From Chrysophaeum taylorii (taxonomy: Eukaryota; Sar; Pelagophyceae; Pelagomonadales; Pelagomonadaceae), in contig JAQMWT010000453.1 of the NCBI GenBank assembly GCA_029834535.1, positions 61,398-125,397 on the forward strand: a stretch of DNA of 64,000 nucleotides, in the 5' to 3' direction. Position 1 is the stretch's first letter. The number at the start of each line of letters is the position of its first letter. Below, one piece after another: positions 1 through 64,000 of this stretch. The notes beneath the pieces are model-generated. The model did not search any database, was not told the DNA's origin, and saw only the letters and a list, made by a program, of their open reading frames with translations. Both the position numbers and the translations under genes were made by a program.

Positions 1-553
1 GGAAAACTGCGCTGGCTTGTGGGCTTGACGGTGGTGTCGTGGTGTCATGGTCTAACGAAGCCTCGTCGTCTAACGTAGCCTCGTCGTCGTAGCTGTCGGC
101 CGCAATGGCCTCCTGGTCGTAGACAATCGCAGTGAGCTGCCCCCATTGCGGTGCGTTGCTGAAGTCCCAGACTGGACAGTCGAGGTCGTGGTTGCATTCC
201 TCGACAATAGGCCCCAAGCCTCGACCGCAAGAGTACGTCGGGCGTCGGCCGCGGCGCCCACCAGCCGTAAACCTGCCGAGGTTGCTGCAGTAGCCGAAGC
301 GACGTCTCCCAGAGGCATCGTTGTAGGCGTATCATCGCCTATGGGTATCGTCCTCGATGCCCGCCAACGCCATGTTAAATACGCCCAGTTCTGGAAGCTC
401 CACGCCGTGCGAGTCCGCGCGAAGTTCAGCCAGGAGTATTTCATCGGAGATCCACTTCCCGCGGGTGTCTATGCGTCGCGCAGCGGTCACAAGCGCGTCA
501 TTGATCACCTTTCTTGGCATCGCGTACGGCGTGTCTTGAACGACAAGGTTCAA
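1..553 (-). pseudogene. Unrecognised coding relic, interrupted by TGA
   Basis: One minus-strand frame reads as protein-like sequence from about 553 to the left edge, broken by a single in-frame TGA at 332-334. The upstream part contains a charged, leucine-rich stretch (RIDTRGKWISDEILLAEL); the part after the stop has several cysteines, then an acidic D/E-rich tail with repeated aspartates. No family was recognised. It may be a decayed gene, or a real gene whose stop reflects an intron or sequencing error. It continues off the window, so length cannot be judged. Confidence 0.3.
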
Positions 554-635
554 CCCAAAATTGAGTTCTTTAGGAGAAAGGATCCACGGTGCAGCCCTGG
601 AAGCTTCATTATTTATTTTTCATGCGCGACTCATA

Positions 636-674
636 ATAACGCTCCGTCTGCGCCCCCGGCCATACCCCGTCCCA
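636..674 (-). repeat. 39-nt core shared with a SINE-like insertion at 20.9 kb
   Basis: This stretch is nearly identical to 20904-20942, inside the 292-bp insertion in the copia element. The two share 24 consecutive identical bases (651-674 against 20919-20942) and differ at a few positions before them. On the minus strand the segment here is followed within about 40 nt by an AT-rich run, which could be the tail of a short retroposon. It may mark a second, truncated member of the same family. Confidence 0.4.
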
Positions 675-950
675 TTGTTCACGATTTCTGGGTACCGGTA
701 AAAAAAATGTCTGCGTTGGACAGACAACTCTCGTCTTGTGGTAATAAACACGCCTGTTCTTTCGGCTATGGGATGTGTTTGCTTCGTTCTCTTCACGGCG
801 CTGGCTAGGGCTGCTAATAACATGTAAGGTGTGGGCCGTTGTCTCCACGACTGACAGCCCTGGTCTTGTGGTACGGAGCTTGGTCAGCCATTACGGCGTT
901 GGGGTCAACGTGGCAAGCGCCAAGACAGTCAATCGCGAGATGGAGGAATC

Positions 951-2099
951 TTGGGGAATTATGTCCTCGACCATAATAAGTCCGTGGTGTACTTGAAAGC
1001 TTCGTCGTGTTCGTCGCACGAGATCTCCGCGCATCTTAAAGAAGGAAATGCGAATCGAAAGAATATCGTTTATCTCGTTGCGATCGAGCGGGGTGCCGAA
1101 TTCATCGTCGACCTCGAAAACACGGCCGAAGTGTATGCGTACGAAGACATCGGATCCGTCGTCAGTGGTTGCACTGCGATTCATGACGTCGTTTCGAGAC
1201 GGCCGTGGGTAGTGAACGGGCCGACGGCGGCGCCGCGAAACGCGAGCGGATTGGCGTTTGCGAACCTCGCGCCGTACTTCGACCCGCTCTCGGACGAGGG
1301 GGCGTTAGTTACACCCGTACAGATTACCGAGCGACGTGGTTGTCGGGGACGTGGTGATACAGGACGCGGCACCTGATCAAACGAAGAAAAAGATCGCTAT
1401 CGTCCACTCGATCACGGACAACAAACGGCGAGACGTCATCGACGAGCGCGCGATGGCATCGCGTGGGTTACCAAGCGCGACGGCTGCGTCGTACTAGACG
1501 ACGGCGTCTTTGAGGCCTGGAATGCTCGGAGCACCGCGTTCGGTCGTGTCGCGTTCTTCGCGCTGTTGTTGCTGGCCAAAACCGCGGCCGGGGCGGAGCT
1601 ACGCGGTGACGAGGTTACTGCGGTCGACGAATTTGGGCCATTGCGATCACGGCGGCTGAGACGCGTGATGACATTCTACGGCTGCCCTGAAGCTACGTTT
1701 CCGTTGACGCGCGACGAATTTACTGTCACAGAGAAGACAGCAATAATCGTTTCTCTCGTCCTTGATTATTGTTTTGACGCATCGCGCGGCGCGAGCTCGG
1801 CGGTGCTCCAGATCATCAAGAACGAGTCGGCGGATGATGACGACCTCGTTAAAGCGTGGGTCCGCGATCTCGAGCGTCTCGGCTACGAATGGCCCCCGTT
1901 CGTAGCGTCGCGGTGTCGTCGTTCGCTAACAGTGCGCAAAGGAGAACAGTCCGAGCATGCCGCGGGCGACGACGCGAGCCAAGGTACCACCAATACGGCC
2001 CGAATAATCAATTTTATCAGTTCGGATACCACGACGCCGAGCAGGCTGCAGCGTGCAAATGTGTCTACGTCCTCAGCAAGTTCTATGCGTCTAGCATAG
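951..2099 (+). pseudogene. Unrecognised coding relic with frameshifts
   Basis: Protein-like sequence runs on the plus strand but changes frame twice, near 1335 and near 1450, then stays open from about 1452 to 2099. The last segment has a short hydrophobic run (AFFALLLLAKTA) and an acidic helix (NESADDDDLVKAW). No conserved domain was recognised. Frame changes at places that do not look like introns suggest decay. It lies just upstream of the O-fucosyltransferase-like relic and could belong to the same decayed gene, but nothing joins them directly. Confidence 0.3.
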
Positions 2100-2109
2100 A
2101 TGAGCGCGT

Positions 2110-2826
2110 ACCGCGCTACTAACCTGAAGAAGTGTTAGACATCCCGCGCTGTTGCGACGCGAGAGCTCAACATCACAACAATCTCGGCTAATACTTTTTC
2201 GAGCGATACAAATCAAATTTCCGAGTCACCGAAAGATCTGGATGGAATACGTACCTCGACGAGCGTTTGGAAGCAGCACACCTTACCTCGCGGGATGGCC
2301 GCCCACCGTTTTTCGCGGACCATCGTCGACATCGCCTCGCCCGCGCTCAACCAAGCCGAAATTATGACCAACACATCATCGCCCGGTTATATGTGCGTAC
2401 ACTTGCGTCGCGAACAAGAGTGGTTCAGCCCAAATCCCGGAACCCACGAGGACTGCAAGAAGCGCGCCTGCTTGTAGTGCTTGTAGACCCGGAGTGTCGT
2501 CGCCGTCATCCGGAACGTCGCGTTACAAACTCGTCAACGAACGATCTACATCGCCACCAATGCCATCGCCGGCAAAACGAGCTACTACCAGAACACCCTC
2601 AAAACCCGGTTCAATCTGAGTGCTGTCACCTCGGACTTCCCACCATTCAAGCGCGCGTTCTCTGAGCTTGACGACTTCGCGCTCTCGGGGGTTGTTGTCG
2701 AGCAACAAATTTGCTATATTATGGACGACGTCTTTGTCGGGAGCATCGGGTCGACCTGGACTGGCACTGTTGACGCGCGTGGGCGAGAATCGCGACTGGC
2801 GTGCCTTTCCGACAAAGCTGACTTAG
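2110..2826 (+). pseudogene. Decayed O-fucosyltransferase-like (GT-B) gene
   Basis: Three patterns in order suggest a GDP-fucose O-fucosyltransferase-type GT-B fold: a donor-binding-like strand with arginines (PGYMCVHLRREQEW, about 2381-2422), a strand resembling YIATN (about 2547-2561), and a C-terminal block resembling the family signature for a glutamine, an 'iC' pair, a phenylalanine-glycine turn and S-T-W (about 2700-2780). Two TAG stops at about 2476 and 2485, and frame changes upstream, break it. Family enzymes move fucose from GDP-fucose to proteins or glycans in the ER/Golgi. This copy is unlikely to make an active enzyme. The assignment rests on motif spacing read by eye. Confidence 0.42.
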
Positions 2827-2829
2827 CCC

Positions 2830-3109
2830 GCGCTGGCCGTCAATGAGAAAAGTGCACTGAGCGTCGACATCACGCTCGTGTCGCACACAAACTACAGGTC
2901 CATATCGAGAACGAGAGATAATCTAGTCGTAATTATTTACTCCGCGAAGAGCAGAGGCGCACATGGTGATTGTGGTTAGAGCGTGTAAAATAGCGACGAC
3001 GGACGAAAACAACAACCAATGTCCCTATCCTGTCGAAGAACGAGAGAGCGTACTCTTCTTCCTCTTCCCTTCTCAGACAAAGACGACGACGACGACGACG
3101 ACGGCCCTT

Positions 3110-3142
<33 letters not shown>

Positions 3143-3324
3143 TCCCATTATTCACGAGAATACAATAAAAGGTGAGTGCGTGGCAGGAGGAGGACAGACA
3201 CAGGGGCTTTGAGATGGCGGCGTATTCGGCGGCGGATCTCAATATTCTTCGGAGTCGTGACGGCGGAAAGTCGGGTGGGTGACGTCCCGTCCTTAAAGAG
3301 AGGGAAAAGAGCGAAGTTGGTAGG
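2830..3324. other. Intergenic; triplet microsatellite
   Basis: No gene is seen. A run of GAC triplets followed by GGC triplets occupies about 3083-3141. The segment lies 3' of the minus-strand H+-ATPase gene and probably holds its 3' UTR and terminator. Confidence 0.5.
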
Positions 3325-6135
3325 TTAGACGACGCCCGCGCCATTTTTGGCCTTTGGCACGGGCGCGGTGCCATCGGCGGCGGAGTCGGTCGTGCAGGCG
3401 TTGAAAGTGAAGACGCGTCCGATGGCGGCGCCCGTGTCTCGAAGGAAGGCGTAGCCGGCGTCGATGTCGGGGAGCGCCAGGGTGTGCGGGGCGTCGACGG
3501 GGGCGTGGGCGGCCGTCGACTCTGCGGTGCGGACGCCGATGTTGGATGGTTGAGGCGGGAAGAAGTTCTCCACGGTCATTGTGAGGGGTATCTTGAGCAA
3601 GTCGATGATGACAAACCAGATGATGTCGTAGAGCCAGACGACGGCGGCATCTCCCGGAGAAATTTTTGGACCGAGGAGCCCAGTAGTGACGAGCAAGGTG
3701 ACCGCGACGTTGGCCACGACGACGGAGAGGACGAGGGATGTGATCGGTCGAGACGAGTAGAAGGGGGCCTCGGGGACGCGCGTGATGAAGATCATTGCCT
3801 CGATCGCGATGGAGATTTGGAGGTAGAGGAGGGACTGGGTGTAACGGTCGGATTCTCGGAACTTTGAGGAGGGTGCCAAGATGAACTTGCCGAAGAAGTA
3901 GAAGAGAAGGGATTCGAGGGTCATCAGGATCCCAAAGACGGTCGAGATGCGAAGGAGGCGGTTAATTGTCGGTTGGTCGGGCGATCTCGAGGGAATGACG
4001 TTGTCGTACGAGATGGTGATCATGGTGAGATCGTTGAAGAGGGCCAGCAAGATGATGTAGAGGGCCTTGATGGTCTGATCGACCGTGAAGATGAGGATTG
4101 AGAGGACGAGGACGATTTGAATTGTCGCCGATATGCGGTAGAGGACGTAGCTGTTGACGCGCTGGAAAATCTTTCTCGACTCGAGGACGGCCGTGAAGAT
4201 GGGCGCGAGGCCCTCGGTGGTAAGAATGATGTCCGCCGCCGAGCGCGCCGCGTCCGTCGACCCCTCGACAGCGATGCCGATGTGGGCTTGCTTGAGAGCG
4301 GGCGCGTCGTTGACGCCGTCGCCCGTCATGCCGACGATGTAGTTGAGCGACTGGAGGACGCGGACGACGTCGTTCTTGTCTCGAGGCATGACTTGCGCGA
4401 AGCCGTCGGCGTCGCGCACGAGGATGTCTTTTTCGTCGCTCTCGCGACCCGTGAGCTTCTCGCGATGGAGAATGTTGTCCCCCAGCCCGATGAGGCGCGC
4501 GGTCTCCGAGGCGATGTTCTGGTGATCGCCGGTGATCATCTTGACCGCGATGCCGCACTGCTTGATCTGCTCGATCACCCACTTGGTGTCGTCGCGCGGC
4601 GGGTCGAGCATAGGGACGATCCCGGCGAACTCCATCGTCCATCCCCCCGAGCGCGTCTGAGTGCCGACGGCGACACCGAGCGTCTTGTAGCCCTTGAGCG
4701 ACATCTCCTCGTCGACCTTCTCGACCGTCGCGCGCACCTCTTTCGCGTTCGAGCACGTCCACGCGTCGCCGCCGTCGTCGCCCGTCTCCAAAATTTTGTC
4801 GAGGAGGCCCTTGGACACCTTTATGTCGCCTTGGCTGGTGTGCGTCGCGTAGGCCACGGTCCGCTTGACCTCGGGCGTGAAGCCCACGAATTTCGTCACG
4901 TTGTAGCACTTGATGCGGGCGTCGTAATCGTCGAACGTATCCTTATAACTTCGGAGCATAGCCACGTCGATCGGATCGTCGTCGGCGTGGGGGTTCGAGG
5001 CTACGGCCGCCCACTCCAAAATTTGGGCCTTGGTATACTTGGGGGTGGTCCAAATCTGGTCGTAAAACACCTGGATCTTGGCCGTCGTCAAAGTGCCCGT
5101 CTTGTCCGAGCATAGCATGGTCATCGACGCGATCTCTTGCATCGCCGTCAAGTGCGTGACGATCGCCTGTTGCTTGGCCATCTCCCCCGCGCCCAGCGCC
5201 AGCGTCACCTGCATCACGACCGGAAGCGCCACGGGCACCGAGGCGATAAGGATCGCCAGACACGCCGTCAGAATTTCGATCGTCTCCTCGCCGCGCTTGA
5301 GCTCGACCAAAAAAATAGCCACCAAAAAGAGGACGGCCACGGCCATCACCAGCTCGCACACTTCGATGATCGACCGCTCGAAGACGCTCTGCGTTGGCTT
5401 GGTCGACTGCTGCATAAGCAGCGTCGCGCTCCCCATCTCCGTGAAGATGCCCGTGCGTTGCACAAGCAAGTACGAGTTTCCCGAGACGACCATGCATCCG
5501 CTCAGGACGCGACGATTCCCTTTGGAATCAGGGTACTTTCGCGGAAACGGCTCGCCCGTCAACGCCGCCGTGTCGACGGACATGGGGTCGCCGTCCAGCC
5601 AATCGACGTCGGCGGGTACCGAATCGCCGCCCCTCAAGAATATGATGTCGCCCGGAACGAGCGACGCCGTCGGCAGCTTGACGAACTCTCCGTTTCGCTT
5701 CACCGCCGTCATCGGCGACAACGCCGACTTGATTCCCTCCACCTTCAATAGCGCCTCGTACTCCTCGTAAAATCCGATCGACGCGTTTATGGTCAACAAC
5801 ACGCCGATAATCGCAAAGTCCTCCCATTCTTGTACGGCCGCCGCGAGCGTCATCGCGATTTCGATCATTATCGCCATCGACGACGTCAGCTGCTTGAGCA
5901 AAATCGTGTACCACCGCACGACCTTCTGCGGAATTTCGTTCGGCCCATACGCTTCCAGCTTTTCCGCCGCCGTCCCAGAATCCAGCCCCTTCATCAGGTC
6001 CTTCACCAGCTCCGGTTTTATCTCGATCTCCTGCTCGGGATCCATCGGGGCGTCCCCGCAAATGTCGCAGATGTAGTCATCTACGCCGCCCCCGCTCGAT
6101 ACCAACGGCTCCTTCTTCGGCGCCTCCTTCTCCAT
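3325..6135 (-). CDS. P-type (P3A) plasma-membrane H+-ATPase
   Basis: 936 residues from the ATG at 6133-6135; the adjacent GTG codon upstream is not needed. P3A pumps use ATP to export protons and energise the plasma membrane. Visible in order: a short cytosolic N-terminus with two CxxC-like cysteines; two membrane helices (residues about 78-125); the actuator domain with TGEP (about 194-197, where TGES is usual); helices 3-4 with a proline-rich VPVALP turn (about 300-305); the phosphorylation site CSDKTGTLT with the catalytic aspartate at about 344; the hinge TGDGVNDAPALKQA; and six C-terminal membrane helices. Length fits fungal, plant and protist H+-ATPases (about 900-950 residues). The cytosolic tail after the last helix lacks the long autoinhibitory R-domain of plant pumps. 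No intron is needed. The closest alternative is another P3-type cation pump. Confidence 0.95.
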   Translation of the reverse strand: MEKEAPKKEPLVSSGGGVDDYICDICGDAPMDPEQEIEIKPELVKDLMKGLDSGTAAEKLEAYGPNEIPQKVVRWYTILLKQLTSSMAIMIEIAMTLAAAVQEWEDFAIIGVLLTINASIGFYEEYEALLKVEGIKSALSPMTAVKRNGEFVKLPTASLVPGDIIFLRGGDSVPADVDWLDGDPMSVDTAALTGEPFPRKYPDSKGNRRVLSGCMVVSGNSYLLVQRTGIFTEMGSATLLMQQSTKPTQSVFERSIIEVCELVMAVAVLFLVAIFLVELKRGEETIEILTACLAILIASVPVALPVVMQVTLALGAGEMAKQQAIVTHLTAMQEIASMTMLCSDKTGTLTTAKIQVFYDQIWTTPKYTKAQILEWAAVASNPHADDDPIDVAMLRSYKDTFDDYDARIKCYNVTKFVGFTPEVKRTVAYATHTSQGDIKVSKGLLDKILETGDDGGDAWTCSNAKEVRATVEKVDEEMSLKGYKTLGVAVGTQTRSGGWTMEFAGIVPMLDPPRDDTKWVIEQIKQCGIAVKMITGDHQNIASETARLIGLGDNILHREKLTGRESDEKDILVRDADGFAQVMPRDKNDVVRVLQSLNYIVGMTGDGVNDAPALKQAHIGIAVEGSTDAARSAADIILTTEGLAPIFTAVLESRKIFQRVNSYVLYRISATIQIVLVLSILIFTVDQTIKALYIILLALFNDLTMITISYDNVIPSRSPDQPTINRLLRISTVFGILMTLESLLFYFFGKFILAPSSKFRESDRYTQSLLYLQISIAIEAMIFITRVPEAPFYSSRPITSLVLSVVVANVAVTLLVTTGLLGPKISPGDAAVVWLYDIIWFVIIDLLKIPLTMTVENFFPPQPSNIGVRTAESTAAHAPVDAPHTLALPDIDAGYAFLRDTGAAIGRVFTFNACTTDSAADGTAPVPKAKNGAGVV

Positions 6136-8023
6136 CACTCAACAAAAAGAGGTGATGACGACGACGATACTTCGTAAGCTCGACGACCAGCTGATGACGT
6201 CTTCGCGCGTTTCCGATTCGAAATAAAAAAAAGGAACACGCCAGAAACGCCACAAAGGAACGTCACCTAAAAAGTAATTGCCGCTGATCTTCTTGTTGCG
6301 GCCGCTGGTCGTGGTCGTGGCCACTATACTATGACGCCACGCGGAAATCGAAACGTTCCATGGTCTTTGGGACCTGACGCAGAAAAGACGCAACGGCACG
6401 ACTCGTGGACGATCGAATGGACGAAACGAAAGAAAGAAACTAGGATTTCATTCAGGACCGACTCGACGAACGACAGGCACTTACTTGCTACTCCCCGCCT
6501 CGTCCTTCTCCTCGTCGTCGTCTTCGTTAAGGGGGAAGCATGCGAAGATGTTCACCACCACCGCTACCACCACCACCACCACCACATGATGCGGACCACC
6601 AAATACAGCGAGGGCCTTCTGTCGGACTCCTTCCTGAGCGAATCATCGGAGCGCAGTGGGGGCTCCCACTGCGCCGGTCGATAGCGCCAATCCCGCAGGA
6701 CCTCGCTCCGCCTTGCGAGTGGCGTTTGAAGCAGGACGCTACTCCGAATGGGTCGAGCTGTGTCTTTCTCATCGGTCGATTCTTAGTTCGATGGAGCAGA
6801 GGCCGAACCGACGAAATAACGACCTCGCATAGTTGCTGTTACCATTGTGGGAACCATATCTCACAATGGAATGGGGCTCCAAAGGAAGACGAGAGTGCGC
6901 GAAGAAAGCAGCAAGAATTGAGTATTCGAGGGAGAGGCAGCTAGCTAAACGTGGTCCACCACGCACCCTTTTCTGAGTGACTTGGTCGTTTCTGACATCG
7001 CCCTCGGCTATTTATTGTCAGGATGATGATGCTTCATCTTATCATTCAAGAGCCCCACCACCACCGCCACGGTGAACGCGATCATCACTACTGCCCGCCT
7101 CGTCTTCCGGCATTGGTTCTTTTATCCAAGCGCGGACCTCGTCGCAATCAATCTACGTCGCGCCACTCATATTTTTGCGCCCACTTTCAAGAGAACCGTC
7201 GGGTGCCTTACTGGAGCCGCCGGAATTTCGGCGGAAAGCACGCAAGTTCAACGACCGCCTGGTTTCTCGAGTTGGCCAAACGGCCTTCATTCACCCCCCG
7301 GGACGTACGGACGGACGGACGGACGGACACCCGTCTTCACGTGCCCCCCACTGGAGGATCTCGAAATGTCCGTGTTGAACTGCTACGCAGCTTTTCCTCG
7401 ACCCACTTGCACGTTTTTGCGCGCCACCCCCCCATTGATATCTCGAGAGGTGACCACTCGTTTTTACGTCCCACATTGTATACGTTCGCAGCAGGCGGCT
7501 ACATATTGGAAAGGAAAGTCCGAGGTGGTATAGCATCCGCGCGTTCGTTCGTCCCAATAGCACCCACTCGCGCGCGTGGGGTAGCCGGCGCAAGCGCTTG
7601 AATTTTTTTTTCAAGCGTCATTCGAGCCAGTTGATCAACGAGCGCAAGGATATAGTTAAGTTGGAAAGTTTCGATACATTTCGTTGCTTCCGGTCGCACA
7701 CTACGCGAAAGCGCTATTTATTTATTACTACTGTCGGTCGATTTGGGGATTTTTGTTTTCCCAAACATCATCAGCCTGTCGTGGTGGTGGTCGGAGACGC
7801 CGACATTTTTGTCTGTTTGTCTTGGAAGAACCTGGTTATGAATTTCGGCGTGGTGTTATTGGCCTAGGACGTGATGTGCTTCTCTGAACGAGCGCTCTGA
7901 GAGCCTCATCATCATCATCATCATCATCATCATCGGTGGAGACCCGAAATTGAGGGTAAGGTAAAATATTATTATACGGTTGTGAGGGTTAAGGTAAGTT
8001 AGTAGTAGTCAGCGAGATAGCAA
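6136..8023. other. 1.9-kb intergenic between divergent ATPase and VPS35 genes
   Basis: This holds the two 5' regions; I see no convincing gene, although several open frames exceed 60 codons. It contains an interrupted GGAC tandem run (about 7306-7328), a small hairpin with an 8-bp stem and a loop of Ts (7595-7617), and a CAT microsatellite (about 7907-7934) about 90 bp before the VPS35 start. A GTAAG followed by TAG-type acceptors just before the VPS35 start (about 7993-8020) could be a 5'-UTR intron but is too weak to call. Confidence 0.5.
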
Positions 8024-10649
8024 ATGGCCGCCCCCGGCAGCAGCGATTTGGACAACCAGGAGGCGTACCTGAAGGAGGCGACGCGGAAGGTGAAGGAGCA
8101 GGGGTTCTTCATGAAGCGATGTATGGATTCGTCTGATCTGAAGGGTGCTCTGAACCACGCGTCGGACATGCTCCGGGAGCTTCGGACGGGCGTGCTGACC
8201 CCGCGGAACTACTACGAACTCCACATGAAAACGCTAGACGAGTTGCATCACCTCGACGACTTTTTCGGGCAACTATGCAAGGACGGGACGAAGACGGCGT
8301 CGGAACTGTACGAACAAGTGCAAGCGTGCGGGGACGTGTTGCCGCGGTTGTACTTGCTGATCACGGTCGGGGCGACGTACATCGAGACGCGCCAGGCGCC
8401 CGCCAAGGACATATTGAATGATCTGGTGGAGATGGCCAAGGGTGTCCAGCATCCGATGCGCGGGCTGTTTCTGCGGAATTACCTGTCCCACGCGTGCCGC
8501 GACAAGCTGCCCGACACGGGTTCCAAGTTTGAGGGTCAAGGCGGCGACGTGTCGCACGCCGTCGACTTCGTGCTGCGGAATTTTAGCGAGACGAACCGGT
8601 TGTGGGTGCGGATGCAGAATCAGGGGCCTTCGAAGGAACGGAAGCGGCGCGAGAAGGAGCGGCAGGACCTCCGGATTCTCGTCGGGACGAACTTGGTGCG
8701 GTTGTCGCAGCTGGAGGGCGTCGACGTCGAGCGGTACGTCCAAGCCGTGCTCCCGAAATTGTTGGAGCAAGTGGTCAACTGCAAGGACTCGATCGCCCAG
8801 CCGTACCTGTTGGACTGCATCATCCAGGTCTTTCCCGACGAATTCCACCTCGCGACCTTGGACAGTTTTTTGGAGACGTGCACGCAACTCCGCGACAAGG
8901 TGAACGTGCGGGTCATCTTGGAGGCGATGATGAAGCGCCTCGCGGCCGGGGCGCGCGACGCCCAGTCCTCGTCGAGCGGCGAGGCGGTCGCGCGGACCCC
9001 CCCAAAAGCCTTCGCGGCCTTCAACTCCTGCGTGACAAAGTTGCTCGAGGAAAAGAAGGGAGCGATCGAGTTGGCCGAGCTGCTGAGGCTGCAGGCCGCG
9101 TTGTTGGAGTTTGCGCTCGAGTGCTACCCGGGGCGCCTCGATTACGTCAACCACTGTTTCGGCACCTGCGCGGCAGTGCTGCGCCAGGACCCGCCGCGCA
9201 CCGAACCCCTCGACGACACCGAGGCCGAACAGCTCGAGCGCGTTCTCGCGCTCCCTCTCGCGCCGTCGGGAGGCCTCGGCGGCGTCCTCGAGCTGACCTT
9301 GTTTGGCGAGCTCGTCGAGTACCTCCCGTGGCGCCGCCGACGCGACGTGTCGCTCGGGGTCGTTCGCGCCGTCCTCGGCGCCGGCGAGCCCTTGGATTCG
9401 GTCGAGAGCGTCGAAAAGCTCTTCAGCATGATCGGCCCGCTCCTGCGCGACGGGCCCGACGACGCGACGGGCGGCCAGCAGCAAAAATCGTCGGCGACTT
9501 CCGACGCGGTGCCCGACGAGGCCACCGAGCAGCTCCTGGTCGCGCGGCTCTCGCACCTCTTTCAACACGACGACACCGACGCGCTCTTCCGGATCTTTGG
9601 GGCGGCGCGCCGACACTTTGGCCAGGGCGGCATCGACCGCGTCCGGTACACGCTCGTGCCGCTCGTCTTTCGCGCGCTCGCGCTCGCGCGAGCGGTCAGG
9701 GCCGTCGAAACGAAGATAGCCGAGCAGCAAGCCGAGGAACAGGCCGAAGAGAATAAAAAGCCGGCCGAGGAACCTCCCCCCCCGACCGAAAAAGAGCCCG
9801 CCGAGAAAACGACAGACGGAGAAGAAGAGGAGGCCCCCGAGGAAGAGGAGGAGGAGGCACCGGCGGCAGCGGAGGCACCGGCGGCGACGACCGAGGAGCG
9901 TACAACCATCAAGCCCCCGCAGTATTCGTCGCGCAAGGTGTTCCAGTTCGTCCACGAGATTGTGACGGCGATGGCGGGGTCGTTCCCGTCGCTGTCGCTC
10001 AACTTGTTCCTCCAGTGCGCCCAGGAGGCGGACAAGTGCGGGTTCAAGGCGATCGCCTACGAGTTCGTGAGCCAAGCGTTTATCATCTACGAAGACGAGC
10101 TCCCCGATTCCAAGGCGCAGCTCCGCGCGCTCCACTCGATGGTCGGCTCGCTACTGTTATCGCGCGGCTTCGACGACTCTGACTACGACGCGCTCGCGAC
10201 GAAAACCACCCAGTACGCGGCCAAACTTCTCAAAAAGCCCGACCAGTGCCGCATGGTCGCGACCTGCAGCTTGCTTTTCTGGTCGGATGATCCTTCGCGC
10301 GTCCGCGACGGCAGGAGAGTCCTCGAGTGTCTACAGCGCTCTCTGAAAATCGCGGACGCGTGCATGACCTCTTCCTCGCCCCCGATCCATCTCTTCGTCG
10401 AGATCCTCGACCACTACGTCGCACACTTCGAGAAAAAAAATCCCATGATCACGCCAAAGTACATCCAAGGTCTCGTTGCCCTCATCAACGGTAAGATGGT
10501 GTTTTGCCAACGCCCTACTTATCGTCCGTCTCCCCGCCGCAGAGCACATCGACAACATGGACCGCGTCGACGGCAGGGCCGACCTCGAGGCCCACTACCG
10601 CAACACGCTCGCGAGGATCAAGGCCAAAGAGATCATTCCGCTCCCGTGA
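8024..10649 (+). CDS. VPS35: VPS35, retromer cargo-recognition subunit (one 52-nt intron)
   Basis: 857 residues after removing a GT-AG intron at 10491-10542, which joins an LIN codon run in frame to EHIDNMD near the C-terminus. Without the splice the frame diverges from the family. VPS35 is the alpha-solenoid core of retromer, which retrieves receptors from endosomes to the Golgi or plasma membrane. Diagnostic blocks: an N-terminal EATRKVKEQGFFMKRCMD segment, the PRLYLLITVG motif for VPS26/membrane-side contact (about residues 105-114), RGLFLRNYL (about 147-155), and FQFVHEI then AYEFVSQAF in the C-terminal half. A low-complexity insert rich in Glu, Ala and Pro lies at about 565-630, between helical repeats; most relatives are shorter (about 790 residues). 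The ATG at 8024 begins directly at the family N-terminus. Confidence 0.95.
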
Positions 10650-10941
10650 TGTCGCCGAGTAACGAGTTTTAAGTTTCAACAGCCTTTTTCCTCACCGCGC
10701 CTCGACGAGAAGGCAGGCAGGCCCCTCCCGCGCTCGACCACCCCCGTCCTCTAACTTTCTTCGCGGCCGCTTCTTTTTCTTCGCGAGGAGAGCCCCAAGG
10801 CAAGGCAAGGCATAGCAACCACCACCACCCACAAGGAGACATATAATATATTGCGGATATTTCTTACATACTTACTGACTTGACTTACTTACGCGCGTCC
10901 GAAATCATATCATCATCACGCTGCTCCTGGAAATATGAGTG
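10650..10941. other. Convergent 3' intergenic
   Basis: Space between the VPS35 stop and the 3' end of the minus-strand oxidoreductase gene. No gene seen; probably both 3' UTRs. Confidence 0.5.
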
Positions 10942-12222
10942 TCACAGCAACGCGCAGAGGGGGCGCCGGCTGGGCTCCACCTTGACCTCCTTGCGCAGGG
11001 CGACGAAGTCCGCCTTGGGGAGGTCCGGGTCGCGGCACCAGTGGGTCTCGCGGTTCGCCATCATCCGCGCGGCCACCGAGCCGAGTTCCTCGGAGCTCTT
11101 GGCGGCCCAGCCGTTGCCCGCGGTGCAGACGCCCCAGGTCTGCGCGTCGTCTAGGAGATCGACGTAGGGGTGGGAGTTGGGCGACGCGTCAGTGACGCAG
11201 AGGAGGGGCCGCGCGGCAACGACCTCCGCGCCGGGAAGAAGGTCCTTGATCGCGACGCGGGCGGCGGCGATAAAGTCGGGGGTGCAGCTGTCCCTCTTAA
11301 ACCAGGCCTCGACCTCACTTCGCGAGCGAAGGGTGGGGGCGAAGGCGGTGCTGGGGCCAATCTTGAGGAACATTCTTCCGTCCGGGTACCGGATGGGCGG
11401 GAGCAGGTAGAAGCAGCGGTCGGCCGTCTCGCCCTCGTAGATGAGGCACGGCATGTCGGCGAGGGCGGCGGTCGACTTGGGCGACAACTCGCAGAGTAGC
11501 GCCTGCGCGCCCGCGAGGTGGATGTCCAGGGGCGGATCGGGTACGAGACCGCCGAGGGAGGTGAACGCTCCGGCGCACACGAGAACGCCGTCGGTCGCTT
11601 CGACGCGGCCGTGTTCGAGCTCGATCGAGAAACTTGTGCTGGTTTTGACGACGCGCCGTACCTCCTCGGAGATTCGCGCGAGACCCGCGGCGGCGCCGAG
11701 TGCCGTCTGCGCTTCGACGAGCTCGCGAGGCGACAAGTGACCCGCGCCCGTTGCCTGGTAGAGACCGACCACTCGGCTGCTCGCCGGGACGCCGATCATT
11801 GGAAACCGACTTTTGATCGCCGCCGCACCATCGAAGCGCTCGAGGTCCGTACCCATCGACGCCGCGACGCGTTCCGTCTCTCGCACGTACTCGTCGGGTA
11901 CCCCAAACACGAGAATCCCGCACTCGCGGTAGAAGTCGATGCCCGACGCGGAAGCGATTGCCGGATAACGCTTGATGCTTTTCTGCGCGAGCGTTGCCCA
12001 CACCTCGATCGGGTCCAGCCCGCGGTAGATGCGGCCCTCGTCGTAGCACGCACCAAGCGCTCCGTGCTGTCCCTCGCTCGGGCCTATCAAACACACCTCG
12101 CTCCCGAAACGCGAGGCGAGGTGCTTTGCCGCCGCAGTTCCCGTCAGCCCGGCCCCGATCACGGCGTACCGAACCCGCGTCACCGACTCCACCACCTCCC
12201 AATCCACCACCTCTTCATCCAT
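10942..12222 (-). CDS. FAD-dependent oxidoreductase (DAO superfamily)
   Basis: 426 residues from the ATG at 12220-12222. A Rossmann dinucleotide-binding motif for FAD, YAVIGAGLTGTAAAKHL, lies near residue 20, followed by a GxxGALGACYDEGRIYR segment typical of the amine/amino-acid oxidase (DAO) fold. A second FAD-contact strand (DGVLVCAGAFTS) lies near residue 230, and the C-terminal VCTAGNGWAAKSSEELG segment matches the usual 'G.G..G...a...G' end of the fold. Relatives oxidise amino acids, sarcosine or glycerol-3-phosphate; the substrate cannot be read here. No targeting signal is obvious and no intron is needed. Confidence 0.8.
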   Translation of the reverse strand: MDEEVVDWEVVESVTRVRYAVIGAGLTGTAAAKHLASRFGSEVCLIGPSEGQHGALGACYDEGRIYRGLDPIEVWATLAQKSIKRYPAIASASGIDFYRECGILVFGVPDEYVRETERVAASMGTDLERFDGAAAIKSRFPMIGVPASSRVVGLYQATGAGHLSPRELVEAQTALGAAAGLARISEEVRRVVKTSTSFSIELEHGRVEATDGVLVCAGAFTSLGGLVPDPPLDIHLAGAQALLCELSPKSTAALADMPCLIYEGETADRCFYLLPPIRYPDGRMFLKIGPSTAFAPTLRSRSEVEAWFKRDSCTPDFIAAARVAIKDLLPGAEVVAARPLLCVTDASPNSHPYVDLLDDAQTWGVCTAGNGWAAKSSEELGSVAARMMANRETHWCRDPDLPKADFVALRKEVKVEPSRRPLCALL

Positions 12223-12310
12223 AGACGCGACTTCCGAAACCAACTTCGGAGTAATAATAGTAAGTACAATGTAGTACTATTCGTAGTTATAGTTTTACCA
12301 CTATTCGCTT

Positions 12311-13963
12311 TCAAACATGGGCGAGGGGACGCCGCCCTCCCTTCACTGATGCGGAGGAGGCGTTGATGGAGGCGTTGTAATGGCGCAGGAGCGCGGCAGG
12401 CTTTTCTGAGAGGACGCGGTGGGAAGCGGAAAGCTGCTGGATGAGTCTGCTTGACCTCGCCCGCAGCTCGGCGTCGTGGTAGGTCTTCAAGGTCGAGTCG
12501 GCGTCGCACCTGACCTTGAGGACGGTGGCGCGGTCGTCGAAAGCTCGTTTGTCGGACCTTTGGGCCTTCAAATCGGCGGCGATGCTCGCGGTCAACTCGG
12601 TTGCTTGGTCGGCGACGGTGGTGGAGCCGTAGGCGGAAATTTCGAATGCGCGCATCTTGTTTCCCGCGGCGGCCGACGGATGGACCAGGCCGCAATAGCG
12701 GGCCGTGCGCTCGCGTGCGCGTTCCTGGACGTAGGCTGCGCGGAGCGCGTCGCACATGAGGTCCCTGGTCTGCTTGGTCCTTTTTGCGTCCCGGTGTCGG
12801 CGGTACGCTCCGAGGGCGTTGCGTCGAAAGATCTCCGCGCGACGAGCGGCGACGGCGTCGTTGCGGACCATCCACCCCCGGACGACGCGGCAGATCCGGA
12901 ATACGGCCGCCGCACGAACTTGGCGCCAGCGAACGCGCTCGCGGAGGAACGCGAGCAAGAGCCTCTGGACGGTCAAGGCGCGCCATCGGGCCTGCACGGC
13001 CGTGACCAAGCGCGCCTCGCGGAGCTCGATGCGCCGCGCGATCTCGCAGATGTTGGCCTCGACCACGAAGCGCGGCGGCAAAAACCCGAGCCGCGCGCAG
13101 AGCTCGAGGTAGTCGTGATAGAGGAGCTCGACCTGTCGCGACGAATTGTACCAAAACACTCGTCGACGGCGCGTCGGTCCCGCGAGCTCCCTCTTGTACC
13201 AGTCGGGGACGCGCCTGTTGCCCCAGACGTCGCCGTCGCCGCGCGTCGCTCTCGCGAGCGACATGGGATGCGCCGCCTGGATGACCCTAACCTGGCGGCA
13301 CGTCCGAGCCTTGCGACGGCCTAGCCGACCTCTGACCACCGACGCCGCCACCGCACCGCATCGTGCCACTAACAACCCCCTCACGAGCGCCTCGCACCTA
13401 ACCGCGCGCCCCCTCGCGCGCCGCAGGTAGAATCGGTACGCGCGACGCAGCACGGCTGCGGCCCGGTGCCTCGAGCGTAGCATTCGCGCGAGCTCGGCGC
13501 GGGACCCCGCGATCTGGTCCAGCAGATCGTGAGCCCCGATCCGGTACTCGACCGTCGACGCACACCCCGGGCATTTCACGAGCGTCTCGTCGGGAAAAAG
13601 CGCAGTGTCCCGCCCGTCGACTTTGAATCCTCTCATCCTCGCCGCGTCGAGAAACACCAGTCCGTTGCACCGCTCGCACGTCAGGTACGGAGTCAGGTAG
13701 TACAGGTCGCGCTCCAGGGATGTGGCCCCGAGGCCCGTCAGCGCCTTCCACCGCCGCACGAGCGACCGGTCCGTGCCATCGCTAAACTTCGGCGGTGCGA
13801 GGTTCATCGGCGACTCCTTCGTGTAAGACGCCGGCAGGTACACCCCCTGCAGTTTCCCGGCAGCCACAATCGCGCGCCACACCTCGGCATCACTTGGCTC
13901 CTCATCGGGATCATCGATCTTTAGCCCCTGCAGCTGCCGCTCGATCCCCGAGCTGCGAATCAT
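12311..13963 (-). CDS. Zinc-ribbon protein with long basic (IQ-like) helices
   Basis: 550 residues, ATG at 13961-13963. A four-cysteine pair (C96-x2-C99 and C131-x2-C134) looks like a zinc ribbon. Then come long Arg/Ala-rich helices (about 155-240 and 300-420) with repeated patterns like VIQAAHPMSLARATR and VQARWRALTVQRLLLAF, resembling IQ calmodulin-binding or myosin-neck helices but without a strict IQ consensus. A final helical segment (about 450-530) could be coiled coil. I do not recognise a named family. Such architecture is common in axonemal or cytoskeletal proteins, so a structural role is possible but unproven. The 5' end lies 88 bp upstream of nothing but intergenic sequence; the 3' end nearly abuts the oxidoreductase 5' end. 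Confidence 0.7.
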   Translation of the reverse strand: MIRSSGIERQLQGLKIDDPDEEPSDAEVWRAIVAAGKLQGVYLPASYTKESPMNLAPPKFSDGTDRSLVRRWKALTGLGATSLERDLYYLTPYLTCERCNGLVFLDAARMRGFKVDGRDTALFPDETLVKCPGCASTVEYRIGAHDLLDQIAGSRAELARMLRSRHRAAAVLRRAYRFYLRRARGRAVRCEALVRGLLVARCGAVAASVVRGRLGRRKARTCRQVRVIQAAHPMSLARATRGDGDVWGNRRVPDWYKRELAGPTRRRRVFWYNSSRQVELLYHDYLELCARLGFLPPRFVVEANICEIARRIELREARLVTAVQARWRALTVQRLLLAFLRERVRWRQVRAAAVFRICRVVRGWMVRNDAVAARRAEIFRRNALGAYRRHRDAKRTKQTRDLMCDALRAAYVQERARERTARYCGLVHPSAAAGNKMRAFEISAYGSTTVADQATELTASIAADLKAQRSDKRAFDDRATVLKVRCDADSTLKTYHDAELRARSSRLIQQLSASHRVLSEKPAALLRHYNASINASSASVKGGRRPLAHV

Positions 13964-14005
13964 CGACAGCGTTAGACAGAGTTAAAAGACAGCGTTAACG
14001 ACTAC

Positions 14006-14008
14006 GGA

Positions 14009-14051
<43 letters not shown>

Positions 14052-14052
14052 C
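14006..14052. repeat. GAAA microsatellite
   Basis: About eleven perfect tandem copies of a 4-nt GAAA unit just upstream of the zinc-ribbon gene start. Confidence 0.9.
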
Positions 14053-14075
14053 CTCGCACCACCTTAAAACCCATT

Positions 14076-14278
14076 CGTCCCGGCGGCAGCAATTTGGGTA
14101 TGTAAGACCTACGGAAGCGAGGGCCCGCCCTCTCTTCGCCTGCCCCGCGGCTCGGCGATGACCCCCCCGACTAGGCCCTGCATACCCATCTTCAGGCACA
14201 TCATTAATCCCCCCACAAAACACACCAAAACCGTCAAGCACCCACGCCCCCCCCTCTTAGCGGTCGACCTTTAAATAA
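14076..14278 (+). repeat. Dispersed ~200-bp repeat, copy 1
   Basis: Similar in the same orientation to 17416-17590. Shared blocks are CGGCGGCAGC at the start, a central block of more than 25 nearly identical bases around the words CTTCGCCTGCC and CGGCTCGGCGATGAC, and GTCGACCTTTAAA at the end (14263-14275). The last word also recurs at 46270-46283 upstream of PRPF6. No coding capacity. It may be a short non-autonomous element or a shared regulatory block. Confidence 0.6.
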
Positions 14279-14570
14279 CCCTCACAGCCTCTCCACCAAG
14301 CACCAGCAGCAGCAGCAGTTGACTCTTGAAAACTCTCCTCATGAGGGTACGTGCCGGACATCGGAGTGTCGTCCTCGTGCCTCCAGGGCCCCGTCTACCC
14401 CGCCGCGACAGGGAATTATATCTGGACTTGTCAAGACACCCCTCACCCTCATCTGCGTCATCATCGCCACACTCGGGCGGGCGGGCGGGCGGCGGCTTGG
14501 ACCATCCATTTAACAAGGGCGCCCTTCGTCGGCTCTAAAAATCATCAGTTCGCTGCGGTAGCCACCGATC
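14279..14570. other. Intergenic
   Basis: No supported gene. It contains a short CAG run (about 14305-14317) and a GGGC run (about 14475-14490), and probably the 3' UTR of the small membrane-protein gene. Confidence 0.5.
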
Positions 14571-14891
14571 TTACATACTAGAAGACAACGCTTTGACCTG
14601 CTTGATGCGTTTTTCGACAGTTAGGTTTCGCGCCTCGACGGCGCCGAGCTTGCCGCCATAAAGATAGGGCTCCGAGTCGACAAGCAGATTGAAGAGGAAA
14701 AAGAAGACGCAAGTGAGCAAGGCGCCCACAAGAGCGTACGCAACATACATCGAGCTCAAGAAGGCAAAGGTGGGTTCCGGCGGGGGCGGGGGCGCGGGCG
14801 GTGGCTGCTTCCTCTTGCCCAAGGCGGCGACAAATCGCGCGACGGCGAGAATGATAAGCATCTTCAACCAAAACCCTGTGGTTTTCAACAT
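14571..14891 (-). CDS. Small two-TM protein
   Basis: 106 residues, ATG at 14889-14891. A first hydrophobic helix (about 8-24), a lysine/proline-rich linker with eight or more prolines (about 26-40), a second strong hydrophobic helix (about 46-69) and a basic C-terminal tail. No family was recognised. Its start codon is only 15 bp from that of the divergent GPR180-like gene, so the two must share promoter and 5'-UTR sequence. Codon composition resembles the neighbours and the hydrophobic pattern is coherent, but short length leaves some doubt that it is translated. Confidence 0.55.
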   Translation of the reverse strand: MLKTTGFWLKMLIILAVARFVAALGKRKQPPPAPPPPPEPTFAFLSSMYVAYALVGALLTCVFFFLFNLLVDSEPYLYGGKLGAVEARNLTVEKRIKQVKALSSSM

Positions 14892-14906
14892 TCATGCCGT
14901 TGAACG

Positions 14907-16553
14907 ATGATGTTGGTCGTTGTGGTGGTGTTGTTCGTCTTTAAGGTTGCGCGGGCCTACGACACCGGATGGCGGAGTGTCAAGAAGGAGGGTCCTTGGA
15001 TATTCCTGGAGCGGTTCTGCTTGGACAAACGCAGTAGGTACGAGCTCGAGGCGCGAGGGGGCTCGCTTCTTGTCTACGAAGGTCTCGACACGTTCAGACA
15101 TATGTACAAAGCGTCGTATTCGACGTTACCACTCGGGGACCGCGTCGAGGTGGCGAAGTGGCGCGGTAACAATACAGACACGCGGACCTCGGGGAAGCCG
15201 CGGTTCTTGTTTGTCGTGGGGGTTTCCTTCGACGATTCGTGCGCGTGCAACAGATCGTCGTTGTTTTGCGACGTCGAGGTGGCAAACTGGTGCGCGGCGC
15301 CCACGGAGATTGAGTATCGATTTCGGTTCCGCAACGGCAATAGCGAGTTTGGCTACGACGAAATCGCCGTTTTCCCCGCGTCGATCGCGTTCTTCTGCGT
15401 CGAGTGCGCGGTAGCGGCGTCGTCGATCGTCGCGAGGCGGCTGCTCGCCGCGCGCCGGAAATTGCACTTCTCCGCGCGGATGCTCAACGAGTCTATCATG
15501 TTTGAGTGGGTGTCGCAGCTTTTGCGCATGGGGTATTACGCGGCCTTCGCCCACGGGGGCGCCGCGCCCTCGCTGCTTTTGGTATCTTCTCGAGTCTCTA
15601 GACTCGTCGCCGACCTCGAGATTGTTATTTTGTTTTTGATTCTCGCCAAGGGCTGGACCATCGTCCGACGCAAGCTCTCGGCGTTCGGTCGGTTGCAGCT
15701 GGCCATTCTTTCGACCACCTACGCGATAGTCTCGTTCGTGGCGTTTTCTTGGTCGCTGATAAGCTACGACCCGGCGGTCGCCACGTTTCCCTACGATGGT
15801 CCCCCCGGCACCTTTTTCGCCGTCATCCGGTGCTTCGCCGCAGTCTGGTTCATCTCGTCGGTCAACACGACCCTGCGCGACGGGTCCAAAGTCCGCTTCT
15901 TCGAGAAGCTTCGGCTCCTCGGCGCGACCTGGCTCCTGTGGCCGCCGTTCGTGATTCTGGTCGTTGCAAACCTCGCCCCGGCCGTCACGCGGGCGAGCGT
16001 CTTTTTTGTCTTTGATACGGCTGGTTTTGTGGGCGCCCAGCTCGCTTTGGTGATCATGTACAATCCGGCGACGACAACCTTCCCGTTCCACGAGATGACC
16101 ACCGCGCGAACGTTGGGATTGCAAAAAAAAGGCAAAAAAACACCCGGTAGCAATGCCGCGATGAACATAATGGCAGCCCAACGACGGCTCAGCAACAACC
16201 GGAACGTTTTTGATGGGAAGCTCGTCATCGACGACGAGGAGGAGCGTGCCCACCTCGGACGCGTCGCGCGGGTCAACAAGGCGCTCCTCGACCGCGTGTC
16301 GGTCTTGGCACGCCTCAGCGTCGACCTCCACGACGCCCTCGCCCTCGTAGCCATTTCTCCCCAATGCGACATCGCCGCGACCGATGAAATCGCCCGTTGG
16401 TCCGGAGGACCCGAGCCCAACGCCAAGGGGCGATTAGAATCGCGGCCGCGCCACGTTAAACGACCCTTCACGGGACCCCGTACCCTCCTCGACGACGCCA
16501 TCGACGACACGCTTCCCGTCTACGCAGCGGCAAGGAGGCGCATGCCGCCATAA
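14907..16553 (+). CDS. GPR180/TMEM145-like seven-TM receptor
   Basis: 548 residues. A signal peptide (residues about 1-18), a cysteine-containing lumenal/extracellular domain (about 20-150), then seven hydrophobic helices at about 152-176, 195-217, 233-252, 265-287, 298-320, 333-356 and 360-383, and a long hydrophilic tail. The block FLILAKGWTIVRRKLS after helix 3 is diagnostic of the 'GpcrRhopsn4' family (GPR180, TMEM145 and protist relatives). Family members are secretory-pathway or surface proteins of poorly defined function. Tandem ATGs at 14907 and 14910 make the exact start uncertain by one residue. It shares a 15-bp intergenic space with the divergent small membrane-protein gene. Confidence 0.85.
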   Translation: MMLVVVVVLFVFKVARAYDTGWRSVKKEGPWIFLERFCLDKRSRYELEARGGSLLVYEGLDTFRHMYKASYSTLPLGDRVEVAKWRGNNTDTRTSGKPRFLFVVGVSFDDSCACNRSSLFCDVEVANWCAAPTEIEYRFRFRNGNSEFGYDEIAVFPASIAFFCVECAVAASSIVARRLLAARRKLHFSARMLNESIMFEWVSQLLRMGYYAAFAHGGAAPSLLLVSSRVSRLVADLEIVILFLILAKGWTIVRRKLSAFGRLQLAILSTTYAIVSFVAFSWSLISYDPAVATFPYDGPPGTFFAVIRCFAAVWFISSVNTTLRDGSKVRFFEKLRLLGATWLLWPPFVILVVANLAPAVTRASVFFVFDTAGFVGAQLALVIMYNPATTTFPFHEMTTARTLGLQKKGKKTPGSNAAMNIMAAQRRLSNNRNVFDGKLVIDDEEERAHLGRVARVNKALLDRVSVLARLSVDLHDALALVAISPQCDIAATDEIARWSGGPEPNAKGRLESRPRHVKRPFTGPRTLLDDAIDDTLPVYAAARRRMPP

Positions 16554-16618
16554 TAATAATAACAGCCTGCAGGACGACATTAATTAAACCAGCGCAGCCT
16601 GTCGTTAATTATTAACTT

Positions 16619-17257
16619 TTAATTGACAGTTTTTTCGCACTCGACGGAGCAGCGTGCCTTATCGCGGGCTTCGGTGCCGGCTTTAAGAAGACGGATCCAC
16701 TGGGCGAAGGCGTCGAGCATGGTGTCGAGCTTGGCCAACGTCGTCTCGTCGGTAAGATTCCCGAGCTCGTCGAAGCGCTCGCCAGCGCCCGTCCACCGTT
16801 GCACGAACAACTCCGGCTTGTTGAGAAGGTGCATGTCGAGGAAGACGCAGACCTGGCGAAGGTGATACTGGGCGCGCGAGGTGCCCATGCCGCCGCCGGC
16901 GCCCATCAACGCGGCAGGTTTCGAGAATAAGGGGTGCGACTTCCGACCTTCGAGATACGTTCGGGAAGCCCAATCGATCGCATTCTTTAGGACGCTCGAG
17001 ATTGAGTAATTGTATTCAGCGACGGCAAACAGCACGGCGTCGGCCTCGTCGAGGATCTTGTGCATTTCCAGCACCGACGCCGGGACCTCCTTCTCGAGGT
17101 CGGCGTTGAACAACGGCAGGTTCAGATCGATGGCCACGATCTCGAGCTCGTACTTCGCTCCGAGTCCACTCGCTGCGCGGATCAGCCCCTGGTTCACCGA
17201 CGCCGACCGGAGCGTCGACCCCATCGCAGCCACCTTCAATACCTGCCCGCACCGCAT
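16619..17257 (-). CDS. NADPH-dependent FMN reductase family protein
   Basis: 212 residues from the ATG at 17255-17257; codons further upstream lie in repeat sequence and do not fit the family. Flavodoxin-like fold: the FMN phosphate loop GSTLRSASVNQGL near residue 15, and EYNYSISSVLKNAIDWAS (about 90-107), the usual flavin-contact signature of the NADPH-dependent FMN/quinone reductase (SsuE/ArsH/Lot6) group. These enzymes reduce flavins, quinones or azo compounds with NAD(P)H and act in redox protection. No transit peptide is evident. It converges with the GPR180-like gene, 66 bp between stops. Confidence 0.88.
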   Translation of the reverse strand: MRCGQVLKVAAMGSTLRSASVNQGLIRAASGLGAKYELEIVAIDLNLPLFNADLEKEVPASVLEMHKILDEADAVLFAVAEYNYSISSVLKNAIDWASRTYLEGRKSHPLFSKPAALMGAGGGMGTSRAQYHLRQVCVFLDMHLLNKPELFVQRWTGAGERFDELGNLTDETTLAKLDTMLDAFAQWIRLLKAGTEARDKARCSVECEKTVN

Positions 17258-17415
17258 ATTTTCGTCGTCGGTCGTCGCCTCGCGTTTGTTTTCTTCTTCC
17301 CAGAACCTTCGCCGGAATGGTACATTCTCAGAAAGAAAAGAGACTTTTAATTTAAATTTAAAGAACCTCGACCACACACATGCCGCCCCGCAGGGCGTCA
17401 CACTTCGTCGCACAT

Positions 17416-17590
17416 ACGTCCGGCGGCAGCACGCGTACGACCTACGGGGTGGGGGGCGTCTTCTCTTCGCCTGCCCCGCGGCTCGGCGATGACCCCGACT
17501 AGGCCTCGCATACCCGTCTACGAGCTTCAGGCACTTGTATAGTGAACCCACAAGCGCCCCACCTCCCTCTTAGCAGTCGACCTTTAAAAA
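17416..17590 (+). repeat. Dispersed ~200-bp repeat, copy 2
   Basis: Second copy of the 14076-14278 repeat in the same orientation, with several small indels. It lies upstream of the FMN reductase start (minus strand) and ends with GTCGACCTTTAAA at 17576-17588. Confidence 0.6.
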
Positions 17591-18118
17591 CCCTTTTGTA
17601 GCGAGGCCCTCGTGGGGCAAGCAAGCACTCAGAGCGGCGAAACGGGAGGTGACGCCAGCGCGCGAGGGAACACCATCCAGTTGGATAGGGTCGGTGCGGG
17701 CTGTCCCTGGAAATCAACAAAACCGCCGTGTTCTTCGCGGTGACGCGCCGGTGCACGATTCGAAGTGCTCTGTCGGGTCCCCCTTGTCCTCAGCTTGCTC
17801 AAAGCGCGCTAGAGCCAAATCATCCACCTGGTGTTCTGAATGTAGTTTTTATTAAGTGTCTTAGCTCCCCCAGCGGGCGCTCCGTGATCGATGGGGGGTA
17901 CGAAAGCACCGCGTGGTGCAGCAGTTTACGGGTGAGTCTATTTTCGTACCCATCGTGGCCTTCCTCTCGGCGAAATGAACGAAAGTGCCGTAAATAAGTA
18001 GGAAGAGTATATTGAGAATATTGCGGGGCGAAGGGGCTGGATGAAAGAGAATCAGCATCCCTAGGCACAGGCATATGCTTACTTTTAGAAGAGTCTCTTG
18101 CACAGCAGCTTGTGCGAC
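17591..18118. other. Intergenic flank of the copia insertion
   Basis: No supported gene. It runs up to the left target-site duplication of the copia element at 18119-18123. Confidence 0.5.
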
Positions 18119-18123
18119 GGAAG

Positions 18124-18525
18124 TGGAGAAATTTGACCCTCTCCGGGTACATGGTAGAGACTGCGTGCAGTCTTAGGCGTGTACAGACCATTCCGCTTGC
18201 CACATGCTACTACACAAGGTAGGGATTTAAGCCCTAACTCCTTAAGGACATTAGGTCCCATAGAAGCGTTTACACTGACAACGAGGAACGAAGCCTCTGT
18301 TAATTAAACAGAAAACCCCGTACCTGACGGTACGCACCTGGTGGCACCTACTCCATGTTGGAAAAGAGCTCCAGACTGGGTTCTTCATAGTCATGAAAAT
18401 ATAATTGCAGAAGGGTAAGGAAGGACAGGAGGAACGAGGGAAAGCCGTATTACGGAGAGAAAACCCTCGTGTAGAGATAGGTGCGAAATGTTCCAGTGTC
18501 GCACACATAATAGTGTAGCTCTCTG
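18124..18525 (-). repeat. 3' LTR of the methyltransferase copia element
   Basis: About 402 bp, matching 30099-30501 in the same orientation. The outer end has the canonical CA (TG on the plus strand at 18124-18125) next to target duplication GGAAG. Most differences from the other LTR cluster at about 18340-18450. Confidence 0.92.
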
Positions 18526-18540
18526 GTCCCCCTCAACGTG
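18526..18540 (-). promoter_or_regulatory. Candidate polypurine tract
   Basis: On the minus strand the bases directly before the 3' LTR read as a purine run with five consecutive Gs (GAGGGGGA), as expected for the plus-strand DNA primer of reverse transcription. Confidence 0.65.
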
Positions 18541-18644
18541 TGAAAACGGTTTATGTATTTCAGACGCTCTTGAAGCGGAACTTGTGCAATATACATGAGA
18601 ACAGCGAACAGTGGAACAAACAACAACAGAACAGGACAAGTTAA

Positions 18645-19625
18645 TTATGATGTCGAGCGTGTTGTGATATTGCGCAAAGTAGCTGTATCGGTATCCACAA
18701 CATCAGATGTGTGGTCCAATTCATCCTCGCTATTATCGTCCAGTTCCTTTAAATCTGGAGAAGACGAATTATGATCATCAGAGGATAGGTCGTTAGCAGT
18801 GTTGGTATTGTGCGTAGTCATTGCATCACTCAAGGTGACCAAGGGTGACATGACAGACGAAAGGAAAGACATAGTAGCATCTGGTGTAAGAGCGTGTAGA
18901 TCCAACGCAGGAATAACACGATCATGTGCATCAGACATAGCTGTGTGGAGGTGATGAGCTGCTGCGTCGATTAGAACTCGCTGTGCCTCATTATAAGTAC
19001 CTGGAGGGACCTGTCCAATAGACGAGATAAGCGACCGAGAAATGATATGGACAAATACAGCAGAGGTCGGGATCATGGTGTTCTGATGCATTTGAAGACT
19101 TGACGAAATGTTATCTAACAAGGAAACATGTTTGATGTTCTCGGTCACTTGGGTATTAAGTGTTTCGTAGATGTCTTGCATCTGTGTGAGAGAAGTTAGA
19201 GCAAGCGATAGTTGATGTTCTCGTACCATCAATTGCTGTTCGGTGTTAGTGAGACGTAGAGATAAAGACCGAATCTCTTCTTTTAATTGGTGTAAGGATT
19301 CCGCCATATTGTCGTTAGCTTTATCTGGCGTGGGCTCAGCGGGTGGATTATCGATCGGCGCTGGTGACACATCTTCAGGAGGGGTATTATTAGAGAAGAT
19401 ATCAATGATATGGGATGGGTAGCCAACTTGGATTAACACGTTTTTAAATGCTAGTTGTTGATTAGGTGGAAGTTGGCGAAAGTAGTGTAGCATTGGCGGT
19501 ACCGTCTCGGAAGAAGTTGCGTCAAGTTGATCAGAAACATCGTTAACAAAGCGTTCGATGAGCACGTTAAGTAACTCCTCAGGATTGGTAACTACGCAGG
19601 TTTTATCTTCCACAGATTGTAACAA
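18645..19625 (-). CDS. Extra ORF downstream of RNase H (coiled coil)
   Basis: Up to 326 codons, the frame being open beyond the first possible start; the first codon drawn here is TTG, so it may instead be the continuation of the preceding ORF after a frameshift near 19680. It contains a predicted coiled coil (about residues 105-150, with ESLHQLKEEIRSLSLRL) and an acidic, Ser/Asp-rich C-terminus. No homology was recognised. Copia elements normally end soon after RNase H, so this ORF is additional cargo or an accessory structural (gag/env-like) protein. Function unknown. Confidence 0.55.
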   Translation of the reverse strand: MLQSVEDKTCVVTNPEELLNVLIERFVNDVSDQLDATSSETVPPMLHYFRQLPPNQQLAFKNVLIQVGYPSHIIDIFSNNTPPEDVSPAPIDNPPAEPTPDKANDNMAESLHQLKEEIRSLSLRLTNTEQQLMVREHQLSLALTSLTQMQDIYETLNTQVTENIKHVSLLDNISSSLQMHQNTMIPTSAVFVHIISRSLISSIGQVPPGTYNEAQRVLIDAAAHHLHTAMSDAHDRVIPALDLHALTPDATMSFLSSVMSPLVTLSDAMTTHNTNTANDLSSDDHNSSSPDLKELDDNSEDELDHTSDVVDTDTATLRNITTRSTS

Positions 19626-19654
19626 AGACCAAGCTGCTACAAGAATCTCAAGAT

Positions 19655-20653
19655 TTACACTCGAATGAAGGGCAGCTGCAGTAAGAGCATGGTGTTAGCG
19701 TCAGGGTTGACGAGAATTTTAGAAGCATCAACGCTACGGGATGTTGCAGTCTGCATGATTGCCTCTTTGAGCAGCTTGTTAATAGCAATGGACTTTCCAA
19801 GACGGAGGATTACGGCTCTTATGTGGGCAGCTGGATCATTATAACAAGAGAGTTGGAAGGGATGCTGATTGTTGCGAATTAACGCTATCCCATGATTCGA
19901 CAAGTTACACATCACACAAATCAACAAAAAGAAAGGGCGCGGTACATCGAAGCAGTGCGATGCATGTTGCTCAGACGCGAGATGATCCTCGATAATTTGG
20001 CGAATCCTGTCAGTTTTATGCTCATCTTCAGTACAGATGATGAGCACTAGGGGTGTGTCCGGCATCTCAGTTTTGTTATAGCACTCTGTACACGCCACAT
20101 GTACTTTGACAACCCCTTTAATGGGCGGAAAGCGGTGAAAGCGAATACCTTCATTTGGAGATATAGCGGGGGCATTCCGAATGCGCTTTGCTTTGACGCA
20201 CAGCAATGAACTAAGATATTGGATGTCGTACACAAAGTCTGCCTGTTGTGCTTCGGTAAGCAGCTGCTGCACAGACTTAAGCCAACACTGAGGATTCTTA
20301 TGCTGAGGGATGAGAAAGTTCGGCGGGGATGCACCAAGGGCGGATGTGTTCCCTGACATCATCGCAAGTGCGTCAAATTTGCAATGTTTAAGCAGGAAAT
20401 ACTCGGACTTTGATGGTTGCGATTTAGACGGTTGTTGAACAGTTGCCTTGGGTGCCTTTGGCGTAACGGGCATAGATTGATGTCCTTGAGCCACCGACAA
20501 ATAGGTTTGATGCTTCCGATTACGGGAACTAGTCGGTGCAACGCTTGGAGTTAGAGCATCAAAAGGTGGGGATAGTGACAGTGCACCACCACGACCACGG
20601 TTCAGGGTAGAATGGCGCCGGCTCGCAGCATCTTTGTTTTTATTGGGATTCAT
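19655..20653 (-). CDS. Extra ORF downstream of RNase H (unknown protein)
   Basis: 332 residues from the ATG at 20651-20653. The first 110 residues are basic and low-complexity (Ser/Pro/Lys/Arg). A folded-looking part follows with several Cys and His residues (for example CTECYNKTEMPD, CFDVPRPFFLLICVMCNLS), which could bind a metal. No family was recognised. It sits between RNase H and the 3' LTR of the copia element, and its 3' end overlaps the other frame that leads into the next ORF. Confidence 0.55.
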   Translation of the reverse strand: MNPNKNKDAASRRHSTLNRGRGGALSLSPPFDALTPSVAPTSSRNRKHQTYLSVAQGHQSMPVTPKAPKATVQQPSKSQPSKSEYFLLKHCKFDALAMMSGNTSALGASPPNFLIPQHKNPQCWLKSVQQLLTEAQQADFVYDIQYLSSLLCVKAKRIRNAPAISPNEGIRFHRFPPIKGVVKVHVACTECYNKTEMPDTPLVLIICTEDEHKTDRIRQIIEDHLASEQHASHCFDVPRPFFLLICVMCNLSNHGIALIRNNQHPFQLSCYNDPAAHIRAVILRLGKSIAINKLLKEAIMQTATSRSVDASKILVNPDANTMLLLQLPFIRV

Positions 20654-20721
20654 CGTAAAAAGAATATCCACATCACATCTTCCATTGCATTTCACATTTT
20701 AGCGAGCCAGTATTCCTTTGC

Positions 20722-21013
20722 TAACTAACTAACTAACTTCAGACCTCTCCCGAGCATGGGAGCCAGGCCGGACCGACAGAAGCCAGTCCGGAATCACGGG
20801 CCTGTAGACGAGGAGCGCCGAAAGGTCGGTCGGCGGAGAGTGACCATCAAGCTTGTCGCAATGCGACGAGGAGACCGCGATGTGACTGACAACCAACTCG
20901 CCGATAACCTTCCGTCTTCGCCCCCGGCCATACCCCGTCCCACTGCGAACGTTCCGGTTGCCAACCGGCCCGCCCGGGAGGCGAATAGGTGCCAACCTAC
21001 GCCGGGAGGGCGG
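20722..21013 (-). mobile_element. 292-bp SINE-like insertion with 10-bp target duplication
   Basis: A GC-rich block inside the AT-rich copia element, flanked by the direct repeat ATTCCTTTGC at 20712-20721 and 21014-21023. On the minus strand its 3' end is a tail of about four GTTA repeats (20722-20738), as in some LINE/SINE retroposons. No terminal inverted repeats were seen, which argues against a DNA transposon. A 39-nt core recurs at 636-674. It interrupts the last codons of the RNase H frame. No clear tRNA-type A/B box was found, so it could instead be the 3' end of a LINE. Confidence 0.6.
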
Positions 21014-21023
21014 ATTCCTTTGC

Positions 21024-22244
21024 ATAGCAGGGCTAGTTTAAAGTCATAACGGACATAACGAAGGGTAAGGATTAACCATCTTGTTGAGCTATGGGTTGTT
21101 GTAAACCGAGTAACGTGCGAAATCTGCTGAAGAGCGGAGCTCCAAAGGGGTTTAGTAATTCCATCGGCGATATTTTGGGTACCGGAAACATGATGTAGAC
21201 GTATACGTTTTAACTGTACGTAGTCGCGAATACGGAACCATCGTACGTAGTCGCGAATACGGAACCATCGTGTGCTGATAGCTTTGGCCATAGTCGCATT
21301 GTCGGGGTTGTTGGAAAGACGAATAGCAGAGGCAGAGTCTCCCAGTATAGGACTGTTACGTATGAAAGACATGTCCGATGGGAGGGGATTGTCGTGAGCA
21401 TCATAATCTAGTAGCAAGTCTTTCCCTGAAGGTTGGCGGAGATGGAAGTGAGGATTTATAGCGAATGCCATTTCTGTTAACAATTTGCGTAACCAGACCA
21501 CATCATCGGCACACATATTAAGGGCGATAAGTTCACTCTCATGCGTAGGAGTAGCTGTAATAGGTGCAACTTAGACTTCCAAGTGATGAGAGAACCAAAC
21601 AAAAAGATAGCATAGCCGGATGTAGATATGCGGTCTTGTTCATAAGAGGGTGCATTATCGGCATCGACGAACGCGACCAGTGGATCAAAATTACCTGAAT
21701 TAACTTGTTCTTTAGTGTAATCCAACATGGTGGCCATGTCAGTACGATTACCGATAAGAAGTCGAAGATGGTCCATTAGAGCGGAAGAGCCAGAGTAGTA
21801 CCAGAGGCGAAGATTACGATTTTCGGGCTTGCGCAAGTAGCGGAGCGTTCCTGTTAGTACTTGAACATGTAGAAAGGCTGGATTGTGCATTCCTCGAGAG
21901 CAACGACTAAGACTTTGTGATAGATCGGGGCGACAGGCCAATTGGACGAACGTGAGCTTGCCGAGTAGAGTAGAGCAGGTGTGAAGGATGAACTTGTCCA
22001 TATCAGAAGATGGCCCTCCAGTTTTATACGTGGTTGATGGTGACATCGGTGTGGAAGTGGGACGTAGCTGCATTAAAATGGGGTACTCTTCGAACAATGC
22101 ATCAAGTTTAGCCTGACAGTCCAGTGATATAGAACCATCAGTTGTACGCGTTATGCGCATGCCTAGGAGAGTATGGACTTCCTCGAAGGTGTCGACTGAG
22201 TATTCCTTTTTCAGGGCTTGCTGGAACTCATGACGTAGAGTTTC
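21024..22244 (-). pseudogene. Copia RNase H region
   Basis: Continuation of pol after the TAG at 22245-22247. The connection region (LLGKLTFVQLACRPDLS, about 22040-21930) and the RNase H start (VAFVDADNAP, near 21670) are recognisable. A frameshift near 21500 moves to a second frame containing DSASAIRLSNNP and HHVSGTQNIADGITKPL, the usual copia RNase H end. A 27-bp in-frame tandem duplication (about 21217-21270) repeats a nine-residue RWFRIRDYV unit. The C-terminus is displaced by the SINE-like insertion. Confidence 0.85.
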
Positions 22245-23178
22245 CTAAGTGCAAGTAATGACGACGTCGTCTACTGAGAGCGTGCAAATTAGAAATGTAG
22301 CGTCAGCTTGGACTTTGGCGTAAATGCATGTGTCTGTTCGAAATCGAGTATAGCCTAATGAATCAAAGAAGCCGTTCATGGTTTGATTCCAAGGGGCAGG
22401 GCTCTGACGTAATCCATAGAGAGATTTAAGTAGCTTTGGGAGACGACGGCCTTGGTATTTAGTATCTTCGGGATCGAGAAGGTAAATGCCTTGTGGCAGT
22501 TTGACATAGACATGAGAATCGATGGGAGCTTGAACAAAAGCGTTAGGGACGTCGACATGGTAGACGGGAAGTCGCAGATGAGCTGCTAGCGCCAGAACAC
22601 AACGGATGCCAGTAAGCTGTGCCATAGGGCTGAATGTGTTGAAAAAAATCGGTGCCCAGAGAGGCTAAGAATCCTCGTAGGACCAGGCGTGCTTTATGTT
22701 TAATGTACTGACCAGCAGCGTTGGTTTTTATACGTAGGACGAGGCGGGTGTCAATAGGCTTTGAGTTGACCATTGGCAGCGCTAGTTTAAAGCAGCCAAA
22801 CTTAACAATATCAAAAATCTCCTTGGAGATGGCAGCAACATAAGCTTTGCGATCAGCGTCTGAGAGACCTTTGAGGCAGTTCAACTCATATTCATCAATT
22901 TTGATATCTTTGGCTTGAATCTTGTATTCGTCCGAACCAACCGTGCTGGGGTCATGAGTCGTCGTCAGATGAGTAATTGCGTAAGAAGCGACATTATCGT
23001 GCAGATGAGTGTGATCAGGATCTTCGACGAGTTGAACAACTAGTAGAGGAGTATCACCAAGGTGGGTCTCAATGTAATGCGATTGCACGGTGATATAGTC
23101 TTCGATGGCGGAGAGATGAGGCTCGGAGGCACCATAAGAAGCGTCATTATGATCCAAAACGGAGTGGGGCGTGAACAA
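22245..23178 (-). pseudogene. Copia reverse transcriptase, frameshifted
   Basis: Two overlapping frames carry the RT: 23178-22543 has the N-terminal fingers with KHKARLVLRGF, and 22625-22245 has VDVPNAFVQAPIDSHVYVKL, SLYGLRQSPAPWNQ and the catalytic SVDDVV (usually YVDD). The shift falls near 22600. A TAG at 22245-22247 follows the palm. RT copies the element RNA to DNA in virus-like particles. This copy cannot make a full enzyme as it stands. Confidence 0.88.
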
Positions 23179-23231
23179 AGCATAAGCATATTGAGCGGGA
23201 GGAACTTGAAAGGCGTGAGCATGTTCAGAAA

Positions 23232-25298
23232 TTAAATGAACGAGGGCTTGAGGAGGTGAAAGTCTGCAAGGTTGGTGTCGTCGCAGAAGTGAGCATGAGG
23301 AGCATCAGGCGATGGGTGGCTATGGCTCCTATGACACATAACTGAAGAGGACTGTGAGATCGCTTGGTGCACATGGTGATGAAGGGATGGTGTAAATTCC
23401 CCCTCTGGTGGTACAGCCGTCCAGTGGATGCCATGAGCAAGATGAAGGGAGTGGAGGGTGGGGTCGCAGAAGGTTATGTACTGCTTGGAGAGGTCATACT
23501 TGAAGTCGGCAAGCGTACCACCGGCTTGTTTATAAGTGGCAACAGTAGGCGAGGCAATACGAGTAAGAACATCCTTGAGATTGGTTTTGCGAAGAGGCTG
23601 AGGGTGATGAGGACCACGGGTGAGACGTAGGACATCCTGGGAATAGAGAGACCGATAAGATGGTAAAAGTGGCAAAGTGTTGGAAGACACGTCAGATGTA
23701 GGTGTGGTGGCGGAAGTGGCGGGTGCAGAAGCAGCTGGAGCACATGCGGGAGCGGGAGAGGGAGCATGGAAATGAGAAGAAGAAGTCCCCCTCTCATGGT
23801 TAGTGTCGGTAGGCATAGCATTCCCCCTCTGCGCCGCATCATTGGGGGTGCTGTGAACAGAGAAGGGAATGTCGGGTGAAGGTGCGGGAGGTGGATGCTG
23901 TTCATAATCAGGAGGAGATTTAGAATTAAGATGAGAAAAAGTCAGTTTAGAGGAAACACGGACTTGACCATTTTCGGGATTAAGGACAACATCGGCTAAA
24001 TGATTAACATGGGGTGTTATTAAAGGGTTTATAACGTTAGCACCACATAAGTAGATGTAGGGACGACATCGGGGTTCATATTTATGAAATTCGTTAGGTT
24101 CCAAATGCAGATATCAAACAGAACCAAAAGGTTTGAGGTAGTCCTGTTGGGGAACATTACATTGGTCTAACAAAACTTGTTGGGGGCTTAGGACTTTATT
24201 GTAAATACGTTCGAGGGAAACGTTAGGGAGGAGATTATACGACTGGATGGCATGTATAACAGCCCACGGGTAGTGTGGTGCCGGATCTGTTCGGGGGTGA
24301 CCTTTATAGGATACATTAAACATATGCCGGAATCGTGTAGATGCGGCAGTGGCTATGTGACCAACAGCGGCTTCGACTTCATGATTAAAGACATGTAAGT
24401 AAGGGGGGGACGCGGACATATTAATACCATGCTCCACACGGAAGGGGGTTGTAACATGCTGAGATAAATAGGGTTTAAAGGAATCAAAATAGATTTGTTT
24501 TAGTTGTACACGAACATAAGTAGAGCAAAAGTTGCGGACAAACTCAAGGGCGTTACAAAATTCACTGGAGTTAGTGCTACGACAAAAGTACACTAACGAA
24601 AATTTAGAAATGAGCCATTTAAAAACAATGATATGTCGAAAGGATCCCCATTCAGAGAGAACGGATACGTAGTCACCGTCACATGCCCAGGCTTCACCAG
24701 CTTGAAAAACTTTTTCGAATGATGGTTGCTTGGTAAGGTGACGTGGATGAGGAAAGCGTTTTTTATGAATCGTACAATCCACACAGAACTTACGGTAGGG
24801 TACGTCAGATGGGTGGTGTCCAGGACTGGCAATAACATGAACAGCTTTTATAGCCTGAGAATCACTAGAATGGTGGATGTTGTGAAAATTGGTGGCTCGT
24901 TGTTGCGCATTTTGAAATGCGAGGGTGCCTCTGGCATAAACTTTCTTATCGAAGGGCGCATGCTTCTCGTGGAGCTGACTTGGCGTTATAAGAGGAATGT
25001 GTTTTTCTTTAGTAGGAGATGATGTATCTGCGGATGAGGTGTTAGAGAGGAAGACATGAGCTACTGAATCGAGATGAAAAGATGGAAGTTCGTGGTTAGA
25101 GGCAGGATTATCACAACATGAAAGTTTTTTATTGGAGATGTAGAACATTGTAATGGAACTCTGGTGTAATAATAAGGATGTATCTGTTAGGAATATATTT
25201 GTGAAGAAGGTTGACCTATAGTTTTTGGTTAGAGAGGCATGATCAGGGTCAAACGATGGTGATAGCGTAATTTGCGCAAGTCGTAGACAAGCTGACAC
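23232..25298 (-). pseudogene. Copia integrase with SH3-like C-terminal domain
   Basis: One frame, broken by a TGA at 24114-24116. It holds a HHCC-like zinc-binding segment ending FCVDCTIHKK (about 24770) and a core with D (ACDGDYVSV), D (IYFDSFKPY) and E (FNHEVEAAVG), the DDE triad that joins cDNA to the genome. The TGA falls in the SH3-like 'PFG' segment just before HLEPNEFHKYEPR. A Ser/Pro-rich linker then leads to RT. The core is more divergent than usual copia integrases. Confidence 0.8.
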
Positions 25299-27027
25299 AA
25301 ATGTTTATAGATTATATGATATGTTCCAGCTGGAATAGCATTCGCGATTATATCACAGCATAGGCCCGGGGACAAAGACAGAAGAAAATTGACTTGGTAC
25401 GCTGTGAAGTTATTGGCGCGTGCCAATTCGCGAGTTGAGTAGTGTCGGATGCGATCGAGTCGTGGATCGTAAACGAGCACATTAGCAAGTCCACGAATGG
25501 TAGGAGTAGGAGTGTACATAGAATGAACTTTGGCACCCATCTTCCTATCGCTTGAGGTAATAAAGCCCGGGTATCTGCGTTGGGACAGATGCATGTTATT
25601 TAAGCAAACATTTTATCGATAAATTCGAGACGATTTTCCTGAGGGTAGAACACAAAAGAATCGTGAAATACAGGAGAAGTATAGGGAACCAGTGCTTGTA
25701 CTAAACGACGCGTGTCTTGATTAACGACGCGTGTCTTGATTTTCATTATTATTATGGTTTGCTTGGCAAAGCCAAAGAAAACCAGCAACAGGTTCGAGAG
25801 AAGCAGTCTTATCGATTCCGGCATCATGTGTTAGGAAGGTATAGGTTTCGCCAAAAGCATTTATATTTGCCTGGTATTTAGAAGAGGAGTTAGAAACTGT
25901 TATGTCTCCGCCTGTATTCTTCCACCGGTGACGTAAATGATGGAGGAAGTAGAGGATTTATTTAAAAATAACCTATGAGATGGTTGGTTAGGTTCGATAG
26001 TTGTAATACGAAAGGACATAGGTAATGTGATAGATTTAGGGAATAAGCGTCCCATAATATTATAGAGGAGCACGAAAGCTTTGAGTTCAATAGGGGATCT
26101 CATGCAAGCAAGTGGTTTTCTTGAATTAGTCAAGAATCCCAGGCGAAAGTTAGAAATGTCCTCCATTTCATCTTGACTGGGATGTTCGACTGTTTTATTA
26201 GAGTGCAGACGAAGGAACAGCATAGTTAAGGTTTCAAGCTCAGTCACAGTTAAGCGCACGGATCCTGTACGACTGAAAATATTGTAGGTTTTAGGTGTGG
26301 ACACGAATGGTATGTCAGGAAAGACCTGCGTCCAAGGTTCGTCGACTATTAACTTGCGACTGATGGAATTAGCGTGGTCTGCAATGTCCAGAAAGGAAGT
26401 GACTCGTTTATTAGGCCATGAAAGCAGATCAAGAGGGCCGGTGTTATATTTGCGTGCGACGAGGATCCATCTTTCTCTGACTTGATAAGCTCCACATAGA
26501 TAGCATGGAAGTCGATCACATATGTCCACCGTATAGTGCATCGTTGCGAAGATGAGATTAGCAAATCGTATATGATCTTCATACGATGCGGAGTGTGGTG
26601 GTGTCATTTCCATGAAAAGAACGAGCGGCTTTAAAAGCTCAAGTACACTTAGAGCACTTGGAAACAAGGAATCGTCCATATCACGCTCGAAGGTGGAAAT
26701 GGATCTCCCATTGATTATGTTGCGATTTGTGCATGGTGATGTCAATTCCACGATATCGGTGTAATATCGTGCACGTTCAACGTCCGATGCTCGATGGAGG
26801 TATGTCAGAAACTTAGGTAGGGATGGGAAAACTTCGATGGAATTACCAAAACGTCTTCGTAGCATGTGCGTGATATTGTCATCGCTCTCAACAAGAACTT
26901 TAACGTTGATGTTGATTTGCAAGTCATTAGAAGCGCAAGCCAAGAATGCAGGAGCGGACATCCCAGAGCAAAGTAGAGTTACAGTAGGTGTTCGTGGGCT
27001 AGGAGACGAAGTTACTGTGTGAAGCAA
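25229..27027 (-). pseudogene. C5-cytosine DNA methyltransferase domain captured in copia pol
   Basis: Located between protease and integrase. Cytosine-C5 methyltransferase motifs occur in canonical order: motif I VTLLCSGMSAPAFLA (AdoMet binding, about 26982-26938), motif IV with the catalytic cysteine in ELTSPCTNRN (Cys codon 26731-26733), motif VI FMEMTPP (Glu retained where ENV is usual, near 26610), motif VIII YQVRERWILVARK (about 26487-26449), a target-recognition region with TPTIRG, motif IX RHYSTRELARANNF (about 25447-25406) and motif X IANAIP (about 25351-25334). Such enzymes transfer a methyl group from AdoMet to cytosine C5 in DNA. The first four motifs continue the gag-protease frame across stops; a TAA at 25900, a 20-bp tandem duplication (about 25702-25741) and frameshifts separate them from motifs IX-X. 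The assignment as a methyltransferase is strong; activity of this copy is not expected. Confidence 0.88.
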
Positions 27028-27045
27028 TCGTGTGGTAACCTTGCG

Positions 27046-27720
27046 TCATACGGGAGGTGGGAAATGCTTGCGTATGTAAGGCAGCTGCGAATGCATTGAC
27101 TCCAGGATGGTTTTAAGCCATGGGACGTAAATTACGCGTTCCATGAGGGTGGAATATAGTTTAAGCATTTCGCGTTGTTCATTAAAAGCACATAGTCTGA
27201 ACTGTAGTGAGCGAAGTTCCATTTTACGCGCTTTTGCTTGTTGTAGCGAATAAATTGGTAGAGTTGGCAACAGGTTACTGAGTCTAAACAAAGTAATCTT
27301 GACATTATCATCAATTTTACTCTGGATAGATGATTGTCCTTTAAATTCAACTCCATAAAGATGTATACCAAGTTAATCTTCTCCCCATTGAGTCATACTG
27401 ATGATGTGCAGATCGGGATCGTTATGGTCGTTTTGCTTGGGTAGAAAAAGTGCAACGTCTAGCTTTACATATCCCACATTCGGATGCTTTGGGAGAGCGG
27501 GAATGACGGTCCTTATAATCATAGCATGTGTGATTCTCTGCGTATCCGTAGCAGTCTGGATAGCAGGTGACAAGGACTCGGGTAGCTTTACGATGTGAAT
27601 AGGATCAGCATAACGTTTAAAGTTGATTACATGTTGAGAAGCACATGTGTCAGCATATCCTGGCGTAGACATTAGCGGCAAATTGCACTCGTTGTACAAT
27701 TTAAGCATTGTTGCACAACA
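27046..27720 (-). pseudogene. Copia aspartic protease
   Basis: The segment YADTCASQHV (Asp codon near 27651) matches the copia protease active site, normally D-[ST]-G-A-[ST]; here Cys replaces Gly. A TAA at 27373-27375 and a TGA at 27046-27048 interrupt the frame without shifting it. The hydrophobic GIHLYGVEFK block after the first stop resembles the second half of the protease fold. The enzyme would process the Gag-Pol polyprotein. Confidence 0.65.
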
Positions 27721-29550
27721 GGCATGTGTTGAGCTTTGACCAAACACGTACTGTGTCATGAAACTTTGCGTTTGTTCGGAAGGCACAACGACGAGTGTAA
27801 AACCAGTATATAATTTTGGTAGCAACACAGGGGGATCTGTGCCATCTTCATTATCTTCGTTGGGTGGATTATTGGGGAGCTCAGAGTGCGAGGAAGTTTC
27901 CCGAGCTTGACGACGAACGATAGCATTCTGAGCTTTAACATTTATGTGCTGCAATAGCGGCTGAGGGATGTTATCGATTTCATCATCTTTAATGGACAGA
28001 AAAGTGTGGAACATTTTCTCTGTATCAGCAGCCCCCCTCTGCTCCGCATCACTGGAGGACGCTTCAGGAGCAGATGTTTCAGTTTGATACTTTTCTTCTG
28101 AAATATGAGATTCCTTATCGGCTTCTAAGAGGCTCACAATGGTATTGGACATAGTATCAACTCGAGATAAGTAGAGATGAACTTGGGTGGCTTCGTCAGG
28201 ATCTAAGGACTGTGTCGAAGCTTGAGAAGCGGTTGTCCAGAGGGTACTCAGTAAGCTTTTCATTTCCTCCTGTACCATTTTAGAGTCGGCAGAGGGGTTG
28301 GGATTCGCTTCCTGTAATTTACCAAACAGGTGGCGAAGACGATCAACTTGATAAGTAGCCCGGTCCATAAGAGACATATTAGAGCGTGCATTACGGTTAG
28401 AGGAGGGTGAGTAGACAGGACGATCGAAGCTGTTACCTTTGACGTTATAATTTGAAGGTGGACGATAGTACGACGTGTCACGAGGTAAAATTGTCTATGC
28501 TTTATCTTTTGCATTACGAAGCTTGCGAGCGTTGAAGCCAGACTGTCCAGCTACAGTAGCTAACAACGAGTAAGCGTTGTTAAGAGAGTCGTGGGATTGA
28601 TGAATAGTATCCATCAATAATACCTTAGGTGGCTTGGTAGCGGTATTACCAGGGATGTAAGGGATCCAGGAAGCGGGTTTATCCAAGCGTCGGTTAGAGG
28701 AAAACTTTGTTTCATTGTATACCTTTAACAAGAACTCCAATAACGGACGAACGTCGTTAGGATCAACTAGCTTTAACAATTCAGGATCGTGAATCGAGTT
28801 GTTCCCAGAGCGTGTCTCGTAGAGTTTACACCATTCCAATAAAGATTGAGAATAGCGTTCGTGATCCGAGGGATTAGCATATAGAGGGTAGATCTCCTCG
28901 TGAGCTTTAAGAGTGATTATGGAGTTATTAAATTGGATTGATGCTTCGTCATTATTTAATTATTTTGCCTGAGATTGGAAGGCAAGGAGTTGTTCGACAA
29001 ATACATGGGCATACCAATTAACATTTAAAGACATTCGATTAAACTGAGATTTAAGCTCAGTAACATCTGTACATGACACTGTCTCATAGTAAAGGTAAGC
29101 TAAAAGCATTGCTGCACGTAGTTTATTAGGATGTACAGTAAGTGCACAAATCTTCTTTAATTGAGGCCACCTAGCGAGTGCGGGTTTTTCTTGTGATTCC
29201 AAGTTAAAGAATGTGTACAAGAAACCAGCATAAGTTTCGCAGTGTTTGATCCAGTCGGCATTAGAGAGACCTGTAAAGGATATGCTAGCTAGAGATGAAT
29301 CATACACAGTTGATTTAGGGAGTCGGGTATCTAACAAAGTGAGGACACGTTTAAAATCCTCATTTAATTCGGGACGAACGAGATTATATGACTCTTGGTA
29401 GTAAAGTCGTTCGAGATTATTTCGAACATCGACTGATAGTTGATGGGAAGAGTTGACGTGCCAAGTCTTTAAATGTTCGGGCAGGGCATCTTCATTAACG
29501 CAGATGTAATTCGTTAATTTTCTCGGATATCCATCTTGAAAAGATGGCAT
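27721..29550 (-). pseudogene. Copia gag-like region, stop-interrupted
   Basis: A single frame runs from 29550 to the protease, broken only by TAA at 28960-28962 and TAG at 28495-28497; codons on both sides of each stop read as continuous protein. The N-terminal part is helical and Leu/Tyr-rich, like copia capsid (UBN2-type) domains. I saw no CCHC zinc knuckle. The region before the protease is acidic and Ser/Gln-rich. It would form the virus-like particle shell. Confidence 0.65.
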
Positions 29551-30084
29551 CTACTTCGTTATCAAGGATTTGGCTGTATTCCGGAGCATTCCGGATATTG
29601 GTATTTTTAGGAGAAGTATCGTGGCTGATCAAGGTAGGTTAGAGGATTGATAGACAGATTCGACAAATAAGAATGAAGGGCTTCTTGAGTGCGGGTGATA
29701 TGTACAGTACGCTATTTTAAACGTGGACTTATTTACAAGACCAAACAAATCAACATGCTATTTAAAACAGGATGACTTGAGACTGAAGAATGGATTAATT
29801 CTCGAGCAGCCAGTCTTTTGTTGGGGAATGGAAGGGAAAACCCGTACAAGTTTCCGCGGCTTATATAGGAAAAATTTTAATTTTATTAGCTATGCGAGTG
29901 CATATGACCAGTGACCGATCCAACTCGGTCACAAACCAAATTAACTGGTGGGCATATACCGTCACATAACAAATATGTACAGTAGACCACCACCAAACAC
30001 ATTGTCGCATTGTACTCGTGATCAGGCGTAAATTGATCACTCGATTTATACGTACAACACAGTTGGGCTGACAAACCTACGCAT
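29551..30084 (-). other. Untranslated leader of the copia element
   Basis: About 530 bp between the primer-binding site and the first gag codon. No gene is seen; it probably includes RNA packaging signals. Confidence 0.5.
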
Positions 30085-30098
30085 CTGGGCCCATAACC
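30085..30098 (-). promoter_or_regulatory. Primer-binding site matching initiator tRNA-Met anticodon arm
   Basis: Directly next to the 5' LTR end. The plus strand reads CTGGGCCCATAACC, the sequence of the anticodon stem-loop (anticodon CAT) of eukaryotic initiator tRNA-Met; the element RNA is therefore complementary to it over 14 nt. Priming from an internal tRNA fragment, not the 3' CCA end, is known for Drosophila copia and yeast Ty5. This fixes the LTR boundary at 30099. Confidence 0.85.
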
Positions 30099-30501
30099 TG
30101 GAGAGATTTGACCCTCTCCGGTTACATGGTAGAGACTGCGTGCAGTCTTAGGCGTGTACAGACCATTCCGCTTGCCACATGCTACTACACAAGGTAGGGA
30201 TTTAAGCCCTAACTCCTTAAGGACATTAGGTCCCATAGAAGCGTTTACACTGACAACGAGGAACGAAGCCTCTGTTAATTAAACAGAAAACCCCGTACCT
30301 GACGGTACGCACCTGGGGGCCTACTCCATGTTGAAAAAGAGCTTCGGACTGGGTTCTTCCATAGTCATGAAAATATAATTGCGGAAGGGTAAGGAATGAC
30401 AGGAGGAAAGAGGGAAAGCCGTATTACGGAGAGAAAACCCTCGTGTAGAGATAGGTGTGAAATGTTCCAGTGTCGCACACATAATAGTGTAGCTCTCTGG
30501 A
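30099..30501 (-). repeat. 5' LTR of the methyltransferase copia element
   Basis: Matches 18124-18525. It starts (minus strand) next to the target duplication at 30502-30506 and ends with CA beside the primer-binding site. It should carry promoter and polyadenylation signals, which I could not pinpoint. Confidence 0.92.
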
Positions 30502-30506
30502 GGAAG

Positions 30507-30910
30507 TGCGTTCAACTTCAAGCGAGTCGACTGTCATGGTAAGAGAGAGTGTCGCGCGCCGCCAAGACAAGTGGTTCAAGGACGACCGTGGGCACAACGA
30601 GGCGTGCATCGAAGCACCGCTGAAGCACAGTTGGCCAATCGAGACGCAACTGCTATTACACTGCGGCGTTGTCGTGGAACCGGGGAAACGAAGCTGTTCG
30701 GACGTATTCAGGGATCCCGCTTGCTAGACCCCACCCCCGTGGAGCCCATTGATCCAACGAACACTAGACATGGGCACTCCCCACCATAAACGAGCGTGTT
30801 GGATTGGCCCGCGCTATAACTCCGTTGCGTTCACGATTTTTTTTCAAGAGTTCCCGAGTGTAGCTGGTGGCCACGAACCCTCGTTCACAGCGGAAAAAAA
30901 ATAACGAAAA
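30507..30910. other. Intergenic
   Basis: Right flank of the copia insertion; no supported gene. Confidence 0.5.
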
Positions 30911-31696
30911 TTATCTCCAGCGACTCCACGCGAGAGAGGGGAGTCTGGCGGGGCCGAGCGCCTCGCGCAACGGCGATCGGAGCGGGAGGCCAACGTCGTC
31001 GTCGTCGTCGTGAGATAGTCCATTGGAGAATGGGCGGGCGGCGAAGAGGACTTGGTTCTTAGGCGTGAGGTGTGCGGGAAGGAAGTGGGATACGACGTCG
31101 TAGCCGTGGTCTGTCATAAAAGCACATCTGGTCCTGTCGATGTCGTCGAGACGGTCGACTCGGACAGGGAGGCGATACCCTCGGAGCGAATGGCAGCAGG
31201 GCACGACGGCGGCGTGGGCTCGGCCGTCGACGGCAGCGAGAAGAACGTCATCGGTGAGGCCTCCGCAGGCATGGAGCGCGACCACCAAAGCGTGAGGCCC
31301 GAGGCTCAGGTCTTCGGCCCGCGCCTCGAGGTAGCGATGCCGCGATCCAAGGCCGGGCCATTCCCTGCCGAACGCGTCGCGCAACGTCGCGGCCGACTTG
31401 GGAATTCTGGGGTCCACGGCAAAACAGCGAGTCTGGGACGTCATAACGAGCAAAAACCACCCCAAGAGGCCGTGCCCGCCGCAGACGTCGACGACCACGC
31501 GCGGCGCCATTGCTCGCGAGAAAAAGTGCTCGTGGATCGCAGCGGCGCAAGCCCAATTCTCGTACAACTCCTTCTTCGCGACGCACTGCGCGCCACACAC
31601 CACGCGCGCCGACCGGTCGAACAGCGACTCGCTTTCGAACCGCCGCAGGTCGCTCAATCCCAATCGCCTTCGACCGGCGTACCCATCAAGACGCAT
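30911..31696 (-). CDS. METTL25/RRNAD1-type methyltransferase domain protein
   Basis: 261 residues, ATG at 31694-31696. AdoMet motif I is VVVDVCGGHGLLGWFL (about 67-82), and VVALHACGGLTDDVL (about 136-150) with PCCHS (about 172) matches the Methyltransf_32 family, whose 'LHaCG' and 'PCCH' blocks are characteristic. Family members include METTL25 and the bacterial-type rRNA/tRNA methyltransferase-like proteins; the substrate is not known from sequence. It ends in an Asp-run and an Arg-containing tail. No intron or targeting signal is evident. Confidence 0.82.
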   Translation of the reverse strand: MRLDGYAGRRRLGLSDLRRFESESLFDRSARVVCGAQCVAKKELYENWACAAAIHEHFFSRAMAPRVVVDVCGGHGLLGWFLLVMTSQTRCFAVDPRIPKSAATLRDAFGREWPGLGSRHRYLEARAEDLSLGPHALVVALHACGGLTDDVLLAAVDGRAHAAVVPCCHSLRGYRLPVRVDRLDDIDRTRCAFMTDHGYDVVSHFLPAHLTPKNQVLFAARPFSNGLSHDDDDDVGLPLRSPLREALGPARLPSLAWSRWR

Positions 31697-32926
31697 TTTC
31701 GCCCCTTGGGCGAAAAAATGCGGCTAGTGGTAGCAAGCGTAGCGGCGGTAAAAAGGAATCGATCGGCTTCTAGATCTCCGGACCAGCCTGACGCCCCAAT
31801 TCCGCCATGTAAGGGCTTAACGCCACGGCAACGTCGTCGTTGCCCTCGACCCTCCCATTGCTCAGCGCATAGCCGACCCTAATTGGCGACGGATGGGTGC
31901 TTGAAATGTCACCGATAGATACTCTACAGCAGTAACGCGCCTCTTTCGCACCCTCGTCATCGCCTTCCATCGTGGTGACCTCCTCACCATGCGCAAAATT
32001 GCGGACCCTCCCACCAGCGTACTGGACGATGGGCGCTTTGCGCCGCGCACGCGCGGAGAGCAGGCTCTCCCAATGGACCTGCAATACAATCATCGCATTG
32101 GTGATGGGCACCGAGCCTTCCAGCCCCTATCCCATCCTTGCCTTTTCCTCTATTTTCCCATCTCCTCCCTTCATGTAATACCCCGCCTCTTTGCGCCCAT
32201 CTTCCACCCAGTCTCATTCCTCAGCGTCAGCGTCTTCGCCGTCCCTGAAACTTTCTTCGGGCCACAAGGGCCCTCCTTTTTCAATGAAGCATATCATTCT
32301 CTTCTCTCTCCTGCTTGCTCCCTCGAAACAAAACGAAAAGCCACCGGCGTCTTCCGGCTGCTGCGGGAGAGAGATAGTCGCCCCGGGTCCGGGGAAACGA
32401 TCGAAACACGCACGTACCCCGACGAGCACGAATCTAGGGTGTTCAAGTTGCGAACCAGAGTGTGCACTATACACAGTCGCGCGCACACGCCCTCAATATT
32501 CCACGATGTAACTCATGTCCCCAAAAGCAAGGTACGCATTGAATGTGACCCACCACCTTGCGAAAGCACGCACGACTGCGGGGAGACTAAAAGCGCGTTT
32601 TATAGAACGTCGAGAGCACGACGCGAGTACTTGCGCTGCGTGTCCATTTTCCGAGATAAAAGTGGGACCACACACCTCGCAGTAAGCCCGACTAGTTGCG
32701 GTTACCTACGCCCGTTTGACGCCGATCCCGGCGCAAAGAGTCAAAGCAAAAAAAATGGGCTTGTTAAGTTAGATGTAACGATCCACATGGAGGGGATGTG
32801 CAACAAACCAAAGCCCAAAGAGGCACAAGCGGGCACGCCGGAAAAGCAGTAGCTCGTCCCTACGTTCGTGCGAAGCACAAGGGGAGAAGGAGACCCTCTA
32901 TATTCACTTGGGCACGTTGTCATGAT
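31697..32926. other. 1.2-kb intergenic with one doubtful ORF
   Basis: A plus-strand frame (ATG at 31989, stop by 32852, 287 codons) is open, but its sequence shows no domain, no coherent hydrophobic pattern and uneven composition, so I do not call it as a gene. Otherwise nothing is seen except probable 3' and 5' UTRs of the flanking minus-strand genes. Confidence 0.4.
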
Positions 32927-34627
32927 TCACTTGGTCACGTGGTCATCATCGAAGCCTTGGTATTTGTTGAGCGTGCCACAGGTCCCCTTAAAACCGCAGA
33001 CAATACTTCCGGCGATCTGTAGGAAAATGATGAGACCACCGTAGAAATAGACGAAGTGAGTGATGCAGCGGTGGAGAACTTCGGAGCGGCAGCAGCGGCG
33101 ATGGAGAAGAATCTGCTGCTTTTTTTCTTCCTCGTCTTCGACACCGTCGAGGTATATTTGAGACGCGTGACTTACGGCCCCAGGGACCATAACCAACCAG
33201 GAAAACATGTAAGGAAACCGCTTCGCGAGATGGTCGGCGACATTGTTGTTGACGGACTGCTTTGCGACCTCTGGAAAGTTGTATGTCATTGGCTCGACCA
33301 TAGTGGGCACCATCCTGGGAGTGTCGACAATTTTTTGGGCCTCGTGTCTGAGCTGGACGACAGCGCGCGCGTACCATCGCCTTAAGCTCTGGGACGAACC
33401 AAGAGCCTTGACGAGGGCCTGGTCTGCGTCAAGCAAAAAGGCGAGAGCAACCGAGTTCAAGATCATTGACAGCGCATCAGGTTCGAGGCGGAAGATGACA
33501 AAGGTGAGCTGGAAGACGCAGATGACGGAAACAAGCTTTGATGTCATGCCCAAGATCAAAAAGGGCTTGATGAGGGGGGACTGGGCGAAGACGGCATTCT
33601 CGCCGAGTTTCACGAGACCACGTGTCATTTTGAAGCCCCCCCTGAGCAGCTCCTTGCCGGCCTGGTCAATGCTCTTCGCCGGCCCGTCCTTCTTCCTCTG
33701 TTGGCCTCTCGCGGGCAGATCGTCCTCGTCGTCTTCCTGATCACTCAATGTGGCACTGGTGTCCGACGACCGGCCCTTGTTGTCTCCCTTGGGTGCCTCT
33801 TCGTCCTCGTCTTCTTTTTCGTTGGTTTCGGCATCGTCGTCTCCCAAGGACGGCATCTCGTCGGGCAGACCGAGAAGAAAGAATCTGAAGATACGAATCT
33901 CGTCCAGGACTCGAAGACTCGTGTACAGGAGGTAGAAGAGCAAGAAGGCGCTCGTACATCTGAGGAAAAAGATGTGGCGCTGCTTGATGTCCGGGTCGGG
34001 TATCTCGCTGTCGTACCGAAAATAAAAAAAGGGCACCCGCCGGTAAAAGTTGGCGAGTAGACATAGCGGCAGGATGATGGTCAAGAACGTCAACATGACG
34101 AATATGAGCAGGACGGCGACCATGATTGGCGTCGGACGATACTTATTTATACCTTGTGGTATGAGCTTTCCAAGACCATCGTCTGGCTCAGCAGTGATGA
34201 AGCTCTCCCGCGCCGACACCAAAGCATACAGGCTCGGATCGTCGATGCCGTTCACAACGGCCGAGGTGAGCTCGGCCGCGAGGGAGTCAATGGCAATCTC
34301 GCCCTTGCCGTCGTCCCCCAACCACTCCTCTATGTCGTCGCGCCATTTGAGTTTGTTGTCGTCATCCTCATCTCGCTTTGCCAGGACTTTTTTCGACAGC
34401 CGCTTCACCTCGCGGCGCAGCGCATGGACCTCGCCACCTGCGACGTCGTGCTCATCGTCGTCCTTGAGGTGGTGCTTTTTCTTTTTCCGCTTCGCCGAAA
34501 CGATGACCTCGGCTTGGTCCGCGAACACCACTCGACGCCGCCGCGACGTCGGCCTTCGCGTGTTTGACTTTTGGGGCTTCTCCGATGGCTCGTCATCCCA
34601 GCCGCACACCTCAAGCTGCGGCAGCAT
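32927..34627 (-). CDS. Multi-pass membrane protein, unrecognised
   Basis: 566 residues from the ATG at 34625-34627. A basic, Lys/Asp-rich cytosolic N-terminus (about 1-100); hydrophobic helices at about 160-190, 215-235 and 355-395; two further hydrophobic stretches near 400-420 and 520-545; an acidic low-complexity loop (about 260-310, many Asp/Glu). Between the last helices lies a soluble segment with NFPEVAKQSVNNNV. The ends carry several cysteines. I recognise no family; it may be lineage-specific. Confidence 0.72.
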   Translation of the reverse strand: MLPQLEVCGWDDEPSEKPQKSNTRRPTSRRRRVVFADQAEVIVSAKRKKKKHHLKDDDEHDVAGGEVHALRREVKRLSKKVLAKRDEDDDNKLKWRDDIEEWLGDDGKGEIAIDSLAAELTSAVVNGIDDPSLYALVSARESFITAEPDDGLGKLIPQGINKYRPTPIMVAVLLIFVMLTFLTIILPLCLLANFYRRVPFFYFRYDSEIPDPDIKQRHIFFLRCTSAFLLFYLLYTSLRVLDEIRIFRFFLLGLPDEMPSLGDDDAETNEKEDEDEEAPKGDNKGRSSDTSATLSDQEDDEDDLPARGQQRKKDGPAKSIDQAGKELLRGGFKMTRGLVKLGENAVFAQSPLIKPFLILGMTSKLVSVICVFQLTFVIFRLEPDALSMILNSVALAFLLDADQALVKALGSSQSLRRWYARAVVQLRHEAQKIVDTPRMVPTMVEPMTYNFPEVAKQSVNNNVADHLAKRFPYMFSWLVMVPGAVSHASQIYLDGVEDEEEKKQQILLHRRCCRSEVLHRCITHFVYFYGGLIIFLQIAGSIVCGFKGTCGTLNKYQGFDDDHVTK

Positions 34628-35827
34628 CGCTCCAGGGGCCACCAACACGCGTTGTTACAAAATTTGAGGTGTGTTGTACTTCTAGGAATTGTTCTGCCCG
34701 TGTTCTGCCCAGTGTCCTGTCGTATGGGACATGTATGTATGTAATGAGGGGAATCTTTCGAGATCACGAATGTTGTCGTCAAATCGCCAAAATACAGTTG
34801 ATCAATGGATGGTGAGTAGTGATAATAAGGCCGGGCAGCCTTCGTAAAGTTAGAAAACGGGCGTGTCTACGAGTTCGCAGCCTGATAATGCGATTATATC
34901 CCCCACGACCATGCGAGTAAATTACTCATCCTGGCAAACCGCGCTAAATGCGAGTTCTAGGGCTGTTATTTTATTGGTCGGCTGCTAAGAAGTGGGGGGG
35001 GGGGGTTGTGGAAGCGGAAGGGTGGGTTGATGATGGTGCCGAGTAACTAACTAGGGACTCTGCGCATTGTGAGCGGCAATCATAATAATGCGCATCACGA
35101 GCTGGCCTTCGGTGCCCAGACCAGTAAAAGTCGTTCGAGCGGGGCTGCGAGCGGCAATTATTCCGAACCCGGCGCTTGTCGGCAATCGAGCGCGCATGGC
35201 GTCTTCGGATGGGCGGCTTCGGCAGCAGAGCCAGATGCCCATTTTCCGCATGCCTGCAAATGCCAAAATAGCGGATTCCTGTATTTTCTGTGCGCGCTTG
35301 TTTTAGACCATCGCCACAGCGAGCGTTCCATTGCTTGCGCCGTCGAACAAGTCGCACTTCGTTGCGATCGTCAGCATATGTGTCGCCAGCTTCCGCACTA
35401 AACCTGCCCTAGGTCTAGAGAAGTCTGCGCAGTTGCGGACAGGCGACGTTTCGATAGCCTTGCTCCAGCCCTGAAGTGGCTTTCGACGTTCGGCTTCATC
35501 AGCCACCAGTCTGGAGAGCGATACGGTCAGGTAAAATTACCTTATGGCCTGTTCAAGAGCTCATCGGAGCTGGCGCCGTCAACGGTGGTCGCGAGCCGGC
35601 CCGGTTCGCTGTCCAGGTTGAATAGCTGGTAGTTAGCTCGCATGAACTGATCGCCCATGCCCGTTGTTCGCTGGCCGACAGACCAAATGACACCCTATCA
35701 CGACGTGAGAGAGTCAATCGATGAAACAAGCTCCCAGAATTTATGATCTCGTTGAAGGTACCATTACCTTGGTCGTAGACGACATCAGCGAAACTGGTTT
35801 AGTAGACGACATAGACGCTCCCCACCA
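34628..35827. other. 1.2-kb intergenic
   Basis: No supported gene. It contains a run of about a dozen Gs (34994-35006). Short open frames on both strands show no domain. Confidence 0.45.
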
Positions 35828-37276
35828 CTACCTGTGAAACGGGTGATTCGTGAAGCACGTTTGGGTCCTTCGCAAGACGACGATCGAGAACGCCACGACG
35901 GTGTCGAGGCTGTAGTATGCGCCGAAGCACGCCCGACAAACGTGATCGAACCGAAAATCAAGATCATGACGGCCCAAGTCGATCCACGCGGCCTCCTTGG
36001 CATGACCCTCCAGGAACGAAAAAAGAGTAATTGTCACCTTTCTCGTGGTATTGCGTCCATTCTGTGCTTGCCGATGGCGAGCTTTCCGAGCGACTGTAGA
36101 GGGACGCTACGTGCGCTGCGTCGAGCTTGGTGGCTTCCACTCGGAGACAAGGTGGTTGTTGCACCAAAACTTGCACAAGATCTTTCTTCTCCGCCTCGGA
36201 CAGCGCGTTCCGCGCGCAGTCATCGTCGAGAGAGATCGCCCCGTGGTCGCGCACCGCCGTCATGGCGATCCAGTTGGCGGCAACAAGCGCAGCCCGTGCC
36301 CGTCGGTCAGCGTCGTTAGGATTTTGGCGAAGTGAATTCAATTTTCGTTCGCTTAGGGCTTGTCACCGGAACCGAGTTCGCCATAATAGATCCGAAGCTT
36401 ATTGCGGCGGCAGTGGTCAACGGTCCCTCGCACGCATTCCTCGGTGCTCGGGTTCGTATCGTTCAGCTGAAAGCCCCACGTCGAAAACCGACGGACCTCA
36501 ACGTCGACGAAGTTTTTCAAGACGCCGTTCAGTTCCGTCCCGTCGTCGGAGCCGTCTTGTTCGCACGAATTTACGACGGTGAGAGTCTTGGTGGCCATAA
36601 ACCTCTAGATAATGACGCCCGCCGAAACGTTACGCTTTCAAGGACGGGTGCCAACGCACCCCTCGCCAACTAATGCTTACGGCTCCTCGTCGAACTCGAG
36701 ACCGCCGCACTAGCTAACGCGCATCGCCATAGAATAGCGCGAAAACTTGACCGCGTCGAGATTTGACGGCCAAGATTTTAGCGGCGGTGCGGGTCTTGCC
36801 CACCACGCCACGCTTCGACTTCTCGTCCAGCACTCGACGACGCTGCGCATCCGCCGCTGTTAGCATCGGTCGACGAGCGCGACCGGGCCACCACGAGAAC
36901 GGAGATTCGCGCGTTGAGCGTACACCGGAGACGCCAATATTGACCGTCCAGCCATCATCATGGTATTTGGTTTTGAGCGTCACACCGGCACCGTCATCTT
37001 CTTGATCATCACACCGAGCCCCGCTTCGATCCGCATGCCCGGGGAATAGTCGTGAAGTACGTCGACTTCGTCGCAAAAACGCACCTCACTTCCAAGCGAC
37101 GACAAAAGCCTGTTGAGATCCTTGATGGCCTTCTGACGGCACACCGCTGGCCATCGACACAGAGCTTTTGCGAGTAGGTACTTCCGCAGGAGAACCAGAT
37201 CATACTCCACGCGACACTTTGCTCCACCGTCCAGAATAACTCGAACATGAAGGCAACGTTGTGAGAATAACATCAC
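35828..37276 (-). pseudogene. Unrecognised coding relic spread over several frames
   Basis: Minus-strand protein-like segments follow each other in different frames: 37276-36980, about 37010-36720, 36598-36353, 36341-35964 and 36037-35828. Examples are LRKYLLAKALCRW and DCARNALSEAEKKDLVQVL. Successive shifts and stops without splice-like borders suggest one decayed gene. No family was recognised. Composition and decay resemble the 1-2.8 kb region, but I found no sequence shared between them. Confidence 0.3.
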
Positions 37277-37932
37277 GAAGGCAACACACGCGTTTCCCCG
37301 TCTTGCTGGGATGCCGCGGGCTTTTTGGGCCTCTTCTTCAGTGAGCTGTCGGCCATCGAACTTGCGCGTTGGTTAGTTCGTAGGATCTAGAACTTTGATG
37401 TTGTGAGGACGCTGGTGAGTGCTTCAGGCAGGACCTGGGACCGAGAGAGGTGAGAGGATATTTTATGGTGCGACTGATGTGACCTCAAGAACCAGTGATG
37501 TGACATTTACCCTATTTTAGATGGAGACCACGAAAACAGCGAGCACGGCAGAGAGGGATGGCGTCTTGCGGGCGTGTAGTCTCCGTCTCCGTCCCCGTTT
37601 CCGTCTCCTTCAGGGCAGCAGGATCCCCGGAAAGCGCTATGAGCGGACGGACGTGCACCCCGGGATGGCGGCTGGCTTCTTCTGAGGCGAGTTCTCCGCC
37701 GATCCGAGGGACACGAAAAGACAAGAGAGGTACTTGAGAGGGCATCAGCCCGACAGTTGGTTCCGGCCTCGGGAAAGCACGACACCCTACATATAAGAGC
37801 ACGCTGCGAAAAAAAAGCGCAATATGGATCCTCCGCTCGGTGGTGCACCGCGAAAAGATTCACCGGCCAAAAGCGCGTCTTAGTCGCCGTCGTTGGTGGC
37901 GGCGTCTCAAGGTGGAGAGGGATTTATTTGTT
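37277..37932. other. Intergenic
   Basis: No supported gene. A CCGTCTC-type short tandem run lies at about 37582-37612. Confidence 0.5.
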
Positions 37933-38598
37933 TTAGAGAGTGGCGGCCTCGTAACCGAGCTGGAGGAGGACGTCCTTGAGCGCATCACGCGCCATGACGA
38001 GTTCATTCCTCGAGAGCTCCATGTACTTGGCGACTTGGTCCTTGCCGCCGGAGGGGTTGTACTCCCCGAAGCTGGCCGTGTAGGCGTACTCTTGGGCCGA
38101 GGTAGAGTGCTGGATATAAAGATCCTGCGAGAAGATAATCTAAAGGGGCAAGTTGCTTACCGTCGCGCTGGTCCAGGCGTCGATGTCGTCGACATCGCCG
38201 CTTTGCAAGGCCTCGGTAAAGAGCTTTTCAATTTTATAGAGGGGCGCGGTCGTAGATCTCAAACCTAAAGCGGTAGGGACCTTGTCGGCGTTGCGCTCGC
38301 ACTCGGCCGCGAGTGTGACCTGGCCTTGGGGGCACGACTTGATGGTCTCCTTGTCCCAGTTGTTGAGGAGGTACACGATGCCGTCGTAGCCGGTCTTGAG
38401 CCGCGACGTCTCCTTCGCGTCGACGACGGGCGGGAGCCAGACGGGCGTGAAGCTCGAGAGCGTCGTGGACGCCACAAACTGCCCGAGAAGCCGACGCCGG
38501 TTGGCCAATTGCTGTTGCGTCAGTGTTCCTCCATGCGTGTTGAGCGCTGCAACGGAGAACACGGAGTAGGCCCACGCGAAGACCATAGCGAAGCCCAT
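37933..38598 (-). CDS. Plastid thylakoid-lumen protein, PsbQ/Psb31-like (36-nt intron)
   Basis: 209 residues from the ATG at 38596-38598, in two exons (38161-38598 and 37933-38124) around a GT-AG intron of only 36 nt (38125-38160). Splicing adds 63 residues that stay in frame to a TAA. Residues 1-20 form a signal peptide; a twin-arginine segment (ANRRRLLGQFVASTTLSS) and an A-x-A-like site near residue 60 form a second, Tat-type lumen signal. This bipartite layout is typical of lumen proteins in algae with secondary plastids. The mature part is about 145 residues, mostly helical, with YDGIVYLLNNWDKETI and a Cys pair, consistent with four-helix-bundle extrinsic photosystem II proteins. The exact family is uncertain. 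Confidence 0.72.
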
Positions 38599-38910
38599 CA
38601 CTCAGTGCATCTTGCTTGAAGTTGCCGTTTGAATCCAAAATACCCCAGCTGGCGCCTTTAGTTCACGACCGATGCGACAGTACTTGGTGACTTAGGATTT
38701 TTAGAACGACGAGTTTGACCACCACCACCACAATGTCGTGGCGTCGTCGTCGTCGTAATCACCGCGAGGGGCACTCGAGTGAGTGGTGCCGAGACTCCCG
38801 GGAGAGCTCGGCTGCGTCGTCCGAGCTCGGCGGCGGCGGCTCCACACCGTGAGAGGAGAGTCGTCTGTCTCATCGAAAAAAGAGAGCATGCGCAGGACGA
38901 ATTCCCTCCT

Positions 38911-38948
<38 letters not shown>

Positions 38949-39243
38949 GACTTTGGAGGAACCGCCGGCGCCGCAAGCACACGACGATGATGTGGGGGCG
39001 AAACGAACTTGGAAGACCAGGCTGATTGATTGGGACGACACAGTGTGACGAAAAGAAAAAAGAAGTTGGGGCTACTTACACTACAGGAAGGTGGGCCACA
39101 CAGGAAGCAAATAGTCCCAGTGCGGTGCATGCAAAGAAGGAAGAGGGGGGGGGGGGTGTCGACTCGTCGATCCTCGCGCCCTCCTCGTCGATCTTCCAGA
39201 GGGCAGGAAGGTCGGTCGTGGAAAACGCAGTAGGAAAGGTCAT
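38599..39243. other. Intergenic with GA microsatellite
   Basis: No supported gene. It contains a GA dinucleotide run (about 38919-38943) and a short G run (39148-39157). Confidence 0.5.
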
Positions 39244-42200
39244 TCAGGCAAGATTGTGCGCGTCGTCGTGAGTTTTGTCGCAGCGGCGGCGGCGGCGGCG
39301 CTCCTCGTCCACCCATGCTCGGATCTCGGCCTTGAGGTCGGGGAGAGGGAGGAGGTCGGAATCGTCGAGGGGGAGCCGGGAGAAGGGGTCGGTCTTTTCG
39401 TTGAGGAGGTGCTGCTTGATGGTGGGGGCGTCGAGGATGTGTCCCGAGGGAAGCTTGACGGGGTCGGTCATGAGGGAGGCGGTGATGGGGTCGCGGTAGT
39501 GGTCGGGAGCTGCGTCCTCGAGCTCGGCGTCGACCTCGACGCGCGCGTAAGCGGAATTGGCGTCGGCAGCGAGGGCGTCGAGGGTTTCGAGGGCCGGTTT
39601 GTCGAGGGTCTGGATGCGGCGGAGGGTTGCCGTGGTTTTGGGGAGGAGGTTTTGATCAAAGTAGCCGGAGCGGGCGAGGGCGGCGGAAAAGGTGTCGTCG
39701 CCGTCGTTGGTTTCGTCGTCTCGTTGGCGGGCGAAATGGACGGCGACGCGTCCGACGCGCGTGAGGATGTCGCGCGGGTCGAAGCCGTACTTTTCTGGGT
39801 TTTCGATCTTTATGTCGAGGGAGCGTCGTCCGGTAAAGGCGCGCATAACGCTGAGGAGCATGCCGGCGAGGCGGGGTCGGAGCTCGGGGAGGCCAAAGGC
39901 GCGCGAGACCGAATCGTCCGAGGTGAGGAGTTCGACGAGGCCGAGGGTTTCGGTGCATAGTTTGAGGTCGTTGGCGAGGTACCGCTCGGCGTCGGCGAAG
40001 CGCTCGTCGAGTTCCTCGCGGCGGGCCTGGTCGGCCCCGAGGTAGTCGGCGCGGAGCTGCGCGAGGTCCGGGTTGTTGTCGGGCACGGCGAGGACGCCCG
40101 TGCGGACTTGGTGGTCTCTGACGATGGGGAGCTTCTCCATCGCCTGGGCGACGAGGCGGTTCGTTTCGTTGAGGAGGCCGTTGGCGAAGGTCACGAAGGC
40201 CGCGCGATCCTCGGAAATGGCGCGGAAGGCCGCGCGATGCGCGGGCGACGTCCAGAGCTGTCGAACGAGCGCGGCCACGCGGAGGCGGGCGGGAGTGACG
40301 TCGTAAAACCCCAGGTGCTCGGCGTCGCCGAAGAGCCAGAGGATGGCGGGGGCGAGGGCGCGGTGGATGTGGGGGGTCTTGTCGTCGAGGAGGAGGGCGA
40401 CGTTCGCGTCGGCGTCGGGGAGCGGCGAATCGTCCGAGCTCAAGAGCGGTCTGAAGAGGCCGCCCCGGGGTCTCGCGAAAACGTCGCCTCGAGCCGACTG
40501 GGGGAGGAAGCACTCGTGGAGGGCCTGGGCCAGCTTGTCGCGGAGGTGCGGCGAGTGGACGAGGGAATCGCGACTCGACAGGCACTTTGCGATGAGCCGG
40601 AGGAGGTCGGCGAGCGGCGGGGTCGCCCGGAGGATATCCGGCTTGAAGCGCGCGACCAAAGCCGGGAGCGCGACCACGTCCTCCAGGACGTGTTCGGGGG
40701 CGTTCTTGAGGTCCTCGTCGCTCAGGCGCAGGAGCCACCGGCACGCGAGCCCCGAAAACCGGAGCGCGTCCTCGAGGAGCTCGGCCTGCAGGAGCTGGAC
40801 CTCGAGCGCCAGACCCTTCGCCGCACTCATCTGCACGCGCGGGTCTTCCATGCCTAGCCGTCGGACGTGGTGGCCGAGGGTGTCCTGTTGCTCACCGTGA
40901 CGCTGGAGTTCCGCGACGAGCCCGAGCCGCATGGCCCGCGCCGTCAAAAAGAACAACGTCGTCACGAAGTGGAACTCCTTGCGCGGCGGCGCGACCGACA
41001 TGGCGAGCGCCGCGCGCAATTCCGGACCGTCCTCGTCGTCGTCGTCGTCGTACATCTCGTCGTCGCTGTCGGCGGGGGGCGGGGCGTCCTCGTCCATCGG
41101 CTGTTGTTGCTGTTGATCGCGGGAGAAGATTTTCGTGAGGTCGCTGGGGAAGGCTGCGACGCCCAAGTCGGACTCGGTCAGAAACGCGAGGTCGGGCTGG
41201 ACGTTGGCCTCGCGGTCGGAATCGCCGACGATCGGCCGGCAGAGTCGCAGGAGGACGGCGCAGGCGTTGAGGCGCGCCGTCACCGACGGCAGCTTGCGGT
41301 TGTCGCGCACCGTCGCCTCGGCGTCGGCCGACCGCGCGAGGAGGGCCGCGAACCACCGGAGCGTCGCGTCGCGAGATTCTGGAGAGTTTTTTACCAGGCC
41401 CGAGCACAACGCGTCGAGGGCGTCGCGCACGCCCGTCACGCCCTGCGCGAGCTGGCGCATCTTTCCCTCGAGCGCGCCGCGCACCGGCCGCTGGAGGAGC
41501 CGCGATATGTCCTCGGCGGCCGCGCCGTCCTGGAGGACGGCGCCCGCGCGCATCGCGAGCCCGAGCGCCGTCGTGCGCTCGAGGGCGTGACCGCTCGAGG
41601 CGGCCGCCGCCTGCGCCATCGCCTCGAACAGCCCGCCGAGGCCGCCGTAGAGGTTGGGCGGCGGCCGCGGCGCCTCGGGCTGCGCGTCGAGCCGCGGGGG
41701 CGCGAAGGTCGCGTGCGACGCGACGGCCGCGCCGCCGCGCTGCTTGCCCGCGTAAGAAACGACTCGCGCGAGCGCTTGGCACGCGGCCGCGGCCGTCGCC
41801 GCGTCGTTGCCCTTCAACTTTGTGGTCACGTGGTCCACGACGGCCGACACGACGCCCGGCAGCTCGGCGTCCCCCACCGCCCGGAGCGTCGCCTTGAGGA
41901 ACTCGGGTTTCATCGGCTGCTTGGCGTCGTCGAGCGCCGCAGCGAGAGCCTCGCGCGACCCTTCGCTCGACGGGCCCAGCGACCCGGGCGCTTCCAGGCA
42001 CCGCGCCGCGACCCGGACCGCCGCCTCGCAGGACTTGAACAGCTCCTCGGTGGCAAACGCGTCCCCCCGGCTCCGCGCGTTCCGGCCCTCGCTCGCGAGC
42101 CGAGCGTGCGCCTCGCTTATCGCCTCGAGCGCGTTTTCGTTCGGCGTCCGCCGCGCGCGCGCCCCCAGCGCCGCGCCCACCGTCCCCGACGACAGCGTCG

Positions 42201-42594
42201 CGGCCCCGACCTCGGCCTCGCTCAGCCCCACGAGGCTCGGAGTCGACGCACCGATCGTCACCCGCAGGCACCGCCGCAGCATCTTGTCGACCTGCGCGCT
42301 AGTCGACGACGCCGCCGCCGCCGACGACGACGACGCCTTGCGCGCCGCCGGCGTATCCGTTCTGCTGTTGCTGCTACTGGTGGTGGGAACGCCGGGAGTA
42401 CTCGTCGTCGTCGTCGTCGTCGTCGTCTCCAACCGTCGCTTCTCCCCCGCCGACGGACTACTCGAACCCGGCGTGGCCGCCGCCGCCGCCGCCGTCGTCG
42501 CCTTGGGCGTACCGCCACCGCTCCCGCCGGAGGTCGTCCCCGAGGGGTCGCCGCCACCGCTCGCCGCGAGCCGGGCGAGCCGACGTCGCCGCAT
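39244..42594 (-). CDS. UBE4: Ubiquitin conjugation factor E4 (Ufd2/UBE4) with U-box
   Basis: 1116 residues from the ATG at 42592-42594. The N-terminus starts MRRRRLARLA, matching the conserved start motif of animal UBE4B. A low-complexity Gly/Thr/Ser region follows (about 10-95), then VDKMLRRCLRVTIG and the long Ufd2 core of helical repeats (about 400-1000) with a short acidic insert. The C-terminal U-box (about 1030-1100) contains YRDPITASLMTDPVKLPSGH and DPFSRLPL, the E2-binding RING-like fold. E4 enzymes extend ubiquitin chains on substrates handled by Cdc48/p97 for proteasomal degradation. The length agrees with the family. The last residues are an Arg run. Confidence 0.94.
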   Translation of the reverse strand: MRRRRLARLAASGGGDPSGTTSGGSGGGTPKATTAAAAAATPGSSSPSAGEKRRLETTTTTTTTSTPGVPTTSSSNSRTDTPAARKASSSSAAAASSTSAQVDKMLRRCLRVTIGASTPSLVGLSEAEVGAATLSSGTVGAALGARARRTPNENALEAISEAHARLASEGRNARSRGDAFATEELFKSCEAAVRVAARCLEAPGSLGPSSEGSREALAAALDDAKQPMKPEFLKATLRAVGDAELPGVVSAVVDHVTTKLKGNDAATAAAACQALARVVSYAGKQRGGAAVASHATFAPPRLDAQPEAPRPPPNLYGGLGGLFEAMAQAAAASSGHALERTTALGLAMRAGAVLQDGAAAEDISRLLQRPVRGALEGKMRQLAQGVTGVRDALDALCSGLVKNSPESRDATLRWFAALLARSADAEATVRDNRKLPSVTARLNACAVLLRLCRPIVGDSDREANVQPDLAFLTESDLGVAAFPSDLTKIFSRDQQQQQPMDEDAPPPADSDDEMYDDDDDEDGPELRAALAMSVAPPRKEFHFVTTLFFLTARAMRLGLVAELQRHGEQQDTLGHHVRRLGMEDPRVQMSAAKGLALEVQLLQAELLEDALRFSGLACRWLLRLSDEDLKNAPEHVLEDVVALPALVARFKPDILRATPPLADLLRLIAKCLSSRDSLVHSPHLRDKLAQALHECFLPQSARGDVFARPRGGLFRPLLSSDDSPLPDADANVALLLDDKTPHIHRALAPAILWLFGDAEHLGFYDVTPARLRVAALVRQLWTSPAHRAAFRAISEDRAAFVTFANGLLNETNRLVAQAMEKLPIVRDHQVRTGVLAVPDNNPDLAQLRADYLGADQARREELDERFADAERYLANDLKLCTETLGLVELLTSDDSVSRAFGLPELRPRLAGMLLSVMRAFTGRRSLDIKIENPEKYGFDPRDILTRVGRVAVHFARQRDDETNDGDDTFSAALARSGYFDQNLLPKTTATLRRIQTLDKPALETLDALAADANSAYARVEVDAELEDAAPDHYRDPITASLMTDPVKLPSGHILDAPTIKQHLLNEKTDPFSRLPLDDSDLLPLPDLKAEIRAWVDEERRRRRRCDKTHDDAHNLA

Positions 42595-42769
42595 CTGAGA
42601 ATCACACCACCTCACGACGACACGCTAGACAACAACACGCGCACACAACACACCTCGTCGAAGTCTGTCGGGTTCATCGACATTATGCGATTTGGAGAGG
42701 ACCGTTGAACGGAACGCAACGACCGACAAACTAGAGCGGGCGCGCGCAACAAACACCGTGTGCTCTACC
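42595..42769. promoter_or_regulatory. 175-bp bidirectional promoter region
   Basis: The only sequence between the divergent starts of the UBE4 gene and the mRNA-export-like gene; it must carry both 5' regions. No TATA-like box was identified. Confidence 0.4.
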
Positions 42770-43396
42770 ATGTCGAGCGTCGAGGCTAAAGTGGACATGT
42801 CACTGGACGAGCTCATCTCGACGCGGCGCGCGAGCGAGAAGAAGCAGACGAAGCGCCGGAAGCGGACCCCAGCCAAGGCGTCCCCCAAGGTGGACAAGGC
42901 CGTCGTTCAACAGACGAGCAACCGCATGAAGCGCCAGAACCAAATCGCAAAGCGGCGAGGCCTCGCGACCTCGAACGACTCGGCGACGGAGACGCAGAAA
43001 AAAGCCCAAAAGGCCGTCAAAGTCAAGACAACCACCGTCACGCTCGGCAAGAAGCAGCGCAAGCAGCAGGCTAGAGGCGCTGCCGCCTCGACCGGCTCCG
43101 ATATTCCCAAGACATTCTCGATCGAACCCACGACCACGTCGCGCCCCGTCTCGATCAAGGACTTCGTGCTCCCCAAAGACACCAAGATGACCATCTCCTT
43201 TACCACCAAGAAAGCCGGCAAGAACAGCGCGGAGACAACTAAGACCGTCACGATCGCCGGAAACGCAAACATCGACCGCCGAGCGACCGCCTCCAAAAAG
43301 GCTAACCGGGCCGCCAAGCTCGCCGACAATATGGACACCTCCAACGACAAGGCCAATAAGCCTCGCAGGGGCAGGCGCGGCGCCGGACCCAAGTGA
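42770..43396 (+). CDS. Small basic protein with UAP56-binding motif (mRNA export adaptor-like)
   Basis: 208 residues, ATG at 42770. Residues 7-14 (KVDMSLDEL) match the UAP56-binding motif found at the start of ALYREF and UIF (consensus around MDMSLDDII). The rest is Lys/Arg/Ala/Thr-rich, with a basic, Arg/Gly-ended tail (PRRGRRGAGPK), and has no RRM. That resembles UIF-type adaptors, which hand mRNA to the export receptor through UAP56/Sub2. Alternatively a ribosome-biogenesis or chromatin factor. The role is inferred from one short motif plus composition. Confidence 0.6.
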   Translation: MSSVEAKVDMSLDELISTRRASEKKQTKRRKRTPAKASPKVDKAVVQQTSNRMKRQNQIAKRRGLATSNDSATETQKKAQKAVKVKTTTVTLGKKQRKQQARGAAASTGSDIPKTFSIEPTTTSRPVSIKDFVLPKDTKMTISFTTKKAGKNSAETTKTVTIAGNANIDRRATASKKANRAAKLADNMDTSNDKANKPRRGRRGAGPK

Positions 43397-43727
43397 TCTA
43401 ATTGTTTTCCGTTGAACAAGGCCCTTGGACGTCCATCCTCCTCTGTGTACGCTTCACTTCCGTCGTCGCCGCCGCCGCGGCGGCAACTGCCCTCCTGTCT
43501 CCCCCCTCTTATTTTTTTGGCGTGGTGGGCGCCGCAGTCGTCGCACCTCTGCTCCATCCACCAAGCCCCCATCTTTTCTACGACGTGAAGTCCGCCGACA
43601 AATGTAGCAAGTTTTCGCTGTCTAATCATTTCTAATCATTTCTAATCATTTATTTTATTTTATTTATTTTATTTATTTATTTTATTTATTTTATTATTAT
43701 TATTTATTTATTTGTTTATTTGTTTGT

Positions 43728-43758
<31 letters not shown>

Positions 43759-44209
43759 GCCTCCAGACGCAGTAGACCTACCACTTAAAGAGACCGGCGC
43801 CGCTCGTTTTCGTCGCTTCTGCGCAGGCGCGGTCGACGACTTGTATGAATACGGCGGTTGTTGTCTTGGAGGAGGAGGACTGTTCGCGTTGCCGCGTCGC
43901 GATCTTGAATGAGTCGACCTAGGAAAGACGCTGCCTCCTATACAACTAGAATGTCGGCGGTGGTAGTGTGTCGTTGACCACCACCAAAAGTCTTGACTCC
44001 CCCCCTATTATTATTACAACCGGCTACTAGGCACAATGTATCCGTACGATATCTGAAAGTAATTACAATTTATAGGACACATATTGAAAGCATATTAAAT
44101 GGTAAAACTCGATGATGAGGAGTAACAACTTTGTGTACTAACTAATCAAACGTTTACTTCGGACAACAAGGATTCGTCCCGCGCTAAGCGCCGGGACGCG
44201 TCGGGGAAG
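43397..44209. repeat. AT-rich intergenic with TTTA/TTTAT tract
   Basis: No supported gene. About 43622-43758 is a nearly pure tract of TTTA and TTTAT units, preceded by three copies of a TCTAATCATT-like 10-mer. This contrasts sharply with the GC-rich genes on both sides. Confidence 0.6.
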
Positions 44210-46033
44210 ATGAACAGCAAGGCAGACAAGCGTGCAAAGCTCGCCCAGAAGGCTCTGACGATCGAGGATGTGTGGGAGTCCATCTCGAGCGCCCAGGGCG
44301 AAATGAACCCGGCGCCGTCAAGAACGGTGCTGACGCCACGGTCGGCCGAGGCGTGCTTGAAGCACGGGGTGAACCCCGAAGTGCTGCGCGTGCGACCGCT
44401 CGAGAGTTTCGCCGAGTCCGGGTTGGATCCGACAATCCAGCGGCTGCGGCACGAGGCGTACACGCAGCGACGGTTCGAGTTAATGCGGCTGGTGCGGGGA
44501 GAGCGAAAACGGCTCGTGAATGCCGAGGAGCGGGAGGCGGGCCTCGCTGGAAAGAAGAGCGCAAAGTTCACGCCCGAACAGATCATCGCGCAGCAGGCCA
44601 AGCAGAATGCGACGTTTTTGGAGGAAGAGGAGAAGCGCATGGCCAAGATGCGCAAGAGGCAGGAGAAGGAATTGGAACAGATGCTGGCGTTCGAGGCGAA
44701 GATGCAGGAGATTCAGAACGAGCGGGACCGGCGCATCGAGGAGGACCAAAGAAAACAGGAGGTGATACGATATCAAAAAGAGAAGCGGGCCAAGCAGATG
44801 GCCGAGGAGAATCGGTTGCGCGAGATGAAGAAGGCGAGCCAGGCGGAGGCCGAGGAACAGCGACGCCTGGCGCAAGTGCGCGCCATGTTCGAGAGGGAGA
44901 AGCAGCTGCGGCTCGACCGCGAGGCCAAGGAACGCAAGGCAAAGCACGAGGCTCGACTCAAAGACGAAGAGCGCATCCGCAAGCAGGAGGAACACCGGCT
45001 CCAGACGCAGCGCATCCTGTCCGAGCAACAGGCGGCGATCCGGAAGCGAATGGAGGACATGGAGCTCGCCGAAAAAGAGCGCCAGGCGCTCGTCGCGCGG
45101 AAACGCGACGAGGAGCATAAACGGCTCGAACTCCGGCGGTCGCAGATTGACGCGAGGCTGCAGCGGAACATGCGACAGGCCGAGAAGCTCGAGCAGCGGC
45201 GGCGCGATCAGTTCTTCCAAAAGGAACGCGAGCACGAGACGCTTCGGCGGCAACACCTCGAGATGCAAGCCCGCGAGCGGTCGCTCCAGGAGCACCAGGC
45301 GGCGCTCCAGGAGCAGCGCCGCAAGATGGTGCTCGAGCAGACGAAGCGCGACGAGGAGCGACGAAAGGAAGAGTTGTTGGGCAAGTTCGAGCACGAAGCG
45401 GTCAACGCGCGTCGCGTCCGCGAGGCCCGCGAGCGCGATCTGAGTATCGCCCACGAGAAGAAGCTCTTGCGGAATCAGCTCAAGCTGGAGAACGTCGAGC
45501 GCATCCGCCGGATTTCCGAGTACCGTCGGCTCGAGTACGCCCGAAAGATCAACGTAGCCGACAAGCGGACCGAGAAGATGATCGAGCGCAAAAAGCACCT
45601 CATAATGATGCGGAAGGAGAACGCCCTCAAAGTCAAGGTCCGGAAAGACAGGCTGGTCCAGGTCATGGAGGAGGCCAGGTCGAGCGGCACGCGGGCGACC
45701 AAGCTCATCCAGAATTCAGTTAAGGAGTTTGCTTCTTCTTCTTCTTCCTCGACACCCCGGTCGAGCGTTTCGGCGAGTGGCAAGGCGAAGAAGACGAAGC
45801 GATCATCGCCGAAGAAACGCGGCGCTTCTTCCGAACCCCTCGGCGCGACGCGGTCGCAGAGCGCCTCGGCGCTGCACGCGGAGGCCAAGACGGCGGCCCT
45901 CGGGCCGCCGCCACCCGAGCCGCCCACGAGGCCCAGGCATCTCCAGGACCAGAACAAAGAGATGGAACCACAGCAGCTGCCGTACATCTCGCCCTACGAC
46001 CCCAGCCACCCCTCGAGGACCGTCACGTTCTGA
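44210..46033 (+). CDS. CCDC177-like long coiled-coil protein
   Basis: 607 residues, ATG at 44210; the upstream in-frame sequence has no earlier ATG before a stop. The head (about 35-90) has LTPRSAEACLKHGVNPEVL and DPTIQRLRHEAYTQRR, a block shared with CCDC177-type proteins of animals and protists. Residues about 95-510 are almost continuous Glu/Lys/Arg/Gln-rich coiled coil (many EEEKRM, QRRL and REKQ heptads). The tail is Ser/Pro-rich and disordered. Its partner and cell site are unknown; related proteins are often found in cilia or cytoskeleton, which is inference. Confidence 0.75.
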   Translation: MNSKADKRAKLAQKALTIEDVWESISSAQGEMNPAPSRTVLTPRSAEACLKHGVNPEVLRVRPLESFAESGLDPTIQRLRHEAYTQRRFELMRLVRGERKRLVNAEEREAGLAGKKSAKFTPEQIIAQQAKQNATFLEEEEKRMAKMRKRQEKELEQMLAFEAKMQEIQNERDRRIEEDQRKQEVIRYQKEKRAKQMAEENRLREMKKASQAEAEEQRRLAQVRAMFEREKQLRLDREAKERKAKHEARLKDEERIRKQEEHRLQTQRILSEQQAAIRKRMEDMELAEKERQALVARKRDEEHKRLELRRSQIDARLQRNMRQAEKLEQRRRDQFFQKEREHETLRRQHLEMQARERSLQEHQAALQEQRRKMVLEQTKRDEERRKEELLGKFEHEAVNARRVREARERDLSIAHEKKLLRNQLKLENVERIRRISEYRRLEYARKINVADKRTEKMIERKKHLIMMRKENALKVKVRKDRLVQVMEEARSSGTRATKLIQNSVKEFASSSSSSTPRSSVSASGKAKKTKRSSPKKRGASSEPLGATRSQSASALHAEAKTAALGPPPPEPPTRPRHLQDQNKEMEPQQLPYISPYDPSHPSRTVTF

Positions 46034-46133
46034 CGAGGTGCGGAGGCCACGCCCTCCACGCCACATTGACTCTTCTTTCTCTCCCTCGATTAAAAAAATG
46101 TTGCGCGCTTTCACGCACCAGCCGCAGACGCCG

Positions 46134-46168
46134 GCGTGTTTTTTTTTTTCCAAAAAAAAAAGACACGC
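46134..46168 (+). terminator. Near-perfect U/A hairpin in 3' region
   Basis: An inverted repeat with a 16-bp stem (one G-T wobble) and a 3-nt loop: GCGTGT then ten Ts on the left (46134-46149) pair with ten As then G-A-C-A-C-G-C-type bases on the right (46153-46168). It lies about 100 bp after the coiled-coil gene stop, so it may be a 3'-UTR RNA structure or a transcription-termination aid. Confidence 0.35.
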
Positions 46169-46398
46169 GCACACACGCCGCCCGCCGCGGGCGGCGGCCC
46201 GCGGTCGGGAGGTCCTTATCCCCGGCGGGCTCGCGTTCGCACCCCCTTCCTAATTAATAAGAATAAGCAGTCGACCTTTCAAATTACCCCAGCCTGTTAT
46301 TACTACTACTACTAGTACTACTACTACCACGGTTGTGACCACCCCCCCCCAGAACAAGCAACAAAAGGGGGGTGGGTTATTGTTATCCGGCGTGCACG

Positions 46399-49380
46399 AT
46401 GTCTGCTACTGCTGGAAAGCGCATTCCCCCCACCGTCAAGCCGACGAACTATGTCGCCGGGCTGGGTCGCGGTGCCGTCGGGTTCACGACGCGATCTGAC
46501 ATCGGTCCGGCTCGCGAGGCGCCCGCGCGGGCCGGTGGTCTACGGCCGGGCGAGGCCCCAGCCCCCGAGTCCGTGGTGGGTCGCGGGCACGGGGAGAGGA
46601 CGGACTTCGGGGAGGCGCCCGAGGGGTACGTCGCCGGGATGGGTCGTGGGATGGGTGAGATGGCGATGGCGCAGGGCGAGACGACCGCGATGAAGGAAAA
46701 GCTGGCGCGGGAGGACGCCGACCTGAACGAGTCGAATTTCGACCGGTTCGCGGGTTACGGCGGCGCCCTGTTCGAGAATTCGCCGTACGATGCGGACGAC
46801 CAGGAGGCCGACCGTATCTACGAGGCGATCGACGAGCGGATGGACTCGCGGCGGAAGCGAGCGCGCGAGGAGAAATTGTTGGAGACGATGAAGCGGTACC
46901 GCGAGGAGCGTCCGAAGATTAGCGATCAGTTCGCGGACCTCAAGCGCGAGCTCAAGGATGTCACGCGGGACGAGTGGGAGGGTATCCCGGACATCGGGGA
47001 CCAGTCGTTGCGGCACAAGCAGAAGAAGAGACCCGAGCGGTACACGCCGATGACGGACGAGATGATGGACGGGCTGCGAGCCAAGTCGTCGGCGGCGAGC
47101 TCGCTCGACCCGCGGCAGCAGGCGCACGGCGGGTTCGAGACGCCGCTGGCGGGGGGAACGCGGACGCCGATGGGCGGGTGGCGGACGCCGATGGTGCTCT
47201 CCGGAGGCGCGTCGACGGTCGCGGGGACGCTGACGACGTCGGGGCTCGCGGCCGCGCGCGGCACGGTGCTCGGGTTGCGGCTGGACAAGATGAGCGACTC
47301 GGTGACGGGGCAGACGGTCGTGGATCCCAAGGGGTACCTGACCGATCTGAACGCGATCAAGGTCAACACGGCGAGCGAGGTGGGGGACATCAAGAAGGCC
47401 CGGTTGTTGCTCAAGTCGGTGACGACGACCAACCCCAAGCACGCTCCGGGCTGGATAGCGGCGGCTCGAGTCGAGGAGATCGCGGGCAAGGCGATCGCCG
47501 CGCGGAAAATCATCCAGACGGGGTGCGAGGTGTGTCCCGACAGCGAGGACGTCTGGCTCGAAGCAGCGAGGCTGCAGTCGGGCCCGAACAACGCCAAAGC
47601 TGTCCTCGCGACGGCCGTCGCCAAGCTCCCGACGTCGACCAAGCTGTGGCTCGAAGCGGCGGCGCTCGAGGACGACGACCTGGACCGCAAGAAGGCCGTG
47701 CTCCGGCGCGCCCTCGAATTGGTGCCGTCGTCGGTCAAGCTGTGGCGCACGGCGATCGAGCTCGAAGACGTCGAGGACGCGCGGATCCTTCTGGGTCGCG
47801 CCGTCGAGTGCGTCCCGCACTCGGTCGACATGTGGCTCGCGCTCGCGCGCCTCGAGACCTACGAGAACGCGCGCCGCGTCCTCAACCAGGCGCGCGAGGC
47901 GATTCCGACGGACCCCGCCATCTGGCTGACGGCCGCCAAGCTCGAGGAGGCCCGCGGGAACGGTGCCGAGCTCGTCGAGCGCATCGTGTCCAAGGCCGTC
48001 TCGTCGCTCGCGTCGTACCAGGTCGTCATCGACCGCGACGCGTGGCTCCAGGAGGCCGAGGCCGCCGAGGCCGCGGCGGCCCCCCTGACGTGCGGGGCCG
48101 TCGTGCGCCACACGATCGGCCTCGGCGTCGAGGACGAGGACCGCCGCCGCACCTGGCTCGACGACGCCGACAACTGCGTCGCGCGCGGCTCGATCGAGAC
48201 CGGTCGCGCGATCCTCGCGCACGCCCTCGCCGCCTTTCCCAAGCACAAGACCGTCTGGCTGCGCGCGTGCGACCTCGAAAAGAAACATGGCTCCCGCGAG
48301 CAGTTGGAGGCCACCCTCGCCAAGGCGGTCTCCTCGTGCCCGCGCGCCGAGATTCTCTGGCTCATGGCCGCCAAGGAAAAGTGGCTCGCCGGCGACGTCG
48401 ACGGCGCTCGCGCGACACTCGTCGACGCCTTCGCCGCCAACCCCGACTCGGAGCAGGTCTGGCTCGCCGCCGTCAAGTTAGAATGGGAGAACGACGAGCC
48501 CGACCGCGCGAGAGCCCTCCTTTCCAAGGCGCGCGACAAGGCCTCCTCGCCGCGCGTCTGGATGAAGTCGGCCCTTCTCGAACGCGAGCGCGGCAACTAC
48601 GACGCCGAGATCTCTCTCGTCGACGAGGCAATCGAAAAATATCCGACCTTTGCGAAATTCTACATGATGGCTGGCCAGGCCCGCCAACGCCGCGGCGACG
48701 ACGACGCGCTCGTCGCGGCCGCCCGCGACGTCTACCGGCGCGGCGTCCAACGCTGCCCCAAGTCGGCCCCGCTCTGGAAGCTCGCCGCCGCGCTCGAGGA
48801 GCGCGCCTTCGGACCCACCAAGGCACGATCCATCCTCGAGCTCGCGCGACTCAAAAACCCGAAGATGCCGGAACTTTGGCTCGCATCCATAAGGCTCGAA
48901 CGACGCCACGACAACCGCAAGCTCGCCGACAACCTGAGCGCCAAGGCTATCCAGGAATGCCCCGACGCGGGCGAACTCTGGGCCGACGACATTTCCAACG
49001 CCCCAAAGCCCCAGCGCAAAGCCCGGAGCCTCGAGGCCCTCAAACGCTGCGACCAAAACCCTCACGTTATCGTCGCCGTCGCGAATCTCTTCTCGCAAGA
49101 ACAAAAGAGCGCCAAGGCCAGAAAGTGGTTCAACAGAGCCGTCGCCCTCGACCCCGACCTCGGCGACGCCTGGGCTAACTACTACGCCTTCGAGCTCCAG
49201 GACGGCACCCACGACCAGCAGCAAGACGTCAAAACCCGCTGCGTGGCTGCCGACCCAGCGCACGGCGAACTCTGGACGGCCGTCTCGAAACACCCACCCC
49301 ACGCTCGCGCCGATACCGCCACCAAGCTCGACCTCGTCGCGCGAAATATCCTTCACCAAGCAGACTTCGACCACGCCTGA
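46399..49380 (+). CDS. PRPF6: PRPF6/Prp6, U5 snRNP pre-mRNA splicing factor
   Basis: 993 residues, ATG at 46399. The N-terminal PRP1-N domain (about 15-150) has NYVAGLGRGAVGFTTRSDIG and, partly repeated, GYVAGMGRGMGEM; then ADRIYEAIDERMDSRRKR (about 135-152). The region 270-990 is a run of HAT/TPR helical repeats with W-x-x-A-A-x-x-E pattern (for example WLEAARLQ, WLTAAKLE, WLAAVKLE). Prp6 bridges U5 and U4/U6 snRNPs in the tri-snRNP, so a working spliceosome is expected. Its length is close to the family norm (about 900-950). No intron is needed. Confidence 0.95.
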   Translation: MSATAGKRIPPTVKPTNYVAGLGRGAVGFTTRSDIGPAREAPARAGGLRPGEAPAPESVVGRGHGERTDFGEAPEGYVAGMGRGMGEMAMAQGETTAMKEKLAREDADLNESNFDRFAGYGGALFENSPYDADDQEADRIYEAIDERMDSRRKRAREEKLLETMKRYREERPKISDQFADLKRELKDVTRDEWEGIPDIGDQSLRHKQKKRPERYTPMTDEMMDGLRAKSSAASSLDPRQQAHGGFETPLAGGTRTPMGGWRTPMVLSGGASTVAGTLTTSGLAAARGTVLGLRLDKMSDSVTGQTVVDPKGYLTDLNAIKVNTASEVGDIKKARLLLKSVTTTNPKHAPGWIAAARVEEIAGKAIAARKIIQTGCEVCPDSEDVWLEAARLQSGPNNAKAVLATAVAKLPTSTKLWLEAAALEDDDLDRKKAVLRRALELVPSSVKLWRTAIELEDVEDARILLGRAVECVPHSVDMWLALARLETYENARRVLNQAREAIPTDPAIWLTAAKLEEARGNGAELVERIVSKAVSSLASYQVVIDRDAWLQEAEAAEAAAAPLTCGAVVRHTIGLGVEDEDRRRTWLDDADNCVARGSIETGRAILAHALAAFPKHKTVWLRACDLEKKHGSREQLEATLAKAVSSCPRAEILWLMAAKEKWLAGDVDGARATLVDAFAANPDSEQVWLAAVKLEWENDEPDRARALLSKARDKASSPRVWMKSALLERERGNYDAEISLVDEAIEKYPTFAKFYMMAGQARQRRGDDDALVAAARDVYRRGVQRCPKSAPLWKLAAALEERAFGPTKARSILELARLKNPKMPELWLASIRLERRHDNRKLADNLSAKAIQECPDAGELWADDISNAPKPQRKARSLEALKRCDQNPHVIVAVANLFSQEQKSAKARKWFNRAVALDPDLGDAWANYYAFELQDGTHDQQQDVKTRCVAADPAHGELWTAVSKHPPHARADTATKLDLVARNILHQADFDHA

Positions 49381-50391
49381 ATGTAAAACTCAACGGTTAA
49401 CGTACCAGCCGTGTTTAGGAGTCAGGTGAAAGGAGTCAGGTGAAAAGGGCGGAGCGTGCGCTGACAAAAGCAGCTTAGATTAGCGGGGGTCCGAGCGTCC
49501 TTCGAGCGGAAAGGGAAACTGGGGCGAGGAAGGACGTTGACGGAAGCCGATTGTAGGGGACGGCCGAGCGCGAGCCTAACCGTCCGGGCGCCGCCGCCAG
49601 GGACCCGGCGGCCGGGAGACGTAGGGGCCGTTGGCGTTTTTGTAAGCGTCTCGGCGCTCCTTGAAGTGCGCCTGCGCGTGATGCCGATGCTGGAGGTGGG
49701 CGGTGGCTGAACCGCCTTCGACATACCGTAGGCCAGCTAGGAGGAGGCGACGGGCACGAGGGGGTTAGGGAGTAAACTCATATAAGGAACTTGTGGGCGG
49801 GGCGGGCATGGATGGAGGGCAGATCAGAGCGTTGAGCGAGGCGAGAGCGGAGGGGGTCGGTGTTGCCAACAGCAGCACGGAAGCGTTGGAGATAGCAGCG
49901 CAGGAGCACGCAGGGCGGGGGGACTGCCGGGGAGGGTTGGGGCGACAGGGTCCCCGCGGGCGGTAGGCCCAGAGAAAGGCCGTCGCCGAGCCGGCAGACG
50001 CAACGACGAGGGCCCTTGCTTTTTCTTATTCAATTCTATATATTGTTTTACAAGGCGGCAGATAGAACGGGTGCAGGGCGGCGAGAAGGGGTTCGAGAAA
50101 GTGTGAGTAGAGGCAATAATAGACACTGATGATACGCAGTGGGTGGTACCAGCATCAGTGGGTGGTCTATTACCTGGGAGCCGGATGTGCCTCGTGGCCA
50201 AATCATCATCGCGGTCATCGCCGAGCCGTGGGGCAGGCGATGAGAGGAGGGGGTCAAGGAGGGAGAAAGTCTTCCTAACTACTAATCGACAGATGTTTGT
50301 CTGTTTGTTTGTCTGTCTGTCTGTCCCTCGATTTAGGGTAAGGATCAGGTAGGCGCGAGAGTAAGGATCAGGTAGGCGCGAGAACCAGACA

Positions 50392-50960
50392 GTGATCCTC
50401 CAAGCCGTCTACGGCGACCTCGCAGACTATTTCCACGACCCGCGGCGGCTCTTTCGGCGCGCCATTCTCACGCCCCGTCGAAACGATGTTGTCGATGCTG
50501 ACAACGCGCGCATGACCGCGGCCTTTTTTTCCCGGAGACGAGGCGTCGGAGTTCTTTTCGGCCGACTAGGTTGGGTCGGAAGCCGACGCCTCGCTCTTTA
50601 CAGTCGAGTTTTGAACTCCCTGACAACCAACGGCATGCTGACTTTGATCGCGAGCTTAAAGTCTTCGCAACCTCGACCCGTCGCACGGCCACTGCAACGG
50701 TACCAGATACATGATTGATCGTGTGGTGTCGCCGAGGCTCCTCCAACCTGTATCCCTTAAGGCCCGCCGACGCCAAACGATCGACAAGAGCCAGGGCCAG
50801 ACGCCCCGCGAGGTCGGCGTCCTCTTGGCGAAGCCCGTCTTCTGCCACGTCCAGCTCTACGTGGCTCTCTGTCGATCGGCAACCCCGAGGATATCCTCTT
50901 CTGGGTCGACGACTCCACCCTACCTCACACGTGCTGCGCAATACCGATAAGCCCCCTCCC
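50392..50960 (+). pseudogene. Helitron helicase C-terminal fragment, copy 1
   Basis: Helitron Pif1-like helicase blocks in order, across frameshifts: YGDLADYFHDP, RAILTPRRNDVVDADN, LNSLTTNGM, LRNLDPSHGHCNGTRYMID (readable in one frame at about 50652-50714) and TIDKSQGQTPREVGVLLAKP followed by LYVALCRS (helicase motif VI-like). These unwind DNA in rolling-circle transposition. Only the C-terminal end of the helicase is present, and no Rep/endonuclease part was found nearby. Confidence 0.75.
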
Positions 50961-51411
50961 GGCGTCTACACGCGCACTATAGGTTAACTTACTGGGACCA
51001 GGTGAACTTACTGGGGTTAGAGATTGGGACTAGGTGAGCTGAGTGACCAGGTGAACTAACTGGGACCAGGTGAACTAACTGGGATCAGGTGAACTTACTG
51101 GGGTGTTTAGAGTAAACTCAAGGGTTGGCGGCGTGTGCGGGTCTAAGCAGCTTGGATTGGCGGGGGTGAGAGCGACGAGCTCAAAGGAGAGTGGGGTGTG
51201 TGGGTGTGAGCACGAGTGGGTTTACGCCGAACTTACTAGGGTTAGAGATTGGGAGTAGGTGAACTTACTAGCCTGCACTTTGTTAGTACTAATCGACCGA
51301 TCCTAACTACTAATCGACAGATGTTTGTCTGTTTGTTTGTTTGTCCCTCGATTTAGGGTAAGGATCATGTAGGAGCGAGAGTAAGGATCAGGTAGGCGCG
51401 AGAGCCAGACA

Positions 51412-52090
51412 GTGATCCTCCAAGCCGTCTACGGTGACCTCGCAGACTATTTCCACGACCCGCGGCGGCTCTTTCAGCGCGCCATTCTCACGCCCCGTCG
51501 AAACGATGCTGTCGATGCTGACAACGCGCGCATGACCGCGGCCTTTTTTTCCCGGAGACGAGGCGTCGGAGTTCTTTTCGGCCGACTAGGTTGGGTCGGA
51601 AGCCGACGCCGCGGCGGCTATTCGATGCTGACAACGCGCGCATGACCGCGGCCTTTTTTTCCCGGAGACGAGGCGTCGGAGTTCTTTTCGGCCGACTAGG
51701 TTGGGTCGGAAGACGACGCCTCGCTCTCAAGAGTCGAGTTTTGAACTCCCTGACAACCAACGGCATGCTGACTTTGATCGCGAGCTTAAAGTCTTCGCAA
51801 CCTCGACCCGTCGCACGGCCACTGCATCGGTACCAGATACATGATCGATCGTGTCGTTGTCACCGAGGCTCCTCCAACCTGTATCCCGTAAGGCCCGCCG
51901 ACGCCAAACGATCACCAAGAGCCAGGGCCAGACGCCCCGCGAGGTCGGCGTCCTCTTGGCGAAGCCCGTCTTCTGCCACGTCCATCTCTACGTGGCTCTC
52001 TGTCGATCGGCAACCCCGAGAATATCCTCTTCTGAGTCGACGACTCCACCCTACCCCACACGTGCTGCGCAATACCGATAAGCCCCCTCC
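51412..52090 (+). pseudogene. Helitron helicase C-terminal fragment, copy 2
   Basis: Second copy of the preceding fragment with the same blocks (for example KSQGQTPREVGVLLAKP near 51918-51968), differing by a few substitutions and by an internal duplication of about 120 bp. Together they show that the helicase end was amplified as part of a tandem array. Confidence 0.75.
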
Positions 52091-52537
52091 CGGCGTCTAC
52101 ACGCGCACTGTAAGTGAACTTACTGGGGCCAGGTGAACTTACTGGAACCAGGTGACCTTACGGAGGTTAGAGATTGGGACTAGGTGAAATTAGTGACCAG
52201 GCAAACTTACTGGGACCAAGTGAACAGGCGAACTTACTGGGACCAAGTGAACTTACTATTTTTTTAGAGTAAACTCAAAGGTTAGCGGCGTGTGCGGATC
52301 AAAGCAGCTTAGATTGGCGAGGGTGAGAGGGACGAGTTCAAAGGAGAGGGGTGAGTGGATGTGAGCACGAGTGGGCTTACGCCGAACTTACTGAGGTTGG
52401 AGATTGGGACTAGGTGAACTTACTGGGACCAGGTGAACTTACTGGGGTTAGAGACTGGGACTAGGTGAACTTACTGGCGAACTTACTGGCCTGCACTTGT
52501 CCTAACTACTAATCGACAGATGTTTGTCTGTCTGTCT

Positions 52538-52612
52538 TGTGAGGAAGCTATGACACTTACCCCTGCACCACGTCCTCATTATAGTTCTCTCATCCCCATT
52601 TCAGTTCTCACA
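52538..52612 (+). repeat. 75-bp repeat R1, copy 1
   Basis: 75 bp with inverted ends TGTGAG...CTCACA. Other full copies lie at 54279-54353 (inverted) and 59155-59229, and a part at about 59289-59324. Here it joins the Helitron array to the copia fragment, cutting RNase H. It could be a very short LTR, a terminal segment of the copia element or a small inverted-repeat transposon. Confidence 0.7.
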
Positions 52613-53940
52613 TGGTAGCAGGTGTTCGGAATAACCACAGAGACGAAGGGTAGAATCGCGACCAAGAACAAGGACAAGATCGTGAGAGCCATTGAGATAA
52701 CGTAGAGTGGGAGATAAAGCGTGCCAAGCGTGCCAGTGGGGTTTACCAGGATTGTGTGAAAAACGCGCACACTGATTGACGGACCAAGTGATATCAGGAC
52801 GAGTCATGATGGAGATGAAGAGGACACAGCCAACAATACGGCGAAAAGGGATGCGTGCCATGAAGATGTGATCTGGAGAACCAGGAGCCGGACAATCAGC
52901 CGCAGAAAGATGAAGACCTTTGGGAGCGGGAGTGAGTTCGGGTTTACTGTTGATGAAGCGATGTTCGGTAAGGATTTCACGGATAGTATGGGATTGGTCA
53001 AGAGTGAGGGTTCTCCGAGGGCGAGCACGCGTGATGCGAAGACCAACGTAAGAGGTGAGATCAAGATCATTGACGTCAGTGAAAGCGCGGAAACGGAGGA
53101 AAAAGGCTTGGTAATGGCCAATGCAATGAGGAGGGTGCGCCACAAGAAGATCATCGACGACCAAAACAAGACGGAGGACCACGGTAGAATTGAGGACGAG
53201 CTTGTAATGGCAAGTGTCACCAGATCCGCGGACGAAGCCACAATCATTGAGAAGGAAGCGTTCCAAATAAAGCCACCAATTGCGACAAGCTTGTTTGCAA
53301 CCATACCAAGAGCGACGGAGCTTGTAAACGATTTTGGAACCATCGGTGGGTTGGCGAGGAGCATAGCCTTCGGGTGGCCAGACATAGATGTCTTCGTCAA
53401 TGGGAGCTTGAATAAAAGCGGAGCTAACATCCAACTTGTGCAAATCCCAGTCATGAACAGCGACAAAGGTCAGAAAGAAACGGATCGTGACGATGTTGGC
53501 AACCGGTGAGTAGGTGTCATGATAATCAATGCCGTGAACCTGGGTGTAACCGCGGACGACAAGGCGAGCCTTGTACGATTTGAAGCGGCCAGAGTCATAC
53601 TTCTTGCGGAGGATCCACTTGAGAGTACAAATGTTGCCAGAAAACGTCGAAGGAAGGCGCATAACATCCCAGCAACCAAGCTGACCAAGAGAGCTGTATT
53701 CGTTAGCGATGGCTTGCAACCAGCCAGGACGCTCAGGATTGGTCGGAGCTAAAGCTTCACGTAAATAGAAGTAATAGTAGTTTCGTCAAGGTAATACTGA
53801 GAGATTTCTTCAGAAGCAGAGTAATAAACGTGTGCATGGGGATCAACAAGGGTGTTAGCTAAACAAAGGGGAAGGAAGACACAATGAACTAACAAACGAA
53901 AGCTAACAGAAGAGACATACAAAGAGTTACAGGGGGAAAC
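52613..53940 (-). pseudogene. Copia family 2, RT fragment (copy A)
   Basis: Reverse transcriptase in one long frame (53719-52613): YKARLVVRGYTQVHGIDY, KLDVSSAFIQAPIDEDIYV, WYGCKQACRNWW and catalytic VVDDLLVAH; the connection region runs to the first RNase H residues (LCGYS), where R1 cuts it. Upstream, a frameshift near 53750 separates it from the start of the domain. This copy keeps a 47-bp segment deleted in copies D and E, so it represents a more complete RT. Confidence 0.88.
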
Positions 53941-54110
53941 AGAATGGCCCGTATCGACATCAGAATGGCCCGTATCAACATCAGAATGGCCCCGTATCAA
54001 CATCAGAATGGCCCCGTATCAACATCAGAATGGCCCCGTATCAACATCAGAATGGCCCCGTATCAACATCAGAATGGCCCGTATCAACATCAGAATGGCC
54101 CGTATCAACA
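53941..54110 (-). repeat. 21/22-bp minisatellite in copia pol (copy A)
   Basis: About eight tandem units of GAATGGCCCGTATCAACATCA (21 bp) or a 22-bp variant with one extra C. In-frame 21-bp units encode a seven-residue repeat (DVDTGHS) on the minus strand; 22-bp units shift frame. The same array lies at 58267-58394 and 61240-61325. Confidence 0.85.
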
Positions 54111-54278
54111 CACTCAACTAACTTTCGATCTTTGGCATGCTCGTCTTGGTCATTATAATCCTGCCTATCTTCGGCGTTTGTCTTCTCTTGCTGTTGGCGC
54201 ACCGTTTTTCCCGAGCTCCGCGTCGCTTTCTTTTTGTCCTGCTTGTGCTCTCGGTAAAATGCATGCTGCGCATGTTGA
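54111..54278 (+). pseudogene. Copia family 2, pre-integrase zinc-finger fragment (inverted)
   Basis: Plus-strand TFDLWHARLGHYNPAYL and CPACALGKMHAAH match the pre-integrase domain of copy E (near 62560-62400) but in the opposite orientation to the flanking RT fragment. It is fused to the minisatellite by a few bases of shared sequence, so it marks an inversion junction. Confidence 0.8.
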
Positions 54279-54353
54279 TGTGAGAACTGAAATGGAGATG
54301 TGAGAACTATAATGGGGACGTGGTGCAGGGGTAAGTGTCATAGCTTCCTCACA
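54279..54353 (-). repeat. 75-bp repeat R1, copy 2 (inverted)
   Basis: Reverse-complement copy of 52538-52612. It is followed by two tandem ~47-bp units (about 54349-54455) containing CAGGTGCTGGAAAAGAAAG and GGGGTAAGTGAGG, also duplicated next to copy E (about 59319-59415). Confidence 0.7.
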
Positions 54354-54455
54354 CAGGTGCTGGAAAAGAAAGAAAAGGAAAAAGGGGTAAGTGAGGTCCT
54401 CACACAGGTGCTGGAAAAAGAAAGAAAAGGAAAAAGGGGTAAGTGAGATCCTCAC

Positions 54456-55620
54456 AGAGGAGAAGCTTGAAGGAAGACGTCACAGAGGCATTGTGGCAAG
54501 AAAACAGCAGAGATCAGGGCGAAGATCACGAAGTGAGGTAAAGAGCGCGAAGCCAGAGGAAGGAAGGAGCTTCCGTACTGCGGGTGAAAATGTCGCTAAG
54601 ATTGTGAAGGCGGGGTATGTGTTTGAGATCAATGATGTGGTTGCGATGATATTCGGCGGTACTGTAAAAGCGAATGTCAATATGGCGGGTGCGCCGTGTG
54701 AGACATTGGAGACGGACTTGGGTGACGGTGGTGCTATTATCATCATACATTGGGACGGTGTGACGAGGGAGATCAAAGTCATCACAAAAGTTTGAGAAAC
54801 CAAGAGAGCTCAGCAGTAGCGGCGCAAAGAGCGAGCAATTCAGCTTCAAAAGAAGAGCGAGCAAGTAAGTACTGCGAGCGGGAGCAGTAGGCGATCATAG
54901 AGCCAGCAGAGAAAACAAAGAAACAGCTGTGGAGTGGCGGTCATCAGGGTCGTCGGCCCAGCTGGAGTCGGAATAACCACAGAGACGAAGGGTAGAATCG
55001 CGACCAAGAACAAGGGCAAGATCGTGAGAGCCATTGAGACAACGTAGAGTGGGAGATAAAGCGTGCCAAGCGTGCCAGTGGGGTTTACCAGGATTGTGTG
55101 AAAACGCGCACACTGATTGACGGACCAAGTGATATCAGGACGAGTCATGATGGAGATGAAGAGGACACAGCCAACAATACGGCGAAAAGGGATGCGTGCC
55201 ATGAAGATGTGATCTGGAGAACCAGGAGCCGGACAATCAGCCGCAGAAAGATGAAGACCTTTGGGAGCGGGAGTGAGTTCGGGTTTACTGTTGATGAAGC
55301 GATGTTCGGTAAGGATTTCACGGATAGCATGGGATTGGTCAAGAGTGAGGGTTCTCCGAGGGCGAGCACGCGTGATGCAAAGACCAACGTAAGAGGTGAG
55401 ATCAAGATCATTGACGTCAGTGAAAGCGCGGAAACGGAGGAAAAAGGCTTGGTAATGGCCAATGCAATGACGAGGGTGCGCCACAAGAAGATCATCAACG
55501 ACCAGAACGAGACGTAGAAGGACGGTAGAATTGAGCACGAGCTTGTAATGGCAAGTGTCACCAGATCCGCGGACGAAGCCACAGTCATTGACGAGAAAGC
55601 GTGCCAAATAAAGCCACTAA
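54456..55620 (-). pseudogene. Copia family 2, RT palm to RNase H end (copy B)
   Basis: From CHYKLVLNST and the palm VVDDLLVAH (frame ending 55607) through connection and RNase H (RHIDIRFYSTAEYHRN, KHIPRLHNLSDIFTRST, about 54800-54540). A frameshift separates the two. It is cut at 55620, where plus-strand gag-like sequence begins. It is very similar to copies A and E. Confidence 0.85.
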
Positions 55621-55714
55621 TTACGCTCGTTCACGATCGAGCCTCTGCTTGACTTCGCGGCGACACCTCCTCGGCTTCAGTTCATTGGTACGTGTTCGGT
55701 TCGTTTCGTCTACC

Positions 55715-56530
55715 ATGTCCTCGATCGAAATTAAAGATAGCAAGCTTTCGCAAAACCTTGATGCCTTCAGCGGTGAGCGACATTTTTTTTTTTCCACCAA
55801 TGGACACGTCGTCGCGAACATGATCATCTCTACCGGCGATCACATTATCTCGACCAACGATCCTTGGACTAGCATCTCAGCATCTCGCTCTGCAGAAGCA
55901 TCTCGCTGCTCTGAAGAAGAATTTCGCGTCAAGCAACAACGTTGATATCCATGAAAACCGCGACATGAACTTCACGCGAACAACATGACAACCGCGACAT
56001 GAACTTCACGCGACTTTCCAAAGCGCATCACCGATGTCTACATGGGCCGTGGGGATCGCGTAGCGAACTTCCTCAACAAGTTCATCATCGGAGTATACAA
56101 GTTGCTCGGCATTGTACCTATCAAAGGAGTTCAAGTTGCTCGGCATTGTACCTGATCCGACGTACCCTCGAGTGTGTCCTCGCATTTGACTACGTGCATC
56201 GTGCTTCAAGCCTTACTGGCTTTGTTTTATCGTCTCGCGTTTCGTACCGATGAATGTGGTTCTACCCTTGAGAAGTTCAACAACAACGATGAATGTGGTT
56301 CTACCCTTGAGTAGTTCAACAACAATCAATTTCGATGGCATGCACAACCACTTCCGCCGCGCTATCCGCCGCGTCGTCAACCACGACTTCAGACTCTTCC
56401 AACTGACCTACCCTAGACGCTCCCCTTTCCCAACAACCTGGCTCTGCTCGATTCCGACGCACTACCCGATGTCCTTTTGGCGGCTGCAAGGATCACTTTA
56501 AGGGGGACTGCCGCAAGTTTCAAAGTTCCT
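55715..56530 (+). pseudogene. Copia gag fragment, plus strand
   Basis: Begins MSSIEIKDSKLSQNLDAF at an ATG (55715), the layout of a copia Gag N-terminus, and is broken by several frameshifts. Near 56465-56520 a CCHC-like zinc-knuckle segment is visible with one expected cysteine changed to glycine. Orientation is opposite to copies A, B and E. Confidence 0.6.
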
Positions 56531-57959
56531 AGCTATTCCACGACAACGCCCTACCCACCATCGCCGTTCTTCTCAACAGCGCAACACTTCCAATGACTCC
56601 AACAACACCCAACAACACCCAACAACTGTTACAACACCAACCCACCAAAACCACCAGTAACACTACCTTTTCTGCTCCTATGCCTACTCCAACCTTGACT
56701 GATTCTAGTTCCACTCCGCCGCTTTTCTTAATACCACCACCTATTACACATCTTTGCACCTTTCTGCCAATCAAGATAATTCCAAGTCAGCGTGTGTACC
56801 GCCGAATGTCTGATGCAAGCACATCAACAACCCCATCCCACGGAAGCCCCTCGTTTTTTTGTTTTTACCTCCCATTGCACAGGCGCCTCGTTCTGTATTT
56901 TCCGCTATTCGTTGCTCAGCCCCTCGTTCTGTATTTTCCCCTCGTCGTTGCTCCTCTCCTCGTTCTGTCTTTTCACCTCGTCGTTGCTCCCCTCCTCGTT
57001 CTGTATTTCGCCTATTCGTTGCTCCACTCCCCGTTGTGCATTTTCAGCTATTCGTTGATCCACTCCTCGTTGTGCTTGTCGGTTTTGGTAAAACCAGTGA
57101 ATCACGTTCCATCGCACATTTCACCTGCCACAACTAAGCTGTGCCTCTCAATTTTTCGCGTGCGCAGTTTTCGTGCTTCCTATGTGGTTGGATCGCTCAT
57201 CTTCGGGATCCTGGACAGACGCTTCTTTGCTGTGTGATTTGTGGTTCTCCTTCACGCACTATCGCTTTTTCGCCGCTTTTCTGACCTTTAAAATTCGGTT
57301 TTGCTATCGACGTGAATTCCGTGCTCAGCACCCGCGACGCTATCTGCAACGTTCTTACGTGCCACAACTGTTTTGCCACTGTCGCCAACTTCTACCGCAG
57401 CCTATTCGAGTATGACAAGCGAAGCTCGCCGCTTGCTCCTCCAACGTTGGCCCATATGGCAATTTCGTTCTTGCGACTGCGAAAACGGGCCACTTTCTTA
57501 TCTGTCACAGCAGGCTGGCATACAGCAGCCTGGTCTACCTGTGTTCGTTCCTTACACCGCTGGCGCGTCCGAAGTCTTCCATCTTCGCTTACAGGACGCG
57601 GTCGTGCCCATGGCAACTTTTGCTCGCACCACAACAACCAAACACCCACGTTCGTATCAAACCTGCTTACGCCTGTTTTTGCTTCTGTCGACTCCAACCA
57701 TCGTCATAACCTGGTCACCGTGCACCATGCAACCTATCTGCCCAAAGGCAACGTTCTCATCAGACGTCTGGTACACCGCCATCATATGTACCAGCCTGTG
57801 TTTCCGCTATCTTTGCCCCGCTGCAACAATCGTCTAACGCACGTCATCCCAGGCACTTTTGTCGCTATCGTTCTTCAGACCTCGATTTTGTTGACAGTTT
57901 CACTTACCCGATTTCCTGCAATGTCAACCACCGAAGGAACTTCAACGTTGTTCTGACTT
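56531..57959 (+). other. Degenerate element-derived sequence
   Basis: Low-complexity Thr/Pro/Asn-rich and Leu/Phe/Ser-rich reading frames, including four or five imperfect repeats of a ~33-bp CCTCGTTCTGTATTTTC-like unit (about 56885-57075). It probably comes from the gag-protease span of the plus-strand copia copy, but I recognise no domain. Confidence 0.4.
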
Positions 57960-59154
57960 TCTCGAATCACGCTTCCAAGCTCTCGTCTACTGTTGCCCCA
58001 TTGTCACCTGTTCTTCCGCTGTTGCCCCCTTGTTCGCTGTTGCCCCCTTGCCCCTTGTTTGATGAGAATGCGCCGGTTTCACTGGGACTGATCACCCCAT
58101 CACGTGAACCGACCATTCTACGAGCTCGAGAGAAAACAACTGAAAGTGCAAAAGAGAGAAAACAACAGAAAGTGCAAAACAAAGTCGCGCCAAACGGAGC
58201 CGACCGCGCAAAGTCGACCAACCAACAAACTTTTTTTTTACGGGCCATTCTGTTTCATCCTGTCACAATGTTGATACGGGCCATTCTAATGTTGATACGG
58301 GCCATTCTGATGTTGATACGGGGCCATTCTGATGTTGATACGGGGCCATTCTGATGTTGATACGGGCCATTCTGATGTCGATACGGGCCATTCTGTTTCC
58401 CCCTGTAACTCTTTGTATGTCTCTTCTGTTAGCTTTCGTTTGTTAGTTCATTGTGTCTTCCTTCCCCTTTGTTTAGCTAACACCCTTGTTGATCCCCATG
58501 CACACGTTTATTACTCTGCTTCTGAAGAAATCTCTCAGTATTACCTTGACGAAACTACTATTACTTCCATTTACGTGAAGCTTTAGCTCCGACCAATCCT
58601 GAGCGTCCTGGCTGGTTGCAAGCCATCGCTAAAGAATACAGCTCTCTTGGTCAGCTTGGTTGCTGGGATGTTATGCGCCTTCCTTCGACGTTTTCTGGCA
58701 ACATTTGTACCCTCAAGTGGATCCTCCGCAAGAAGTATGACTCTGGCCGCTTCAAATCGTACAAGGCTCGCCTCGTTGTCCGCGGTTACACGCAGGTTCA
58801 CGGCATTGATTATCATGACACCTACTCACCGGTTGCCACCATCGTCACCGGTTGCCAACATCGTCACGATCCGTTTCTTTCTAACCTTTGTCGCTGTTCA
58901 TGACTGGGATTTGCACAAGTTGGATGTCAGCTCCGCCTTTATTCAAGCTCCCACAACCCACCGATGGTTCCAAAATCGTTTACAAGCTCCGTCGCTCTTG
59001 GTATGGTTGCAAACAAGCTTGTCGTAATTAGTGGCTTTATTTGGAACGCTTCCTTCTCAATGATTGTGGCTTCGTCCGCGGATCTGGTGACACTTGCCAT
59101 TACAAGCTCGTACTCACTTACCCCTTTTTCCTTTTCTTTCTTTTCCAGCACCTG
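57960..59154 (+). pseudogene. Copia family 2, integrase tail to RT (copy D, inverted)
   Basis: Starts with an integrase C-terminal tail (SLGLITPSREPT and RAKSTNQQTFF), passes through the minisatellite and continues into RT (YKARLVVRGYTQVHGIDY). It carries an 18-bp duplication at about 58828-58865 and a 47-bp deletion after AFIQAP, both identical to copy E. RT stops at about 59108, where sequence leading to R1 takes over. Confidence 0.85.
58267..58394 (+). repeat. 21/22-bp minisatellite in copia pol (copy D)
   Basis: About six units of the same minisatellite as in copy A, in inverted orientation. Confidence 0.85.
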
Positions 59155-59229
59155 TGTGAGGAAGCTATGACACTTACCCCTGCACCACGTCCCCATTATA
59201 GTTCTCACATCTCCATTTCAGTTCTCACA
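59155..59229 (+). repeat. 75-bp repeat R1, copy 3
   Basis: Same length and ends as copy 1, preceded by a pyrimidine-rich TTTTCCAG stretch. It lies between the oppositely oriented copies D and E. Confidence 0.7.
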
Positions 59230-59495
59230 TGTTATGATTGGTATGAGGCGTTAGACTAGCGATAAGAGAAAGACGTAAGGATACTGGATACGTGGTGCAG
59301 GGGTAAGTGTCATAGCTTCTTCACACAGGTGCTGGAAAAGAAGGAAAAGGAAAAAGGGGTAAGTGAGGTCCTCACACAGGTGCTGGAAAAGAAAGAAAAA
59401 AAAGTAAGTGAGACACTCATAGAGGAGAAGCTCTGAGGAAGACGTCACAGAGGCATTGTGGCAAGAAAAAGAGACAACAGAGATCAGGGCGAAGA

Positions 59496-61239
59496 TCACG
59501 AAGTGAGGTAACGAGCACGAAGCCGGAGGAAGGAAGGAGCTTCCGTACTGCGGGTGAAAATGTCACTAAGATTGTTAAGGCGGGGTATGTGCTTGAGATC
59601 GATGATGTGGTTGCGATGGTACTCGGCGGTACTGTAGAAGCGAATGTCAATATGGCGGGTGCGCCGTGTGAGACATTGGAGACGAACTTGGGTGACGGTG
59701 GTGCTATTATCAACATACATTGGGACCGTGTGACGAGGGAGATCAAAGTCATCAAAAAGTTTGAGAAGCCAAGAGAGCTCAGCAGTAGCAGCGTAAAGAG
59801 CAAGCAATTCAGCTTCGAAAGAAGAACGAGCAAGTAAGTATTGCGAGCGGGAGCAGTAGGCTATCATAGAACCGCTGAGAAGAAAACAAAACCCAGTTGT
59901 AGAGTGGCGGTCATCAGGGTCGTCGGCCCAGCTGGAGTCGGAATAACCACAGAGATGAAGGGTAGAATCGCGACCAAGAATAAGGGCAAGATCCTGAGTA
60001 CCGTTGAGATAACGCAAAGTGTGGGATAAAGCGTGCCAGTGGGGTTTACCAGGATTGTGGGAAAACCGCGCACACTGATTGACGGCCCAAGTGATATCAG
60101 GGCGAGTCATGATGGAGATGAAGAGGACACAGCCAACAATACGGCGAAAAGGGATGCGAGCCATGAAGATGTGATCTGGAGAACCAGGAGCCGGACAATC
60201 AGCCGCAGAAAGATGAAGACCTTTGGGAGCGGGAGTGAGTTCGGGTTTACTGTTGATGAAGCGATGTTCGGTAAGGATTTCACGGATAGCATGGGATTGG
60301 TCAAGAGTGAGGGTTCTCCGAGGGCGATCACGCGTAATGCGAAGACCAACGTAAGAGGTGAGATCGAGTTCATTGACGTCAGTGAAAACGCGGAAACGGA
60401 GGAAAAAGGCTTGGTAATGGCCAATGCAGTGAGGAGGGTGCGCTACAAGAAGATCATCGACGACCAAAACAAGACGGAGGACCACGGTAGAATTGAGCAC
60501 GAGCTTGTAATGGCAAGTGTCACCAGATCCGCGGACGAAGCCACAATCATTGAGAAGGAAGCGTTCCAAATAAAGCCACCAATTACGACAAGCTTGTTTG
60601 CAACCATACCAAGAGCGACGGAGCTTGTAAACGATTTTGGAACCATCGGTGGGTTGTGGGAGCTTGAATAAAGGCGGAGCTGACATCCAACTTGTGCAAA
60701 TCCCAGTCATGAACAGCGACAAAGGTTAGAAAGAAACGGATCGTGACGATGTTGGCAACCGGTGACGATGGTGGCAACCGGTGAGTAGGTGTCATGATAA
60801 TCAATGCCGTGAACCTGCGTGTAACCGCGGACAACGAGGCGAGCCTTGTACGATTTGAAGCGGCCAGAGTCATACTTCTTGCGGAGGATCCATTTGAGGG
60901 TACAAATATTGCCAGAAAAAGTCTGAGGGAGGCGAATCACATCCCAACAACCAAGTTGACCAAGAGAGCTGTATTCTTTAGCGATGGCTTGCAACCAACC
61001 AGGACGCTCAGGATTTGTCGGAGCTAAAGCTTCACGTAAATGGGTGGAAGTGATAGTAGTTTCGTCAAGGTCTGAATACTGGGACATTTCTTCGGAAGCA
61101 GAGTAATAAACGTGTGCATGAGGATCAACAAGGGTGCTAGCTAAACAAAGGGGAAGGAAGACATAATGAACTAACAAACGAAAGCTAACAGAAGAGACAT
61201 ACAAAGAGTGACAGGGGGAAACAGAAGCGACAGAGGAAA
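59496..61239 (-). pseudogene. Copia family 2, RT and RNase H (copy E)
   Basis: RT begins in the frame ending 61230 (LQAIAKEYSSLGQLG, YKARLVVRGYTQVHGIDY), is shifted by the 47-bp deletion near 60655, and resumes to VVDDLLVAH, the connection, RNase H start CGYSDSSWADDPDDRHST and KHIPRLNNLSDIFTRST. RNase H is otherwise complete. It shares the D-copy 18-bp duplication (about 60743-60785). Confidence 0.9.
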
Positions 61240-61325
61240 CAGAATGGCCCGTATCGACATCAGAATGGCCCGTATCAACATCAGAATGGCCCGTATCAAC
61301 ATCAGAATGGCCCGTATCAACATGG
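61240..61325 (-). repeat. 21-bp minisatellite in copia pol (copy E)
   Basis: Four units, all 21 bp, in frame with both the integrase tail and the RT segment, encoding a DVDTGHS repeat between the two enzymes. Confidence 0.85.
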
Positions 61326-62582
61326 TGACAGGATAAAACATGGCCCGTAAAAAAAGTTTGTTGGTTGGTCGACTTTGCGCGGTCGGCCCCGTTTGGCACG
61401 ACGTAATGGTGCACGTTTCGTATTGGCCGGTAACATTGTGGGCAGTGACGTTGGGGTGATCAGTCCCGATAAGGCCGGCTCCGGAGCATCAAAAACAGAA
61501 GATATTGGGCTTACGGCCGAAGATAAACGAGGGTCGTAATAAAACAAGTCAGGAAAACGAGAATCCACGAGAGACGGAGGAAGGGGTTGGGTGGACAGTG
61601 ACTTACGCAGAGCGAAATTTTCGTCAAAAACAACATCAATCGAGGTGTGGATGACAGGACCTGTGGGGCGTTGAAGCAATATGCGATATCCAGGGCCTGC
61701 AGAGGGATACCCAATGAAGATACCGGTTATAGCTTTGGTAGGCCATTTGTCGCCAGTGAGAATTGCAGCAGGACAGCCCCAAACACGAAGAAAATCGACA
61801 CGCGGGAGTGTTTCATGTAACATTTCATATGGCGTCATATATCCAGGATTAGAGGCATTTGGCATACGCTCAGAGATGAAGTCAGCCGTTTCCATGGCCC
61901 AACGCCAAAAATCAGGTGGACGGTGAGCGTGTACCAAAAGAGTGCGAGTAATATCCGCGGTTGCGCGATGAGAGCGTTCCACAACACCGGAAAAAGCGTG
62001 AGCTTGTGAAGTTTTGGACTGTGCTGCCGGAGCGCGCCGAAGCGCAATATTGTTGCCCAGACAGAAGGTTTCAAATTGGCCCATAAGAGAGCGGTCACGA
62101 TCGGTGTAGATGAGGGCAACGCGATACCCGAATGGGCGAACCACGGTAGACAGAAAAAGTTCGAGTTGTCGAGCGTTCGTAAGGGCATCGTGTCGTGGAG
62201 CAAAGTAACGCGTGCGGCGGCGCGTATGATCATCGACAAACGTGAGGATCGCGCGATCGTGATATATGTAGGATGGGACGCCAGCAAACATGAGATCGGC
62301 GTGGATAATAAGGTAGGGCGCAACGGCACGTGGACGAGACAAAGGCTCGGAGGAAGGAGACGAAGTGGAAGCATGAGCTTTACGTTGGCCAACATGCGCA
62401 GCATGCATTTTACCGAGAGCACAAGCAGGACAAAAGAAAGCGACGCGGAGCTCGGGAAAAAACGGTGCGCCAACAGCAAGAGAAGACAAACGCCGAAGAT
62501 AGGCAGGATTATAATGACCAAGACGAGCATGCCAAAGATCGAAAGTAGTTGAGTGCGTTGAGACACAGCGGGAAACGCACAA
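61326..62582 (-). CDS. Copia family 2 integrase (copy E)
   Basis: About 420 codons in one frame. Pre-integrase zinc finger (TFDLWHARLGHYNPAYL, CPACALGKMHAAH), then the core with D (LIIHADLMFAG), D (ALIYTDRDRS) and E (SGVVERSHRATAD), followed by an SH3-like domain (LRVWGCPAAILTGDKWPTKA) and a basic tail (KRGRPRKVDQPTN) that could localise the complex to DNA. All three catalytic acidic residues are present, so this domain is potentially intact although flanking parts are not. Confidence 0.92.
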
Positions 62583-64000
62583 GGATCATGGACACGAGGG
62601 GAAGAAAATGCCACAAAAGGTGAAACGTAGTCCGTGTAGGGCGCAGCGGTCGTATTGCCGATCCAACAGACGATCAAAAGAAGACCACAGCGACGAAGCA
62701 GGGGAATAACGTGATGCGTTTGGCGGTGACGTAAAATACGTTGCGGATAAGCAGGATCAACGGCCTGAATGGTGTGGCAATCGTAACCAACTTGTTCAAG
62801 GGAATGATCTGAAAGAATCCGTTTGTCACCAAGGCCAGGAGAGATAAGGGTATGAGGAAACGCGAACATGCTATACCATGAGGGGCGGAAAGATGGGTTG
62901 CAGGAGAAGGAAGACCACGATTGTCAAGAGGACAAGGAGCCGAATTGAAGGAAACGTAAGTGAGCAGTGCCAGAACCGGAACAGAGCCAGTGCCGATGGC
63001 AAAAGTGATGGAATGCTGTTGAGTGTTGTCGAGGTCAGTGAAGCACAGGTGCGGGAGAATTAAAAAAAAAGGCTGACGTTGGCGCCGGTATCATAGACAA
63101 CGAGACGAAGGTTGTGCTGTGAAGGTAGTCGCGCTCACGAGCGGTGAGCAGAGCGGTAGGGCGTTGGTGGAGGAAAGGACTTGTGAATGGAGGGGGAGAT
63201 AGGAAAGAAGGTGGAAATTGTAGGAGGGTAGGGGGGTAGGTGTTGCAAAGGGATGGGTCAGGAAGGGTGACAGCGGTGGAAGGCGGGCATCGGGTGGGTG
63301 GAGGGTGGCAACGCAAGAAGCGGCGGAGAGGATTGAGATGGTGGCAAGGGTGGATTGGGGGTGAAAAGATGGTGTTGGTAGAAGGGGGATGGGGCCTAGG
63401 TGGGTATTGGGAGTGGACCGAGGTGGGTATTGGGAATGCAACCGACGTGGGTATGGTGTTGATGCCGGGGGCGGCGGTAGCTTGTGTGCAATAGCGCTGA
63501 CGCTTAGGACAATCGTTTTCTGGGATGGCCAGGATACCACAAAAGTGACAAAGATCAGTATGGCGTTGGCGCTTGCGATGAAAACCACGGAAGATGAAGG
63601 TGGGGACGGAATGATGATCGAAAGAGGGGCGTGGGCTAGAACGTTGTTGAGAGCGCCAAGCATTGAGCGATGAAAAGACTTTTCAGAAGGATGGCGACCA
63701 TAAAAGTCTGGGGGAAACTTCACATGACGGGTACTTTCACGGAACGTAGCATGGACGTGCACAGAAACTTGTCTGAAGATAAACAAAACTTTACGTGAGG
63801 GGAGGGGGAGGCGATCAACGAAACCATCATATGTGCGCAATTTAGGATCAAGTGCAATGAGATCCTTAGACAAGAGCGAGTCGGGGAGTGTCGTTTGAAG
63901 CAATTGCACAAATGCTATAGCGGCAGGGCTGAAATCTTGATGATGCCGAGCACGTGAACACCGCTGACTGGAACTGGTAGAAAAAAAAAAAGACTTCAAG
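62583..64000 (-). pseudogene. Copia family 2 gag and protease (copy E, partial)
   Basis: The frame running from the right edge leads through a degenerate Cys-rich knuckle-like segment (about 63540-63490, with a CHFCG start but no usual histidine) to the protease VVYDTGANVSLFF (about 63098-63060), with ITFAIGTGSVPVL downstream. A shift near 62900-62870 separates it from the linker and integrase. Gag continues past the window, so the 5' LTR is not seen. Confidence 0.75.

Follow-up and report, generated by a model that had tools for sequence, protein, structure and literature searches.

A 64,000-nucleotide stretch of the genome of the marine pelagophyte alga Chrysophaeum taylorii (hereafter, the window), to which a host protein at 100% identity ties it, carries on its minus strand a Ty1/copia LTR retrotransposon in which a C5-cytosine methyltransferase-like domain lies between the protease and the integrase. 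The domain is present at the same position in at least three Copia families of this genome, viz., W, to which the window element belongs (at least 108 matches), A (at least 79) and B (at least 71), and in W and A it is under purifying selection. We propose that it is a captured methyltransferase, which in families W and B would be made by readthrough of a conserved UGA codon and which most likely methylates the element's own new DNA, a reading to which we assign a probability of about 0.7.

The element spans 12.4 kb, all features being on the minus strand unless stated, and is bordered by a 5-bp target-site duplication, CTTCC, recognized by eye on its 5' (30502..30506) and 3' (18119..18123) sides. 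The 5' LTR (30099..30501) and 3' LTR (18124..18526), located by a blastn self-match and by alignment, are 96.8% identical over 404 columns. The 5' LTR is adjoined by a putative primer binding site, GGTTATGGGCCCAGA (30084..30098), which we take to be complementary to the anticodon arm of the initiator tRNA-Met, and a purine tract, TTGAGGGGGA (18527..18536, by eye), lies ahead of the 3' LTR. A gag-like region with a protease-like segment (ADTCAS, by eye) occupies 27376..29550, where it is broken by in-frame stops and has no Pfam match; the protease motif is clearer in the family A copy L031, where it reads, again by eye, DGGAS. The integrase-bearing ORF (24114..25304) was assigned by homology to the integrase part of L031, to which the W copy L064 aligns over 285 columns at 25% identity (E 6e-16). 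This part of L031 matches Pfam rve at E 0.0061, below the rve cutoff, and rve is found upstream of the reverse transcriptase in L031 and L070, under the cutoff in both. The Copia-type reverse transcriptase of the window element extends over two overlapping frames (22245..23304) and matches PF07727 (RVT_2) with an E of 4.4e-4 in 22543-23304, the rest being assigned by order and motif; elsewhere, RVT_2 is matched with E values of 1.6e-38 (L031) and 7.7e-42 (L070). An RNase H-like region downstream of the reverse transcriptase (21477..22244) is assigned by position and by eye and has no Pfam match. The LTRs, the target duplication and an integrase placed before a Copia-type reverse transcriptase identify the element as a Ty1/copia LTR retrotransposon, and this anatomy, with the methyltransferase-like domain in it, is in our judgement almost certain. 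The element also contains a nested repeat of about 305 bp (20715..21024, given without strand), which has 91-98% identical counterparts at many loci of family A. Its CpG observed/expected ratio is 0.96 against 1.21-1.35 in the flanks, i.e., lower but without depletion.

The methyltransferase-like domain of the window copy is supported by a profile test and by its register in a MAFFT alignment, and its motifs, named I to X, were assigned by eye. The ORF at 25900..27045 holds motif I (TVTLLCSG, 26962-26985), a II-like motif (VESDD, 26878-26892), motif IV (ELTSPCTNR, 26722-26748, with the Cys codon at 26731-26733), motif VI (FMEMTPPH, 26593-26616), in which the Glu is retained and the Asn of the usual ENV is replaced (EMT), motif VIII (QVRERWILVARK, 26449-26484) and the region past it. 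Motifs IX (RHYSTRELARANNF, 25406-25447) and X (IANAIPAG, 25325-25348) follow in the ORF at 25229..25612, which is in another frame. The order I, II, IV, VI, VIII, IX, X is thus kept between the protease and the integrase, on one strand, as the first-pass annotation had seen for six of these motifs. The window copy is broken by the frame change and by extra stops, including three in-frame stops further upstream (codons starting at 28962, 28497 and 27375), but all three long W sister copies (L063, L064 and L065) are stop-free from before motif I through motif X into the integrase, so that the shift of frame reflects damage to this one copy. The enclosure of the domain by LTRs and its reading within the pol frame of the sister copies likewise bear out the view that it belongs to the polyprotein and is not a nearby host gene.

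That motifs I-VIII continue the gag-protease frame, as was also claimed, is correct as to frame, but an in-frame TGA (27046..27048; context GTA TGA CGC AAG) intervenes directly before the methyltransferase. This TGA is not a lesion, since the seven other W copies read carry it as well; it is also kept in the one B copy read, and an in-frame UGA stands directly 5' of the methyltransferase at 100 of 100 W sites among those listed of 119. In all eight W copies and the B copy the UGA is followed by C, and the residues past it are non-conserved. The frame downstream of the UGA is open in L063-L065, and the frame upstream is intact in none of the copies read. UGA-CUA and UGA-CGN are leaky stop contexts, and the conserved UGA of W and B suggests, from sequence, a site of stop-codon readthrough. 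Because this stop divides the domain from gag-protease, the readthrough part would open with the methyltransferase.

The first-pass annotation had let the identification of the domain depend on a significant match to the C5-methyltransferase profile, and, taken literally, the window ORF fails to give one: PF00145 scores 11.6 bits against a cutoff of 22 (E 0.19). Two of six family W members matched this profile at E up to 1, the best being that same 0.19, family B gave no match, and nine of 12 family A members matched (best E 1.3e-8), with L031 reaching 34.1 bits and passing the cutoff. Similarly, NCBIfam TIGR00675 was matched in both family A domains scanned, and none of four W domains had an NCBIfam match. 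A profile of W and B, compared with one built from 100 DNMT2-type proteins, scored 33.0, a value that none of 200 column shuffles reached, and in a MAFFT alignment with 18 DNMT2-type proteins motifs I, II, IV and VIII fall in register while VI is displaced by some columns. The W+B and A profiles align collinearly from motif IV to X over 422 columns, an extent seen in 0/150 column and 0/60 block shuffles, though the score of this comparison is not significant (equalled in 19/200, 10/150 and 15/60 shuffles). A structure model built with the DNMT2 alignment (pLDDT 65) has DNMT3A, EhMeth and Dnmt2 as its best PDB matches, a result that is partly circular, and a single-sequence model has a pLDDT of 36. 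Other searches were negative within their scope: single-sequence profile comparison with the host DNMT5 and DNMT2 was not above shuffles, PDB sequence searches with the domain gave nothing significant (for A1, a cytosine methyltransferase came up at no better than E 0.51), and profile A1 did not match profile A2. When the A and B methyltransferase regions (and not the W domain) were used as queries against 5.8 billion proteins, no relative was found among the best 7999 candidates for A (E up to 1e-3, shared 5-residue words) or among 6071 candidates for B (E up to 1, shared 5-residue words), nor did viral_contigs yield a relative with an A or B alignment. The identification of the window domain as C5-methyltransferase-like thus stands on the profile test and on family A passing the Pfam cutoff, and we consider it very probable that the domain has the C5-methyltransferase fold. 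The first-pass annotation had placed such an enzyme between a copia protease and integrase in an ochrophyte-like genome, and this is supported.

The methyltransferase is fused to the integrase in copies of W, A and B, with an open frame of 1952 aa from protease to reverse transcriptase in family A and of 1691 aa from methyltransferase to reverse transcriptase in family B. The expectation of dN/dS below 1 is borne out, with medians over motifs I-VIII of 0.073 in W and 0.210 in A (0.168 where dS is above 0.3), the latter close to that of the A protease (0.198); the integrase is under tighter constraint (0.060 in W and 0.124 in A). The motif IV Cys is retained in 30/32 A and 8/8 W copies and the motif VI Glu in 30/31 A and 8/8 W copies, and both Arg residues of motif VIII are kept in all eight W copies. 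The strongest constraint within the W domain falls on motifs I-VIII, and the motif VI Asn is replaced in both W and B. Copies lacking the domain with a clean site, which had been named as contrary evidence, were not found, its presence being settled in just 43 of 150 reverse transcriptase matches.

These observations bear on what the domain is and does. A chance likeness of motifs, or a host gene beside or inserted in one element, would accord with the sub-cutoff score of the window ORF and with the lack of a PF00145 match in B, but we regard it as barely credible: chance is rejected by the shuffle test of the W+B profile, and a host gene by the location of the domain inside LTRs, the number of W matches and the fusion to integrase in three families. 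A descendant of a methyltransferase that is no longer catalytic and serves instead in nucleic-acid binding, particle assembly or integrase steering could explain why W and B are strongly diverged, have lost the motif VI Asn and are missed by Pfam. The retention of the motif IV Cys in W and A and of the VI Glu and VIII Arg residues in every W copy, with constraint in the W domain highest over motifs I-VIII, makes this unlikely. Methylation of RNA, either that of the element or its primer tRNA, in the manner of DNMT2 on tRNA, is brought to mind by the DNMT2-type profile that was matched and by the putative initiator-tRNA primer site. It seems very unlikely, given that DNMT2 was merely the available reference set, that the model built with the DNMT2 alignment matched DNMT3A best and that comparing single sequences with the DNMT2 and DNMT5 of the host was uninformative; the published retrotransposon enzymes, moreover, act on DNA (PMC5890265). 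Activity of the enzyme on the element's own DNA we hold to be about an even chance.

The UGA could also mark a junction without readthrough, with a separate start or message giving rise to the methyltransferase-pol part, or it could encode selenocysteine. A stem after the UGA was looked for in three folded sequences and in none of them stood out (z between -0.31 and 0.59), and a candidate stem-loop with pairing in the window and L064 was rejected as the pairing breaks in L066 and L067. This absence of a stimulating fold favors a plain junction, although such downstream structure is not required of all readthrough sites. The leaky UGA-C contexts and the non-conserved residues that follow are easier to reconcile with a leaky stop than with a required selenocysteine. 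In favor of a junction without readthrough, the gag-UGA-pol junction of the retrotransposon Tca2 is reported to give no readthrough in yeast by itself and to contain a minor promoter (PMC2194720). On balance, absence of readthrough appears somewhat improbable.

Under the proposed reading, a Ty1/copia lineage would have captured a C5-cytosine methyltransferase, probably once and before W and B split from A, and the enzyme would have become fixed between protease and integrase. Elements of W and B would mostly make gag-protease, and occasional readthrough at UGA-C would give a longer product, through which methyltransferase, integrase and reverse transcriptase would enter the particle. Once packaged, the methyltransferase would most likely methylate cytosines of the DNA newly made by the element, either ahead of integration or during it, leaving fresh copies marked on arrival, with self-restraint, host tolerance or cDNA protection as candidate benefits. 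Weighing against this reading are the Pfam misses of W and B, the NCBIfam misses of W, the non-significant score of W+B against A, the replaced motif VI Asn, the tighter constraint on the integrase, the missing stem past the UGA and the undepleted CpG ratio of the element.

Enzyme capture is already known for LINE, DIRS and Gypsy elements, and the Copia case adds a variant. According to de Mendoza et al. (2018; PMC5890265), KnitGypsy-Dnmt3 of Klebsormidium nitens is an LTR retrotransposon whose Pol polyprotein includes a C5 methyltransferase, with many copies under purifying selection (Ka/Ks below 0.2), and known retrotransposon DNMTs perform de novo CG methylation. The C. taylorii families resemble it, as their enzyme lies in the coding region of an LTR-element polyprotein, in many copies and under purifying selection, the features by which a retrotransposon-encoded DNMT is recognized. 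KnitGypsy-Dnmt3, on the other hand, is a Gypsy element with a recognisable Dnmt3 in a streptophyte host, whereas the C. taylorii elements are Copia, with an enzyme not placed in a DNMT family and a stramenopile host, and in W and B the enzyme differs further in being preceded by a UGA. SymbioDIRS-Dnmt3 and SymbioLINE-Dnmt of Symbiodinium are comparable as C5 methyltransferases captured by old, multi-family, high-copy retrotransposons, but these are DIRS and LINE elements; the same paper states that no DNMT domain is present in Symbiodinium Copia elements (PMC5890265). A 2025 passage speaks of 'LTR Copia and DIRS', yet cites the work of de Mendoza et al. (PMC12344493). Searches of open-licence papers turned up no C5 methyltransferase in a Copia element of a stramenopile. 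Tca2 of Candida albicans likewise has an in-frame UGA between polyprotein parts (PMC2194720), but there the UGA separates gag and pol, whereas in C. taylorii it comes after the protease and directly before the methyltransferase. The in-frame UGA before a methyltransferase is new here.

With this finding, the capture of cytosine methyltransferases reaches Copia elements and a stramenopile host, and its occurrence in at least three diverged families of one 71 Mb genome makes the trait look selected rather than accidental. The conserved UGA would set the amount of enzyme per particle. Among the 30 of 57 host DNA_methylase matches examined, the only ones outside elements are one DNMT2 and one DNMT5, and DNMT5 is known elsewhere for maintenance and is not known to act de novo. 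That Copia retrotransposons supply the de novo cytosine methylation of C. taylorii is a decidedly doubtful proposition; should the host lack any further such enzyme, Copia Gag-Pol would write marks on incoming cDNA and the host DNMT5 would copy them onward, with the parasite as writer and the host as maintainer. As C. taylorii is cultivated and sequenced, such self-marking by a retrotransposon is testable by long-read methylomes of young copies, and a host with only DNMT5 and DNMT2 would bear on the source of de novo methylation in such lineages.

The window element lies on the minus strand between a 5' LTR (30099-30501) and a 3' LTR (18124-18526) that share 96.8% identity across 404 columns, with CTTCC in the flanking sequence on both sides of the pair. 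The 5' LTR gives way directly to a putative primer-site-like sequence, and a purine tract leads into the 3' LTR. Inside the LTRs, a gag-like and protease-like region comes first, then a TGA and the methyltransferase-like domain, and after these an integrase region and a reverse transcriptase of Copia type (Pfam RVT_2, E 4.4e-4); the gag, protease and RNase H labels were assigned by eye, with no Pfam support. The six C5-cytosine methyltransferase motifs reported by the first-pass annotation do occur in the order claimed, but this copy is damaged, with motifs IX-X in a different frame from motifs I-VIII and three further in-frame stops upstream besides the conserved TGA. The element also contains a nested repeat of ~305 bp (20715-21024), copies of which are found in many family A loci at 91-98% identity (one short match at 87%). 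Elsewhere in the window, a host-type ORF on the minus strand (30911-31723), ~400 bp off the 5' LTR edge, matches PF13679 Methyltransf_32 (E 5.2e-11); the 21-22 bp minisatellite unit CAGAATGGCCCGTATCAACAT recurs at 53940-54110, 58268-58395 and 61240-61323, the middle array being inverted; and blocks of strong strand asymmetry span 44001-50000 and 52001-64000, with an AT skew of up to 0.34 at 44001-46000.

The genome searched (70.8 Mb, 697 contigs; published as 71 Mbp in 702 contigs, PMC10366177), which holds the window as G000:C453:61398-125397, is that of a pelagophyte; its earlier description as ochrophyte-like was right. It has at least 108 matches to the window's own family W (108 of 1177 candidates), at least 79 to family A (68 of 798) and at least 71 to family B (66 of 1620), lower bounds because scoring was limited to the best candidates; the counts are of rows rather than elements, some copies giving two or more, and the contig pairs C10/C297 and C25/C521 among them look like duplicates. 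Three W copies (L063, L064 and L065) hold methyltransferase and integrase in a single frame, the family A locus L031 encodes 1952 residues from protease through reverse transcriptase in one ORF, and the family B locus L070, chosen for its reverse transcriptase, proved to carry the methyltransferase domain (1 of 1) in 1691 residues running through the reverse transcriptase, with 48% identity to W over 1035 columns. These loci bear out the proposal that the domain is part of the polyprotein, between protease and integrase. Among 150 reverse transcriptase matches (of 1670 candidates), at least 43 are preceded on their own strand, at a distance of 3.9-6.3 kb, by a W or B place, and at least 39 if the 12 hand-picked UGA sites are set aside; the opposite-strand control gave one among the places listed.

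For W and B, the identity of the domain as a C5 methyltransferase did not emerge from direct profile searches. With PF00145, the window ORF obtains 11.6 bits, below the cutoff of 22. For W, PF00145 listed two of six members within an E limit of 1, the lowest value being 0.19, and NCBIfam models matched none of four domains; PF00145 gave no matches to B. The C5-methyltransferase-like assignment is instead carried by motif order and register, a profile comparison with DNMT2 and the recognised family A. Motifs I, II, IV and VIII are in register with 18 DNMT2-type proteins in a MAFFT alignment, motif VI being out of register. The W+B profile (seven W copies and one B copy) scores 33.0 against a DNMT2-type profile (100 proteins of 301-479 residues, taken from 120 listed among 936 found), a value reached by none of 200 column shuffles (mean 17.7, maximum 28.7); when reversed, the profile gives 16.0. 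Family A shares this layout, and nine of its 12 members match PF00145 (lowest E 1.3e-8); both members scanned match TIGR00675, under that model's curated cutoff of 100.65 bits, and the family A profile scores 32.2 against DNMT2 (0 of 200 shuffles reach this). The W+B and A profiles can be aligned collinearly over 422 columns, motif IV through X, a span matched by none of 150 column shuffles (maximum 94) or 60 block shuffles (maximum 292), yet the score is equalled by 19 of 200, 10 of 150 and 15 of 60 shuffles; the W/B and A domains thus likely share a common origin, though this is not proven. Built with a DNMT2 alignment, and hence partly circular, an AlphaFold model for window positions 26401-26994 has pLDDT 65 and pTM 0.63; DNMT3A, EhMeth and Dnmt2 rank among its best PDB matches, beside further class I methyltransferases (lowest E 5e-6); from the window sequence alone no usable model was obtained (pLDDT 36). 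PF00145 has 57 matches in the genome, and the 30 examined comprise a DNMT2-type host gene (L001, G000:C634), the host DNMT5 (L002, G000:C621; PDB identifier 7r76, E 3e-143) and 28 family A copies; the DNMT2-type protein shows 100% identity with the Chrysophaeum taylorii protein CTAYLR_008533.

The domain is under purifying selection: the dN/dS below 1 that had been proposed as a check was found in both families. Nei-Gojobori medians over copy pairs, which are non-independent and for W come from a set selected to hold three diverged copies, are 0.073 for W motifs I-VIII (8 copies, 28 pairs), 0.119 for the domain middle, 0.100 for IX-X and 0.060 for the integrase (4 copies, 6 pairs). The corresponding A values, raised by frame slips in some fragments (e.g. 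L054), are 0.210 for motifs I-VIII (32 of 35 loci, 492 pairs; 0.168 at dS above 0.3), 0.293 and 0.223, with 0.198 for the protease and 0.124 for the integrase. Pairs that were too short or had dS below 0.02 were excluded, at most 38 of 406 (A protease). The motif IV Cys is retained in 30 of 32 A and all eight W copies, and the motif IV Pro is substituted in one W copy.

A stop directly before the methyltransferase is present in all eight W copies read, three of which have just 75-78% protein identity with L064, and in the single B copy read, as UGA CUA. A pattern search leaving this codon and two other positions free found TGA in all 100 listed of 119 sites, the other two positions being variable; the pattern demands CGCAAG after the codon, so copies altered there are uncounted. 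On these sequence grounds we infer a candidate UGA readthrough. No stable fold was found downstream of the UGA, and the upstream frame is intact in none of the W or B copies read. The gag ORF of family A runs 37 nt into the pol ORF, in another frame (L031:3097-3133), which suggests that frameshifting, rather than UGA, may operate there. Immediately ahead of the family A gag ORF lies a tandem 218-bp unit (L031:957-1391; 99.5% identical).

The element has a CpG observed/expected ratio of 0.96, against 1.21-1.35 in its flanks, and a TG/CA ratio of 1.11 against 0.86-0.95. These values would fit a slight loss of methylated CpG, which host DNMT5 or base composition could explain equally well.

LINE, DIRS and Gypsy elements are already known to carry C5 methyltransferases (PMC5890265); the literature consulted also included PMC9998398, PMC12477816 and PMC2194720. 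In PMC5890265, Copia elements of Symbiodinium are stated to be without a C5 methyltransferase; a 2025 text mentions 'LTR Copia and DIRS' in one passage but cites the Symbiodinium work (PMC12344493). No stramenopile case was listed by searches of open-licence papers, and 'repeat', 'transpos' and 'copia' are absent from the main text of the C. taylorii genome paper (PMC10366177). As discussed in PMC5890265, retrotransposon DNMTs can methylate CG de novo and are proposed to mark retrotranscribed DNA. The Copia domain would most likely do the same here, methylating CG de novo and marking the element's own retrotranscribed DNA.
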